NCBI GenBank assembly: GCA_947460235.1
Contig: CANHGK010000007.1
Location: 1-64,000 of the forward strand
Direction of reading: 5' to 3'
From: Paenibacillaceae bacterium
Lineage (GTDB): Bacteria; Bacillota; Bacilli; Paenibacillales; CANHGK01
DNA: 64,000 nucleotides
The first letter of the stretch is position 1. Every line of letters starts with the position of its first letter. The notes below the pieces were generated by a model. That model was not told the origin of the DNA, did not search any database, and saw nothing but the letters and a program-made list of their open reading frames with translations. Positions 1 through 64,000 of this stretch are shown here, piece by piece. A program made the position numbers and the translations under genes.

Positions 1-471
1 GCGGAACAACAAGCTCGTCAACGGAGTAAAGATGCTGTTCCAGACGTTTTACCGGCTTACATGAATGCGGAGAGACACCTACTTACTGTGATGTTGAGTG
101 ATGCGAATTTGGCACATTATGTGCAACAAACGTTGGAAGATGATTTCATTCATGAATCGCACGCGGCCATTGCATCTTATTTATATGCTTACTATGCCTC
201 TGGTCATGCGCCTGATGGCTCTGCATTTTTATTAACATTGCACGACGAACGTTTGGAACGGATTGTCAGCGGTTTGCTCATTAAGGAACCGGTTCCACTG
301 AGTGGAGATGTGCTCAGAGATTACATTTCGCAGATTCAGAAGGCGAGAATGAACATCGAGCGTAAACACTATGCGGAACAGCTTGAGATGGCTAAACGTG
401 CGGATGATTTTGCAATGGGAACAGAACTGACTTTGAAAATCATGTCTCTGGATAAGAAGTTACGGGGTTAG
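1..471 (+). CDS. dnaG: DNA primase DnaG, C-terminal fragment (5' truncated by window edge)
   Basis: Frame open from base 1 ([32 protein letters not shown]...), immediately upstream of sigA as in the classic dnaG-sigA operon; C-terminal helicase-binding-like region. Confidence 0.85.
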
Positions 472-494
472 GATCCAGAGAGGAGGGGAATACC

Positions 495-1619
495 ATGTCG
501 AAAGAACCATTAAAAGAAATTGAACCAGAAGAATTAACGCTCGAACAAGTGAAAGATCAGATTATCGAACTCGGAAAAAAACGGAATTCCCTTACGTTCA
601 AAATGATTTATGAGCGTTTGAGCACATTTGATCAAGATGTCGATCAAATGGACGAGTTTTTTGAGCAATTGGGTGAGATGGGTATTGACCTTGTTAATGA
701 GAGTGATGAAGATAGCGATAGCCCGAACGAAGCCGAACCAGGTGCTGAAGAATTCGGTGCCGAGGACGATTTGTCATTGCCCGCGGGGCTTAAGATCAAT
801 GATCCTGTGCGCATGTATTTGAAAGAAATTGGCCGCGTTCAATTGCTTTCCGCAAATGATGAAGTTCAATTGGCGAAGCGGATTGAGAATGGCGATGATG
901 AAGCGAAACGTCGGTTAGCAGAAGCAAACTTGCGCCTCGTTGTCAGTATTGCGAAACGTTATGTCGGACGAGGGATGTTGTTCCTTGATTTGATTCAAGA
1001 AGGAAATATGGGACTGATCAAGGCCGTTGAGAAATTCGACTATAACAAAGGTTATAAATTTAGTACCTACGCAACGTGGTGGATTCGTCAGGCGATTACT
1101 CGCGCGATCGCGGACCAGGCGCGTACGATTCGAATTCCGGTGCACATGGTTGAAACGATCAATAAGTTAATCCGTGTGTCTCGTCAATTGTTACAAGAAC
1201 TCGGACGCGAACCGTCACCAGATGAAATCGCAGCCGAAATGGAATTAAACGTAGAAAAAGTACGTGAAATCCAGAAAATTGCCCAAGAGCCTGTTTCACT
1301 AGAAACACCAATTGGTGAAGAAGATGATTCACATCTTGGAGATTTTATCGAAGATCAAGAAGCGCTTGCACCTGCGGATGCTGCGGCATATGAATTGCTC
1401 AAAGAGCAGTTGGAAGACGTGCTCGATACATTGACCGAGCGCGAAGAAAATGTACTTCGACTTCGTTTTGGACTTGATGATGGACGTACGCGAACGTTAG
1501 AAGAAGTTGGCAAAGTGTTTGGTGTGACGCGCGAGCGGATCCGTCAAATTGAAGCAAAAGCGCTTCGTAAATTGCGTCATCCGAGTCGCAGTAAACGACT
1601 AAAAGATTTTCTTGAATAG
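495..1619 (+). CDS. sigA: RNA polymerase primary sigma factor SigA/RpoD
   Basis: Conserved sigma-70 regions: [74 protein letters not shown] and [34 protein letters not shown] gaggagggga. Confidence 0.98.
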
Positions 1620-1626
1620 TAAGGAA

Positions 1627-1653
1627 AAGGACCTTCGCAAGAAGGTTCTTTTT
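1627..1653 (+). terminator. Intrinsic terminator after sigA
   Basis: AAGGACCTTC-GCAA-GAAGGTTCTT followed by T-run. Confidence 0.75.
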
Positions 1654-1681
1654 CTTCTAGCAAAGGTAGAGGAGGCTTACC

Positions 1682-2479
1682 ATGAACGAATCGACATTAT
1701 CCAATCGACTGCAAGCTGTGCTCAAGTTGGTGCCGACGGGTTTTGTATTTGTTGATATCGGAACGGACCATGCATATTTGCCGATAGCAGCAATTTTGTC
1801 GGGCATTGCGAGCCGAGTCATTGCTGGTGATGTTCGCAACGGGCCGTGGCAAGTGGCAAAACAACATATTGAACAAGCCGGTGTGGAACATTTGATTGAA
1901 GTTCGACTCGGGGACGGATTGGACGTTGTACAAGCTGGCGAAGTCGATGCCGTGACGATTTGCGGGATGGGTGGTCCGCTTATTCGGGATATTTTACAAC
2001 AAGGCTATAATTCGGGGAAATTACAGGGCGTGAAACGATTAATTTTGCAACCGAATATCGGAGAGTTAACGGTTCGTCGCTGGCTTCGGGAAAATGCTTT
2101 TGTGATCATCCATGAAGAATGGGTCGAAGAAGACGGATATGTATATCCGATATTATGTGCAGAACCAACCGAAAATCAGTTTGGTGGCGAGTCTGCATTA
2201 GATAATCAATTAATTATTTGTCCGGACGGATGTACGCAGGAATTGCGCGATGCAATTGCTGATGTTGAATGGCAGGATCGTCTTGGGTGGTTAAATTTAC
2301 TACGTCCGTCGCGTGGATGGTGGGTCAAATGGAGCCGTGAATGGAATAAAGGGGAAGCAATAATCCGTTCTTTGCATAATGCACAATCGGACGAATCGAA
2401 GGAACGACTCATCCGACTTGAATTTGAACAATTGATTTTGGGTGAGGTGCTGCTGCGATGGAAAACGCTGACCGAATAG
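1682..2479 (+). CDS. trmK: tRNA (adenine-N1)-methyltransferase TrmK family
   Basis: VDIGTDHAYLPI...ICGMGGPLIRDIL...LILQPN motifs; position between sigA and Nif3-like gene. Confidence 0.9.
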   Translation: MNESTLSNRLQAVLKLVPTGFVFVDIGTDHAYLPIAAILSGIASRVIAGDVRNGPWQVAKQHIEQAGVEHLIEVRLGDGLDVVQAGEVDAVTICGMGGPLIRDILQQGYNSGKLQGVKRLILQPNIGELTVRRWLRENAFVIIHEEWVEEDGYVYPILCAEPTENQFGGESALDNQLIICPDGCTQELRDAIADVEWQDRLGWLNLLRPSRGWWVKWSREWNKGEAIIRSLHNAQSDESKERLIRLEFEQLILGEVLLRWKTLTE

Positions 2480-3579
2480 CTAAGTGGGTCGAAAAACTTG
2501 CTCCGAAACAACTCGCCATCGGTGAAGATCCGATTGGGTGGCAGATCGGTGACCCTTCAGAGCAGATCAACCACGTGTTAGTTGCGCTTGAATTAACGAC
2601 TAAAGTGATCGATTATGCAATAAACATTGGTGCAAAGATGATTGTTACGCATCATCCGGTGTTTTTCCGTCCAATGAAATCACTTCGAACAGACCAACCA
2701 AAAGGTCGTCTTATTCAACGTTGTATCCAAGATGGAATTTGCGTGTATTCGGCGCACACGAATTTGGACGTTGCACGAGGCGGCTTAAATGATTGGCTCG
2801 CGGAGTCGATTGGTCTTGAACAAGTCAAACATTTTTCACAGACGCGATTTGATCAGCATCTGAAATTGGTCGTGTATGTTCCTGCGGAAGCAGAAGAACT
2901 CGTCACCTCAGCGATGTTTGGAGCTGGCGCTGGTTGGATTGGCGAATATAGCCATTGTAGTTTCCGGCAATCAGGCACAGGTACCTTTCAACCACAGGTG
3001 GGTTCGAATCCCTACATAGGTAAGGTAGGCGAAGTAGAATCGGTCAATGAAATCCGCATCGAAACGATCGTCCCTAGCGCACAAAAGGATCGCGTCATCC
3101 AAGCGATGATCGCCGCACACCCTTACGAAGAAGTTGCATATGATGTATTTCAATTGGAAGGCATCGGACAGCCGCAATCAATCGGCCGAATCGGTTTTCT
3201 TCCAATGCCAATAACGCTTGAACAATTTACGCAGCAACTAAAAACGACGTTTGCATTGAAGGGAATACGATTTGTTGGTGATGCCAATCGCTTGATCAAG
3301 AAGGTTGCGATTATCGGCGGTGCGGCGAGAAGTTATTGGCCATCGGCGCAACAAGCTGGCGCGGATGTATTTATTACTGGAGATATCGATTATCATACCG
3401 CCGTTGATGCACTTGAAGCAGGCATGTCACTCATTGACCCAGGTCATCATGTGGAATCAATCATGCAACAACAGCTAACCAATTGGCTAATACAATGTGC
3501 CGATCAACAGGGCGGAGATGCTCCAAACGTGATGATATCTGCATATCCAAATGACAATAATCCGTTCCAATTCGTTTAA
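2458..3579 (+). CDS. Nif3-like dinuclear metal center protein (YqfO family)
   Basis: MIVTHHPVFF, SAHTNLDVARGGLNDWLA, VAIIGGAARS and DVFITGDIDYHTAVDALEAGMSLIDPGHHVES motifs; overlaps trmK end. Confidence 0.92.
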   Translation: MENADRIAKWVEKLAPKQLAIGEDPIGWQIGDPSEQINHVLVALELTTKVIDYAINIGAKMIVTHHPVFFRPMKSLRTDQPKGRLIQRCIQDGICVYSAHTNLDVARGGLNDWLAESIGLEQVKHFSQTRFDQHLKLVVYVPAEAEELVTSAMFGAGAGWIGEYSHCSFRQSGTGTFQPQVGSNPYIGKVGEVESVNEIRIETIVPSAQKDRVIQAMIAAHPYEEVAYDVFQLEGIGQPQSIGRIGFLPMPITLEQFTQQLKTTFALKGIRFVGDANRLIKKVAIIGGAARSYWPSAQQAGADVFITGDIDYHTAVDALEAGMSLIDPGHHVESIMQQQLTNWLIQCADQQGGDAPNVMISAYPNDNNPFQFV

Positions 3580-3583
3580 TCAG

Positions 3584-3612
3584 TTGATGAATCGAGTTTC
3601 ATTTGATATACT
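3584..3612 (+). promoter_or_regulatory. Predicted sigma-A promoter for rnpB
   Basis: TTGATG (3584-3589), 17-bp spacer, TATACT (3607-3612); about 7 bp upstream of the predicted RNA 5' end. Confidence 0.7.
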
Positions 3613-3619
3613 GCAGTTC

Positions 3620-4056
3620 GGTTAAAAAGTTTGACAGACAATCGCTGGTCGTGTGGGAGACTGCACAACGAGAGGAAAGTCCGGGCTCCACAAGGCAGGG
3701 TGCTGGATAACATCCAGTCAGCGCGAGTTGAAGGAAAGTGCCACAGAAATGGACCGCCGATGATCCGGTTTGTACCGGATACAGGCAAGGGTGGAACCGG
3801 GGTGTAAGAGACCCCGAAGCAAACTGGCGACTGTTTGCTTGGTAAACCCCATCTGGAGCAAGACCAAAGGTAACGCCGGTTCGGCCTCACGGTGCGGACA
3901 ATCCTAGCCTGGGATGCGTTGGGTAGGTCGCTGGAGCGCGTCAGTAATGGCGGGCCTAGATAGATGATTGTCGCTTCAATCTGTGGGAGGAAGCTTTCGC
4001 GCGACCGTAATACCACAGGAAGATACAGAACCCGGCTTATGGCAAACTTTTTGACC
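3620..4056 (+). ncRNA. rnpB: RNase P RNA, bacterial type A (ancestral) architecture
   Basis: gagaggaaagtccgggctccacaaggcagggtgctggataac, accgccgatgatccgg, ggcaagggtgg...ggggtgtaagagacccc, ggtaaaccccatctggagcaag, ggcctagatagatgattgtcgc and acagaacccggcttat; P1 formed by ggttaaaaagtttg / caaactttttgacc. Confidence 0.95.
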
Positions 4057-4099
4057 AACTTACATATATTCCGATCACACGAGAATTGGAGTGAGACTG

Positions 4100-4540
4100 A
4101 TGAGTAATGCCGTTCAAAATTACAAAAACCATCGTCGTATGGAACCAGCTACGTATTATATTTTATTACCGCTTAACTTAGTGGTACTTGCTGGAATCGT
4201 TACGGCATGGATCAGTTATGCTGACCTTCGGATTACCTTATGGGAAGCGCTTCTTGCTTCAAGTGCTGGAATCGCATTGTTCACCGTGTCGATGAAAGCA
4301 AGATCTTTTGCGATTATTGCTCAGGACAGAGCGATACGGGCAGAGGAAACGTTGCGTTATTTCATTTTGACGGGTCAGCGCCTGCCCAATGGCTTAAGTA
4401 ACGCACAAATCATTGCACTGCGTTTTGCGTCCGATGAAGAAGTGGTGTCACTCGTGAAACGAGCAGTGAATGAGTCGTTAACGGCGAATCAAATTAAGCA
4501 AGCGATCCAGACGTGGCGTGCAGATACCCACCGCGTCTAG
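4100..4540 (+). CDS. Small membrane protein, probable DUF6526 family
   Basis: Two N-terminal hydrophobic segments followed by AIIAQDRAIRAEETLRYFILTGQRLP; ATG at 4100 has a better spaced RBS than GTG 4091. Confidence 0.7.
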   Translation: MSNAVQNYKNHRRMEPATYYILLPLNLVVLAGIVTAWISYADLRITLWEALLASSAGIALFTVSMKARSFAIIAQDRAIRAEETLRYFILTGQRLPNGLSNAQIIALRFASDEEVVSLVKRAVNESLTANQIKQAIQTWRADTHRV

Positions 4541-4556
4541 TTCAAACTAATACGTC

Positions 4557-4597
4557 AGACCAATCCCTTGAAATATGCTGGGATTGGTCTTTTTTTA
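4557..4597. terminator. Bidirectional terminator between convergent genes
   Basis: agaccaatccc ... gggattggtct + T7. Confidence 0.8.
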
Positions 4598-4605
4598 TCG
4601 TTGAT

Positions 4606-6030
4606 TTAATCGGTAATCCAAGTCGGCGTAAACGGTGCAAATTGTAATCGATTTGGCCAATCCAATCCTTTTAATGCATCGGTGGCGTTCAATAATCCAT
4701 ATCCGGAATTGGGGTCGCGGGATTTTTGATGGTTGGCCGTCGAAGTCGCATTCAATAAAATTTGATTGACAACTTGTTCAGCTGACCAATTAGGATGTTG
4801 GCTACAAATAAGCGCTGCAATTGCGGCGACATGGGGACTTGCCATGGATGTTCCGCTTAAGGATGCATAATTTCCTCGCAAAAATGTACTCGCAATATGA
4901 CTTCCCGGTGCCAAAATATCAACCCAAGGACCGTAATTTGAGTACTCCGCACGATCTCCCCATTCGTTGGTCGCTCCAACATCAATGACACCAGCATAGG
5001 CGGCAGGATAATCAGCTTGGCGTAACCCATCATTTCCAGCTGCGGCGACGATGACGACTTGTTTACTCCGTGCGTAGTTAATCGCATTTTCAATGATCGA
5101 AGACGTTTGTGAGTCGCCCAAACTTAAATTGATTACTTTTGCTCCATGGTCACTCGCCCAAACGATTCCTTTTGCAACGGTATACGCATCACCTTCGCCA
5201 GTATCATCAAGCACTTTTACTGGCATAATTGATATGTTTCCACCGATGCCAGCAACCCCTTGACGATTGTTTGTGGCAGCGGCAATAATTCCTGAAACAT
5301 GAGTACCGTGGCCAATACGGTCATTCGGTGGTAATGATGGATTAATCGAATTATAACCTGGCACCAGATGATTTTTTAAGTCAGGGTGCGACAAATCAAC
5401 TCCGCTGTCCACGACAGCAACGATCACGGATTGATCGTTTTGTTTCATCAAAAATGGTGGCGAAAAATAAGCAACTTTTTTGAATGATTTCCACGCCGAA
5501 GGCATATGGATAGCAGGTAAATTCCATTGATACGGAGAATATAATGGATCATTCGGAGTTGAGTTTGACTGTTTTCCGAATGTCAAAAGTGTTTCAACGT
5601 GACGGATGGTTGAACCTAATTTTTTATCGTTTATGAGCTTGTTTTTAAACTTGCTTGCGTCATCCATCGTGGTATGCACAATCAAATGATTTTTTAATTG
5701 GTGCATCGCGACAATTTTGTATTTTTTCACGAAATAGTGTAGATCAGAAAGGCTCATGGCATGAGTCAGTTGTAAAACAAACTTATGTTTCATGATTTTT
5801 TTTGAGCGAACTTGGTTTGAAGATGTGGACTTTCCGGCTAGAATATGATTTGTATGATGCCATGAGTTCCAATCTGTAATTCGTTTCGCATTCATCTGCT
5901 GGGTTCGAATCAGATCCGTCCACGAATTCTCATCTTGGACCACGAATTCCGAGGCAAACACCTGCATCGTCGCATTAATATTGCAAACGCAAAACAAGAA
6001 CAAAATGACAATGATTTTGTATTTGGACAC
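4606..6030 (-). CDS. Secreted S8 family (subtilisin-like) serine peptidase
   Basis: VAVVDSGVDLSHPDL (Asp), GHGTHVSGIIAA (His), SGTSMASPHVAAIAAL (Ser); likely GTG start at 6030 (RBS ggaggga, signal peptide VSKYKIIVILFLFCVCNINATMQVFASEF) rather than ORF start 6114. Confidence 0.93.
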   Translation of the reverse strand: MSKYKIIVILFLFCVCNINATMQVFASEFVVQDENSWTDLIRTQQMNAKRITDWNSWHHTNHILAGKSTSSNQVRSKKIMKHKFVLQLTHAMSLSDLHYFVKKYKIVAMHQLKNHLIVHTTMDDASKFKNKLINDKKLGSTIRHVETLLTFGKQSNSTPNDPLYSPYQWNLPAIHMPSAWKSFKKVAYFSPPFLMKQNDQSVIVAVVDSGVDLSHPDLKNHLVPGYNSINPSLPPNDRIGHGTHVSGIIAAATNNRQGVAGIGGNISIMPVKVLDDTGEGDAYTVAKGIVWASDHGAKVINLSLGDSQTSSIIENAINYARSKQVVIVAAAGNDGLRQADYPAAYAGVIDVGATNEWGDRAEYSNYGPWVDILAPGSHIASTFLRGNYASLSGTSMASPHVAAIAALICSQHPNWSAEQVVNQILLNATSTANHQKSRDPNSGYGLLNATDALKGLDWPNRLQFAPFTPTWITD

Positions 6031-6201
6031 GAAATCCCTCCGTTGATCAATTAAAGTAGCTATCGGAGAGTATGCCGCAATCCACTCAAAATCATGCCAT
6101 AAAAATTTGTTCACATCAAAATTGACTGTACCTGTTTGTTTTTTGATGTGATAGAATTAAACGTATGTAGCAGCTGTTCATCTTTGGAAGGGGGACTTAA
6201 C

Positions 6202-6705
6202 ATGGCAAACGCAGTTAACGCATTAAGTGAGAAGACATACCAAAAATTGAAAGAGGTCGTCAGCAAACTCGAGCAGTTTTTGAACCATCACACCTTATCC
6301 CAATTAAACCCGGGTCAAGATGAATCATTACAGGAATTTTATCGCGGGTATCTCGCGGATATGCGTCATTTAATTGTCCAATCCGAAGTTGTATATGAAA
6401 AAATCGGTTTGCAATTACGTCGTCCTCAGTTTAGTGAGGAAGCTACCGAGAAGGCATTGTTTGAAGCATATCATCAATGCGTAAATGGATTTTACTATCC
6501 GAAACATGAATGCTACTCCGAAGATGGACGTTATGCATACACGGGACAGGATTCTATCCGGTTTCGCAAAATGCCAGTTCGAGCGTTGCGCGAAGTAACG
6601 GTTGAATTATCGAAAGTGTTTGAAGTGATGCGTGAAGAATTGGCATTTTATGAATCAGATTATGCGACGCAGCGTCGTATGCAAGGTGAAAAAGTTAGTC
6701 ATTAA
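6202..6705 (+). CDS. DUF3907 / YpuI-like protein
   Basis: MANAVNALSEKTYQKLKEVVSKLEQFLN...; RBS gaaggggg; overall resemblance to YpuI-type proteins. Confidence 0.65.
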   Translation: MANAVNALSEKTYQKLKEVVSKLEQFLNHHTLSQLNPGQDESLQEFYRGYLADMRHLIVQSEVVYEKIGLQLRRPQFSEEATEKALFEAYHQCVNGFYYPKHECYSEDGRYAYTGQDSIRFRKMPVRALREVTVELSKVFEVMREELAFYESDYATQRRMQGEKVSH

Positions 6706-6765
6706 TATCGAAGGGAGAGAAATCTCCCTTTTTTTGCTGATTTTATACACTTGGAGGGATAAAAA

Positions 6766-8658
6766 GTGTTTGCGCCAATCATCAACTTGTTAAATCGAAT
6801 GTCTTTTATCTGGAAGTTTAGCTTAGTAGGTGTAATTATTTTTTCAGGTCTTGGTTACATGACCTATTCTCTTTTGGATAAGTTAAAATCGGACATTGAA
6901 TTTATTCAACTCGAGCTTAAAGGGGTTGAAAACCTTCAAGAAGCATACCCATTAATCGATTTATTAAGTAAAAATAGAGATCATTCATTAACTGATTCAA
7001 ACGCGATTGATTCATTGATTCAAAAAATCGATCGGAAGGTAACGTCGAACGCAGATGTGCTTGACGTGACGGCGAAATGGGCGAATTTGAAAAATAAGTG
7101 GGGAGCTCTTAAAGATGGTTCGATGAGCGAAACCGCAAGAAAAGAAAAACATGATCAAATCATTGGACAAGCCCTTGAATTTATTACTTCGATTGCAGAT
7201 GCTTCCAAATTGACACTCGATCCTGAATTAGACACCTATTATTTAATGAGTTTAGTCACGAGTGCTGTTTTGAATGAAGCGGATTCACTTGGGCAATTGC
7301 GAAATGCTCGAATCGGTTTAGGTCGAGCGATGGCACAGGTCGTACCTTCCGTGAGTGCCAAACAGAAAGAAGAATTATCACTTGCCATTGCACTGTTTCA
7401 GCTCAACTCTTCAAATGTACTGAAACAATTACGTACAATTGCTTCTGTTGATATGGCATTATCATCAAAATTCGCTTCAGATATTGTCTCTACGAAAGAA
7501 AAATCTGATGGATTACTTCAGCAATGGCAAATCGTTAGTGAGTTAAAACAAGGTGGAGAACAGTCGAAATTTATTCAACTCGAATCAGATATGGCTCAAG
7601 TGATTGGTACACTTAACGATAAAGGAATCAATGAATTAGATGAACGATTAACGAGTCGTTTAGATGGGCTGAATTCATCGTACACCGAATTTATTGTCGT
7701 GGTCGGAATTACATTACTTATTTTGTTGTATATGTTCTCGGGATTATTCATTTCGATCAAATCATCCTTAAATAAGATGGTCGTTTATTTGACACGAATT
7801 GGTGGTGGGGATTTTCGTAAAATCGAACCGATTCAATCAAATGATGAGATTGGTGATATGTCCAAAACCATTGTTGTGATGAATGATAACATTGCGAAAA
7901 TTATCGAAAATATGCAAAATTCTGCGACGCAAGTAAAAGCAAGTTCTGATGAAATTGCAAAAGGAAATATGGATCTTGCACAGCGTACCGAAGAACAATC
8001 TGCACAATTGGAAGATATCACCAATCGAGTGATCACGATATCAGACAATATTTCGAATTCAACGATACGAAGCGATCAGTCTGAAATGATTTCGATGAAA
8101 AATTTGCAAATCGTTAAAAAAGGTTATGTGACCGTTGGGCAATTGCGCAAATCAATTGAAGAAATTACACAAAGTAATCAAATGATTGCAGTAATGATTT
8201 CGAAAGTAAATGATATTGCGTTTCAAACGAATTTGCTTGCCTTGAATGCGGCGGTTGAAGCAGCACGCGCAGGCGAATCTGGTAGAGGCTTTTCGGTTGT
8301 TGCCGCAGAAGTACGAAGTCTGGCTGGTCGTGCTACTGAGTTTTCGAGTGAAATCGCTCAGACCATTAAGAAAAATATGCTAGTTGTCGAACAAGGGAAC
8401 GAAAGCATGGAAGAAACAAGTCATGCGTTTGAAGATATTCTGAACAATACAGAAGAAGCAGTAAAAATGATTTCTGAAGTTGCGAATTTGCTGCGAGAAC
8501 AAGCACAATCTACGAAAACCATTCAAAAATCAGTACGTGAATTAAGCGATGTGACGCATCAAAATGCCGCGTTTGTTGAGGAAGTTTCTTCATTGAGTGA
8601 AGAAATGAATCAACAAGCGAGTCAAATGAACGAGAATACTCGCCGATACAAAATTTAA
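6766..8658 (+). CDS. Methyl-accepting chemotaxis protein with HAMP and signalling domain
   Basis: Two TM segments, HAMP, hairpin tip [43 protein letters not shown]. Confidence 0.93.
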
Positions 8659-8674
8659 TAAAAATCAATTGAAC

Positions 8675-8722
8675 ATGTCCTCACAAATGTCGTTCCAATC
8701 GGCATGTGAGGACATTTTTTTT
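8675..8722 (+). terminator. Intrinsic terminator after the MCP gene
   Basis: atgtcctcaca ... tgtgaggacat + T8. Confidence 0.8.
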
Positions 8723-8857
8723 ATAGGAATGCAGGATAATTTATGATAAAAACAGAAAATTAAGAAGAATCAGTTTAAATTTTTCTTGAGTACGGTAAAA
8801 AAACTTGTCGTCCGTCGATAATGTCTTTGCGTTACCGATTGAAAGGGGATGTTGGCC

Positions 8858-11800
8858 ATGTTTCAAACCTTCACAAACAAGCGTCAAATTCAAATCGGAG
8901 TGTATTTAGCGATCGTTGTATGTATACTTTTCTATTTGTCATTGTTACCGCAAACGGTGCATGCCGGTGCTGCGGCACTGCGCTCGGAAACGATTGCCCA
9001 GCCGAATGGGGATAAATTCAAGGCGAGTACATATGGAGACGAATGGGTAAACTGGACAACTACTCAAACCGGAGATGTCGTCATTAAAAATACGGATGGA
9101 TATTGGAATTACGGAAAAGTGGTTGGAGATGAATTAAAACCCAGTTCGAAACGTTTTGATCCAGATACGGCGAATGTCAAAATTAAACCATACAGTTTTT
9201 CATTGAAACAAGCAGATGCGGCGGGCTTTGCAAAAAGTGCTTGGGCATCAAAAGCGGCGGCAAGAAGCGCGATGGCAGGTCCTTCCAAAGCTACCTCATC
9301 TAACTCCTCCACCACTTCTTCAGAGGTAGTAAGCGCAGGGGCAAGTACGCCATTTTTAGGGAATGTCAAAATGTTGACGATTTTAGTTGAATTTAATGAC
9401 GCAAAAATTAAAAATACGGATGCGACATGGAACGCAAAAATGTTCTCCTCAACTGGGAATAGCGTTCGTAATTACTATAATGAAACTTCAAATGGTAAGT
9501 TAATTTTGATGCCTGCTGAAGAAACAAACGGCATTTCAAATGATGGGATTGTAAAAGTTTGGATCAAGACGAACCATCCAAATCCAACTTCGACTGGCGC
9601 AATCAATCAACAAATTGTAAAAGATGCATTAACGTTGGCGGATCAATATGTGAATTTTTCTTCGTTTGATACGAACCACGATGGGACGCTAACGAATAAT
9701 GAACTAGATCTGGTTACGATTGTCGCTGGATATGAAATGTCCTACGATTCGTCGACGCCGCATGTTTGGGCGCACAAATGGTCTTTATATGGCAGTACAT
9801 TAGCGCAATATGATGGAGTTTATGTTGCAGGTAATGATACGAATTCAAGTTATGCTCAATTTGGCGAGTTTCATGGATTGGTTAATACGGCATCCATTGG
9901 GGTCATTTGTCATGAGTTGGGTCATACGCTGGGGTTGCCGGATTTGTATGATACGACTGGGAAATCTGCCGGGATTGGCATTAGTAGTATTATGGCTTAT
10001 GGTAGTTGGAATACGATTCCGGGCGGTCAATTAGGAGATACGCCGGATCATTTTGATGCGTGGTCCAAACAACAATTGGGTTTTGTGACACCGGAAGTTA
10101 TCGCGACTTCTGTGAATCAAACGTATACGTTGAAATCAATTAGCACCGGCCAATACAATGCCATTCGGATTAATACATCCTTACCTTATGAATATTTCTT
10201 ATTAGAGAATCGTCAATTCGAAAAATATGATCGGAGTCTAAATCCGCGCGTAGACAAAGGCGGTATTGCAATCTGGCATATTGATGAATCGAAGTCTGGA
10301 AATCAGACCGTTACACAAAAACTCGTGGATTTGATGGAAGCAAATGAAGGAATCATCGGATACAGTGAAAATGATACAAGTCAGGCGTATTCACCGTCGA
10401 GACCTTATTATTCCGTTGGAAATGTGACCGATGCGAATCAAACTTCCAAGCCGAACACGAATTTTAATTCAAATTACCCATCTGGGTTATCAATTTCTGT
10501 AAAAAGCGCTCCATCGCCTTCCATGGATGTACTTATTAATTATAAAATTAATGATTTATCACCACCATCGCAACCAATGGATTTAATTGCAAGTGCGAAT
10601 GGTGCAACTGGTGTTACTTTGAGTTGGTCTCCTTCTTATGATAATTATGGTGTAACAGGGTACAGTATATTCCAAGACTTAAGTCCGATTGGCACCAGTT
10701 CAACAAGTTCATTCTCACTATCTGGTTTGACACCTGGTCAAAGTTATTCATTTAGTGTTCAAGGTTATGATGCAGCTGGAAATAAATCTCCGATGTCAAC
10801 ATCGGTTTCGATCACACTGCAAGTCGTGTCATCACCACCGCTGTTAATTTACTATAAATCGTCATTTACAGGTGCGCCATATATGCATTACCGTCTTACT
10901 GGCGGAACGTGGACGACCACTCCGGGGATATTAATGAATGGATCAGATGTAAGTGGTTATTCCAGTCTAATGATTGATCCAATGACAGCACCATCGATCG
11001 AGGCAGCATTTACGAATGGTGATGGTGTGACGTGGGATAATAAAGGTGGAACTAACTATATTATTCCTGTTGGGAGTGCTGCTGTAACGATTGAAAACAA
11101 TCAAATGAAAATCGGAAAACCGGTTATTGTTACTACTGTGATTGATACATCAGCACCGACAGTTCCGACAACAATTGTTTCATTAGCAAAAACGGATACA
11201 ACCGTAAATTTGAGTTGGACAGCATCTACAGATGATATTGGCGTTACCGGTTATGAAATTTCTCGCAATGGTGTGAAAGTCGGAAATAGTACAGCGACAA
11301 CGTATAATGACGCCGGATTAATTGCGAATACGTCTTACGGTTATACGGTTCGAGCGTTCGATGCATCGGGAAATTATTCTGCGGCGAGTACTGCACTTTC
11401 TGTGATTACGAATCCAAAGATCGTGACGACTGTCAATTCAGTTACGGTTTATTACAAACGCACAATCACGACAGGTACACAATACATTCACTGGAGACCC
11501 GTTGGTGGAACATGGACAACAGCACCTGGACTTGCAATGTCAGTTGCAGAAGTGAATGGTTATGCAAAAGCGACACTTTCAATCGGTACTGCAACATCTA
11601 TTGAAGCAGCATTTAATATCAATGGGAGTTGGGATAGTAAAGGTGGGTTAAATTATTCAATTCCTATGGGGATTCAGACGGTCGAAGGTGGAATTGTTAA
11701 AGCAGGCGCACCAGCAGGCGTTACAATCGATTCCATCGCACCAACGGTTCCAACGAATGTAACATCTCCGTCGAAAACCACTACATCGGTTGGATTAAGT

Positions 11801-14068
11801 TGGACAGTATCCACGGATAATCTTGGTGTAACAGGTTATAACATATTGCGCAATGGGACGAAAGTGGGCACATCGACAACCGCTTCGTATACCGATACCG
11901 CTTTACTCGCGAATACGGCCTATAGTTATACAATTGTAGCCTTTGATGCAGCGAACAACTTATCTTCAGCAAGTACGCCGTTGATTGTTACAACAAATCC
12001 TGCAACACCGGTCATTAATAATACCTTAACGATATATTACAAACGCATAGTGACAACGGGAAATCAATACATGCACTGGCATCCAGTTGGTGGGGCATGG
12101 ACGACGGCTCCTGGACTTGCGATGACTCCGGCAGAAGTGGCAGGATATGCAAAATCTACGGTTTCCATCGGAAGTGCAACATCAATCGAGGCTGCATTTA
12201 CCGTTAATGGTTCTACATGGGACAACAAAGGTGGGTCTAACTATTTCATTTCAATGGGGACACAAACCGTAGAAAACGGTGTAGTCAAATCGGGCGTTCC
12301 TGTAGTAGTCATTGCGGATACAACGGCTCCAAGTATCCCTTCGAATGTGACATCACCATCAAAAACGGATACTACGGTTGGATTGAGTTGGAATGCATCG
12401 ACAGATAATATTGCAGTCACAGGGTACAATGTATTGCGCAATGGAACGAAAGTTGGAACAACGGTAACGACCGCGTATTCCGATAATGGATTAGTTGCAA
12501 ACACAGCTTATAGTTACACGATTCAAGCATTTGATGCAGCAAATAACTTATCTTCAGCAAGTATGCCGTTGACTGTTACAACGAATCTTGCAACACCGGT
12601 CATTAATAATTCGCTTACAATTTACTATAAACAATCAATATCAACAGGAAATCAATACATGCACTGGCATCCAGTTGGTGGGACATGGACGACGGCTCCT
12701 GGACTTGCGATGACACCCGCAGAAGTGGCAGGTTATGCAAAAACTACGGTTTCAATCGGAAGTGCAACGTCAATCGAAGCCGCATTTACAAAGGATGGGA
12801 AAGTTTGGGATAATAAAAACGGTGCGAATTATTTGATTCCAATGGGAATACAGACGATCGATAATGGTTTGATCAAAATAGGTGTACCTACATCAGTTAT
12901 TGCAGACACGGTTGCACCAAGTATCCCTTCTAATGTGACATCACCATCAAAAACGGATACTACGGTTGGATTGAGTTGGAATGCATCGACAGATAATATT
13001 GGTGTAACGGGTTACAACATATTGCGCAATGGAACGAAAATTGGAACAACGGTAACGACCGCGTATTCCGATAATGGATTAGTTGCAAACACAGCTTATA
13101 GTTACACGATTCAAGCATTTGATGCATCGAACAATGCGTCATTAGCAAGCGCGGCCATTAGCATAACGACGAATCCATCGACTCCTGTCACCAATAACAC
13201 AATCACCATTTACTACAAACGCACTGGATTAAGTGGTACGCAATATTTGCACTGGCGTCCAACAGGAGGGAACTGGACGGTAGCCCCGGGGCTTGCAATG
13301 ACTGCTTCTGACGTTTCCGGTTACGACAAAGTGACGATCTCAATTGGAGCGGCAACTACAATTGAAGCTGCATTCAATTGTAATGGTGTTTGGGATAATA
13401 AAGGTGGGCCAAATTATACGATTCCAATGGGTACTCAAACAGTCGAGAATAGTGCAATAAAAACTGGTGCGCCTACGGTGACTGTTACCCCGACAGATAC
13501 GACTGCTCCAAGCATACCGGTGAATTTGATTTCTCAATCTAAAACGGACAAATCGGTGCAATTGGTTTGGACTGCTTCGACTGATAATATAGGGGTTGTT
13601 GGTTATGAGATATATCGAAGTGGCACAAAAATTGGAACATCATCAACAACGTCGTACTCTGATAGTGGTCTGACGGCAAATACAGCGTATAGCTACACGG
13701 TAAAAGCTTATGATGCTGCGGCGAACTATTCGGCGACCAGTTCGGCACTGAGTGTGACGACGAATCCGGTAATTGCAGCGGTGAACACGGTCACGGTATA
13801 TTACAAACGCAAAGTGGCAACGGGCACGCAAAACATCCATTACCGTCCGATTGGCGGAACTTGGACGGCTGCACCTGGTGTTCCAATGACGAATGATTTG
13901 AATGGATTTGCAAAAATCACAGTTACAATTGGTTCAGCTTCTGGGATTGAAGCTGCTTTTAACGCAAGCAATACAAATTGGGATTCAAATAATAACATGA
14001 ACTACAAAACGGGTACTGGTGACTGGACGATTGATAACGGGGTTTTAAAAGCCGGAAAGCCGTATTAA
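8858..14068 (+). CDS. Secreted M6 family (immune inhibitor A-like) metalloprotease with six C-terminal FN3 + CBM25-like (starch-binding) module pairs
   Basis: Signal peptide; zinc motif HELGHTLGLPDLYD; alternating FN3 (e.g. TDTTVGLSWNASTDNIGVTGYNILRNGTKIGTT...) and CBM25-like units (YYKR..TGxQYMHWxPVGGTWTTAPGLAMTxAEVxGYAKxTVSIGSATSIEAAF...WDNKGG.NY.I). Start at 8858 favoured over 8849 by RBS spacing (aaagggg). Confidence 0.9.
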   Translation: MFQTFTNKRQIQIGVYLAIVVCILFYLSLLPQTVHAGAAALRSETIAQPNGDKFKASTYGDEWVNWTTTQTGDVVIKNTDGYWNYGKVVGDELKPSSKRFDPDTANVKIKPYSFSLKQADAAGFAKSAWASKAAARSAMAGPSKATSSNSSTTSSEVVSAGASTPFLGNVKMLTILVEFNDAKIKNTDATWNAKMFSSTGNSVRNYYNETSNGKLILMPAEETNGISNDGIVKVWIKTNHPNPTSTGAINQQIVKDALTLADQYVNFSSFDTNHDGTLTNNELDLVTIVAGYEMSYDSSTPHVWAHKWSLYGSTLAQYDGVYVAGNDTNSSYAQFGEFHGLVNTASIGVICHELGHTLGLPDLYDTTGKSAGIGISSIMAYGSWNTIPGGQLGDTPDHFDAWSKQQLGFVTPEVIATSVNQTYTLKSISTGQYNAIRINTSLPYEYFLLENRQFEKYDRSLNPRVDKGGIAIWHIDESKSGNQTVTQKLVDLMEANEGIIGYSENDTSQAYSPSRPYYSVGNVTDANQTSKPNTNFNSNYPSGLSISVKSAPSPSMDVLINYKINDLSPPSQPMDLIASANGATGVTLSWSPSYDNYGVTGYSIFQDLSPIGTSSTSSFSLSGLTPGQSYSFSVQGYDAAGNKSPMSTSVSITLQVVSSPPLLIYYKSSFTGAPYMHYRLTGGTWTTTPGILMNGSDVSGYSSLMIDPMTAPSIEAAFTNGDGVTWDNKGGTNYIIPVGSAAVTIENNQMKIGKPVIVTTVIDTSAPTVPTTIVSLAKTDTTVNLSWTASTDDIGVTGYEISRNGVKVGNSTATTYNDAGLIANTSYGYTVRAFDASGNYSAASTALSVITNPKIVTTVNSVTVYYKRTITTGTQYIHWRPVGGTWTTAPGLAMSVAEVNGYAKATLSIGTATSIEAAFNINGSWDSKGGLNYSIPMGIQTVEGGIVKAGAPAGVTIDSIAPTVPTNVTSPSKTTTSVGLSWTVSTDNLGVTGYNILRNGTKVGTSTTASYTDTALLANTAYSYTIVAFDAANNLSSASTPLIVTTNPATPVINNTLTIYYKRIVTTGNQYMHWHPVGGAWTTAPGLAMTPAEVAGYAKSTVSIGSATSIEAAFTVNGSTWDNKGGSNYFISMGTQTVENGVVKSGVPVVVIADTTAPSIPSNVTSPSKTDTTVGLSWNASTDNIAVTGYNVLRNGTKVGTTVTTAYSDNGLVANTAYSYTIQAFDAANNLSSASMPLTVTTNLATPVINNSLTIYYKQSISTGNQYMHWHPVGGTWTTAPGLAMTPAEVAGYAKTTVSIGSATSIEAAFTKDGKVWDNKNGANYLIPMGIQTIDNGLIKIGVPTSVIADTVAPSIPSNVTSPSKTDTTVGLSWNASTDNIGVTGYNILRNGTKIGTTVTTAYSDNGLVANTAYSYTIQAFDASNNASLASAAISITTNPSTPVTNNTITIYYKRTGLSGTQYLHWRPTGGNWTVAPGLAMTASDVSGYDKVTISIGAATTIEAAFNCNGVWDNKGGPNYTIPMGTQTVENSAIKTGAPTVTVTPTDTTAPSIPVNLISQSKTDKSVQLVWTASTDNIGVVGYEIYRSGTKIGTSSTTSYSDSGLTANTAYSYTVKAYDAAANYSATSSALSVTTNPVIAAVNTVTVYYKRKVATGTQNIHYRPIGGTWTAAPGVPMTNDLNGFAKITVTIGSASGIEAAFNASNTNWDSNNNMNYKTGTGDWTIDNGVLKAGKPY
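10558..14065 (+). repeat. Six tandem FN3-CBM25 coding repeats, period about 580-590 nt
   Basis: Six alternations of FN3 and CBM25-like segments; units at about 12331-12535 and 12919-13123 are nearly identical at DNA level with a 588-nt offset. Confidence 0.88.
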
Positions 14069-14080
14069 GAGGTTTATTGA

Positions 14081-14118
14081 AGAATGCTTTTGCGTCCAAT
14101 GTGGCGCAAAAGCATTCT
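14081..14118 (+). terminator. Perfect 14-bp hairpin downstream of the M6 protease gene
   Basis: AGAATGCTTTTGCG - tccaatgtgg - CGCAAAAGCATTCT, then ttg. Confidence 0.65.
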
Positions 14119-14126
14119 TTGTATAT

Positions 14127-14166
14127 AAAAACGCCCGAACGAGTTAACGTTCGGGCGTTTTTATTA
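14127..14166. terminator. Bidirectional terminator between convergent M6 protease and glucosidase genes
   Basis: aaaaacgcccgaacgagttaacgttcgggcgttttt. Confidence 0.88.
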
Positions 14167-15846
14167 TTTATCGAGTAAATAGACTCTGCATTCATATGGT
14201 CGTAATTTAATTTGACCAAGATCACTGTTGTCATCGACAGGATAATTATGGATGATAAGTTGTTTAGTAGAATACGCGCGATACACAGGCATATTCCAAT
14301 CTGCCTGATGAAATGCAAAATTACATATGACCAGTAACACTTGCGTATCTAGTTTTCGAATATATCCATAAATATGCATATGATTTGGTTGAATTAATTC
14401 ATATTCACCATACACGATAATTGAATGAGTTTTGCGAGCTTCAATTAGCTTACGGTAATGATGCAAAATAGAATCTTCATCAGCAATTGCAGATTCGACA
14501 TTGATCTCATCATGATTTTGATTCACGCGAATCCAAGGTGTTCCAGACGTGAATCCTGCATGGTCCGAAGTGTTCCATTGCATCGGTGTACGTGCATTAT
14601 CGCGGCCCTTTGCAAAAATAGAAGTCATCGCTTCATCAATTTCCATACCTTTTGAAGTAACATCATGAAACCAGTTCAATGTTTCAATGTCTTTATAGTC
14701 TTCAATGGAATCAAATTGGACGTTGGTCATTCCAATTTCTTCACCTTGATAAATAAAAGGTGTGCCTTGCATCATGTGCAAACAGGTAGATAACATTTTA
14801 GCGGATTCAACGCGATAGCGGAAATCATCGCCGAAGCGAGAAACTAACCTTGGTTGATCGTGATTATTCAAATATAAGCTATTCCAACCGCGCCCTTGAA
14901 TGCCAGTTTGCCATTTAGACATTACTTTTCGAAAATCAAATAATGACCAAGGTACGAGGTCCCATTTCCCGTTCGAACCACTATCCAAATCCATGTGTTC
15001 GAATTGGAATAGCATCTGTAGTTCTTGACGTTCAGAACCGATATATAACAGAGCGAGTTCAGGTGATACACCAGGTATTTCGCCAACGGTAATCAAATCA
15101 TGATTATTCAAAACGGATTTGTTCATTTCTTGCAAATATTCGTGAACATGTGGGCCGTTCATAAATGACAGATGTCCGGAACCGTACGTTTGATCCTCTT
15201 GTTTCTCGCCATCTGGTAGTTCAGGATCTTTAGAAATCATATTGATGACATCCATGCGGAACCCGTCAACACCTTTATCGATCCACCATTGCATCATCTT
15301 ATATATTTCTTCGCGAACGGACGTGTTTTCCCAGTTTAGATCAGGTTGTTTTTTTGAAAAAAGATGTAAATAATATTGATCACTAGGTACATCATATTCC
15401 CAAGCCGAACCACTAAAAATCGATCCCCAATTATTTGGTTCGTTTCCATCCTTGCCATCACGCCAAATGTAATAATCGCGGTAGGGAGACTCTTTACTTT
15501 TACGGGATTCAACAAACCAAGGATGTTCATCTGATGTATGATTGACGACGAGATCCATCATTAACTTCATTCCACGATCGTGTAGACCGTCGCGAAGTTG
15601 CTCCCAGTCTCGGATTGTTCCGAATTCATTCATGATTTCTTGATAATCACTGATGTCATAGCCATTATCATCATTTGGTGAGCGGTATACTGGTGACAAC
15701 CAAATCACATCGACGCCTAGCCACTTCAAATAATCAAGTTTTGATATTATTCCTTGAAGATCTCCAATTCCGTCAGCGTTGGAATCCATGAAACTTCGCG
15801 GATAGATCTGATAAACGACACTCTCTTTCCACCATGCTTGTTGCAC
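14164..15846 (-). CDS. malL: GH13 oligo-1,6-glucosidase / alpha-glucosidase (cytoplasmic)
   Basis: WWKESVVYQIYPRSFMDSNADGIGDLQGIISKLDYLKWLGVDVIWLSPVYRSPNDDNGYDISDY; GVDGFRMDVINMISK; LITVGEIPG; LNNHDQPR; no signal peptide. Confidence 0.92.
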   Translation of the reverse strand: MQQAWWKESVVYQIYPRSFMDSNADGIGDLQGIISKLDYLKWLGVDVIWLSPVYRSPNDDNGYDISDYQEIMNEFGTIRDWEQLRDGLHDRGMKLMMDLVVNHTSDEHPWFVESRKSKESPYRDYYIWRDGKDGNEPNNWGSIFSGSAWEYDVPSDQYYLHLFSKKQPDLNWENTSVREEIYKMMQWWIDKGVDGFRMDVINMISKDPELPDGEKQEDQTYGSGHLSFMNGPHVHEYLQEMNKSVLNNHDLITVGEIPGVSPELALLYIGSERQELQMLFQFEHMDLDSGSNGKWDLVPWSLFDFRKVMSKWQTGIQGRGWNSLYLNNHDQPRLVSRFGDDFRYRVESAKMLSTCLHMMQGTPFIYQGEEIGMTNVQFDSIEDYKDIETLNWFHDVTSKGMEIDEAMTSIFAKGRDNARTPMQWNTSDHAGFTSGTPWIRVNQNHDEINVESAIADEDSILHHYRKLIEARKTHSIIVYGEYELIQPNHMHIYGYIRKLDTQVLLVICNFAFHQADWNMPVYRAYSTKQLIIHNYPVDDNSDLGQIKLRPYECRVYLLDK

Positions 15847-15937
15847 GGGAAAGCACCTCCGATTTTATCTGTTTTCTAGCATATGTAGATAAATTGCATA
15901 CAATCTAGTATAACTAGTTTTGAAGGAGTTGAACACT

Positions 15938-16663
15938 ATGAATATTGACCCTAGATTAATGAGCGAATACATTAAAGCACAATTATTAAATGGTAGTTTA
16001 ATCGGTCAAACGGACAATGCAAACGATTCGACAAAAATTGGACAAAATTCTCAAAACAATCAGTTTAATGCTGTCTTTCAACTTGCGATGATGATGCAAA
16101 ACATGGTAGATTCAGATGGGAAAATTATTGAAAACCCTATACCAACCAAATTAACTGAAAATTCATCTCAAATTAAAAATACACGTGGTCAAATTGGGGA
16201 ATTTCCAGCCTATCTAATGAAAGCAAGTACATTCGAACCCATCGTGCAACGTGCGGCGGAGCAACATCAAGTGCCAACCGCATTAATCCGTGCAGTGATG
16301 CAAGCAGAATCTGGTTTTAATCCGAATGCTGTATCGTCTGCAGGTGCAAAAGGTTTAATGCAATTGATGGACGGGACAGCGCAGGGACTTGGTGTAGATG
16401 ATTCGTTAGATCCAGAACAAAATGTATTTGGAGGAACGAAATATTTATCAGGTTTGCTTAAAAAGTATAATGGAAATGAAGCGATCGCCGCGGCTGCATA
16501 TAATGCTGGTCCTGGACGTGTGGATCATCTTGGAATTACAGATCAAGCTTCATTAGATGTAAATTTTGAACGATTGCCTTCAGAAACGCAAACATACGTG
16601 AAACGTGTGATGGAAAATCGCGAAAAATGGACCGAACGAGAAATAAATCAAAAATTTGATTGA
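15938..16663 (+). CDS. Lytic transglycosylase, SLT domain
   Basis: ALIRAVMQAESGFNPNAVSSAGAKGLMQLMDGTAQGLGV...NVFGGTKYLSGLLKKYNGNEAIAAAAYNAGPGRV; RBS gaaggag before ATG 15938. Confidence 0.92.
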   Translation: MNIDPRLMSEYIKAQLLNGSLIGQTDNANDSTKIGQNSQNNQFNAVFQLAMMMQNMVDSDGKIIENPIPTKLTENSSQIKNTRGQIGEFPAYLMKASTFEPIVQRAAEQHQVPTALIRAVMQAESGFNPNAVSSAGAKGLMQLMDGTAQGLGVDDSLDPEQNVFGGTKYLSGLLKKYNGNEAIAAAAYNAGPGRVDHLGITDQASLDVNFERLPSETQTYVKRVMENREKWTEREINQKFD

Positions 16664-16754
16664 AAATATAAATAAAGTATTTACTTTGGGACACTCGTTG
16701 CCGATGAATTCTTTGGGCCCAATCCAAATCGTTTCTGAATGAGGTGAACGAGCG

Positions 16755-17360
16755 ATGATACAATCCGTAACAACAAACACAACAACTTTCGAACCACGCG
16801 TTCAACGTGAAGTTGAACGTACAATGGCATACCAATCGATGCAAAAGTCGCAATCGCATTGGGCCCAATTCAAGAATGATTCGACTTCTGATACTGCTCG
16901 TGATGGGGTGTCACTCACGATTTCTGGTGTTGCGAGAAATAAAGTTTCATTGAATCCATCAGGTAACGATTCAACGACGACTGCACAAGCAGAAGTGGTT
17001 AATGCAAGTTCTGAGGCGGTCGCGGGAAATTTAAGTGTGTTGATGGATCGGATTCGCAGCTTATCACTTGAGTCTGGCAAAGATTCAATCTCTGATCATC
17101 AAAGAAACCAAATGTATCAAGAAATGCGAAAATTGCTTGAAGAAGCAGAGCATATTAATAAAGGTTCGAAATCATCTTTGCAAGGATTTGTGAAAGACCC
17201 GGTTAGAGCAATGAATGTTCAACGTGCGCATGTTGCTTTCCAAGCGCAAAAAAATTCTGCTTCAAATGCTCAAGTGGTAACATCGAGACCAGTAATTGAA
17301 ACGTCAGTTGTTGCACATTTGCAAGGTGGACAAGTCCTTTCGTTAAGTCAAAATCGATAA
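16755..17360 (+). CDS. Hypothetical protein with a flagellin-D1-like helical segment
   Basis: ORF with RBS gaggtg; LMDRIRSLSLESGKDSISDHQRNQMYQEMRKLLEEAEHI resembles the conserved flagellin N-terminal helix. Confidence 0.55.
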   Translation: MIQSVTTNTTTFEPRVQREVERTMAYQSMQKSQSHWAQFKNDSTSDTARDGVSLTISGVARNKVSLNPSGNDSTTTAQAEVVNASSEAVAGNLSVLMDRIRSLSLESGKDSISDHQRNQMYQEMRKLLEEAEHINKGSKSSLQGFVKDPVRAMNVQRAHVAFQAQKNSASNAQVVTSRPVIETSVVAHLQGGQVLSLSQNR

Positions 17361-17437
17361 CTAAAATGAGGACCCTAAAACCATATGTGGAGTAAGGGTT
17401 TTTTGTTTTTAATAAGCAATAGTTAGGGGGAGTACAC

Positions 17438-18070
17438 TTGTCTTCCATCTTATACATAACAGCAAATCCAAATACAAAATCGAAATCATATAGTTTACAA
17501 CTTGGTGAAGCATTCATTTGTGCATACGAAGCGACACATCCAATGGATCGGATTCAGCGCATTGATTTGTATAAACAAACGCCGCCAACAATCGATGAAG
17601 ATGTGCTTGCGGCACGTGAACAGTTAATTCAAGGTGACCCGTTTCGAGATTTAAATTCCGTGCAACAACAAAAGTTATTTTTGTTGAATCAAGCGTCAGA
17701 CCAATTTATTCAGGCAGATAAATGGGTTTTTGTTTCACCGATTTGGAATTGGGGAGTGCCGCCAATCATGAAGCAATACATTGATGCTGTAATGGCTCCG
17801 GATCGTGCATACAAGATAGGCCCTTCTGGTGTGGAAGGATTATTAAAAGGGAAAAAGGCCATGATCATCCAAACATCAAATGTTTCTGGTGTTTTTAATC
17901 AGGAAGGCGATGATTATAGTTATCTGTATTTGAAGTCTGTTTTGAATAAAATAGGTGTTCAAGATGTTGGGGATTTGTTGTTTGATCAATTTTTATCGGA
18001 TCAACAGGAGATGAATGTTCGCTTTGAAGAATGGATTGTTGAAGTGGAACGACAAGCCATTGGATTTTGA
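17438..18070 (+). CDS. azoR: FMN-dependent NADH-azoreductase-like flavodoxin-fold protein
   Basis: ILYITANPNTKSKSYSLQLGEAF; VFVSPIWNWGVPPIMKQYIDAVMAPDRAYKIGPSGVEGLLKGKKAMIIQTSNV; TTG start with RBS taggggga. Confidence 0.88.
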   Translation: MSSILYITANPNTKSKSYSLQLGEAFICAYEATHPMDRIQRIDLYKQTPPTIDEDVLAAREQLIQGDPFRDLNSVQQQKLFLLNQASDQFIQADKWVFVSPIWNWGVPPIMKQYIDAVMAPDRAYKIGPSGVEGLLKGKKAMIIQTSNVSGVFNQEGDDYSYLYLKSVLNKIGVQDVGDLLFDQFLSDQQEMNVRFEEWIVEVERQAIGF

Positions 18071-18088
18071 ATATGCATAAAAAAATAT

Positions 18089-18133
18089 TGTGTTGTTTGG
18101 TTGAATAATTCCAATCAAACAACACATTTTTTG
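18089..18133 (+). terminator. Intrinsic terminator after azoR-like gene
   Basis: tgtgttgtttg ... caaacaacaca + T6. Confidence 0.8.
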
Positions 18134-18153
18134 TTTAAATACCTAACACGAAA

Positions 18154-18183
18154 TTGACTTCAACGATGATTCGGATGTAATAT
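18154..18183 (+). promoter_or_regulatory. Predicted sigma-A promoter of the CP-ATP-grasp cluster
   Basis: TTGACT (18154-18159), 18-bp spacer, TAATAT (18178-18183). Confidence 0.55.
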
Positions 18184-18190
18184 ATAGATA

Positions 18191-18236
18191 AAACTAACGA
18201 ATATCATTTATTTGTGTTAGTTTACATAACACAAAT
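18191..18236 (+). promoter_or_regulatory. Overlapping inverted repeats in the leader of the CP-ATP-grasp cluster
   Basis: AAACTAAC (18191-18198)/GTTAGTTT (18216-18223), and perfect 10-bp ATTTGTGTTA (18210-18219)/TAACACAAAT (18227-18236). Confidence 0.5.
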
Positions 18237-18273
18237 AGAACAAGGTATGTTAAAAATTGCTGGGGGGAATGTT

Positions 18274-19728
18274 ATGTATCCTGTAGATAAAAAAATATAT
18301 CGCCAGCAGCAGCCGATGGATGAAGCCTATCTATCAAACGGTGGTGTCAAGGAGTATTACCAGAAAATAATGAAATATTTTCATGATATGACGATTGATC
18401 AACGTAATAAACTCAAAGGAACTTGCGACAGACGTATGATGGAAGAAGGCGTAACCTTTACGTTGTATCGTCAAGAAGATCATGCTGCACTCGAACGCAC
18501 AATTCCGTTTTGTCCAATACCGCGCGTTATCCCTGAACAAGAATGGAAAGTTCTCGAAAAAGGACTAATACAACGAATTCGCGCATTAAATCGGTTTATC
18601 TGGGATATCTATCATGAACAGAATATTGTTAAAGATGGAATTTTAAGTCGCAAAGATGTGTTATCAAATTGTTATTTTTCATTAGAAATGACAAAAATCC
18701 GAATGGCACACGACGCATATGTTGCCATTGCTGGAATTGATTTGATTCGTGATTCGAATGGTGATTATTTGGTGCTTGAAGATAATTTGCGAACACCTTC
18801 AGGATTTTCATATTTATATAAAAGTCGGGATTTAATGATGAGGCAAGCGTCGGATATTTTTTCGAAACATCCAGTCCGGGATTTGAACTCCAGTTTTAAT
18901 TCATTTATTGATGTACTAAAAAGTTTAGATCCAGGTCAAAAATCGAATCCGGTCATTGCTTTACTGACACCTGGGCGATTCAATGCTGCATATTATGAAC
19001 ACGTGTATTTGGCACAGCAAATGGGGCTCGAACTTGTCGAAGGTCAAGATTTAATTCATATTGATCAGAAAATCTACATTAAACATACGCATGGATTGAA
19101 GAAAGTCGATGTCATTTACCGAAGGTTGGATGATGATTATATTGATCCATTATGTTTCAGATCTGACTCCTTGCTTGGCGTTCCAGGACTCATGAGCGCA
19201 TTCCGCGCGGGAAATGTAATGATTACGAATGCACCGGGTACGGGGATTGCGGATGATAAGGCAATTTATCGTTTCGTCCCTAAATTTATTAAATATTATT
19301 TAAACGAAGAACCAATATTGAAAAATGTACCGACCTATGTAATGTCAAATCCTGAAGAACGTGAATTTGTACTGCAAAGGTTAGAACAAATGGTCGTCAA
19401 GGAAACATCACTTTCTGGGGGTTATGGGATGTTAATTGGACCAACAGCGTCAGAAGAAGAAGTGGAGTTATTCCGCAAAAAAATTATCAATGAACCTGAA
19501 AAATATATTGCACAACCTACCATTTCGCTAAGCACATCACCTACCATCGATAACGGGCAAATTGTACACCGGCATATCGATTTACGCGCTTTTGTTTTAT
19601 CCGGAGGTGACCGAAATGTACACGTGATACCAGGCGGGTTGACACGTGTAGCGATGAAAGAAGGTTCTCTCGTCGTCAACTCCTCACAGGGTGGCGGCGT
19701 AAAAGATACATGGGTTTTGAACAATTAA
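18274..19728 (+). CDS. Circularly permuted ATP-grasp type 2 family protein (DUF404/DUF407)
   Basis: RIRALNRFIWDIYHEQNIVKDG, VLEDNLRTPSGFSYL, DVIYRRLDDDYIDPL, NAPGTGIADDKAIYRFVPK, VVKETSLSGGYGMLIGP; ATG 18274 preceded by ggggggaa. Confidence 0.92.
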   Translation: MYPVDKKIYRQQQPMDEAYLSNGGVKEYYQKIMKYFHDMTIDQRNKLKGTCDRRMMEEGVTFTLYRQEDHAALERTIPFCPIPRVIPEQEWKVLEKGLIQRIRALNRFIWDIYHEQNIVKDGILSRKDVLSNCYFSLEMTKIRMAHDAYVAIAGIDLIRDSNGDYLVLEDNLRTPSGFSYLYKSRDLMMRQASDIFSKHPVRDLNSSFNSFIDVLKSLDPGQKSNPVIALLTPGRFNAAYYEHVYLAQQMGLELVEGQDLIHIDQKIYIKHTHGLKKVDVIYRRLDDDYIDPLCFRSDSLLGVPGLMSAFRAGNVMITNAPGTGIADDKAIYRFVPKFIKYYLNEEPILKNVPTYVMSNPEEREFVLQRLEQMVVKETSLSGGYGMLIGPTASEEEVELFRKKIINEPEKYIAQPTISLSTSPTIDNGQIVHRHIDLRAFVLSGGDRNVHVIPGGLTRVAMKEGSLVVNSSQGGGVKDTWVLNN

Positions 19729-19753
19729 GGGAATGTCTCGGAGGTGGGGTTTT

Positions 19754-20692
19754 ATGTTAAATCGATTGGTCGAACATTTTTATTGGTTAGGAAGTTATAT
19801 GGAACGTGCGGAGAATCAGACGAGATTGCTAAGGACATTTTATCAATTGCAATCAATGCCGAATCATCAAGGTGAATTTGTGAAACAGGTGTTGGCGAAT
19901 ATTGTGTTTGATCACCCGGTAAATGAACCTCCATGTTTGTATACGTCAGCAGGAATGCATGATTATTTCTTCAATTTACAAGTAACAAACTCACTTTATT
20001 TTTCAATTAAATGTGCAAGAACGAACTTGTTTGCCGTTCGACATCGCATGCCATCAGAAGTATGGGATATGTTGAACGGAGTGTATCTAGAAATGAGTAC
20101 AACAACGATTTCTGATATTTTAGATCAAACGCCAGATCGCTATTTGCGTGAGTTGTCGCATAAGTTTCTAGCGATAAACGGGATGATTTGTCAACAAATG
20201 TTGCAAGATTCGGAATGGGAAATGTATGAAGTTGGCCGTACGATGGAACGAATTGAGAATGTGTTGCGTTTACATCGGATTATGCTAATTTCATGTGAAA
20301 ATGAAAATTATGGAGAATGGTGCTGGCGAGGTATTTTGGATTCGATTGGATCGGTTGAGGCATATCGAAGTTCTTCGATGGATGGATTCCGCTTTGATTC
20401 AGTCGCATCATTTTTATTCCTAAATGAGAAATATCCAAAATCGGTGAATCGCTCCGTGACAAAGTTGGATCAACATTTGCGTAAGTTGTTATTAGAAGAA
20501 TCAGATGTCTCATTTATGCAACCTCGCGGGATGCGAGTGATTGAACAGTTACGTGCTTTACTTGCTTTAGTTGAATTTGATGGAATCACAAAAGTAGAAG
20601 CGTTGCAATGGATCGATCAATTCAATTTGATTACGAATAAATTGAGTGCGGTGCTTCAACGTGATTGGGTTATTGAGGGGGTAGTTGCATGA
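19754..20692 (+). CDS. Alpha-E domain-containing protein (DUF403)
   Basis: MLNRLVEHFYWLGSYMERAENQTRLLRTFYQLQ; VGRTMERIENVLRLHRIML; position directly after CP-ATP-grasp gene; RBS ggaggtgggg. Confidence 0.9.
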   Translation: MLNRLVEHFYWLGSYMERAENQTRLLRTFYQLQSMPNHQGEFVKQVLANIVFDHPVNEPPCLYTSAGMHDYFFNLQVTNSLYFSIKCARTNLFAVRHRMPSEVWDMLNGVYLEMSTTTISDILDQTPDRYLRELSHKFLAINGMICQQMLQDSEWEMYEVGRTMERIENVLRLHRIMLISCENENYGEWCWRGILDSIGSVEAYRSSSMDGFRFDSVASFLFLNEKYPKSVNRSVTKLDQHLRKLLLEESDVSFMQPRGMRVIEQLRALLALVEFDGITKVEALQWIDQFNLITNKLSAVLQRDWVIEGVVA

Positions 20693-21564
20693 AATTGGAA
20701 GTCCGGCACACCACAACGTATCGTTACGGAAATCCGGTCACCAATAGCATCAATGAAATCCGCCTGACACCACGTACGAATCGCTCACAATCATGTCATC
20801 ATCATCGGTTGCTCGTCTATCCCAATGTCACTTTGTTTTCATTTGAAGATTATTTTGGGAACCGTGTACACTCATTTACATTACATCATCCGCATCATGA
20901 ATTGGTCATCGAATCATCATTTACGATTTCCAAACGAGATCAAGTTACCCCGTCGTGGGAACCGTTTGTTTCGCTCGAAAAAGAATTAATTGCACGTAAA
21001 GAGACGGTATATCTTGATAAATATGCTGAATACTTGATTCCGACAAATCGCACAAAAATGTCAGAGTTGGTGCAATTATTTATTGATGAGCATGTCGATG
21101 TGATGGAATCAACTTCGATTTTTGAGTTTGCGAAGAATTTGTGTAAATTAATTCGTGATTCGTTTACCTATGATCCAGATGCGACGAATGTCAATACGAC
21201 GTTGGAAGAGATGTTGACGCTAAAACGCGGGGTGTGCCAAGATTTTGCACATTTGATGATAACGATTAGCAGATTGAAAGGAATTCCGACTCGTTATATT
21301 AGCGGATATCATTTTGTTGGTGACTTAAACAAGGAAATGAAAGATTTTCAGCATGCATCACATGCGTGGGTAGAAATGCATATCCCTGGAAGAGGTTGGT
21401 TAGGGATTGATCCGACGAATGACACGATTGCCAACTGGCGCTATATCAAACTGGCACACGGTAGAGATTACAATGATATCGTACCTGTAAAAGGTGTTTA
21501 TACTGGGACACCATTGCATGAAATGGATGTACATGTAGATGTACGATTGCTTGATGAGGCATAA
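20689..21564 (+). CDS. Transglutaminase-like family protein
   Basis: N-terminal MKLEVRHTTTYRYGNPVTNSINEIRLTPR; catalytic RGVCQDFAHLMITISRLKGIPTRYISGYH...HASHAWVEMHIPGRGWLGIDPTND. Confidence 0.93.
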   Translation: MKLEVRHTTTYRYGNPVTNSINEIRLTPRTNRSQSCHHHRLLVYPNVTLFSFEDYFGNRVHSFTLHHPHHELVIESSFTISKRDQVTPSWEPFVSLEKELIARKETVYLDKYAEYLIPTNRTKMSELVQLFIDEHVDVMESTSIFEFAKNLCKLIRDSFTYDPDATNVNTTLEEMLTLKRGVCQDFAHLMITISRLKGIPTRYISGYHFVGDLNKEMKDFQHASHAWVEMHIPGRGWLGIDPTNDTIANWRYIKLAHGRDYNDIVPVKGVYTGTPLHEMDVHVDVRLLDEA

Positions 21565-21582
21565 AAAATCGAAAGTACACAT

Positions 21583-21626
21583 AAAATGACCTTTGAACGC
21601 GTTGTTTAAAGGTCATTTTTATTTTT
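21583..21626 (+). terminator. Terminator after the transglutaminase-like gene
   Basis: aaaatgacctttgaa ... tttaaaggtcattttt. Confidence 0.75.
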
Positions 21627-21644
21627 AAAATAAACTATACACGA

Positions 21645-21673
21645 TTGATATAATTGTATAGGGAATGTATAAT
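21645..21673 (+). promoter_or_regulatory. Near-consensus sigma-A promoter of the RND-tetR operon
   Basis: TTGATA (21645-21650), 17-bp spacer, TATAAT (21668-21673). Confidence 0.8.
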
Positions 21674-21680
21674 ATCTATA

Positions 21681-21698
21681 TGACTGACTGGTCAGTCA
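21681..21698. promoter_or_regulatory. Predicted TetR-family operator
   Basis: Perfect 8-2-8 inverted repeat TGACTGAC-TG-GTCAGTCA directly after the -10 region. Confidence 0.7.
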
Positions 21699-21729
21699 CA
21701 CCAACTATTTTATGGAGGTCATGAATTCT

Positions 21730-24700
21730 ATGAATGGAATTACTCGTTTTAGCTTAAAGAATCCATTTGCTGTAATGATTTTGGCTGCATTAATGGTCAT
21801 GTTAGGGGTCAATTCTTTCACATCATTAAAGGTTGATTTGCTTCCGAATATCGAATTCCCACAAATGACGATTCAGTCGGTATATCCTGGTGCGTCGCCG
21901 ACGGATGTCAATGAGAAAGTGACAACCCCACTTGAGAAGAAATTGAAAGAGATTTCAGGCATTGAGAAGTTAACGAGTCAATCATTTGACAGTATTTCAA
22001 TTGTCAGTTTATCTTTTCCGCTCGGGTCGGATATGGATGACATTGAACGAAAAGTAAATGATGTATTAAAAACTACGGCATTGCCGGATACAGTGAAACC
22101 AGAAATCAAACGATTTTCATTTGGTGCGTTTCCGATCATGCAAGTGGCGATGTTTGCCAAAGGTAAAGTTAACTTAAACCAATTGGTTGAAGATCAATTG
22201 AAACCAGAATTGGAACGAATTCCTGGCGTTGCGAGTGTTGCATTTGGTGGTACCCGTGATGAGCTCATGGAAATTATCGTAGATAATGAAAAAGCGAAAA
22301 AAGCTTCGGTTACACTCAGCTCGATTCAGCAAAAAATCAATGGATTACAAATGTCCTTTCCAGCTGGAACAGTTACTCAAGACAGTGTGACTGTACCGGT
22401 GCGAGTTGATTTGAAATTAAAAACAATGGAACAGTTAAAAGCATTGCGTTTCCAAGTTCCGCAATCACCCAAACCACAAACCTTTAATTCAGCTGCAATG
22501 TCTGGGGCTGGGGCTGGGGCGATGCCAAGTGCGGGCGGTGCTGCAGGTGGTGCGAACGGGTTCGGTGGGGCAACTGCAGGAACTGGTGCAGGTGCAGGAT
22601 TCAATATGACTGCGATGTTCCAAGCACAGCCAACCTCGAAGCCAGTGTATATGAGCGTTGGTGAGATGACGGAAATCAATCAAATCTCAGAAAAACGTGA
22701 ATCCACACGATATGATGCAAAAGAAGCATTATCCTTGACGATCACGAAAAAACAAGATTCGAATACCGTTGAATTGGCGAAAAAAGTGAATGATGTGTTC
22801 GCGAAATACAATGATAAAGTTGATACGTATAAAGTATTTGATCAATCACAAGGAATTGAAAAATCAGTAAATAGTTTACGTAATGAAGGGTTGTTTGGTG
22901 CGTTATTCGCATCACTTGCAGTATTACTCTTTTTACGTCGTTTCGTGGCAACGATTATTGCAATTTTATCGATTCCATTATCATTGCTAGTAGCAAGTAT
23001 TTTTCTAGCTAATTATGGCATTACATTAAATATCATGACACTTGGTGGGATGGCGATTGCGGTCGGTCGGGTCGTTGATGACTCGATTGTCGTAATCGAA
23101 AATATATTCCGTCGATTTAGCAAAATGGAAGGTGAATTTGACCGTCGTGCATTGACAATGGATGCAACGAAAGAAATGTTAAAAGCGATAACTGCATCCA
23201 CGGTAACAACCATTGTTGTATTTTTGCCGATCGGTTTGGTTGGTGGAATTACAGGAGAATTCTTCTTGCCATTCGCATTGACGGTAGTATTCTCACTTGT
23301 TGCGTCCTTGATCGTAGCATTGACAATTGTTCCGGTGCTTTCATATTTCACGTTCCGTAAAGTGGTGCATGAAGAGAAAGAGTCTGCGGTACAACGAATC
23401 TATGGTAATTTAATTGCGTGGTCGTTAAATCATAAATGGGTCATTATTTTGGCTTCGATTGTGATTTTGATTTCATCGTTCGTTCCAATCGGATTAGGCA
23501 AAATCGGTGCGGTCTTTATTCAAAATGAAAAGCAAAAACTTATTACCGTTTCCATGACGTTACCTGCATCTACAAAATTAGATCGCACGAATGAAGTCTC
23601 CAAAAAAATCGAATCATTCTTGATCAAACGGAATACGGTGGAACACGTACTTACGGGAGTTGGTAGCCGTGACTTCCGAACGGGTCTGAAAAATACGAAC
23701 GTCGCTCAATATTTTGTTACTTTAAAAGAAACAGCAGATGTAAAAGCAGAAATTGACGCATTACAAGGTAAAATATCTGGTCTAGCTGAAAAAGAAGACA
23801 AAGCTGCAAAAGTTAGTGTGGCAGAAGTCTCTTCCAGTGGACCTCCAAGTAACAACAATGTCGATATCGACTTATATTCACAAGATGTTGCGTCGCTTGA
23901 AAAAGCAGCAGGTTTAATCGAAGTGGAAATGAAGAAAGATACGCGTCTTCGTTATGTAACAAACAATTTCCAAGAAACGCAAAAACAATGGCAAGTAGTG
24001 ATTGATCCTGTCAAAGCTGACGAAAAAGGTGTGTCAGGGTTTGCGGTGCTATCACTCGTATCCGATAAAACACGACCAATAGACATGGGGAAACTAACAC
24101 TTGATGGCGTTGAACGTAACGTACAACTTCGTTACAAAGATGATGTGAACAAAAAAGAAGAACTTGAAGATTTGAAAGTGTTCAGCAGCAGCGGTCTAAT
24201 TAAATTGACAGAGGTAGCAGAAGTATCTGAAGTTGATACAGTAACTTCGATTCAAAAATTAGACGGTAAAATTTATGCGCGAGTTTCCGCACAAATCGAA
24301 GGAAATAATGTACTTGCAACGTCGACAGAAGTGACGAAAAATATGCAAAATGTAAAATTACCGGATGGCGTTACGATGAATACGGGTAGTGGTTCCGATC
24401 AAACGACGAAAACGTTTATCGATCTTGGTATTGCGGTTCTTATTGCCATTGGACTCGTGTATATCGTCATGTTGATCACATTTGGAAAAGCACGTATTCC
24501 ATTAATCATTTTGATTTCACTCTTGTTCGTTCCGATCGGAAGTTTGTACGGATTGTGGATCGTTAATGAACCATTCTCATTATCAGTTGGTATTGGATTA
24601 CTCATGTTAGTCGGTATCGTCGTTACCAATGCGATCGTATATGTCGATCGTGTTGGGCAAAATCGTGATGGTGGCATGGCGATTCGAGAATCACTAATTG

Positions 24701-24930
24701 AAGCGGGAAAAACACGTCTTCGTCCAATTGTGATGACGGCATTTGCAACAGTTTGTGCATTGATTCCGCTCGCGATGACGCAAAGTGAGGGGAATTTGAT
24801 CTCAAAAGGCTTGGCGGTTGCCGTGATTGGTGGATTGACGACATCAACATTACTCACGCTGATTATTGTTCCAGTATTTTATGAAATTTTCCACTTCATC
24901 CAAGTTCGACGTGAGTTGAGTAAAGGATGA
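21730..24930 (+). CDS. RND (AcrB/SwrC-like) efflux permease
   Basis: FSLKNPFAVMILAALMVMLGVNSF..KVDLLPNIEFPQMTIQSVYPGASPTDV; GGMAIAVGRVVDDSIVVIENIFRR; VGIVVTNAIVYVDRVGQNR; RBS ggaggt best fits ATG 21730. Confidence 0.93.
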   Translation: MNGITRFSLKNPFAVMILAALMVMLGVNSFTSLKVDLLPNIEFPQMTIQSVYPGASPTDVNEKVTTPLEKKLKEISGIEKLTSQSFDSISIVSLSFPLGSDMDDIERKVNDVLKTTALPDTVKPEIKRFSFGAFPIMQVAMFAKGKVNLNQLVEDQLKPELERIPGVASVAFGGTRDELMEIIVDNEKAKKASVTLSSIQQKINGLQMSFPAGTVTQDSVTVPVRVDLKLKTMEQLKALRFQVPQSPKPQTFNSAAMSGAGAGAMPSAGGAAGGANGFGGATAGTGAGAGFNMTAMFQAQPTSKPVYMSVGEMTEINQISEKRESTRYDAKEALSLTITKKQDSNTVELAKKVNDVFAKYNDKVDTYKVFDQSQGIEKSVNSLRNEGLFGALFASLAVLLFLRRFVATIIAILSIPLSLLVASIFLANYGITLNIMTLGGMAIAVGRVVDDSIVVIENIFRRFSKMEGEFDRRALTMDATKEMLKAITASTVTTIVVFLPIGLVGGITGEFFLPFALTVVFSLVASLIVALTIVPVLSYFTFRKVVHEEKESAVQRIYGNLIAWSLNHKWVIILASIVILISSFVPIGLGKIGAVFIQNEKQKLITVSMTLPASTKLDRTNEVSKKIESFLIKRNTVEHVLTGVGSRDFRTGLKNTNVAQYFVTLKETADVKAEIDALQGKISGLAEKEDKAAKVSVAEVSSSGPPSNNNVDIDLYSQDVASLEKAAGLIEVEMKKDTRLRYVTNNFQETQKQWQVVIDPVKADEKGVSGFAVLSLVSDKTRPIDMGKLTLDGVERNVQLRYKDDVNKKEELEDLKVFSSSGLIKLTEVAEVSEVDTVTSIQKLDGKIYARVSAQIEGNNVLATSTEVTKNMQNVKLPDGVTMNTGSGSDQTTKTFIDLGIAVLIAIGLVYIVMLITFGKARIPLIILISLLFVPIGSLYGLWIVNEPFSLSVGIGLLMLVGIVVTNAIVYVDRVGQNRDGGMAIRESLIEAGKTRLRPIVMTAFATVCALIPLAMTQSEGNLISKGLAVAVIGGLTTSTLLTLIIVPVFYEIFHFIQVRRELSKG

Positions 24931-25502
24931 GCGCAAAAAGCGATGATAAAGAAATTTTGATTTTGGAAGCGGCGCTCCGAATATTTAGCGAAAAAGGATA
25001 TGCGCAAACCCGTTTATCCGACGTCGCTGATGAAGTCGGCGTGGCAAAAGGAACATTGTATCTTTATTTTTCGAGTAAAGAAGATTTGTTTCGCGCTGCA
25101 ATTATACGCGAACTTCATCTTGGGGAAGCTGATGTGGAACAAATTGCGAATCGATCCGAGTTACTACCTCACGAACGTCTGGCAGCAATTTGTGAAAATC
25201 ATTTGAATTATTTTGCAGCACGTCGTACGTGGAGAATTTGGATTACCGATCGCTTTGAACATGATCAAAAGCTTTCAGAAGAGATGCAAGATTTTATGCA
25301 ACGTTACATGCAGCGAATTGAACGGATCATGGAAGAAGAGCAAGTAGAAAATGTTCGCATCGCTACGCTCGCATTCATGGGGATACTCGATTCATTCCGG
25401 AACGAATTGATGATGCAAAAGCAAATTGTAGATATGCATCAGCATATTCAGGAACGTGTAAATTTTGTTCGAAGTTGGTTTCATCGTCCAAATAACATTT
25501 AA
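24927..25502 (+). CDS. TetR/AcrR family transcriptional regulator
   Basis: ILEAALRIFSEKGYAQTRLSDVADEVGVAKGTLYLYFSSKEDLFRAAI HTH; start overlaps RND stop. Confidence 0.93.
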   Translation: MSAKSDDKEILILEAALRIFSEKGYAQTRLSDVADEVGVAKGTLYLYFSSKEDLFRAAIIRELHLGEADVEQIANRSELLPHERLAAICENHLNYFAARRTWRIWITDRFEHDQKLSEEMQDFMQRYMQRIERIMEEEQVENVRIATLAFMGILDSFRNELMMQKQIVDMHQHIQERVNFVRSWFHRPNNI

Positions 25503-25519
25503 TTGAAGAATTGTAATTG

Positions 25520-25553
25520 AGCAAATAGTCATTCTCGACTATTTGCTTTTTTA
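25520..25553 (+). terminator. Terminator after tetR
   Basis: agcaaatagtc attctc gactatttgct + T-run. Confidence 0.85.
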
Positions 25554-25636
25554 TTTGTAAAATTTAAATTTTTGAGTAGGAATTTATGTTCCTGTCGCGA
25601 AAGTAAACGATAGATATGGAATGAGGTGTTACGCAG

Positions 25637-26227
25637 ATGGCAGTTGAACAAATCACGATGTTATACGATGGGAAAATTCTCAAGGGTAATATGCTGACGT
25701 ATCGTGAAGAATATGTTGAAGCGACCGTAGAAGAAACCGTGACATTAATTGTAGGCGATCATATACAAATGTTTTATAAAGGCCGTTCTTATGATATGCG
25801 TATTTTGCAATCTCGTCCGCATTGGGTCGCGCTTTTTCCTGCGACATCTGAATTGTTTCAATTAACATCCAAACGTGTCACGGAAGACGATCGGAGAAAA
25901 ACACACCGTTTTAATTTTGAAAGTATTGCAGTTATCTTTGATGGACAACGTCATGTGTTTGCGAATACGGTAGATATTAGTAGGGGCGGACTAGGGATTG
26001 TGCTCTCCAATTCTGTGATCAGTACGAATAAATTCAAAATGAACATAAATATGAACTACCAAGCAAGTTTAGGTTGTTCGGAAGAATGGATCAGTTTTCA
26101 ATTTGTTGTGCGAAATGTGATGGAAACGCAACATGGACTCCGCTACGGTACTGAAATTTTACACATTGGCGAAAAAGAATTAAATAACATGCGTTATTAT
26201 ATTGTATCTACTCAACTTCAAGCATAA
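25637..26227 (+). CDS. PilZ domain-containing protein (probable c-di-GMP binding)
   Basis: DDRRKTHRFNFESIAVIFDGQRHVFANTVDISRGGLGIVL: R-x3-R-like and (D/N)xSxxG PilZ signature. Confidence 0.75.
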   Translation: MAVEQITMLYDGKILKGNMLTYREEYVEATVEETVTLIVGDHIQMFYKGRSYDMRILQSRPHWVALFPATSELFQLTSKRVTEDDRRKTHRFNFESIAVIFDGQRHVFANTVDISRGGLGIVLSNSVISTNKFKMNINMNYQASLGCSEEWISFQFVVRNVMETQHGLRYGTEILHIGEKELNNMRYYIVSTQLQA

Positions 26228-26246
26228 ATCATCGGGGGAGATTACC

Positions 26247-26675
26247 ATGCGTCAATTGAATGAACATCCGATGGAATTAAATTTGCGATTGGTAACCTAT
26301 CGTCAAAAACCGTTGCAAGAACAGGCCTCGGTTCCAGTATTAATGATTGGATTAAGTGCCGAATTTGCGATGTTTTGCTCCGATGTGAAATTTCCGTCAG
26401 ATGCGAATTATGGGTTTGATTCAAGTTTTTCATTGATAGGGGAAGAATTAGTCGTACCGGCTACCGTGGATTCGCGAAAACAACTTCCAAATGGATTATT
26501 TGAATATCGTTTGAGTTTTCAGTTTAAGGAACAGGAACAATTTATGTCAATGTATCGATTAACAGCCGATTTAGAAAAACATTTGAAATCCGATCCCAAT
26601 TATTCTAACTTTAAAAATATGGCGATTTGGGAGTTATGGATGAAACGTCAAAATCCTGCACAGTCGTTAACATAA
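26247..26675 (+). CDS. Hypothetical protein, possibly PilZ-like/YcgR-related
   Basis: ORF with RBS gggggag before ATG 26247; directly downstream of the PilZ gene. Confidence 0.55.
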   Translation: MRQLNEHPMELNLRLVTYRQKPLQEQASVPVLMIGLSAEFAMFCSDVKFPSDANYGFDSSFSLIGEELVVPATVDSRKQLPNGLFEYRLSFQFKEQEQFMSMYRLTADLEKHLKSDPNYSNFKNMAIWELWMKRQNPAQSLT

Positions 26676-26677
26676 CG

Positions 26678-26722
26678 AAACGCGAACTTCCGAAGGTGGA
26701 CTTCGAAGTTCGCGTTTTTTTG
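26678..26722. terminator. Terminator between convergent genes
   Basis: aaacgcgaacttc ... gaagttcgcgttttttt. Confidence 0.8.
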
Positions 26723-26745
26723 TCACAAATATGGATTGAACTGTC

Positions 26746-28929
26746 TTAATTTTTCACTGCAATGATCGCATTATTCATTTTTACTAAAGTAGCGTGTAAC
26801 GATTTTGTGATCAGTTGTGCAGGTACATACAAAGAACCGTTATTCATTGTGATCGAACGTTTTAAATATTGTTTTTCACCATCAACATAGATTACGTTGC
26901 TTTTCGGCTTGAATTTAACAACATAACCATTTGTAGCTAATGAATATTGTTTTTCTTTTTTGGAGAACGATAATTTCAAATTCAATGGTTGAAGTATATC
27001 TTTAAGTTTTACAATTTCTTCGTCAGCTACTGGTAAGCGCATTTGTGATGGCATGCCTGAAAGGTAACCGATGAGTCCGCCTTTTTGATCCGTACGCGAT
27101 GTAATCGCTAATTTTAATGCGGAAGGTACGGTCGTGTTTTCTGCAAGATCACCTGGATGTTGTGTGTTCGCCATGATGTAACTAAATCCATTCAAGTTAT
27201 CAACCATTTGCAAACCAGTGACTTCTCCGCCAGCCGGTGCAGATAAAATACGAACCATTTCTTTTGTGTCTACATTATATGCCCACAAGAAATTGTTTAA
27301 GTGCATCCCGCTATCTTCACCGATAAACAAATAACGTAAGGTTTCAGAATAGGATAGATTGTCTGGATTTGCAATTTTATTAACAACAGCGGTATTACCA
27401 ACGGAATCCGCAGTGGCTAAATCTTCACCGAGTACAATGGCTTTTATATCGGTTTGCACATATTCACTTGAAATATCTTGAGCGTTGTTATCTTTTTGAC
27501 CACCATTTAATGACAATTCATACACAGCACCAGCTTTGATACGCGGAAGTTTAATATCATCTTTTGGTGCTGCAGCATCTGCAAGCATTGCTTTATCAAT
27601 TGCGGAAATTGCGATGTATGATTTTTTATCTTTTGCATTAAATGTAACGCCTTCAAATTTGTTAAACTCCGTCGTTGCGCCAACAATGGCTGCATAACGG
27701 CGAGATTCTAAGAATGCCGCTGCTTTTTCCATCCCTGTTTTTACTTTTAACCACTCATCTTTTGCAGTTGGATACGTTCTGATTTTCGTGAAACCAGGAG
27801 TATCTACTGATGCAGTTTCGAAAATTTTGCTAAATGTAGTGCTTAGTGCGAGGTCGCGAATTTCAGCATCATTCGCATGTCCTAATTTAATCCAAGATAG
27901 CGTAGCTTCTCCGCCGTTTTTGTCGGACGTTTGATTCCATTTTGCAGCATAGAGTGTACCTTCCGTCAAATCCATCGGACGGTCTGCGATGTACATGAAC
28001 ATTGCTGTATTCCCACCGTCATCACCAAAATATACCGTACGATTGTCGGGCATTACACTTGCAAGCTCATTTGATTTTCGACCCATGCTAAAATGTTTTA
28101 CGGCAGTTGTTTTTTGGTTCGCATCTACAGTGATTTCGCTAATATAACCGACGATATACGGATTTGGTTTTACATCTTTTCCAAAATACAAATTGGAATA
28201 GGAAGTTAACGATTTATCTTTTGGTGTGGCACTTTCATTATCGCGTGCATCCGGTTCATACTCTTCACTGCTCAAATGTGTGTTCCAAGGTGATAATGAA
28301 CCTGCGCAAGGAATCCAAACCCCATAGGCAGGTGACATATCAACTTTTTTCCAGGATAATGCGTTTAATTCACCACTGTTAACGTTTTGATCGATGTTTG
28401 AGTAGCCGATACTTGCAGGTGTATTGCCGTAAGCAGACGTGCCTTTATTGTTTAATGTTGTATATTCGTAATGTGTAATGAGATTGAGTGAATTGCCGCC
28501 AGTACTTGTTGGAGCTGATCCATTTACATAGAATAACGTATTCGCATCGGGTCCATCGGAAATATAATCGGACACCTTTGCCGGATCGGTTGTATCTTGG
28601 ATCGGATTTCCTTTCGCGTCAATGACTGCGCCAGGTGTTTGTCCTTTTGATGTTTCGTTTGATTTGAATAATGTTTTGTACGTAAGTGGGAATCCTTGTA
28701 CATCCCCGTTGCTATAAGTAACCTCTACGATCGATTTGGAGTATGCTCCCAAACGTTCTGCCAAGCTTTCTGGGGCCGGTTGTCCATAAATTTTCACAGA
28801 TTTCATTGTGATTGCTGCAGGTGCAGCGGGAGCAGGGGAAATTAACATTGGTGCTGCAGTTGCCGCGGAGGTTCCGAGCATTGAGGTAACGAGTGCGGTA
28901 CTAAGTACCATAAGTAACTTGTTGTTCAT
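26746..28929 (-). CDS. PhoX-like alkaline phosphatase (DUF839) with C-terminal copper-amine-oxidase-N-like stalk domain
   Basis: WIPCAGSLSPWNTHLSSEEYEPDAR..., VYFGDDGGNTAMFMYIADRP, NPDNLSYSETLRYLFIGEDSGMHLNNFLWAYN; C-term NVIYVDGEKQYLKRSITMNNGSLYVPAQLITKSLHA; signal peptide. Confidence 0.88.
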   Translation of the reverse strand: MNNKLLMVLSTALVTSMLGTSAATAAPMLISPAPAAPAAITMKSVKIYGQPAPESLAERLGAYSKSIVEVTYSNGDVQGFPLTYKTLFKSNETSKGQTPGAVIDAKGNPIQDTTDPAKVSDYISDGPDANTLFYVNGSAPTSTGGNSLNLITHYEYTTLNNKGTSAYGNTPASIGYSNIDQNVNSGELNALSWKKVDMSPAYGVWIPCAGSLSPWNTHLSSEEYEPDARDNESATPKDKSLTSYSNLYFGKDVKPNPYIVGYISEITVDANQKTTAVKHFSMGRKSNELASVMPDNRTVYFGDDGGNTAMFMYIADRPMDLTEGTLYAAKWNQTSDKNGGEATLSWIKLGHANDAEIRDLALSTTFSKIFETASVDTPGFTKIRTYPTAKDEWLKVKTGMEKAAAFLESRRYAAIVGATTEFNKFEGVTFNAKDKKSYIAISAIDKAMLADAAAPKDDIKLPRIKAGAVYELSLNGGQKDNNAQDISSEYVQTDIKAIVLGEDLATADSVGNTAVVNKIANPDNLSYSETLRYLFIGEDSGMHLNNFLWAYNVDTKEMVRILSAPAGGEVTGLQMVDNLNGFSYIMANTQHPGDLAENTTVPSALKLAITSRTDQKGGLIGYLSGMPSQMRLPVADEEIVKLKDILQPLNLKLSFSKKEKQYSLATNGYVVKFKPKSNVIYVDGEKQYLKRSITMNNGSLYVPAQLITKSLHATLVKMNNAIIAVKN

Positions 28930-29115
28930 GTTTCAATCTCCTTTTTATCTTGTCATTGTTCAACATAAGGATAAAAAATGAACTTCATCTGAAAACATGT
29001 GAAGTATTAAACGTATAATAAATTTTTAGTTATTTATTAAATTTGTAAAATTGCACCGAGTCTAGGCTGGGTGTACAGTTAGGTGGACGTTGAAAACGTA
29101 GTCGGAGGAAATGAT

Positions 29116-30867
29116 ATGCAAGTTTCGTTTTTGAAAAGAGTACTACAATTATTTGTGCCATATCGCATTCGATTTCTATGGATTTTTACGTTTGCGTTGG
29201 TTTCTGCAAGCATTTCAGCGATGCCGCCACTTTTGATGAAGTGGATGGTGGATGATGCGTTTGCGTCGAAAAACATATCGATTTGGTTGTGGTCAGTAAT
29301 TGGTTTGGCAATTTTACCTTTGATTTCAGGATTATTAGGCATTTGGCAAAATCATTGGAACAATCAAGTTGCACTAGGGATCATGCAAAAATTACGCACG
29401 ATGATGTTTGATCGATTGCAAAAGCAGTCTATTTTGTTTTTTACAAATGCTCGTAGCGGTGAAGTTGCATCGCGGATGTCTACAGATGTCGAAGCGGTAC
29501 AAGATGTGTTGAACAAATTAGTGATGAACGGTTTGATGCAGTCACTGATTTTGATTAGTAGCGCAGTTGTACTACTTTGGATGGATGCGGGATTGGCGAT
29601 CATTGCACTGATTGGATTGCCACTACTCATTTGGCCGATGAAAAAAGTAGGGAATATGCGTAAAGGGATTAAATCACGTGCGCAAAAAGAGAAAGCTGAA
29701 TTGTCTGCGATGATGAACGAGTGGTTTGGGGTTTCTGGTGTGTTAACTACGCGTTCACTCGGACTTGAATCCATTCATAAGGCTAAATTTGAAACCTTAA
29801 ACGAGTCCATTCACACGAATGAATTAGCATTGCAATGGATTGGTCGCTGGTTTTTTATGACGATGATGACGATGGGTCCTTTAGGTGCAGCTTTGATTTA
29901 TGCCTATGGTGGATGGGGCGTCATGATGGATCGTTTGAGTGTCGGCGAGTTGATTGCGTTTGCCGCATATATGTCGAGGTTGTATGCACCGGTATCGCAG
30001 TTGATGAATTTACACGTCGAATGGACGACTGGAAAGGCAGTGTTTGAACGGCTATTCGCGTACATTGATTTGCCCGACGGATTAGCCGATTCAAACGGAG
30101 GAGATTTTAATTTCAAGAATCAATCTTCGAGAGATCTTATTGTTTCAGGAGTGAAGTTTCAATATCAACAAAACGCGTTACTCGAGGACATTCATCTGAG
30201 GATTCGAGCGGATGAACAAGTTGCCATTGTGGGAACAAGTGGTGCAGGGAAATCAACATTATTGACGATTTTGGCAAGATTAGTTGAACCGCTTGAGGGC
30301 AAGATTACACTTGGCGGATTTGACCTCAAAGCAATTCCAATTGATGAATTAAGAAAACAAATTATATTTGTTGCACAAGAAAGTTTTTTGTTTTATGGAA
30401 CTCTCTCGGAAAATTTACGACTTGCCGTTCCAACTGCTTCGGATGCGGAACTTGAAGAAGTGCTAGAACTGGTTGCGTTACTTGATTTAGTTCAGTCACT
30501 TCCGGAAAGACTGCATACGAAAGTCGGGGAACGCGGATACCGAATGAGCGGGGGCGAGCGGCAACGCGTCGCGCTTGCAAGAGCACTTTTAAGAAATCCT
30601 GCAGTGTTGCTGTTGGATGAGGCGACATCACATTTGGATTCAATCACCGAAGCACACATCATCGAAAGGATTAGTAAATGGAGACGTGGGAAGATGACGA
30701 TTTGGGTGGCACATCGACTGTCTACCATTCGTGCGGCCAATCAAATCCACGTGATGGAGTACGGTAGGATCGTTGAGTCGGGAACACATGAGCAATTGAT
30801 GGAAAAGGACGGTGCATATGCTGAACTCGTCAAAAAACAAGTGCTCAGCGATCAAGAGGAGAAGTGA
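29116..30867 (+). CDS. ABC transporter, fused permease/ATP-binding exporter
   Basis: Six TM helices; VAIVGTSGAGKSTLL Walker A, YRMSGGERQRVALARALLRNPAVLLLDEATSHLDS; start 29116 by RBS ggagga. Confidence 0.93.
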   Translation: MQVSFLKRVLQLFVPYRIRFLWIFTFALVSASISAMPPLLMKWMVDDAFASKNISIWLWSVIGLAILPLISGLLGIWQNHWNNQVALGIMQKLRTMMFDRLQKQSILFFTNARSGEVASRMSTDVEAVQDVLNKLVMNGLMQSLILISSAVVLLWMDAGLAIIALIGLPLLIWPMKKVGNMRKGIKSRAQKEKAELSAMMNEWFGVSGVLTTRSLGLESIHKAKFETLNESIHTNELALQWIGRWFFMTMMTMGPLGAALIYAYGGWGVMMDRLSVGELIAFAAYMSRLYAPVSQLMNLHVEWTTGKAVFERLFAYIDLPDGLADSNGGDFNFKNQSSRDLIVSGVKFQYQQNALLEDIHLRIRADEQVAIVGTSGAGKSTLLTILARLVEPLEGKITLGGFDLKAIPIDELRKQIIFVAQESFLFYGTLSENLRLAVPTASDAELEEVLELVALLDLVQSLPERLHTKVGERGYRMSGGERQRVALARALLRNPAVLLLDEATSHLDSITEAHIIERISKWRRGKMTIWVAHRLSTIRAANQIHVMEYGRIVESGTHEQLMEKDGAYAELVKKQVLSDQEEK

Positions 30868-30922
30868 ATTTGACTTTTAATCACCTGAGAAGTACAGTAA
30901 ATGAAAATCAAATCAATTTTTG

Positions 30923-31013
30923 TCACTAGGGGAGCTATAGAATAGCTGAGACTGGACGTCGTCGTCCTAAACCCTTCGAACCTGATCTGGGTGATTCCAG
31001 CGGAGGGAAGTGC
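30923..31013 (+). ncRNA. TPP riboswitch (THI element)
   Basis: ctaggggagc...gctgagactgg...aaacccttcgaacctgatctgggtgattccagcggagggaagtg matches the THI-box consensus. Confidence 0.97.
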
Positions 31014-31035
31014 TTACTCGTAATCAATTACGATC

Positions 31036-31064
31036 AGCCACCCTTCAACTTGGGTGGCTTTTTT
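31036..31064 (+). terminator. Riboswitch expression-platform terminator
   Basis: agccaccc-ttcaactt-gggtggct + T-run downstream of the THI aptamer. Confidence 0.88.
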
Positions 31065-31084
31065 AGTGTGTCGGAGGTGGGTAG

Positions 31085-31873
31085 ATGGCTTTAGTTTCAA
31101 TGAAAGATGTATCTTTTGCATTTTCTGATCAATTGCCAGTCATGGAAAAATTGTCGATAGACATTCAAGAAGGTGAAGTTGTCGCTTTAGTTGGTCCAAG
31201 TGGTAGCGGGAAAAGTACCTTGTTTCGAATACTGAGCGGATTGCTCGAATCGGATTCTGGTCATGTCTTTTGGAATGATCAGGTAAAAAATGCAGCGGAA
31301 CGTCTTGGGAATGTAAGTTATGTACCACAGCAACCACAATTGTTGCCATGGCGGAACACCGCAGAAAATGCTTCGATATCGCTTGAAATTGCAGGAATGA
31401 GCCGCAAAAAAGCAGTTCAAACCGTGTTGCCTCTTTTGCAACGATTTGGATTACACGATTTTGCGAATGCACTTCCGCCGCAATTATCTGGAGGAATGCG
31501 TCAGCGCGTATCTTTAATGCGTGCGATGTTACATCCGGCGCCGCTACTGTTGATGGATGAGCCATTTAGCGCGCTCGATTCGTTAACGAGAATGGACATG
31601 CATGATTGGCTACTCGAACTTTGGGAAACCGAGGCGCGTACCGTTTTATTAATTACACATGATATCGATGAGGCGATATTACTTGCGGATCGAATTTTGC
31701 TTGTTGCGGAAATTCCGATGAGGACATTGATTGAGATACCTGTTCCTTTTAAGCGTCCTAGGCGTTCTTCGATCGAATGGACCGAACCGTTCATGCAGCT
31801 TAAGAGAGACATCCTTGCACATCTTGGGCACCGCGTAGAACTTGCTCGAAGTACTGCGGAGGTGCAGCTATGA
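31085..31873 (+). CDS. ABC transporter ATP-binding protein, thiamine-pyrimidine/HMP type (ThiZ-like)
   Basis: VALVGPSGSGKSTLFRILSG, QLSGGMRQRVSLMRAMLHPAPLLLMDEPFSALDSLTR; TPP riboswitch upstream. Confidence 0.92.
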   Translation: MALVSMKDVSFAFSDQLPVMEKLSIDIQEGEVVALVGPSGSGKSTLFRILSGLLESDSGHVFWNDQVKNAAERLGNVSYVPQQPQLLPWRNTAENASISLEIAGMSRKKAVQTVLPLLQRFGLHDFANALPPQLSGGMRQRVSLMRAMLHPAPLLLMDEPFSALDSLTRMDMHDWLLELWETEARTVLLITHDIDEAILLADRILLVAEIPMRTLIEIPVPFKRPRRSSIEWTEPFMQLKRDILAHLGHRVELARSTAEVQL

Positions 31874-32640
31874 TGCTAATCTGGAGACGGTATGGATTAT
31901 CAATTTTGTTTTTTTTATTAATGATCATGGGTTGGCAAGTTTCGGTTACAACGCTTAAAGTTCCGTTTTACATTTTGCCTTCACCGCTACGGATCATGGA
32001 AGCACTAATCGAAAAGTGGTCGATATTTCCTCGTCATATCGGAATGACGTTACTTGAAACGTTGCTTGGTTTGGGTATTGCAATCGGACTAGGAATCCTA
32101 TTTGCTGTATGGATTCATTTTTCGTCATTCATATCCAAAGTGTTATTTCCGCTCTTGATTGCGAGTCAAGCAATTCCGCTAATTACGATTTCACCGGTTC
32201 TCAATGTGTGGTTTGGGTACTCGATTTGGAGTAAAGTGACCATAGTTGTCATTTGGACCTTTTTTCCGATTACGGTGACATTGGTGCAAGGACTTCGGTC
32301 GGTTGATCCTGCGCTATTGGATGTCCTGCGTACGATGCGGGCGACGAGATGGCAATTATTTCGAATGGTGGAATGGCCATCGTCTTTGCCAAGTTTATTT
32401 GCGGGTCTCAAAATGGCTGCACTCTTCAGTGTTGTTGGGGCGACAGTTGGCGAATGGCTCGGTTCGGAATATGGGCTCGGTGTTTTGACGCGCCGCGCGT
32501 CGAGTTCGATGCAAACTGATTTATTATTTGCAGGTTCATTTGTGTTGATGGCATTAGGCTTACTATTGTTTTTAGGTGTCAAATGGTGGGAACATCATGT
32601 TTTATTTTGGAAAAAATCAGATCAGAATCTAAAGGAGTAA
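31870..32640 (+). CDS. ABC transporter permease (ThiX-like)
   Basis: VPFYILPSPLRIMEALIEKW...; EWPSSLPSLFAGLKMAALFSVVGATVGEWLGSEYGLG (EAA loop); overlaps upstream ATPase gene. Confidence 0.92.
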   Translation: MMLIWRRYGLSILFFLLMIMGWQVSVTTLKVPFYILPSPLRIMEALIEKWSIFPRHIGMTLLETLLGLGIAIGLGILFAVWIHFSSFISKVLFPLLIASQAIPLITISPVLNVWFGYSIWSKVTIVVIWTFFPITVTLVQGLRSVDPALLDVLRTMRATRWQLFRMVEWPSSLPSLFAGLKMAALFSVVGATVGEWLGSEYGLGVLTRRASSSMQTDLLFAGSFVLMALGLLLFLGVKWWEHHVLFWKKSDQNLKE

Positions 32641-32641
32641 T

Positions 32642-33655
32642 ATGAATATGAGTGGATGGATGAAAAAACTGGCGGCAGGTGTCGTAGCAATCTTGATGCT
32701 TGGAGTAACGGCATGTTCACAAACACCTGCAACAACATTAACAAAAGAAGATAAACCGTTACAACCATTTACCGTGATGTTGGATTGGTACCCGAATTCG
32801 GTACACACATTTTTATATGTTGCTAAAGAAAAAGGATATTTTAAGGAAGCAGGACTTGATGTCACATTGCAACCACCTTCCGATGCAAATGACCCGGTTA
32901 AATTGGTTGCAGCGGGTCAAGCAGATGTCGCTCTAAGTTATATGCGCCAAGTTGTGATTTCACGTGCACAGCAAATTCCAGTTGTATCGCTTGCAGCGAT
33001 CGTTCGTCATCCGCTAAATCAGTTGATGGTTCGTGCAGATGTGGGTGTGAATTCGCCAAAAGATTTGGTTGGAAAAACGATCGGGTATGCGTCAAGCGAT
33101 TTAGATGTTTCACTTGTGAAAACCATGATTACAAGCGATGGTGGTGATCCTGAAGCTGTAAAGTTTGTCGATGTCGGATACGACCTTATTCCAGCGATGT
33201 TAACCAAGAAAGTGGATGGGATTATCGGCGGATATATCAATCATGAAAAATTATTAATTGAAAAATCAGGAATGGCGTTAAAAACATTTTCGCCGAGTGC
33301 ATATGCTGCGCCAAATCAATATGAATTAGTGCTAATTACTGGAGAGAAAACGGTCAAAGAAAAAGAATCACAAATCAGAGCCTTTTGGGCTGCTTGCCAA
33401 AAAGCGCAAGCAGAAGTTACCGCTGATCCAGACAAGGCACTACAAACATTGCTAACCGCACAAATGAAAGAATTCCCACTAGATGAGTCTGTCGAAAAAC
33501 AAGGATTACAAATGTTACTACCGATGATGAATGGAGAAAATGTAACTTTCGGCGCTCAAGAAGAGTCTGAATGGAAAACGTTAATTGACTGGATGGTTGC
33601 AAACAAACACATCGAAGCACCAATCAAAGCATCCGATATGTTTCGAAACTTGTGA
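32642..33655 (+). CDS. ABC transporter substrate-binding lipoprotein, NMT1/THI5-like (ThiY-like)
   Basis: Lipobox LGVTAC; LDWYPNSVHTFLYVAKEKGYFKEAGLDVTLQPPSDANDPVKLVAAGQADVALSY. Confidence 0.93.
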   Translation: MNMSGWMKKLAAGVVAILMLGVTACSQTPATTLTKEDKPLQPFTVMLDWYPNSVHTFLYVAKEKGYFKEAGLDVTLQPPSDANDPVKLVAAGQADVALSYMRQVVISRAQQIPVVSLAAIVRHPLNQLMVRADVGVNSPKDLVGKTIGYASSDLDVSLVKTMITSDGGDPEAVKFVDVGYDLIPAMLTKKVDGIIGGYINHEKLLIEKSGMALKTFSPSAYAAPNQYELVLITGEKTVKEKESQIRAFWAACQKAQAEVTADPDKALQTLLTAQMKEFPLDESVEKQGLQMLLPMMNGENVTFGAQEESEWKTLIDWMVANKHIEAPIKASDMFRNL

Positions 33656-33665
33656 GGCGATATGG

Positions 33666-33706
33666 AGCAGTTCGTCCCCGAATAGACGGGATGAACTGCT
33701 TTTTCA
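33666..33706 (+). terminator. Terminator after the ThiZXY-like operon
   Basis: gagcagttcgtccc...gggatgaactgctttttc. Confidence 0.8.
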
Positions 33707-33812
33707 TTCTAAAAAAGAGGGTTCCGTCGCTAAATCGTCACATCAAAATGCTTTTCAATCCTGTGCAAACGTTTTATAATTGGAATTATTCAAGAATTGT
33801 GGAGGTACGCAT

Positions 33813-35642
33813 ATGTGTGGCATTGTAGGATACATTGGATACCGTGATACGGTACCTGTTTTATTAAATGGATTACGTCGTTTAGAATATCGTGGATATG
33901 ATTCTGCGGGAATCGCCGTTTGGAATGAACAACAAATTGATGTTCGTAAAGCACAAGGTAGACTTGCGAATTTGGAGTCTTTGATTGAAGTTTCGCCTGT
34001 TGAAGCTACGATTGGGATTGGACATACGCGTTGGGCGACGCACGGAAAACCATCACACATAAACTCGCACCCACATACTGATGTCCATCGAACGTTCTCT
34101 ATCGTGCACAATGGTATTATCGAAAATTATTTACAATTAAAAGATGAATTAACTGCCAAAGGCTACGTGTTCGTCTCTGAAACGGATACGGAAGTCATTT
34201 CGCATTTGCTTGCAGACTGCTACACGGAGTCTGTATTTGATGCCGTTCAGAAGGCCACGAAAAGAATGCGCGGCGCTTTTGCACTTGCAGTACTAAGTAT
34301 TTATGAACCGGATCGTCTCTATGCGGTTCGTTACGCAAGCCCGCTGATCGTAGGCATAGGCGTAGGAGAACAATTTATTGCTTCAGATATTCCAGCCATT
34401 TTGGAATATACACGTGATGTAATCATTTTGAATGATGGCGAAGTTGCGATTTTGACGCGTGATGGAGTTGAGGTAAGAACATTCGAAGGACAAGCAGTGG
34501 ATTGTAATTTATTAAAAGTAGACTGGGATGTAAGTACTGCCGAAAAAGGCGGATATGAGCATTTTATGCTGAAAGAAATTCATGAACAACCTTCTGCACT
34601 TCGTAAAACATTAACTGGACGAATTGAAACAGATTACCACCGCATTAAACTAGACGATCTCGGAATGAAAGTGAACGATGTCAAAAATATCGAGCGTATC
34701 CATATTGTCGCTTGTGGCACCGCATTTCACGCTGGATTAATCGGTAAAACGGTATTAGAGCGGTTGCTACGCGTTCCGGTTCAAACGGAGATTGCTTCCG
34801 AATACCGTTATGCCAATCCGATCATCACTGCAAATACGTTAGTCATCGTGGTCAGTCAATCTGGCGAAACAGCAGATACCCTTGCTGCACTTCGTGAAGC
34901 GAAGAGACAAGGTGCAAACGTATTGGCAATTACGAACGTCGTCGGAAGTTCCGTTGCGCGCGAAGCAGATCATGTATTTTTAACATGGGCGGGTCCAGAA
35001 ATTGCAGTTGCATCGACCAAAGCATATACAACCCAATTACTCGGTTTTTACTTGATTTCATTGTATTTTGCACAACTACGCGGCGCATTGTCGAGCATTC
35101 AAATCGGTGATTACATTGCGGCGTTGCAACAAATCCCAGATCAAGTGGAACATATTTTGGAATCGTTTGAGTCTTTTATTTCGTATGCGAAACAATTGAA
35201 TGAGAAAAACAATTTGTTTTTTATCGGTCGAGGAACAGATTACGGAGTATGTTTGGAAGGTTCGCTAAAACTAAAAGAAATCTCATACATTCATTCCGAA
35301 GCATATGCTGCCGGTGAATTGAAGCATGGCACGCTGGCATTAATCGAAGAAGGTACGCCAGTTGTCGCACTTTTGACGCAAGATGACTTGTTCGAAAAAA
35401 CATTAAGCAACATCAAGGAAGTGAAGGCGCGTGGTGCGAATGTGCTAGCAATTGCCAATGCGGATCATGCCTCTTTACGCGATGCAAGTGATGCGCAATT
35501 TTTCATTCCTCAGACGAATGCATTGTTCCACGCGATCACAGCAGTCATTCCAATGCAATTAATTGCATATTATGCGGCTTGGTTAAAAGGTCATGATGTC
35601 GACAAGCCGCGAAATCTTGCCAAAAGTGTTACGGTAGAATAA
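33813..35642 (+). CDS. glmS: Glutamine-fructose-6-phosphate aminotransferase (isomerizing)
   Basis: MCGIVGYIGYRDTVPVLLNGLRRLEYRGYDSAGIAV; two SIS domains; C-terminal KPRNLAKSVTVE; RBS ggaggt. Confidence 0.98.
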   Translation: MCGIVGYIGYRDTVPVLLNGLRRLEYRGYDSAGIAVWNEQQIDVRKAQGRLANLESLIEVSPVEATIGIGHTRWATHGKPSHINSHPHTDVHRTFSIVHNGIIENYLQLKDELTAKGYVFVSETDTEVISHLLADCYTESVFDAVQKATKRMRGAFALAVLSIYEPDRLYAVRYASPLIVGIGVGEQFIASDIPAILEYTRDVIILNDGEVAILTRDGVEVRTFEGQAVDCNLLKVDWDVSTAEKGGYEHFMLKEIHEQPSALRKTLTGRIETDYHRIKLDDLGMKVNDVKNIERIHIVACGTAFHAGLIGKTVLERLLRVPVQTEIASEYRYANPIITANTLVIVVSQSGETADTLAALREAKRQGANVLAITNVVGSSVAREADHVFLTWAGPEIAVASTKAYTTQLLGFYLISLYFAQLRGALSSIQIGDYIAALQQIPDQVEHILESFESFISYAKQLNEKNNLFFIGRGTDYGVCLEGSLKLKEISYIHSEAYAAGELKHGTLALIEEGTPVVALLTQDDLFEKTLSNIKEVKARGANVLAIANADHASLRDASDAQFFIPQTNALFHAITAVIPMQLIAYYAAWLKGHDVDKPRNLAKSVTVE

Positions 35643-35676
35643 TGAAGAGAATCAACTAAAAAGTGGTATTGCCTAG

Positions 35677-35710
35677 CACGGTCCAACATCGTTTGGACTG
35701 TGTTTTTTTT
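35677..35710 (+). terminator. Terminator after glmS
   Basis: cacggtccaa-acatcg-ttggactgtg + T8. Confidence 0.85.
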
Positions 35711-35744
35711 GAAAAGATATGATACAATTAAAGTAAGCAAATGT

Positions 35745-35795
35745 GCTGTAGTTCCTTGAAAATCATTGATTTTTCTAGGTATTGCGGCTTTTTTT
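35745..35795 (+). promoter_or_regulatory. Long terminator-like hairpin in the fapA leader (candidate attenuator)
   Basis: gctgtagttcct-tgaaaatcattgatttttct-aggtattgcggc (mostly continuous pairing with G-U) followed by T7, downstream of extended -10 TGATACAAT (35720-35728). Confidence 0.5.
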
Positions 35796-35822
35796 GTACG
35801 TTACTCGTGAGGAGGGGAGATT

Positions 35823-37802
35823 ATGGAAATCATCAGGGAAGGTAACTCCATCGATGAAGCGATTCAATCCGTGCTACTCGAAAAAGGTTGGTCAAAAGAA
35901 CAAGTACAAGTCGAAACGTTACAAGAATCAAAAGCGAGTTTTTTTAAACGCCAAAAAGCCATTGTAAAAGTCATTCATCTTGATTTACTACTTGAAAAAT
36001 TGACTGAATATTCTGAATCAGAGACAAAGAAAATCGTGGTTTTTGATGGCAAGCGAATGCTGGTCATGCCACCAAACCGTTATGATTTATATCAATTTAA
36101 TCCCCCAAAACGATTCAAAGTGATGATCGAAGATCACGAAGTAACAGCGCAACAATCATTTTTGCCAGAGGAGAAAATTGAAGTACAAGTACCATCGTTT
36201 GAAGACCAACTAGAGTTCATCATCTCAGAAAATAAAATGGAGTGTACTTTGCGCTTCAAAAATGAAAGCGGTTTCTCAATCATTCCAATCGTGAAAACAA
36301 CGGAGAAACAATTTAATTTGTATTTTGACGAATTGCGAATTTCGCATGCTGAATGGACGGTACAGCGTGTTGTTGAGAAAATGAAAGAATTAAACATCGT
36401 GTATGGTGTTGATGAACAAGCAATCAATTTGTGGTTGGATCAACCTGAAAAATGGTCAGAAGGAATCATTGCAGCACGCGGCAAAAATCGAGTGGACGGA
36501 ATCCCAACACATTATGAACTCCTTTTCAAAAAAAGAAATCCTATCGCCAAAGCGAAAGCGGATTCCAAAGAATCAATCGATTATTATGGATTTTCGCCAA
36601 TTCAAACTGCAAAAGTCGGAGACGAATTAATCCTTGTGACGCCACCAACGTCCGGTGAAAATGGGTACAACGTACTAGGTGTAGTTGATGAAGCGATTCC
36701 AGGCGCAAATAACCCTTTAATCCTAGGGGATAACGTGCATATGGCGCCAGATGGCGTAACGGTCATAGCCGATCTTGAAGGACTTGTGGATCATGTCGAT
36801 AATAAAATTGCGATGTCACCACTATTCACAGTGAACGGAGATGTTGGTCTCAATACTGGAAGTATACGGTTTGCCGGGAGTATCGTCGTGAATGGTAGTG
36901 TTCTAGATGGCATGATTGTCGAAGCGACTGATAATGTGCACATTACTGGATCGGTTAGTGAATCAACGATTCGAGCCGGGAAAAATGTTGAGATACAAGG
37001 AAATGTCTTGATGAGTCGTATATACACTGGAACGCAAAATGTCAACGGGATGAAACAATTACTCTGGATACGGCATATGAACGAACATTTGCAAACTGCG
37101 CTTATTGAAAGAGGACATGTTAAAGATAGTAATGTTAAACATCAAACACATGGACCACATGGTAGTCACTCTGCAATTGAACAGAAACATTTATTCGTCC
37201 TAAAATGGTTTCAAGAAGGACAAACCATTGTAAAATGGGACAGCAAAGAAGATCATGTTGTTCGGCTCAAAGATTGGATGGACCGTGCAAAAATGGCGTT
37301 TCTTGGTCGGGCGGAAAGCGCGCATGCGATGGAGAAAATGGAAGAGTGGTTGTTCGACGAGGGGGCAGCATTGGAGTTGATTTGGTTGCAACATTTGGAC
37401 GAACCACATGATGCCAAAGTGTTTAATTCGCATATGTCGACGATTTTATCTACTGGAACCGTTCAAGTGATCGGAAAAAGCAGCTATATTTCCACGCTTG
37501 TTGCCGGTGATCGTGTTATTGTTTTTGAAGGTGAAGGTTTTGTGCGAGGTGGAATGGTACTTGCGGGGAATGCGATTTTAGTCAAAAACTTAGGTAGCCC
37601 TTCTGGTGCGCATACGCGTTGTAAAGTGCTTCATGATGACGGTACGATCGGCATGGATACTGGATATCCAGGGGTGTTTGCATGGGTAGGACACCATCGC
37701 ACCATATTGAATTCAGTGATGAAACGCTGTTTAATATCTTTTGATCATGAGAAAAACACCATTGCTTTTGGTGTATTAAAAGATAAGCCGAAAGGAAAAT
37801 GA
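35823..37802 (+). CDS. FapA (DUF342) family protein with N-terminal Jag-N-like region
   Basis: MEIIREGNSIDEAIQSVLLEKGWSKEQVQVE (Jag-N-like) then beta-helix DUF342 core: GFSPIQTAKVGDELILVTPPTSGENGYNVLG, NTGSIRFAGSIVVNGSVLDGMIVEATDNVHITGSVSESTIRAGKNVEIQGNV. Confidence 0.88.
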   Translation: MEIIREGNSIDEAIQSVLLEKGWSKEQVQVETLQESKASFFKRQKAIVKVIHLDLLLEKLTEYSESETKKIVVFDGKRMLVMPPNRYDLYQFNPPKRFKVMIEDHEVTAQQSFLPEEKIEVQVPSFEDQLEFIISENKMECTLRFKNESGFSIIPIVKTTEKQFNLYFDELRISHAEWTVQRVVEKMKELNIVYGVDEQAINLWLDQPEKWSEGIIAARGKNRVDGIPTHYELLFKKRNPIAKAKADSKESIDYYGFSPIQTAKVGDELILVTPPTSGENGYNVLGVVDEAIPGANNPLILGDNVHMAPDGVTVIADLEGLVDHVDNKIAMSPLFTVNGDVGLNTGSIRFAGSIVVNGSVLDGMIVEATDNVHITGSVSESTIRAGKNVEIQGNVLMSRIYTGTQNVNGMKQLLWIRHMNEHLQTALIERGHVKDSNVKHQTHGPHGSHSAIEQKHLFVLKWFQEGQTIVKWDSKEDHVVRLKDWMDRAKMAFLGRAESAHAMEKMEEWLFDEGAALELIWLQHLDEPHDAKVFNSHMSTILSTGTVQVIGKSSYISTLVAGDRVIVFEGEGFVRGGMVLAGNAILVKNLGSPSGAHTRCKVLHDDGTIGMDTGYPGVFAWVGHHRTILNSVMKRCLISFDHEKNTIAFGVLKDKPKGK

Positions 37803-37823
37803 TGTTAAATCTAGCTGATTTGA

Positions 37824-37864
37824 AAAAAGAACTGAGACATGATAACTGTCTCAGTTCTTTTTTA
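37824..37864 (+). terminator. Terminator after fapA
   Basis: aagaactgagaca-tgataac-tgtctcagttctt + T-run. Confidence 0.9.
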
Positions 37865-37952
37865 TATATTTATAGATATTGGAAGGTAAAATTGTCAGAA
37901 AAATCGAATTGTATCTAGGTTCATAATTTACTCGTATTGGGGGAACAAGGTA

Positions 37953-40900
37953 ATGATTGCCAAATTGTTTTTGAAATCCCGTAAGTGGACATCAATCAGT
38001 CTTGTGATGATGTTGATTGTCCAAATCATGGCAGCATGGATTACATCAGTGGCAGCATTTGCAGTTACATCTTCAATTAGTATGGCGAGCTTTACGGAAC
38101 AACCAGGAGGTAAGGCTGCTTGGACAATTCCAGGTGATTTTAACAGCTGGGACAAGACAGCTGGGTTCAAATTGAAACATTTAGCAAATGGTGATTTTTA
38201 TGGTTATTCTGCTAATTTAACGGCTGGAACTTATGGATTCAAATTCGTGTTAAATGACGATTGGAATCAATCCATTGGTGATGGCGCAAACAATTTTAGT
38301 TTGACATTAGCGAACGATGGGATTGTAAATTTCTACATCAAGGGGAATTCAACGGGGGATGCACAAATCCGCGTTGAAGGAGCAACAGTGGCGGGGATTA
38401 CTTCTTATTCACCTACTAGAGATTCATCCAATTGGCCTCGCCTGGTCGGTAGTACAGCTGGTTTACTTGGTGTAACAGCTGATGGTGGTTGGTCACCGAG
38501 TACATCTGATTTATATTTCATAGATTATAATTTTGATAACACAGTATATATGCTTCAACGAGATTTATCTGTTGGATCATCAGACGCAAAGGTCGTTTTT
38601 GGCTCGAGTTGGAGTGATCCGAACTATGGGGTTGGAAGTGGTAATTTAACAGTTGACGTAACCGATGCTGCAGTACCGGTTGTGTTGAAAATTGATGCGT
38701 CTGCGCAGACACCGGAATTGTCACAAGTAACATCTCCTACACAAAATGTTGTTGGCGTTGATATGACTAGTTTTCCAGTACAACCGGGCGGGATTGCTAC
38801 ATGGACGATTCCAGGAGATTTTAACAGTTGGGATAAAACAGATGGATTCAAATTGAAACATTTATCAAATGGTGATTTTTATGGATATTCTGCTGATTTG
38901 AAAGCTGGAACTTATGGATTCAAGTTTGTTTTAAATGATGATTGGAATCAATCGATTGGTAATGGTTCAAATAACTTTAGTTTGACATTAGCGAATGATG
39001 GAATTGTGAATTTCTACATTAAGGGTAATACAACGGGTAATGCAGTAATCCGAGTTGAAGGAACGACGGTAGCAGGGATTACTTCGTATACACAAGCTCG
39101 AAATTTGTCAAATTGGCCTCGACTTGTTGGGGGAACTGCAGGATTACTAGGTGTAACAGCAGATGGTGGCTGGTCACCAAGTACGTCTGATTTGTATTTT
39201 GTCGATTATAATTTTGATGGTTCAGTATATTATTTACAGCGTAATTTGCCAGTGGGTTCCTCAGATGCAAAGGTTGTATTTGGTTCGAGTTGGAGTGACC
39301 CGAACTATGGGGTTGGAAGTGGAAATTTATCCGTTAACGTAACCGACGCCACAGAACCAGTTGTATTGAAAATTGATGCGTTCGCAGAAACAAAACAATT
39401 ATCACAACGTACAGTTGGTCAAATTGATCCTGTTGCAGATGTTATTGCCGAACAACCAGGCGGATTGGTTAAGTGGACAATACCAGGTGATTTTAACAGT
39501 TGGAATGAATCGACAGGTTTCAAAATGAAACATATCGCCAATGGTGATTATTATGAGTACTCAACCGTGTTAGACCCTGGTACGTATTCTTTTGCATTTG
39601 TCATGAATGGAAGTTGGGATAATAAGGTATCAAACAATGGATTAAATTATAGTATGACCGTATCTAAACAATCCAAAGTGAATTTTTATGTGCGTGGAAC
39701 GAAACCTGATAATACGGTCGTTCGGGTAACTGGTGCGACGGTTCCAGCGATTCCTGTTTATGTCCCATCGCGAGATGAATCAAATTTGCCAAGACTTGTT
39801 GGTTCAATTGCTAAACCACTGGGAGTTACAGCGAATGACGGCTGGTCGCCGAGCACTTCGGAATTGTATTTTGTAGATTACAACTTTGATGGTTCTGTGT
39901 ACCTTTTACAACGTGATGTACCGAAAGGTAATTATGATGCAAAAGTAACACTAGGCACAAATTGGGATGAAAATTACGGTGGCAACGGACCAGGAGATCC
40001 AAACTTAAGTTTAAATCTGATTGATCCGTCTAATCGACTATTGTTTACTTTTGATGCTTCACAACCGGAAGGTCAACGGAAATTAGAGGCTAAACTACTT
40101 ACGGACGGCTTTGATGGCGTGGTTTCTGCTGGTTCTGTTTATTACGATAGCCGCAACGAATTGTTTAAAACACCGTTTGGAGCGCTCAAACAAGCGCAAC
40201 AAGATTTAACATTACGAATCCAAGCGGATGAAAAAGATGTTCAACGTGCAAGGGTTGAATTGATGCATCCGGATCAGTCGACAACAACTTATGATATGCA
40301 TTTTGCATTCAGAAAAGCTAACAAAGATTACTTTGAAGTGACAATTCCAAAAGCTGAGTTTGATCAATATGGTATTTGGGGTTATAAGTTTGTATTAACA
40401 GATGGCCAGTCAAAAGTAGAGTATGGTGAAGATAACAAACGCGGAGGAAGCGGGAATGCAACCGCGGACGATGCGCTTACGTATGATTTGACGGTATATA
40501 AATCGGATTTCCAACCTCCGACTTGGTTGCAAAGTGCACGCATTTATCAAATTTTCCCGGATCGTTTCTTCGATGGTGACAAGTCCAATAACCGTGCAAA
40601 AGTTGTTGATGGATCACGCGGATATCGTAATGAAGGGGATATGAACAACTATCGCAAGAGCCAAAAAATAGAGTATTTTGATGGTGGAGTTGCAAATGAT
40701 CCTGTTCCAGATCAAGTGTGGGGAACTACTGCGGATTATCCAGAAAATCCACAACGTAGTTATCCAGAAAATAAGGCGTACTTTCCAGATGCGAAAAGTG
40801 ATGGAGAATGGTCTAATGAATTTTATGGTGGGGACTTACAAGGGATAACTCAAAAACTGAATTATATTAAATCTCTTGGATTTAATACAATCTACTTAAA

Positions 40901-43900
40901 TCCAGTCGAGTGGTCAGAATCGAACCATAAATATAATGCGACTGACTATAATCATGTGGATCCAATGTTTGCTCAACCAGTATACAATACACCTGGAGAA
41001 CCGAAATCTGGATTGAATTACGCAGCAACAAGGATTGCATCAGATAAGGTGTTTACAGACTTAGCCAAAGCAGCAGATGAAGTTGGCATTCGTTTGATCG
41101 CAGACGGGGTATTTAATCACATCGGTGATGATTCCATTTACTTTGACCGTTATGAAAAATATCCGGAAATCGGTGCGTATGAATATTGGGCAAAAGTGTT
41201 TGATCGGATGAAATCAGCTAGTTTAACCCAAACTGCTTCAGAACAGGCAATTAAAAACGAATTTAAAAATAAAGTGAATCCGACGACTGGTCAAAAGTAT
41301 ATAGATGAGGATTTCAAATATACTTCCATGTTTACGATCACTAATGATTATCGTTTCTGGGATCAAAAGAAATTGTTCTCGTCGTATAATTTTAATGGTT
41401 GGTATGGCAACGATTCATTGCCTGAATTTGATTCCAAATCCCAAGACCAGAATGAACTAGAAGATATTCCAGGGATGAATGAATGGAATAACAAAGTTTA
41501 TCGTGATCTTGTAATCGGTTATGACCTTAATGGTAAAACAGATCAACAAAAATTAAGTGCAGTACAAAATACAGCTTCACAACGTTGGTTGTGGATGGGG
41601 GCAAATGCTTGGCGTTTAGACGCGGCGCGTGATGTATCCTCAGGTACGTGGAAGCAGTTCCGAAAAGCGGTGAAATCTGTCGCTGGGTTGGATAACGTCA
41701 ATGGCAAAACCATTGAAGAACCAGCCTTGATTGCGGAGGATTGGGGAAATGCGAGTGATTTGTTGCTTGGAGATCAATTCGATACTGTCATGAACTATCG
41801 TTTTATTGGAGCCATTGAACCGTTTTTAACGGGAATTAATGATGCAACTGCTGCTGATACAGCGGAAAGTTTAGAGTCAATTCGAGAAGATTATCCGCCT
41901 TATGTATGGAAATCATTATTAAATTTACTTGATTCTCATGACACAACACGATTTATTACGCGAATGGATGATTATAAATTAAATCAAGAATCATTAAAAG
42001 TAGCACCTGAACCAAAAAATGACGCATATCAACGCGCAGCACTTGGAATTATTATGCAATACGCTTACCCTGGTGCACCAATGGTTTATTACGGTGATGA
42101 AGTTGGTCTTCCAGGAACAAAAGATCCGGATTCAAGACGCTTCTTCCCTTGGTCAAAAATTCAAGGTTCTAATAACTCCTATTCTGCAACAGGAGCAGGT
42201 TCTGAACTGTTTACTTTGTATAAAAAGCTTGGACAAGCACGTTCAGATCATAGTGTGTTTGCAGATGGCGATGTGAAAATTTTATATGCTGAAGGCGACG
42301 TAATTGTGATTGGACGTCGAAATGCGACCGAAAGCGCAATTGTTGCGCTAAATCGTGCCGATACTTCGAAAAAAGTTACTTTAAATCTAAAGGGTTATAT
42401 TGCTAATGGAATAACATTTAGTGACGCATTAGATAATGTATCAGATGTCTCTGCTACAAATGGAAGTATTGAATTGACCATTCCAGCTGTAAAAGGTGTC
42501 GTCTTAATCAGTAATGCTCAACTCAATGTTCCACAAATTCCGCAAAACGTTGTTGAGAATGTTGGACAAAATGGTGTGGATTTAACGTGGGATGTTGTAT
42601 CTTCAACGTCTTATGATGTATATCGCAGTGAGTGGCCAGGTGAAATCGGTTCTAAAATTGGTACCATTGCCGCTGGCGATAATGGAGCATATACGGATTC
42701 AGTAGTTTCAAAAGGTCAGCACTACTATTACCAAATCGTTGCACGAAAAGATTCTGGTGAAACATCTGCTCCATCAAGTCAATTGGATGTATATGTACCA
42801 TGGACCGTTAGTTCGGTTTCAGCACCAGATATAACGGGTGCTACTGTTGATCTAGATAATGGAACACAGACGGGAGCGATCAAGGTAACAATTGACGTTC
42901 CGGGGGTGACCAACGATTCGAATCTTGCAGACCTAAAAGCCAACGTGATTCTAGGAGATTTGGAAATACTTTTAAATGGTGAAATTATTCAAAGATCACC
43001 TCTGAAATATTTGGAAGATTCTTCTGGTAAAAAAGTGTATTATGCTACATTCCAGCCGCTTTCTGCAGATACATTCGATGTTCGCGCACGCGTTTCGACG
43101 GATTTTGGAAATCACTATACTACTTCCAGTTCCACGCAAATTACGATCGCAAAAACATCAAGTGATACGACTGCACCTGATGCTGTAACGCTTAGTGCAA
43201 TCAATGAGCAATCCAATCAGGCGCATTTGAATTGGAGTGCAGCAACTCAAGATGTGAAATTACTTGTGATTCAACGTAAAAAACAAAGTGAACAAAGTTA
43301 TGAAAATATTGCATTCTTACAATCAGATGCAATTCAGTATGCTGATGTAAATGTGCACAATGGCGTTACCTATGAATATCGTGTTGTTGCCTATGATCAA
43401 GCGATGAATGTTGCAAATTCGAATACGGTGTCCGTAACACCACAAATGGCGATCATTGATGTTACCTTGCATTTACACATGAATGATGATTTAGGTGATA
43501 CGGATAATGTCAACGTCTCAGGTACATTTAACAATTGGTCGACAACATCATCGATTTTGCAAGTTCCATCTGGTGCAACGACTCGAGAAACTTTAGAATA
43601 TAAATTCAAAATGTTCTCAGGTAAACAAATCCAGTACAAATACAACCGAGGTGACTGGAACACCGAAGCATTGACTTCAAATGTCGCTGAAGATATTAAT
43701 TCACATAAAAACTTTGCATTCTCCACAACTGGAGACAATATGCAAGTAACGATTATGGATCAAGGCGATCATAAAATGCTTGTTGATGATTATGTTCTTC
43801 GCTGGGTTGATTTACCAGTAATTGTGTATTTACCGAAAAAACAAGCAGTCTCAAGATTTAAAGATACAACGCAAGAAGTCACTTATGAAACGACTTCCGA

Positions 43901-45002
43901 TACGACTGATCTGAAATTAAAAGTTCCATTTGGAGTTGATGTGAAAGTAAACAATCAACTCGTAGGTTCATCTGAACATGATGGTGTCGGAAACCTTTGG
44001 ATTAAAAACATTAGTACTGCCGTTAAAACGACGACCTTGAACGTTGCGGTTGCTCCTAGTGCTGAAACTCTTGCACTTTCTTGGTTTCCAAAAGTTGGAG
44101 AAGATTTTACGAAGAATGTAGCGAAATCGACACAAAATTTCAAGGTTACGATCACGAATCCAAATTATACTGCAACAAAACTTGAATCGTTCAAATTATC
44201 AAATTCTATTATTGATAACAATGATGCAGGGATTAATGTGAGTTGGAATTCGGTTGCAGATCAAAGCATAACCGAATATCGTATTTATGTTGATGGTGTC
44301 GCAGTTGCAAAAGTTCCAGCGAACAAAACAAGTTATGAAATAACTGGTCTTTTACCAGACACTGTTTATAAAGTTACCATGGGAACTGGAAATGGGTCAG
44401 GTAAATTCTTGTTGTCAGATTCCAAAAACTTCCGTACCGCGGAGTTGCCAGTGGCTATACCGGTGCCAACATCGGTGCCAACACTAGTTCCGACTCAAGT
44501 GCCAGTATCAACACCAACGCCAATGGTTACAGCTACACCGGTTCCAACAGCATCACCAACTACGGCAGCATCAGCAACGCCAATACCAATCGTAGTTGTA
44601 CCAACACCAACAATTGTAGTACCAATTACGACACCGACCGTAATTTCTGGTTCAACACCATCAAGTACACAACCAACGGTGATTTTTAACCCAATTATCT
44701 TAACTCCAGTTAAGATTACAAATGCAACAGCAACAGCAACTATTCCTGAGTTTGATAAGACGGGTAGTTACAAGCAAACGCTTAAAATTGAAGCAAATTC
44801 GATTCAGGCAACTTTCTTGGTAGGTAATATTGATAAGCGATTGAAAGTGTCGTTCGTAGTACCAAAAAACCAACGTCGAGCAATCGAATCATTTAATTAC
44901 ACGATTTTCAAAAATAGCACCTTAAAAGTTTGGGTAAAATTAAAACAATCATACAAATATCCGATTGCCATTGATTTGGTATTTGGAATCGTTGAGAAAT
45001 AA
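37953..45002 (+). CDS. Secreted multidomain amylopullulanase (GH13) with N-terminal X25-like repeats, FN3, CBM20-like module, Pro/Thr linker and unique C-terminal domain
   Basis: Signal peptide; TIPGDFNSWDKT..FKLKHLANGDFYGYSA and VTADGGWSPSTSDLYF(V/I)DYNFD repeats x3; GH13 motifs ARIYQIFPDRFFDGD, GVFNHIGDDSIYFD, ANAWRLDAARDV, ALIAEDWGNAS, LLDSHDTTRF; VNVSGTFNNWSTTSSILQ starch-binding module; PVPTSVPTLVPTQVPVSTPTP linker. Confidence 0.93.
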   Translation: MIAKLFLKSRKWTSISLVMMLIVQIMAAWITSVAAFAVTSSISMASFTEQPGGKAAWTIPGDFNSWDKTAGFKLKHLANGDFYGYSANLTAGTYGFKFVLNDDWNQSIGDGANNFSLTLANDGIVNFYIKGNSTGDAQIRVEGATVAGITSYSPTRDSSNWPRLVGSTAGLLGVTADGGWSPSTSDLYFIDYNFDNTVYMLQRDLSVGSSDAKVVFGSSWSDPNYGVGSGNLTVDVTDAAVPVVLKIDASAQTPELSQVTSPTQNVVGVDMTSFPVQPGGIATWTIPGDFNSWDKTDGFKLKHLSNGDFYGYSADLKAGTYGFKFVLNDDWNQSIGNGSNNFSLTLANDGIVNFYIKGNTTGNAVIRVEGTTVAGITSYTQARNLSNWPRLVGGTAGLLGVTADGGWSPSTSDLYFVDYNFDGSVYYLQRNLPVGSSDAKVVFGSSWSDPNYGVGSGNLSVNVTDATEPVVLKIDAFAETKQLSQRTVGQIDPVADVIAEQPGGLVKWTIPGDFNSWNESTGFKMKHIANGDYYEYSTVLDPGTYSFAFVMNGSWDNKVSNNGLNYSMTVSKQSKVNFYVRGTKPDNTVVRVTGATVPAIPVYVPSRDESNLPRLVGSIAKPLGVTANDGWSPSTSELYFVDYNFDGSVYLLQRDVPKGNYDAKVTLGTNWDENYGGNGPGDPNLSLNLIDPSNRLLFTFDASQPEGQRKLEAKLLTDGFDGVVSAGSVYYDSRNELFKTPFGALKQAQQDLTLRIQADEKDVQRARVELMHPDQSTTTYDMHFAFRKANKDYFEVTIPKAEFDQYGIWGYKFVLTDGQSKVEYGEDNKRGGSGNATADDALTYDLTVYKSDFQPPTWLQSARIYQIFPDRFFDGDKSNNRAKVVDGSRGYRNEGDMNNYRKSQKIEYFDGGVANDPVPDQVWGTTADYPENPQRSYPENKAYFPDAKSDGEWSNEFYGGDLQGITQKLNYIKSLGFNTIYLNPVEWSESNHKYNATDYNHVDPMFAQPVYNTPGEPKSGLNYAATRIASDKVFTDLAKAADEVGIRLIADGVFNHIGDDSIYFDRYEKYPEIGAYEYWAKVFDRMKSASLTQTASEQAIKNEFKNKVNPTTGQKYIDEDFKYTSMFTITNDYRFWDQKKLFSSYNFNGWYGNDSLPEFDSKSQDQNELEDIPGMNEWNNKVYRDLVIGYDLNGKTDQQKLSAVQNTASQRWLWMGANAWRLDAARDVSSGTWKQFRKAVKSVAGLDNVNGKTIEEPALIAEDWGNASDLLLGDQFDTVMNYRFIGAIEPFLTGINDATAADTAESLESIREDYPPYVWKSLLNLLDSHDTTRFITRMDDYKLNQESLKVAPEPKNDAYQRAALGIIMQYAYPGAPMVYYGDEVGLPGTKDPDSRRFFPWSKIQGSNNSYSATGAGSELFTLYKKLGQARSDHSVFADGDVKILYAEGDVIVIGRRNATESAIVALNRADTSKKVTLNLKGYIANGITFSDALDNVSDVSATNGSIELTIPAVKGVVLISNAQLNVPQIPQNVVENVGQNGVDLTWDVVSSTSYDVYRSEWPGEIGSKIGTIAAGDNGAYTDSVVSKGQHYYYQIVARKDSGETSAPSSQLDVYVPWTVSSVSAPDITGATVDLDNGTQTGAIKVTIDVPGVTNDSNLADLKANVILGDLEILLNGEIIQRSPLKYLEDSSGKKVYYATFQPLSADTFDVRARVSTDFGNHYTTSSSTQITIAKTSSDTTAPDAVTLSAINEQSNQAHLNWSAATQDVKLLVIQRKKQSEQSYENIAFLQSDAIQYADVNVHNGVTYEYRVVAYDQAMNVANSNTVSVTPQMAIIDVTLHLHMNDDLGDTDNVNVSGTFNNWSTTSSILQVPSGATTRETLEYKFKMFSGKQIQYKYNRGDWNTEALTSNVAEDINSHKNFAFSTTGDNMQVTIMDQGDHKMLVDDYVLRWVDLPVIVYLPKKQAVSRFKDTTQEVTYETTSDTTDLKLKVPFGVDVKVNNQLVGSSEHDGVGNLWIKNISTAVKTTTLNVAVAPSAETLALSWFPKVGEDFTKNVAKSTQNFKVTITNPNYTATKLESFKLSNSIIDNNDAGINVSWNSVADQSITEYRIYVDGVAVAKVPANKTSYEITGLLPDTVYKVTMGTGNGSGKFLLSDSKNFRTAELPVAIPVPTSVPTLVPTQVPVSTPTPMVTATPVPTASPTTAASATPIPIVVVPTPTIVVPITTPTVISGSTPSSTQPTVIFNPIILTPVKITNATATATIPEFDKTGSYKQTLKIEANSIQATFLVGNIDKRLKVSFVVPKNQRRAIESFNYTIFKNSTLKVWVKLKQSYKYPIAIDLVFGIVEK
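38094..39400 (+). repeat. Two near-identical tandem X25-type coding repeats (about 681 nt period), with a more diverged third copy to about 40070
   Basis: gggttcaaattgaaacatttagcaaatggtgatttttatgg... at about 38163 recurs at about 38844 with few substitutions. Confidence 0.8.
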
Positions 45003-45020
45003 TTGAATCCTTATGGTGTT

Positions 45021-45049
45021 ACCTGCCCCAATTTTGGGGCAGGTTTTTT
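45021..45049 (+). terminator. Terminator after amylopullulanase gene
   Basis: acctgccccaattttggggcaggttttttc. Confidence 0.88.
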
Positions 45050-45061
45050 CTTGTAAATAAG

Positions 45062-45091
45062 TTGGAATTGAAGGCGTTATCAAGTATAGTA
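45062..45091 (+). promoter_or_regulatory. Candidate pulA promoter overlapped by a CcpA cre-like site
   Basis: TTGGAA-18-TATAGT; spacer contains TTGAAGGCGTTATCA (45068-45082), one mismatch to the cre consensus WTGNAANCGNWNNCW. Confidence 0.45.
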
Positions 45092-45131
45092 TGCTAAGGG
45101 AAATAGTTTATTTTTTTGGGAGGAATACATA

Positions 45132-47117
45132 ATGGCGGTTCAGCGTGACATGCGACAGTACATCGATTATGGGGATGTTAATGTAACCAATGGAATTTCT
45201 GTTTTTGATTGGTCATTTGATGACCATTTTGCATATGATGGTGATGATTTAGGTATTACGTATTCAGAGCAATCTACGAAATTTGCGCTTTGGGCACCAA
45301 CGGCTTCTGAAGCCAATGTTATTTTGTATGAGCGTTGGAATGGTCCGCGCGATCAGATTATCTCGATGGAGCGTACAGACCAAGGTGTTTGGCGTTATGA
45401 ATACGATGGTGATTTACGAGGGAAATTATACACGTTCAGTGTAAAAATAGGTAAGCAATGGAACGAAGCCGCAGATCCTTATGCGAAGGCCGTAGCGGTT
45501 AACGGTGATCGTGGAGTCATTCTTGATTTAAGTTCTACGAATCCTGAACGTTGGAATGACGAGAAACCACCACTTCATAAGGCAACTGATGCCATTATTT
45601 ATGAAGCTTCAATCCGTGATTTTACCGCACATCCATCAAGTGGTGTGGATCATCCTGGTACATTTGTGGGTGCTTGTCAAGCGGGCACAACAACACCAGG
45701 TGGCTTCACGTCGGGGATGGATTATTTGAAAGAGTTAGGCATTACGCATGTTCAATTTTTACCGATGTATGATTTTTGTGAACGGAGTGTAGATGAAACT
45801 CGTCCAGTTCAAGGTCAATATAACTGGGGTTATGATCCGAAAAACTATAATGTCCCAGAAGGTTCTTATTCAACCAATGCGTTTGATCCAATTTGTCGGA
45901 TTCGTGAAATGAAACAAATGATTCAGACACTTCACGATAATGGATTGCGTGTAATTATGGACGTTGTATATAACCATGTTTATGATATTTTTGAGATTAA
46001 TTTTAATAAATTGGTGCCAGGCTATTATTTCCGCTACCATCCTCATGATCGTTCGGTAAGCAATGGATCTGGTTGTGGTAACGATACGGCGAGCGAACGC
46101 AAAATGATGCGTAAATTCATGGTCGAATCTGTCGTATATTGGGTTAAAGAATATCATTTGGATGGATTCCGCTTTGATTTGATGGGTCTTCACGATATCG
46201 AGACAATGATAATGATTCGTCAAAAATTAGATGAAATTGATCCGAATTTAATTATTCTCGGCGAAGGCTGGAATTTGAATACGGCACTCATGTTCGATCA
46301 GCGAGCAGTTCAAATGAATGCGTTCCAGATGCCGCGGATCGCACATTTTAATGATCGGATTCGTGATGCGTTAAAAGGTAGCGTATTCTTTAATGGAGAT
46401 GCGGGATTCATCAACGGGAAACCGTATTTAGAACGTGAAATCGAGAAGGGGATTGCGGCATCGATCCATTTTGATCTTGAGCGTTATGGTTTTGCGAATG
46501 AACCGGTGCAGACGATTACGTATGTCGAGGCGCATGATAACAACACATTATGGGATAAGCTATCGATGACGAATGGTTATCATAGTGAGGAAGTTCGTCG
46601 TGCCATGCAACGGATGAGTATGGCGATTATTTTAACTTCACAAGGGATTCCATTCCTACATGCTGGGATGGAGTTTATGCGTACTAAGTATGGTGAGGAA
46701 AATAGTTATAAATCATCCATCGAAATCAATCAGATGGATTGGGAACGTCGTGGTTGGTTTGATTTTGACGTGCAATATGTTAGAGAACTAATTAAAATCC
46801 GCAAAGAGCATCCTGCATTCCGGATGCCAACGGCAAAAATGATTCGTCAACATTTACATTTTGAACCAGCACCGATGCGTGCAGTTGCCTTTACGCTTCG
46901 TGGTCATGCGAATAATGACCCAAGCCTAAATATCTACGTTGCACATAATGCCAATGGACATGAAGAGTCGCTTGAAATTCCGAATTTGGGTGAGTGGAAA
47001 TCATTGTTTGGGGATGTGCAGTGGATTCGTCATAAACATGCAGCGGCGGACGATGCGATGCAACACGCGAGAATTGCACCGCATACGACTGTTATTCTGA
47101 CTTGTGATGAAGAGTAA
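45132..47117 (+). CDS. pulA: Type I pullulanase (GH13_14), no signal peptide
   Basis: YNWGYDPKNYNVPEGSYSTN signature, VIMDVVYNHVYDI, DGFRFDLMGLHDIETM, IILGEGWNLNT, YVEAHDNNTLWDKL; N-terminal CBM48-like TKFALWAPTASEANVILY. Confidence 0.96.
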   Translation: MAVQRDMRQYIDYGDVNVTNGISVFDWSFDDHFAYDGDDLGITYSEQSTKFALWAPTASEANVILYERWNGPRDQIISMERTDQGVWRYEYDGDLRGKLYTFSVKIGKQWNEAADPYAKAVAVNGDRGVILDLSSTNPERWNDEKPPLHKATDAIIYEASIRDFTAHPSSGVDHPGTFVGACQAGTTTPGGFTSGMDYLKELGITHVQFLPMYDFCERSVDETRPVQGQYNWGYDPKNYNVPEGSYSTNAFDPICRIREMKQMIQTLHDNGLRVIMDVVYNHVYDIFEINFNKLVPGYYFRYHPHDRSVSNGSGCGNDTASERKMMRKFMVESVVYWVKEYHLDGFRFDLMGLHDIETMIMIRQKLDEIDPNLIILGEGWNLNTALMFDQRAVQMNAFQMPRIAHFNDRIRDALKGSVFFNGDAGFINGKPYLEREIEKGIAASIHFDLERYGFANEPVQTITYVEAHDNNTLWDKLSMTNGYHSEEVRRAMQRMSMAIILTSQGIPFLHAGMEFMRTKYGEENSYKSSIEINQMDWERRGWFDFDVQYVRELIKIRKEHPAFRMPTAKMIRQHLHFEPAPMRAVAFTLRGHANNDPSLNIYVAHNANGHEESLEIPNLGEWKSLFGDVQWIRHKHAAADDAMQHARIAPHTTVILTCDEE

Positions 47118-47832
47118 TTGATTCATGAAAAAATACTGCGCTTGGTGAAGTGTCATATCCTTTAGGAATTGGCGGAACCGGCCACTCGTTCATAATTCCG
47201 ATCATTGCACGCGAAAGTTGCGTCGCTGTGATCGGTTTTTGTTTTGCCAAAAATCCTTTGTAGATCCATGGAAATAGATTGCTAAACATTATTGCAAACC
47301 GCTCGCCCGATCTTTTTTCGGTTCGCTCGCCAATGAGTAGGGAAGGTCTGACGATATGTGCGATCGGTAATTCTGCAGTGATGATCGCTTGTTCCATCTC
47401 TGCTTTGCATTTTAAATAGAAAAATGGGGACGAAACCGATGCACCAATGGACGAAATTACAACGAAACGCTGAATGTCATTATGTTTCGCCAACGTTGCG
47501 ATTGCGATCGGAAAATCGACATCAACATGCCGAAAGGCAGCAGCACTTCCAGCAACCCGCATTGTCGTTCCCACGCAGACAAACACATCAGTAACGCCCA
47601 ACCAATCTATTTGTTGGAGTGCATTCGTCCAATCAGTACCAGTAGGTACGTCAAAAAGTACGTGGTTCGTAATTGTAGAAGCTGTTGGATGCCACCATGA
47701 ACTGGGTTGCGGGGTTCGAGTGACCGCGATGATTTGTTCGAAATTTGTTTGTTCTGATAGGTTGGTAACGACTTGGCGTCCAACTAGACCAGTTGCCCCG
47801 AAGACGATTGCTTTTTTACGCAGTAGTGTCAT
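47092..47832 (-). CDS. NAD(P)-dependent epimerase/SDR-like oxidoreductase (NAD(P)H-binding)
   Basis: KKAIVFGATGLVGRQVVTNL nucleotide-binding motif; FVVISSIGASVSSPFFYLKCKAEMEQAI; likely start at 47832. Confidence 0.85.
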   Translation of the reverse strand: MTLLRKKAIVFGATGLVGRQVVTNLSEQTNFEQIIAVTRTPQPSSWWHPTASTITNHVLFDVPTGTDWTNALQQIDWLGVTDVFVCVGTTMRVAGSAAAFRHVDVDFPIAIATLAKHNDIQRFVVISSIGASVSSPFFYLKCKAEMEQAIITAELPIAHIVRPSLLIGERTEKRSGERFAIMFSNLFPWIYKGFLAKQKPITATQLSRAMIGIMNEWPVPPIPKGYDTSPSAVFFHESITLHHKSE

Positions 47833-49186
47833 TCCTTGCACCGCCTAAAATTAGTTTGTATTTTTCGATTGCCTGAACGCGAGAAGATGCTAAATCGACA
47901 ACAGGTGTTCCGTATGGCAAATGAATTTCTTTATCCGATTTTGATCGAAGTTCTGGCATCCACCTACGCAAATAAGTGCCTCCGGCGTCAAATCGCTGTG
48001 ATTGTGTGACCGGATTCATGATTCGAAAATACGGTGAGGCGTCGTAACCGAAAGATGACGACCACAACCAACCTCCACGATTTAAGATGTTATCGTAGTC
48101 CGCTAGGTGTATACGGAAATACTGTTCACCCCAAGTAAACGGACATTGCATATTTTTTGTTAAAAACATCGCTGTAACCATGCGTAATCGATTCGGCATT
48201 TCTCCCGTTGTATTTAATTGTCTCATCGCGGCATCGATCACTGGAATGCCAGTCGTACCCGTACACCATCGCGAAAATTCAGCAGGCTCGAGCAACGTTA
48301 AATCGAATTTTAGTTCAAACCGGAAAAAATCTGGACTTAATTGAGCTTGATACAAATAGAAATCCCGCCATGCCAATTGCCGAATCCACGTTTCGCGCAT
48401 GCTGCTTGGTTGTTTTAGTGCTTCGAAATACAACTCACGTGCCGAAATGACTCCGCTATTTGTAAATATACTCATATTGCTACAGGAATCCGTTGCATAA
48501 AAATCTCTAGCCGTCGAATACTCATGTAAATGATCATTAAAGAATCGTCGCAAACGTTCTTGAGGTGTTTCCTCAAAAACTGAAAACTCTGACCAGTTGA
48601 AGGGGAAGTTTTGAAATGATCTATCGTTCGACATCCTAAATGGTTCGGATAATAACGAAGTTTGTAGTTGCGCGATGGACGTCTTTAATGGTGATGACGC
48701 ATCCATAGCTAAATAATTTGACCATTTGCGATAAAATGGTGTGAATACTTGATATGGTGCCGTTTTCCCGGCAAATTGTTGAAACCGATCAATGTGCATC
48801 AACGATAAGTCGTCAAAAATTTGAAGTTCTATTTGTTGTTGGTGCGCGATTTCAATTAGTGAACGATCCCGTTCAATCGCATATGGGGTATAGTCTGCAT
48901 GGAATACCAGGGTGTCAATCGGATGCGATTGTAGCAGTGATAAAAGTACGTCTTTTGGATTGCCAAAGAGCACATGTAAATGTGCTTGATGGTGTTGATA
49001 TTGCTCTTTTAATGAATTGACATGTTTCAAGAATGTTTTACCGCTATGTTGGTGATAACGATCGGATCCGACTAATGAAGGGTCGATAATTAACACGTGA
49101 AGTGACGGACGTTGTTGCTTGCGAATCCATTCAAAAGCGGGTAAATCAGAAATGCGCAAATCTTTGCGATGGATAAATAAGATCAT
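47816..49186 (-). CDS. phr: Deoxyribodipyrimidine photolyase (class I)
   Basis: LFIHRKDLRISDLPAF; WIRQLAWRDFYLYQAQLSP; TTGIPVIDAAMRQLNTTGEMPNRLRMVTAMFLTKNMQCPFTWGEQYF; PYFRIMNPVTQSQRFD..YLRRWMPEL. Confidence 0.95.
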   Translation of the reverse strand: MILFIHRKDLRISDLPAFEWIRKQQRPSLHVLIIDPSLVGSDRYHQHSGKTFLKHVNSLKEQYQHHQAHLHVLFGNPKDVLLSLLQSHPIDTLVFHADYTPYAIERDRSLIEIAHQQQIELQIFDDLSLMHIDRFQQFAGKTAPYQVFTPFYRKWSNYLAMDASSPLKTSIAQLQTSLLSEPFRMSNDRSFQNFPFNWSEFSVFEETPQERLRRFFNDHLHEYSTARDFYATDSCSNMSIFTNSGVISARELYFEALKQPSSMRETWIRQLAWRDFYLYQAQLSPDFFRFELKFDLTLLEPAEFSRWCTGTTGIPVIDAAMRQLNTTGEMPNRLRMVTAMFLTKNMQCPFTWGEQYFRIHLADYDNILNRGGWLWSSSFGYDASPYFRIMNPVTQSQRFDAGGTYLRRWMPELRSKSDKEIHLPYGTPVVDLASSRVQAIEKYKLILGGARNDTTA

Positions 49187-49250
49187 ATGGGGAATCGCTC
49201 CTGCGGGATCGTTTAGAGTTTAAGTTTATCATATGAATTGGGGTGGTGAA

Positions 49251-49805
49251 ATGGTTTGGTTGGAGTGGCTTGGCGTTGTTACGAACGTAATATCGAACTA
49301 TTTTTTATTTAAAAAGCGAAGCGGTTACTGGGTTTGGAGTATTGCGGGGAATATACTCTGGCTCATTTATTTTTTCGCGGCGCATAAATGGATGGCTTCC
49401 GGATTGCAATTTACGTTTATTTTATTTTCACTTTATGGATGGTGGCGCTGGCGCAAAGAGGAAAGAGGTAATGAAATTGGAGATGGCGATGAGCGGCTTG
49501 GCATTGGATTGTCATTGCTCGTTATGCTTTTAAGTGTAAGGATGACGAATTTTAATGGTGCTGATCCGATATTAGAAGCGGTGGGTGTCAGTATTTTTAG
49601 TTTGGCGAATTGGATGACCATGAAAAAATGGCGTCAAAGTTGGTATGTTTGGATGATCGGTAATATTGTGTTCGGTGTGTGGTCGTGGCGGATGAGCGCT
49701 TATGGAATGGTTGTGGCACAATGTATTTTTTTAGTGATGTCTGTTTGGGGATTAAAAACGTGGCTTGAAGATGAATTGAAGAAAAAAACGCACCTGCAGG
49801 CTTAA
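49251..49805 (+). CDS. pnuC: PnuC-like nicotinamide riboside/mononucleotide transporter
   Basis: EWLGVVTNVISNYFLFKKRSGYWVWSIAGNILWLIYF, LFSLYGWWRWRKEE; multiple TM helices; start 49251 by RBS ggggtggtga. Confidence 0.8.
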   Translation: MVWLEWLGVVTNVISNYFLFKKRSGYWVWSIAGNILWLIYFFAAHKWMASGLQFTFILFSLYGWWRWRKEERGNEIGDGDERLGIGLSLLVMLLSVRMTNFNGADPILEAVGVSIFSLANWMTMKKWRQSWYVWMIGNIVFGVWSWRMSAYGMVVAQCIFLVMSVWGLKTWLEDELKKKTHLQA

Positions 49806-49835
49806 TGCATCAGCATTGGCCGTGGTGCGTTTTTA
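49785..49835. terminator. Bidirectional terminator overlapping pnuC 3' end
   Basis: aaaaacgcacc ... ggtgcgttttt. Confidence 0.75.
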
Positions 49836-50747
49836 TTAGTATATGCCTTTTGCAGCAAGGCGGTCGGAGATCCGTTTCAATTTTAATGAGTAATTCAATA
49901 AATCCTCTTTCGCGCGCATTGCCTCGGAACGACTCGGTTGCAAATCGGCAATTCCCCATGACTCAATTAGTGGTAAAAAAACCTGGTTGAAATAAGAAAC
50001 AGGACCATAATGAGCTTCTTTGGAGATTAAATCCATGCGTTCTCGGAAGTTCGGCATGTCCGCACCTGGCATTGCAAAAGCGATCATCGCTTTATGAATA
50101 AAATAAACATAGTTGTGATCCAGTTTTAAATATGCTTTTACTGCATCGCGATAAAATGCAAAATGTAACGATTCATCTTTGGAAATTCGTCGGAGTAGTG
50201 CAGCGAGATCCTTGTCATAATTGCTAGCGCCTTTTGCTACATTATTGTAGAAAACCATCGTCGCAAGTTCCTGTATCGAGGTGTACACCATCGTTTCGAT
50301 CGCAGTATCAAAATCTGGTTCGAATCCTTGTTCAACAACGGTTTTGCGTAATCGGTGCAATTCATCCGGATCGGCATTTCGTGAAACGATCAAATACGTT
50401 TCGAGCAATGAGGAATGTTGATCTTCTTCAGATACCCATGTGCGCACGAAATCTTGTAAAACTTTCAATCCACCTTTAAATGTGACAGCGAGGTGTTTAT
50501 AAAAAAATGGTAGATTAACTTCAGTTAACAAAGACGTCTCGACGGCTGTATAAATCGATAAAGGTAGTGTGCGTTGTTCAGGTTTCCATGGATCTTCCTT
50601 AAATGAACGCGCTTTTTCCCATGGAATATATTCATGGTAACTCCAATCAATTTTTGCGGCGCGATCACGGTGCACTTGAAAAAGTTCATTTAGTTCGGGT
50701 TCGAGACGTGAATCGAACGGGTTTAATCGGTAATGTTCAACTAACAT
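49836..50747 (-). CDS. Acyl-ACP desaturase-like di-iron protein (FA_desaturase_2)
   Basis: ETSLLTEVNLPFFY, WVSEEDQHSSLLETYL (EExxH), YTSIQELATMVFYNNVA, ISKDESLHFAFY (DExxH): full E/EExxH/E/DExxH ligand set. Confidence 0.88.
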   Translation of the reverse strand: MLVEHYRLNPFDSRLEPELNELFQVHRDRAAKIDWSYHEYIPWEKARSFKEDPWKPEQRTLPLSIYTAVETSLLTEVNLPFFYKHLAVTFKGGLKVLQDFVRTWVSEEDQHSSLLETYLIVSRNADPDELHRLRKTVVEQGFEPDFDTAIETMVYTSIQELATMVFYNNVAKGASNYDKDLAALLRRISKDESLHFAFYRDAVKAYLKLDHNYVYFIHKAMIAFAMPGADMPNFRERMDLISKEAHYGPVSYFNQVFLPLIESWGIADLQPSRSEAMRAKEDLLNYSLKLKRISDRLAAKGIY

Positions 50748-51016
50748 GAGGGACCCCTTTATTGATTGTTATCATTCTATGTCATAATATCATATTTTCG
50801 ATTTCGTTACACAATCAACACATTGAAATTTCTGAAAGTGGGTGCTAATATGAAATTAAGGTTCGCTAAATTAATGCTACACGCATCTACTTGCGCAAAC
50901 GCAATCACTGACGTTGTCTTGTGCAAACATTTGCTTGAATTCATTTTTTGTTTTTAAGGTTGAACGAACCTGAATATATTGAATTTTTATAAGTTGAGAG
51001 GGGTTGCCATCTGCTG

Positions 51017-54000
51017 ATGCGACACACGAAAATTTGGATGATGATTAAAATTGTACTTTCCATGATCTTGATAATGACAAGTGTATTTCCGGCGTTCGGA
51101 TTTGCTGCTACCGTTACATCAGGACAAGCTTCTTCAATAACATTATGGGTGAAATGGGATGTGAATGCTACGTATTTGCATTATCGTCTACCCACTCAAT
51201 CATGGGCAAAGTCTAGTGTTTTACCTTTAATGAACACGACAATTCCTGGGTTTAAAGGTGCGACGATTCAATTGGGCCGGCTAAAAAATGCGGAAATAAT
51301 AGTAACGAACTCTAAAGCAATACCTAATTATAAGAAGTCAACACGATATACATTGAATGGCGGTACGTACACGATTTCGAAAAAAGGATTCGTAAAAGGA
51401 ATGCCTATTAATCATAAGGCGATTGTGTTTTTTCCGGATAATGAGTTTAATCAAACGTATCTTCAATATAAAATTGAAGGTTCCTCATGGATTTCTTATC
51501 CAGGAAAAATTATGGCACCAAGCACAATTCCAGGTTATTTGACGAAAACGATTTCAATGGGTGAAGCAAAATCATTACTTGTACGCATAAATGATGGGAC
51601 GTTAGTTAATGGAGGGGATACTGAAGCTGTTTATCAGATGACTGATTCAGTTTATACAATCCTTAACGGGAAGATCATTCCTGGTGCACCAAATGATACG
51701 GAACCACCCGTTATCAGTCCAATTGTCGTGCCGACAAATACACCGATGCCGGTTGCAACAATTACACCAGTTGTTTCATCGGGGAATAATTCGATCAATA
51801 CTGCAACTCCAATTAGTACACCAACGCCTGTACCAACAGCATATGTAGATGTCACAGCACCAACAATTCCAAGCAATGTTCAATTGTCAATTTTGGCAAG
51901 TGGCGCAGTAGGTATTACATGGAATCTTTCAACGGATCTTTCCGGAATTGATGCGTATATCATTTATCGTAATGATGTGAAACAACAAGTCGTTTCTGGT
52001 AATTCATTTGTAGATAAAGGGTTTTCACCAAATAACACATACATTTATAAAGTGCAAGCGATCGATAAAGCAAATAATTTATCGTCATTAAGTGAAGGTG
52101 TGAAATATCAGGCTCCTGCAGACATTTCTCCACCAACGGCGCCACTATTAAATTTGACATCAAGTTCGGAGACGAAAGTGTCGATCGGATGGACAGCATC
52201 TGAAGATAATTATGGTGTGGCTGTTTATGAAGTATATCGAGATGGCATTAAAGTTGCAGAATCGAAAGATCTTGTATTTAGTGAGAGTGGTTTGGCACCT
52301 AAACAATCGGTTAAATATTCGATTCGATCTGTAGACGTTGCAGGGAATCGCTCACTTTTTTCAAATGAAATTATCGCGGTAACGCCAGAAGACAAAGAAC
52401 CACCGACTGCTCCCACTTCATTAACAGCAATTGGACGTTCGGACAATTCCATCACGGTTTTATGGGGTCAGGCAACTGATAATGTTCAAGTGAAATTGTA
52501 CGAAGTGTTGCGTAATAATGTTGTAGTCAATACAACGACATCAACATTTTTTACAGATAAAGGACTTAAACCAAATGAAGTTTATCAATACAATGTAAAA
52601 GCAATCGATAGCTCAGGAAATCGTTCGTTGAAAGCAGTTGAATTGTTGACATCCACAACTGATGATAAAGTGGCTCCGACGGCACCTACTGTGACCCAAT
52701 TGCTAAGTAAGAATGATTCGGCTGTCAAAATTGGTTGGAACCCAGGTAGTGATAATAATGTGGTTTCTGGTTATCAAATTTTCCGAAATGGTAAACAAAT
52801 ATCTGTCGTAGGTTCAGTCAATAATTTTGAAGATACAAGTGTTTCATCCGGTACCGAATATACGTATACCGTTCGGTCGGTTGATGCGAGCGGAAATGTT
52901 TCTGCAGATAGTGTTGTTTTGAAAGTAACAACCGATCTTCCGGTTACGATTTATTACAAATCCACCGGAACAACGTATGTAAGTTACGGTTATGTTTCAA
53001 GTGGAACAACAGCATCCCAATGGACGGTTTCACCTGGAGTAAAATTAGACGAATCTGAATATATCGGTTACAAAAAAATCGATATTAAATTAGGTTCATA
53101 CAGTTCGATTCAAGCGGCCTTTAACAATGGAGATGGAATTTGGGATAACAATAACTATAAAAACTATTCGTTCACGAAAGGGCTATATACGATTGTTGAT
53201 AAAGTGATTGTAACGGGTAAACCAGTAGCGTCATTACGACCTACGACGACACCAGTTGTTACATCAACTCCACTTGCAACAGGAACACCATATGTGAAAC
53301 CGTCTTCGAGTCCGAATGGTACCGACACAGAGAAACCATCAGTTCCATTGAATTTAAAAGTATTAAATCGCACGGCAACAACAATTCAATTTGGTTGGTC
53401 TGCATCTTCAGATAATGTTGAAGTGACCAAATATGATGTCTATGAGAATGGTGTCTTTGTTGCAAGTGTTTCAGCTGGAATTCAACTGATCAAACAAATT
53501 AATTTAAGCCCGGATTCCATTTATGCCTATTCCGTTGTTGCGATTGATAAAGCAGGTAATCGTTCTGCCGCTTCTGCAACATTAACAACATCGACGACAA
53601 ATCAAATGGTTTCTGTATTTTATAACACGTCGATTACTCAACCGATGTTTCATTATCGCTTGGAAGGTTCAAATCAATGGACGATTCAACCAGGAATTCC
53701 GATGAATCAAACAAATTTAAAAGATTGGTTTAAGGTTGATATTGATTTGGCTGCTGCACAAAATGTTGCAGAAGCTGCATTTTATGTGGGTATGGGTTCA
53801 TTGCCATGGGATAATAATGGAAACAAAAATTATCGTTTTGAGCCTGGAACGTGGTCGGTTTCCAAAGGAGTAATGACAAAAGGAACACCTGCAGGTTATG
53901 CAACACTTACACCATTGCCTACTGCTACACCGACCATTAGTCCGTTAACGACACCGGTTATTGCGAAACAAGCAACGGTTTACTATTACTCCAATGAGTC

Positions 54001-54670
54001 GGTTGCAAACTTGCATTACACATTGGATGGAATTACGTGGACAACGCTACCTGGATTAGAAATGATAAAATCTGAGTTTGCGGATTATTACAAGAAAACG
54101 ATAACCATCGGGAGTGCCAAAAACGCACAAGTAGCATTCAATAATGGTAAAAGTGTTTGGAATAGTAATGGAAATAAAAACTATCTGATTTCAGAAGGAG
54201 TCTGGACTGTAAATAATGAGAACCAATTGTTGGCAGGAACTCCGGTTCCAGCAGTTGGTGTAACGACTTCTCCCAATACGATAGCAACACCATTGCCAAC
54301 GCCAATTGTAGTAACGGAAACACCGCTACCAACGTCAAGCATTACTCCGGTAACAACGACAACACCAGTTCCAGCGCAAGTGGTTGTAACCTTAAAAGTG
54401 AATTATGATACACAAGGTTTGGGCGATATTTGGTGTTATTTCAGAAATGAAGTCGGGGCATGGTCCAACACAAAAATGACGATGGATTCAGGAAACAATT
54501 GGACGATCTCTGAATTGTTAACACCTGGTTTGACGTATCAATATAAATATTTTAAGCTAATTGGTACGGATAAAGCATGGGAATCAATTGATTCGAAAAA
54601 TCATGTACTCATTCCTACTACGGCAAATATTCAAACACAAATAGACACATGGGGATTAAACTTAAAATAA
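51017..54670 (+). CDS. Secreted multi-modular starch-binding-like protein (CBM25-like x5, FN3 x5, C-terminal CBM20-like), no recognisable catalytic domain
   Basis: Signal peptide MRHTKIWMMIKIVLSMILIMTSVFPAFGFA; CBM25-like units e.g. LPVTIYYKSTGTTYVSYGY...QAAFNNGDGIWDNNNYKNYSFTKGLYTI and QATVYYYSNESVANLHYTLDGITWTTLPGLEM; FN3 units; TPTPVPT linkers; C-terminal VVVTLKVNYDTQGLGDIWCYF...YQYKYFKL. Confidence 0.85.
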   Translation: MRHTKIWMMIKIVLSMILIMTSVFPAFGFAATVTSGQASSITLWVKWDVNATYLHYRLPTQSWAKSSVLPLMNTTIPGFKGATIQLGRLKNAEIIVTNSKAIPNYKKSTRYTLNGGTYTISKKGFVKGMPINHKAIVFFPDNEFNQTYLQYKIEGSSWISYPGKIMAPSTIPGYLTKTISMGEAKSLLVRINDGTLVNGGDTEAVYQMTDSVYTILNGKIIPGAPNDTEPPVISPIVVPTNTPMPVATITPVVSSGNNSINTATPISTPTPVPTAYVDVTAPTIPSNVQLSILASGAVGITWNLSTDLSGIDAYIIYRNDVKQQVVSGNSFVDKGFSPNNTYIYKVQAIDKANNLSSLSEGVKYQAPADISPPTAPLLNLTSSSETKVSIGWTASEDNYGVAVYEVYRDGIKVAESKDLVFSESGLAPKQSVKYSIRSVDVAGNRSLFSNEIIAVTPEDKEPPTAPTSLTAIGRSDNSITVLWGQATDNVQVKLYEVLRNNVVVNTTTSTFFTDKGLKPNEVYQYNVKAIDSSGNRSLKAVELLTSTTDDKVAPTAPTVTQLLSKNDSAVKIGWNPGSDNNVVSGYQIFRNGKQISVVGSVNNFEDTSVSSGTEYTYTVRSVDASGNVSADSVVLKVTTDLPVTIYYKSTGTTYVSYGYVSSGTTASQWTVSPGVKLDESEYIGYKKIDIKLGSYSSIQAAFNNGDGIWDNNNYKNYSFTKGLYTIVDKVIVTGKPVASLRPTTTPVVTSTPLATGTPYVKPSSSPNGTDTEKPSVPLNLKVLNRTATTIQFGWSASSDNVEVTKYDVYENGVFVASVSAGIQLIKQINLSPDSIYAYSVVAIDKAGNRSAASATLTTSTTNQMVSVFYNTSITQPMFHYRLEGSNQWTIQPGIPMNQTNLKDWFKVDIDLAAAQNVAEAAFYVGMGSLPWDNNGNKNYRFEPGTWSVSKGVMTKGTPAGYATLTPLPTATPTISPLTTPVIAKQATVYYYSNESVANLHYTLDGITWTTLPGLEMIKSEFADYYKKTITIGSAKNAQVAFNNGKSVWNSNGNKNYLISEGVWTVNNENQLLAGTPVPAVGVTTSPNTIATPLPTPIVVTETPLPTSSITPVTTTTPVPAQVVVTLKVNYDTQGLGDIWCYFRNEVGAWSNTKMTMDSGNNWTISELLTPGLTYQYKYFKLIGTDKAWESIDSKNHVLIPTTANIQTQIDTWGLNLK

Positions 54671-54673
54671 AAA

Positions 54674-54775
54674 AACCTGTTGCGGAATTCTCAACAGGTT
54701 GGGGACTGACTCCATGACTTGAGACAGAGGTCAGTCCCTTGGCCGTCCGGTTTAATCCCGGGCGGTTTAATTTTT
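54674..54775. repeat. Triple-hairpin REP-like/terminator element
   Basis: aacctgttg/caacaggtt (54674-54700), gggactgac/gtcagtccc (54702-54738), ccgtccgg/ccgggcgg (54743-54765) followed by tttaattttt. Confidence 0.6.
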
Positions 54776-54845
54776 CAAAAAAACAGAACATATATTCGTA
54801 TTCACTATTCAAATTAAGTATTATTTTAGGTATAATCAAATTGCA

Positions 54846-55148
54846 TTATTTATTTGTTTCTTTCCAATTTTTAAATCCAGCAAATAAATTGTATCCGCCG
54901 AGCAATACGCAGATGCCTACGAAAATATAGCGTGGTGTGGAGATGATAGGCGCACTTAATTGGATGCCTGCAATGCCCAGCATTAGTGCACCCATAGACA
55001 TATTTAGTTTGCCATGAACGTGTCGGTTCCGTTCGGAGTTCTGGGCACCGTGTCTGGATTGAATACTGAATCGGATGGATAAGATCATTGCGCCGATTAC
55101 GACAATGAAAAGAATGATTTGAATGATAAATTCGATATTGATTTGCAT
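54846..55148 (-). CDS. ytpI: YtpI-like small membrane protein
   Basis: MQINIEFIIQIILFIVVIGAMILSIRFSIQSRHGAQNSERNRHVHGKLNMSMGALMLGIAGIQL; RBS aaaggaggtcg; located next to dnaE. Confidence 0.75.
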   Translation of the reverse strand: MQINIEFIIQIILFIVVIGAMILSIRFSIQSRHGAQNSERNRHVHGKLNMSMGALMLGIAGIQLSAPIISTPRYIFVGICVLLGGYNLFAGFKNWKETNK

Positions 55149-55240
55149 TTTTTCGACCTCCTTTTGGAGAAATTGTAACAGTCTTTTTATGGAATGTCGA
55201 TTTTTAGCCGAGATATGATCATCATTGGGGAGGTTTTGAA

Positions 55241-58200
55241 GTGAGGACATTTGTTCATTTGCATGTTCATAGTGAATACAGTCTTTTGGATGGTGTTGCA
55301 CGAATTCAAGATCTCGTCAAAACAGCGAAACAACATCAAATGTCAGCGATTGCACTGACCGATCACGGTGTCATGTATGGTGCAATCTCTTTTTATCGTA
55401 CATGTATAGATCACGGTATTAAACCGATTATTGGATGTGAATTTTATATAACGAGTGGTGAACTGTCAGATCGTTCCAAACCTGAACTTGGATTAAATCA
55501 TATTACGATTTTAGCAATGAATGATATTGGTTATCGTAATTTATTAAAGTTGAATTCGATTGCTCATTTGGATGGATTTTATTATAAACCACGAATTGAT
55601 GAACTTACATTATTTGAACATAATGCGGGGTTAATTGTACTTAGCGGATGCTTAAAAGGCATTATTCCGCAATTGTTGTTGCAACATCGATGGGATGAGG
55701 CGGAAGCTACAGCAATTCGGTATCGCGACCAATTTGGTGATCGGTTTTATTTAGAGATTCAGGATCATGGATTGGCATCGCAACAAAGAATACGACCATA
55801 TTTAATTGAGTTGGCAAACAAATGTAATATTCTAATGGTAGCCACGAACGATGTGCACTATATTACTAAGGAAGATGCGGAAATACAGGACATATGTTTA
55901 TGTATTGCAACGGGGAAGACTGTAGATCAAGTGGATCGGTTTCGTATTGAAGGTGATCAGCTATATTTTAGGTCAACGACCGAAATGAACGAATTGTTTT
56001 ATGATATTCCTCAAGCAGTCGATGAAAGCGTGCGAATTGCAGAGCGCTGTAATTTAACAATTGAATTCGGTAAATTCCAAATGCCTTCATTTCCGTCCAA
56101 TGATCGCGATTCTCTGCTTATGTTGCGGGACCTTTGCGATCAAAGTATGTTGACTATCTTTTCGAAGCGAATTGACGATTCGGACCGACGATTGCAAATG
56201 ACACAAAGACTTGAATATGAATTAGAAATGATTCATCGAATGGGGTATACAGATTATTTTTTAATTGTATGGGATTTTATGCGGTTCGCAAAATCGCAAG
56301 GGATTCGTACTGGACCTGGACGTGGCTCTTCTGCAGGTAGTTTTGTTGCCTATTTATTAGGGATTACACAAGTGAATCCTCTTGATTACGGATTAATATT
56401 TGAGCGTTTTTTGAATCCTGCTCGTGTTTCAATGCCAGATATCGATATCGATTTTCCAGACGATCGACGTGATGAGGTCATACAATATGTTAAGCTACGC
56501 TACGGGGAAGATCGTGTAGCGCAAATTATTACCTTTGGAACGATGGCAGCAAAAGCAGCAATTCGCGATGTAGGTCGTGCGATGGGATTACCTTTTTATG
56601 AGGTCGATCAATTGGCAAAGTCAATCCCGAATCAAGTTGGAATAACATTAACAGAAGCTGAATTGGAATCAGAATTGATGCGTGGGTTGCTATCCAAAAA
56701 TGAATCGATGCGTAAACTAATGAGTATTGCCAAACGAGTTGAAGGTTTGCCGCGTCATGTCTCTACACACGCTGCTGGGATTGTCATCGCACCACGTCCA
56801 TTAACTGAACTTGTACCTTTGCAGGAGGGCCATTCTGGGATGGCAATGACACAATATGCAATGGAACAGTTAGAATCCGTAGGATTATTAAAGATGGATT
56901 TTCTAGGGTTACGGACATTAACGATTATCGATCGGACCGTTGCTTTGTTGCGTGCTTCTGGGTATGAACAGCAATTATTTCCGCCCGATGACCTAATGAA
57001 CGATCCTATTACGTTTCAAAGCTTATGTAAAGGCGAATCTAGTGGCGTTTTTCAACTTGAATCCAAGGGGATGCGAAACGTATTGAAGGAGTTAAAACCA
57101 AGTTGTTTTAACGACTTGATTGCGATTTTAGCGTTGTATCGACCAGGACCTATGGAATTTATCCCGGAGTATATTGCTTGTAAGCATGGACGCCAAGACA
57201 TTCGCTTACCACACCACTTGCTTGGGCCAATATTAAATGATACCTATGGAATTATTGTTTACCAAGAGCAAATTATGCGTATTGCTTCTGAGATGGCTGG
57301 TTTTACGCTCGCGGAAGCGGATTTGCTACGTAGGGCGATATCAAAGAAAAAGAAAGAAATACTCGATGAGCAACGCGAAAAATTCGTTTCTGGTTGTTTG
57401 AAAGGTGGATTCACTCTAGCTGAATCGGATCAGGTGTACGATCTGATTGTACGGTTTGCAGATTACGGATTTCCAAGGGCACATGCTGCGGCTTATGCAG
57501 TGCTTGCATATCAGACAGCATACTTAAAAGCACATTTTACACTCGAATTTATGGCATCAACGATCTCATCTTCAATGTCCCAACAAAATAAAGTTTCTGA
57601 ATATGTGGATTCTGCACGTCAATTGGGCATACAAATTTTAATGCCGGATATAAATAAAAGCGAGTCTGGATTTAGCGTTTCTAGGCAGGAAAATGGGATT
57701 CGGTTTGGGTTGTTGGCAATTAAAAATGTAGGTATTTATGCAACACAGGCGATTTTGAAAGAACGCAAAAAGAAATCATTTATGCACTTACGTGATTTTT
57801 GCAGACGCGTGGATTTACGTGTTGTCACGAAGCGAGTGGTAGAATCATTGATTCAAAGTGGAGCTACTTCGTCGTTACAAGGTACGCGCAAAGAGCAATT
57901 GGCAATGTTGGATGACCTCATGGAAGAGTCCATCCGTTGGCGCAAAGATCGTGAAATGTTACAGTTAGATCTATTTGATTTTCATGAGCAAGATACTGCA
58001 CCAACGGCAATCCGAACGATGATTAAAGATAGCATTTGGGAAGTGCTTGCCTGGGAAAATGAGTTGTTAGGAATGGCTGTTAGTGCACACCCAATGGATG
58101 AATATCAAGATGAATTAACGAAGTTAACGATAGATCCAATTGTTCTTTTGGATGAAATGAAAGATGGTCACGAAATTTGGACGACTGGCGTTGTGATTGA

Positions 58201-58714
58201 CCTTCAGAAAATAATGACAAAGAAAAAGCTTCCGATGGCTTTTGCGAGTATTTCGGACCGAACAAGTGACATTGAGTTATTACTTTTCCCGAACGTTTGG
58301 CGCAAAGTTCAAGAATGGATGTCTTCACAAAGAAGAGTTGCAGTTCGTGGAACATTACAATTTCAAGACGAAAAGAAACAAATATTAGTCGAAGAAATTC
58401 TGAATTTGGACGATACAACTGCTTGGTCAATCCTGCGTTCCAAAACACGAAAGGAATCATTATCTAATGATTTGGTTCTGTTCATCCGAATTTCAAAATG
58501 GAATAAAAATGAATCTAAAATGATAAAATTAAACGAAATATTACAGAAATATCCAGGAAATACACCAGTTTGTTTATTCTATGATGAGACGAAACAAGTC
58601 GTACATCTTGGAGAACATTGTAAAATCAAACCGAACTTTTCCATGGAAAAAGAAATCAAACATTTATTAGGGCAAGATTCTTATAAAATTAAATCAGTCC
58701 ATCAAAAATTTTGA
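55241..58714 (+). CDS. dnaE: DNA polymerase III subunit alpha, DnaE type
   Basis: PHP domain [73 protein letters not shown]; C-terminal OB fold. Confidence 0.97.
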   Translation: [1157 protein letters not shown]

Positions 58715-58865
58715 TCCTCTTTGAAATTGGTTGCGTGCAATTTAAACCCTATGATATTATGGTTTGGATGAACAGCGGGTTATACTGCAGGCTCCTTACT
58801 TAATATAGATTTCATGCTTGTCATGCGTCTCAGGTGTCGTCGGATGGACCGGATTGGAGGATTTT

Positions 58866-59801
58866 GTGACTGTATTTGATCAACTGTTTCCAAGAAAGAA
58901 AGTGTACATCAATATTCCTGCGGAGCGTCGCACGCCAACGGTGAAGCCGATTGCTTCCGTAGAAGAATCATTAGATGAAGTCGTACAATCGCCGAAAGAA
59001 TTGCCGAACAATTTGATTTATAAATGTCCTCGTTGTACGAAACAATACTTCACCAAAGAGTTTGAGAAGAATGAAAAGGTTTGTCCAGCTTGTAATTTCC
59101 ATGGACGTTTGAATGCGATCGAGCGTATTCAAATTACACTTGATGAGGGTACATTTGAAGAATATCAAGCAGATATGGTAAGTGTGGACCCTCTGAATTT
59201 TCCGGGCTATAAAGAGAAGTATGCAAAACATCAATTGAATACTGGTTTCCGGGACGCGATTATTACGGGTCAAGGTGAAATTACAGGAAATCCAGTGATC
59301 ATTGCCGCAATGAGTTTTGAATTTTTTGGTGGGAGTATGGGCTCCGTCGTCGGTGAGAAAATTGCTTACGCGATTGAACAAGCAATCCATAGTAAACACC
59401 CGTTAATTATTTTCTCTACATCTGGCGGTGCTCGGATGGAAGAAAGTATTCTAAGCTTGATGCAAATGGCAAAAACAAGTGCTTTACTTTCTCAACTGGC
59501 TGAAGAGCGTGGGTTATTTATTTCCGTATTAACAGATCCGACGCTTGGCGGTGTTAGTGCGAGTTTTGCGATGCTCGGAGATGTAAATATTGCTGAACCT
59601 GGTGCAATAGTTGGATTTACTGGACGTCGTGTCATCGAACAGACGATTCGTCAAAAGTTGCCGGATAATTTCCAAACATCAGAATTTAACTTGAAGCATG
59701 GTCAATTAGACATGGTTGTACATCGTCAAGAATTAAAATCAGTATTAGGTAATTTGCTCGATATGCATCGAGTCACACCATCTGTTGTGGAGGGATTCTG
59801 A
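58866..59801 (+). CDS. accD: Acetyl-CoA carboxylase carboxyltransferase subunit beta
   Basis: Zinc ribbon [78 protein letters not shown] start with RBS ggagg. Confidence 0.97.
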
Positions 59802-60832
59802 TGGCAGGAGAAGCTTCATTCGAGCAACCGTTAGTTCAACTTCGAACAAAAATCGAAGAGACGAAGAAGTTTTCAGCGGCGCAAAAAGTAGATATGAGTG
59901 ATATGATTTCCAAGTTGGAGCAGGAATATACAACTATAGAGCAATCAATCTACGAAAATCTAAAGCCTTCAGAAAAAATGCAATTAGCGAGACATGCTCA
60001 ACGTCCTACGACGCTTGAATATATTGCTGAAATTTTCACAGATTTTATAGAACTCCATGGTGATCGTTCTTATGGCGATGATTTAGCCATTGTCGGAGGA
60101 ATTGCGAAGTTGAACGGCTTGCCGGTCACGGTTGTCGGACATCAAAAAGGTAAGGATACAAAAGATAATATAGCCCGCAATTTTGGAATGCCTCATCCTG
60201 AAGGATTCCGAAAAGCATTGCGATTAATGCAACAAGCGGACAAATTTTCGAGACCGATCATTACTTTTATTGATACACCAGGTGCATTTCCAGGTAGTGC
60301 TGCAGAAGAACGCGGACAAGGGGAAGCAATTGCACGGAATTTACGCGAAATGGCTTCATTCGGAGTTCCAATCATTTGCATCGTTATTGGTGAAGGTGGA
60401 AGTGGTGGTGCGTTGGCACTGGGCGTTGGAAATCGCGTATTAATGCTTGAGCACTCGATTTATTCTGTAAGTTCACCTGAAGCTGCGGCTTCGATCTTAT
60501 GGAAAGATGCCACCCAAGCTCACCGTGCAGCCGAGGCGATGCGCATTACATCGAAAGATATGTTAGAATTAGGTGTAGTCGATCAAATCATTGTTGAACC
60601 GCTGGGTGGATCACATCGCGATACAACACTTCAGGCTCAATTCATGAAAGATGCCATTATCTCTAACTTAAAAGAAATGTTGCCAATGACTCCGCATCAA
60701 TTAAAAATGGATCGTTGTGCGAAATTCCGACGAATTGGTCAGTTTATGATGATTGGATCTCCAAATGACAATGCCGTTTCCTCATCTACTACAAATGCTA
60801 AATTGCAACAAAATGGGTTAAAAGTAAACTAA
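59801..60832 (+). CDS. accA: Acetyl-CoA carboxylase carboxyltransferase subunit alpha
   Basis: [68 protein letters not shown]; start overlaps accD stop. Confidence 0.97.
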
Positions 60833-60901
60833 TAAAATATAAACACTATGGTCCGGCCTTCCCCATTGGATGGCCGGTTCGCATGGGTAGGAGGAGCAAG
60901 T

Positions 60902-62656
60902 ATGCGTAAGACAAAAATCGTTTGCACTATTGGTCCATCGAGTGAATCCTTGGAAAATATCAAGAAATTAATGCTCGCTGGAATGAATGTAGCGCGATTA
61001 AACTTTTCACATGGTGATTTTGAAGAGCACGGTGCACGTATTCTCAATTTGAAACAAGCACGAGAAGAATTGAATTTACCGGTTGCCATTTTATTGGACA
61101 CGAAAGGTCCAGAAATTCGCACAGGTAAATTAAGCGTTGATTCCGTTGAACTGGTTCAAGGAGATCAATTAATTTTGACAACGCAAGAAATTCTTGGTGA
61201 TGCTACGCGAATGCATATCACATATGATAAATTGCCCCAAGATGTTACAATTGGCGATACCATTTTAATCGATGATGGTTTAATCGGTTTGACAGTTGAT
61301 CGTGTTGAGGGAACTGAGATTTTCACTACGATCAAAAATGGTGGTACCGTGAAAAGTAAAAAAGGTGTAAATGTTCCTGGCGTTAAAATTACGTTACCTG
61401 GTATTACTGAAAAAGACCGTGCGGATATTGTTTTTGGTATTGAACAAGGGATCGATTTTATTGCTGCTTCTTTCGTGCGTAAAGCTCATGACGTAATGGA
61501 TATCCGTGAATTACTTGAGAAACATAATGCAACAAAGATTCAAATTATCTCTAAAATTGAGAATCAAGAGGGTGTCGATAATCTTGATTCAATTCTCGAA
61601 GTTTCGGATGGATTGATGGTTGCTCGTGGAGATTTGGGCGTTGAGATTCCAGCGGAAGATGTTCCAATTGTTCAAAAATTAATGATTCAAAAGGGCAATA
61701 AAGCAGGTAAACCAGTCATTACAGCTACTCAAATGTTGGATTCTATGCAACGCAATCCACGTCCAACGCGTGCGGAAGCAAGCGACGTTGCGAATGCCAT
61801 TTTTGATGGTACAGATGCAATTATGTTGTCTGGCGAAACTGCTGCAGGAAAATATCCAATTGAATCCGTTGAGACGATGGCTCGGATTGCAGTAAAGGCA
61901 GAATCTTCCTTGCAATATCGTGAAATTTTTGAACGGACAAGCCATGAGCGCCAAGTAACCATTACAGAAGCAATTAGCCAATCGGTTGCGAATATTGCTT
62001 TGGACTTAGATGCAAAAGCGATTATTACAGCGACAGAATCTGGTTTTACCGCTCGTATGGTTTCAAAATATCGTCCTAAATCACCAATCATTGCCGTAAC
62101 TCCTGATAAGGGTAATTTGCGTCGGATGAACTTGGTATGGGGATTAATTCCACTTCATTGCGACATGGTTTCTACAACGGATGAAATGCTAGAAACTGCT
62201 GTTGAAACCGCAATGAAAACAGGTCGTTTGAATGTAGGGGATACAGTTGTCATCACTGCGGGTGTACCTGTTGGTCGCTCAGGAACGACGAATCTTGTGA
62301 AAGTCCACACGATTGGCGAATTGATCGCACGTGGTCAAGGAATCGGAAGTTTACGTGCAAAAGGCATTGTTGTTTCAGGTTCAACACCGCAAGAGGTTGA
62401 ATCCAACATGATTGATGGTGCAATTTTGGTTGCTCCTGCAACAGATAAAGAATGGATGCCATTAATCAAACGTGCTTCAGCATTAATCACGGAGCAAGGT
62501 GGAATTACTTCACATGCAGCGGTTATTGGTGTTAGTCTTGGCATTCCAGTCATTGTTGGTGTTGAGAAGGCATTGCAAAAGCTTGTTAGTGGCTCTGATG
62601 TTACGGTGTATTCTGAAGCCGGTTTAATTTATTCCGGTAAGGCGAAGGTCATCTAA
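60902..62656 (+). CDS. pyk: Pyruvate kinase with C-terminal PEP-utilizer domain
   Basis: [60 protein letters not shown]-term [31 protein letters not shown]. Confidence 0.98.
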
Positions 62657-63093
62657 TGCCATCTCTTTGGCAACAATTTAAGATTAGAGTTCGTTATCAA
62701 GAAACAGATCAAATGGGTGTTGTTTACCATACAAATTATTTGAATTGGTTTGAATGGGGACGAACGGAGTGGATTCGAACGTTTGGTCTTAGTTATAAAC
62801 AATTCGAAGAGGCTGGACTATTACTTCCTGTAATAGAGGCATCCATCAAGTATCATGCTGCTGCAGCATATGATCAGGAATTGATTATCCGTACAAGAGT
62901 TGAGAGCGTTCAGCCGATGACGATAAAATTCAACTCTGAAATTGTTGATGCGATGAATCTAGATCAAAAAATTGCTTCAGGTTGGACCGAACACGTATGG
63001 ATGAATACTTCCAAGAAGGTGCTTCGATTGGATCGGAATTCACCTGACTGGTATGAGCTACTTAAATCTACGATCGTGAATGCTAATGAATAA
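62656..63093 (+). CDS. Acyl-CoA thioesterase, YbgC/FadM-like 4HBT family
   Basis: RVRYQETDQMGVVYHTNYLNWFEWGRTEWIR; ATG overlaps pyk stop. Confidence 0.92.
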   Translation: MPSLWQQFKIRVRYQETDQMGVVYHTNYLNWFEWGRTEWIRTFGLSYKQFEEAGLLLPVIEASIKYHAAAAYDQELIIRTRVESVQPMTIKFNSEIVDAMNLDQKIASGWTEHVWMNTSKKVLRLDRNSPDWYELLKSTIVNANE

Positions 63094-63096
63094 AAT

Positions 63097-63147
63097 AAGG
63101 GATGTATTTAACGGTTAGTTCAAACCGTTAAATACATCCCTTTTTGT
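63097..63147. terminator. Bidirectional terminator, 20-bp perfect stem
   Basis: AAGGGATGTATTTAACGGTT-agttca-AACCGTTAAATACATCCCTT + TTT. Confidence 0.92.
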
Positions 63148-63161
63148 TTCGATTAATTCAG

Positions 63162-64000
63162 TTAACCGATTGCTGCAAGCGACATTGGAAACTGACGAAT
63201 TTCATCAATTAACATTTGTTCAAGTTTTTTTGCCGGTTCTGGTCTAGAAATAAAGTAACCTTGAATACCGTCACATCCAAGTCGATGAAGTAAATCAAAC
63301 CATTCTTGAGTTTCAACACCTTCAGCAATAACGGTAAGATTTAATGATTTGGCTAGATCAATCATTGAGCGTACGATAATTTCACGTTGTACAATTTTCG
63401 TGTCGTTCATCAAGAAACGAAGGTCCATTTTCAATGTATTTACTGGGAAATGATATAAATACTCGTAAGAGCTATAACCGGTGCCGAAATCATCGATCGA
63501 GAGATGCACACCATATGAACGAATTTTATTCATTGTATCTAATACTAAAGGCAATTGATGAATAGATTCAGTTTCAGTAATTTCAAGTTCGATCCATTTT
63601 GGGTCAACACCGGTGCGTTCAATAATTTCTTTGACCTGTTCAGCGAAGCCGGATCGTTGTAATTGACAAGCGGATACATTCACACTAATTGGAATCGTAG
63701 GTAATCCGCGGCGATTCCAAAGTTTTAATTGTTTACACGTTTCTTCAAGTACCCATTCACCAACTGCGTGGATTAACCCAGTTTTTTCTGCTAGCGGTAT
63801 GAATTCACCAGGCGAGATCGGACCAAGTCTTGGATGAGTCCAACGGATTAACGTTTCTGCACCAATTAATTTCCTGTTTTTCGGTGCGACTTTCGGTTGG
63901 TAATGCAAAATGAATTCGCCTCTTCGAAGTGCTCCAACGAGTTCTTGCTCGATAAGTCTTGTCCGTTTACTTGATTCGATTAATTCATGTGAATAAATAT
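63162..64000 (-). CDS. EAL-domain c-di-GMP phosphodiesterase, C-terminal part (5' end outside window)
   Basis: Frame stays open to the edge (...LIESSKRTRLIEQELVGALRRGEFILHYQPKVAPKNRKLIGAETLIRWTHP); LELEITETESI, IDDFGTGYSSYEYL, VIAEGVETQEW motifs. Confidence 0.93.
   Translation of the reverse strand, partial: IYSHELIESSKRTRLIEQELVGALRRGEFILHYQPKVAPKNRKLIGAETLIRWTHPRLGPISPGEFIPLAEKTGLIHAVGEWVLEETCKQLKLWNRRGLPTIPISVNVSACQLQRSGFAEQVKEIIERTGVDPKWIELEITETESIHQLPLVLDTMNKIRSYGVHLSIDDFGTGYSSYEYLYHFPVNTLKMDLRFLMNDTKIVQREIIVRSMIDLAKSLNLTVIAEGVETQEWFDLLHRLGCDGIQGYFISRPEPAKKLEQMLIDEIRQFPMSLAAIG

Follow-up and report, generated by a model that had tools for sequence, protein, structure and literature searches.

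What does a secreted protein made of starch-binding modules do when it carries no enzyme, and how is it kept near the cell that made it? The question is raised by an ORF in the window (the whole stretch of DNA analysed, 64,000 nucleotides from a draft genome of a Paenibacillaceae bacterium), which we describe as the gene of a non-catalytic starch-binding protein of 1217 aa. The module order had been read beforehand from the translation, and Pfam, an iterated local profile and structure models together bear out every element of that original prediction. Behind a signal peptide come two divergent CBM25 units, a Thr/Pro-rich linker, four FN3 domains, CBM25, linker, FN3, CBM25, linker, CBM25, linker and a C-terminus with the CBM20 fold. 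The features are:

51017-54670, + strand: non-catalytic starch-binding protein; ORF of 1217 aa beginning with ATG (Pfam scan)
51017-51109, + strand: signal peptide of the Sec type, with RHTK in the n-region, a hydrophobic core (maximum at residues 6-30) and AFGFA^A
51128-51382, + strand: CBM25-like unit 1, divergent; 24.1 bits, under the cut-off; HWP at the three binding positions, the second Trp alone being replaced; modelled with the CBM25 fold
51416-51676, + strand: CBM25 unit 2, divergent; 38.3 bits; Gln-Trp-Asn at the three binding positions; CBM25 fold in the tandem model
51677-51859, + strand: Thr/Pro-rich linker, by composition
51860-52912, + strand: four FN3 domains (51860-52093, 52133-52363, 52403-52630, 52676-52912), by Pfam and local profile
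52943-53212, + strand: CBM25 unit 3; 77.4 bits; both Trp kept (Ser-Trp-Trp); match to 2c3v at E 4.7e-20
53213-53335, + strand: Thr/Pro-rich linker, by composition
53336-53575, + strand: FN3 domain 5, by local profile
53603-53878, + strand: CBM25 unit 4; 54.7 bits; His-Trp-Trp intact
53879-53965, + strand: Thr/Pro-rich linker, by composition
53966-54226, + strand: CBM25 unit 5; 72.1 bits; His-Trp-Trp intact
54227-54355, + strand: Thr/Pro-rich linker, by composition
54368-54667, + strand: CBM20-fold C-terminal domain; no Pfam match of its own, 37% identity to a prepilin CBM20, predicted fold
54741-54767, + strand: terminator-like stem-loop 3′ of the gene, a consensus match only

The CBM25 profile (PF03423, curated Pfam cut-off 27.3 bits) matches the protein over five stretches with 217.7 bits (E 2.9e-65), and fn3 matches with 77.8 bits. 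By the local profile, CBM25 occupies residues 50-120, 137-215, 643-726, 865-948 and 987-1066, and FN3 residues 282-359, 373-449, 463-538, 554-632 and 774-853. The N-terminal pair had been called divergent, and its scores of 24.1 bits (against the cut-off of 27.3) and 38.3 bits bear this out. Pro, Thr and Ser make up 44-49% of the four linkers.

No catalytic family scored over its cut-off when the protein was searched against Pfam up to E = 1. An RGI_lyase beta-sheet match overlaps the FN3 domains and represents FN3-like similarity, and an NCBIfam match to "exoglucanase CbhB", which falls on FN3, was rejected because its 251 bits are far under the cut-off, 1950. Gaps of at least 50 residues in the domain coverage are limited to one Thr/Pro-rich linker and to the C-terminal linker with its CBM20-like domain, and the stretches left without domain assignment are too small for a catalytic domain. 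A hidden catalytic domain is thus ruled out by Pfam to E = 1, NCBIfam and domain coverage, in agreement with the earlier reading that found no GH13 or other enzymatic motif; the protein lacks the catalytic domain that defines a glycoside hydrolase.

Structure prediction, proposed earlier as a check, assigned the N-terminal tandem to the CBM25/CBM26 fold and the C-terminus to the CBM20 fold; each model was built from a six-sequence alignment, and their fine detail is not to be trusted. The tandem model (pLDDT 88.5) matches the Bacillus halodurans CBM25 structure 2c3w with a TM score of 0.82 on the target and also matches 6b15; the structures matched include that of the paired CBM26 in Eubacterium rectale Amy13K. 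The C-terminal domain gave no match to CBM20 (PF00686) in the Pfam search, yet it aligns over 95 aa at 37% identity (E 2e-9) to the Pfam-recognised CBM20 of a prepilin encoded in the same genome. Its model (pLDDT 81.6) retrieves CBM20-bearing structures throughout the top list, including the isolated CBM20 domains 8x8k, 1cqy and 1kul. The CBM20-like character read for this end of the protein is therefore upheld by alignment and predicted fold, though without a Pfam match.

The CBM25 and CBM20 families bind alpha-1,4-glucans. In the B. halodurans CBM25, maltotetraose is held by W34, W74, H26, D81 and N76 (2C3V numbering) (PMC4625611). We compared the H26, W34 and W74 positions (H-W-W) in an alignment of 100 domains, 99 from the host genome plus the 2C3V reference; H-W-W is present in 72. 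It is complete in units 4 and 5 of our protein, while unit 3 has S-W-W with both Trp retained; unit 1 has H-W-P and unit 2 Q-W-N, the second platform Trp being gone from both. From these kept and lost residues units 3, 4 and 5 look binding-competent and the N-terminal pair doubtful; the pair may bind weakly or bind another ligand.

Secretion, as had been predicted, is indicated by the Sec-type signal peptide with no later membrane segment, the only hydrophobic segment being at the N-terminus. The signal lacks a lipobox Cys, and the sole Cys of the protein is near the C-terminus. The sequence contains neither LPXTG nor a second hydrophobic or membrane segment, and the Pfam scan gave no match to SLH or dockerin on the protein (LPXTG, SLH and dockerin had been noted as absent at first reading); it is not a sortase- or SLH-anchored surface protein. 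The host genome, a 2.72-Mb draft in 42 contigs that is 99% complete, yielded no sortase match and no cohesin match. Sortase anchoring was rejected, since there is no LPXTG on the protein and no sortase match in the genome, and a cohesin-type scaffold was rejected since cohesins were not found; the bacterium thus appears unable to use sortase for anchoring or to build an amylosome of the Ruminococcus bromii (Sas) type, which takes a dockerin on the protein and cohesins in the genome. Anchors of other kinds occur elsewhere in the genome, which has 37 SLH matches: two CBM25 proteins carry SLH, and a pair of 800-aa CBM25/FN3 proteins begins with a membrane segment.

We found 98 CBM25 matches in 40 ORFs of the host genome (G000), reading the window and the stretches around CBM25 matches (L029-L060). 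CBM25 is present in 90 of 300 genomes of the same order, none with more than 11 besides G000 and a relative, G002, which has 38 when scored in full; the next-highest count among 399 genomes of the phylum is 7. No more than 11-15 candidates of any one genome are scored in these wide searches, which makes counts near that limit lower bounds, but only G000 and G002 reached it with every scored candidate matching. About 20 of the carriers are alpha-glucanases: 13 GH13 (two cut by contig ends), three GH15, one GH31 and three GH57-like enzymes that are probably GH119. The other enzymatic carriers are one sugar dehydrogenase, two M6 and one S8 peptidases and two phosphoesterases, and 14 ORFs have no catalytic match; of these, two are truncated at contig ends and two contain long stretches without assignment. 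The matches extend over about ten protein classes, as in high-copy targeting of the CBM37 kind, and this genome-wide expansion is more unusual than the single protein. H-W-W is kept in 24 of the 25 CBM25 domains on peptidases, phosphoesterases and the dehydrogenase; CBM25 looks functional on the enzymes and the prepilin. The module is not on every secreted enzyme, being absent from the subtilase at window 4606-6114. GH43, the hemicellulase family searched, was not found in the host genome, in line with starch specialisation.

Several of these carriers merit individual mention. The three peptidases (window 8849-14068, L057:3757-8385, L034:6096-11318) have four to six CBM25 each, with all binding residues intact. 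Three each are present in the two proteins of the phosphoesterase family and in the dehydrogenase, which is glucose/sorbosone dehydrogenase-like (L053:6296-8584, - strand; L056:3932-6238, + strand; L045:5601-9770, - strand). The three GH57-like, probably GH119, proteins (L032, L035, L051) share about 64-65% mutual identity in the N-terminal 800 aa, and one bears SLH. At L050:6122-10840 (+ strand), a 1572-aa protein with no catalytic match combines 13 CBM25, most with altered binding residues, with a CBM35-like domain. Two more CBM25 proteins (L055:5890-9561, + strand; L047:4644-6929, - strand) have stretches of about 950 and 240 aa without a Pfam family, possibly new enzymes or binding domains. 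The prepilin-like protein of type IV (L041:12584-14137, - strand; TIGR02532 over cut-off) carries FN3, CBM25 and CBM20, and from these modules it could be a starch-binding pilus component; its neighbors are a second prepilin-like ORF and a PilX-like ORF (L041:14165-14836, - strand; L041:14994-17033, + strand), recognised by eye with no Pfam match. At C3:150512-152807 the genome encodes two T2SSE-family ATPases side by side, with the sizes of PilB and PilT. Our search found no literature on peptidases that carry CBM25 or on a type IV pilin that binds starch, which is weak evidence as subscription papers fell outside it.

Module identity and retained binding residues give good support to a non-catalytic secreted alpha-glucan binder. 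We consider it reasonably probable that this binder is multivalent and that it links granules or dextrins to other CBM25 proteins, most likely acting from the starch side because it has no anchor. Up to six starch-binding modules would take part: the three CBM25 with both platform Trp, the one CBM20-fold domain and the two divergent CBM25. The FN3 domains and flexible Thr/Pro linkers would space these modules, so that one molecule could grip several alpha-glucan chains with high avidity. Unanchored, the protein would most likely coat or bridge granules and dextrins, and bridging would join starch to the two SLH-anchored CBM25 proteins, the membrane-anchored pair and the prepilin, the starch chains themselves being the shared scaffold. 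The genome encodes 40 CBM25 proteins, this one included, which suggests how it might stay near the cell with no anchor of its own, through anchored CBM25 proteins gripping the same polymer; growth on raw starch could benefit. The role is also favored by an enzyme-free CBM26/FN3/CBM25 protein of G002 encoded among amylase genes, by starch genes near our gene in the window and by the precedent of Sas20 (all described below). Against it, two of the five CBM25 lack the second platform Trp, and the gene is outside an amylase operon.

The same lack of LPXTG, second membrane segment and SLH on the protein, and of sortase and cohesin matches in the genome, would also suit an agent that works free at the granule surface, binding starch, loosening or disrupting its packing and speeding secreted amylases, with no part in cell attachment. 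The many apparently soluble CBM25 amylases of the host genome favor such an agent, but anchored CBM25 proteins are expected on the same granule and pure solution behavior is not the simplest outcome; we regard the free-agent reading as unlikely.

Another origin and role is suggested by Paenibacillus plantiphilus and P. oenotherae (L061/L062), in which a 1.7-kaa protein consists of a signal peptide, two CBM25, two FN3, a further module, three FN3, CBM25, FN3 and a GH13-like catalytic part, and so resembles the N-terminal two thirds of the 1217-aa protein. The latter could then be a multi-module GH13 enzyme reduced to its binding half, which has survived either as a mere relic or because it competes for substrate. 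Against this, the nearest relatives of its single modules are scattered over many proteins of the host genome, G002 and Paenibacillus; the N-terminal tandem resembles the Paenibacillus tandem (20% identity) no more than it does others (21-23%); the C-terminus is CBM25-CBM25-CBM20 rather than a truncated GH13; and the reading frame is intact, with both platform Trp kept in three CBM25. At the module level there is no support for a simple origin from a single amylase whose GH13 was lost, and the relic account is quite improbable. Because the module neighbors are so scattered, the protein looks like a mosaic drawn from a shared module pool rather than an amylase minus one domain. The Paenibacillus proteins and MaAmyA and MaAmyB of Microbacterium aurum (PMC5093618) share its modules and FN3 spacers, but they carry GH13 and it does not; in MaAmyA, CBM25 is required for granular-starch activity and FN3 domains are thought to be spacers (PMC5093618).

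A search for homologs of the same architecture, also proposed at the outset, found no full-length ortholog: none of 60 relatives covers the whole protein, and conservation is thus unusable as evidence of function. The best match among relatives covers residues 276-730 at 38% in a 2485-aa ORF of G002. Another, residues 366-726 at 42%, is in a 1235-aa protein of G002 (L070:3214-6921, - strand) that likewise has an N-terminal hydrophobic signal-like segment, an FN3 array, CBM25 and no enzyme. There, however, CBM26 takes the place of the N-terminal CBM25 pair and a copper-amine-oxidase-N-like C-terminus that of CBM20, and the gene belongs to an alpha-amylase cluster, its companions there encoding one SLH protein and two of GH13. 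A scan of GTDB r220 for an ortholog yielded nothing beyond amylases of Paenibacillus and weak matches in Bifidobacterium and Prevotellaceae; records of the host genome were possibly outside that scan.

Starch specialists keep binders near the cell through cohesin-dockerin pairs (R. bromii) or as outer-membrane lipoproteins (Bacteroides); SusE and SusF of Bacteroides are surface lipoproteins with X25-type modules, beside the SusC/D importer. The protein had been proposed as a Gram-positive analog of SusE/F or a scaffold. The first idea holds in part, both being non-catalytic multivalent starch binders that accompany amylases, but here we found an ordinary Sec signal, no lipobox, no anchor and, with a desaturase and dnaE as neighbors, no SusC/D-type gene alongside. 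The second, taken in the cohesin-dockerin sense, fails for want of any cohesin found in the genome. A precedent for a secreted, enzyme-free starch binder is Sas20 of the R. bromii amylosome, in which a Thr/Pro linker connects two binding domains and whose dockerin attaches to cohesin 6 of the sortase-anchored scaffoldin Sca5 (PMC9112005); our host genome has no cohesin or sortase match, and the modules are CBM25 and CBM20 rather than X25-type. The protein is like Sas20 or SusE/F as a non-catalytic starch binder, but by the features tested it belongs to neither group.

The nearest parallel at the level of the whole system is CBM37 of Ruminococcus albus, the host's use of CBM25 resembling that strategy, transposed to starch, rather than the amylosome or SusE/F. 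CBM37 is unique to R. albus, whose genomes contain 51-102 copies each, both on enzymes and on proteins without catalytic function; it has many polysaccharides as ligands and reportedly also binds the cell wall (PMC4081043). Both are cases of one CBM family multiplied (51-102 against 98 matches) over many enzyme classes and non-catalytic proteins, with few or no cohesins; the difference is that CBM25 is a widespread starch module whereas CBM37 is species-specific and reportedly cell-wall-binding. That CBM37 reportedly attaches enzymes to the cell wall (PMC4081043), and that CBM25 is also on peptidases, phosphoesterases and a prepilin as expected of a general retention tag, would accommodate a cross-linker of self-made alpha-glucan in capsule or matrix, acting in biofilm or at the cell surface and unrelated to plant starch, a reading that we hold highly improbable; the roughly 20 CBM25 alpha-glucanases, expected to degrade such a matrix, count against it.

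For the starch-binding role preferred here, the expansion suggests another way of keeping starch binders near the cell, one module copied about a hundred times, as if much of the bacterium's secreted protein were addressed to starch. Tentatively, CBM25 may be a general address label on amylases, peptidases, phosphoesterases, a sugar dehydrogenase and a prepilin, with multivalent non-catalytic proteins cross-linking these on starch in a cohesin-free, sortase-free, polymer-scaffolded machine that dismantles protein-embedded granules; we hold this as possible. On ecological grounds, protein and lipid, phospholipid included, could be cleared from around granules by the CBM25 peptidases and phosphoesterases, and the prepilin could find granules. 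Such a route, if shown, would explain granular-starch specialisation in a small-genome bacterium of the Paenibacillus order, and multivalent starch binders could be taken from it ready-made. With the gene described here, what non-catalytic CBM25 proteins do becomes directly testable.

The neighborhood of the gene was also examined. It is situated between genes for a fatty-acid desaturase (- strand) and dnaE (+ strand), with no amylase operon. No regulatory RNA was found upstream, and the stem-loop downstream is consistent with a single-gene transcript. A comparison with a plasmid collection gave no record with 80% coverage. Other starch genes are nearby within the window: that of an amylopullulanase-like protein of 2349 aa with six X25 matches (37953-45002), followed by that of a pullulanase-type GH13 (45132-47117). 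The window also contains a class A RNase P RNA (3626-4054) and a TPP riboswitch (30918-31025) upstream of the ORF at 31085.
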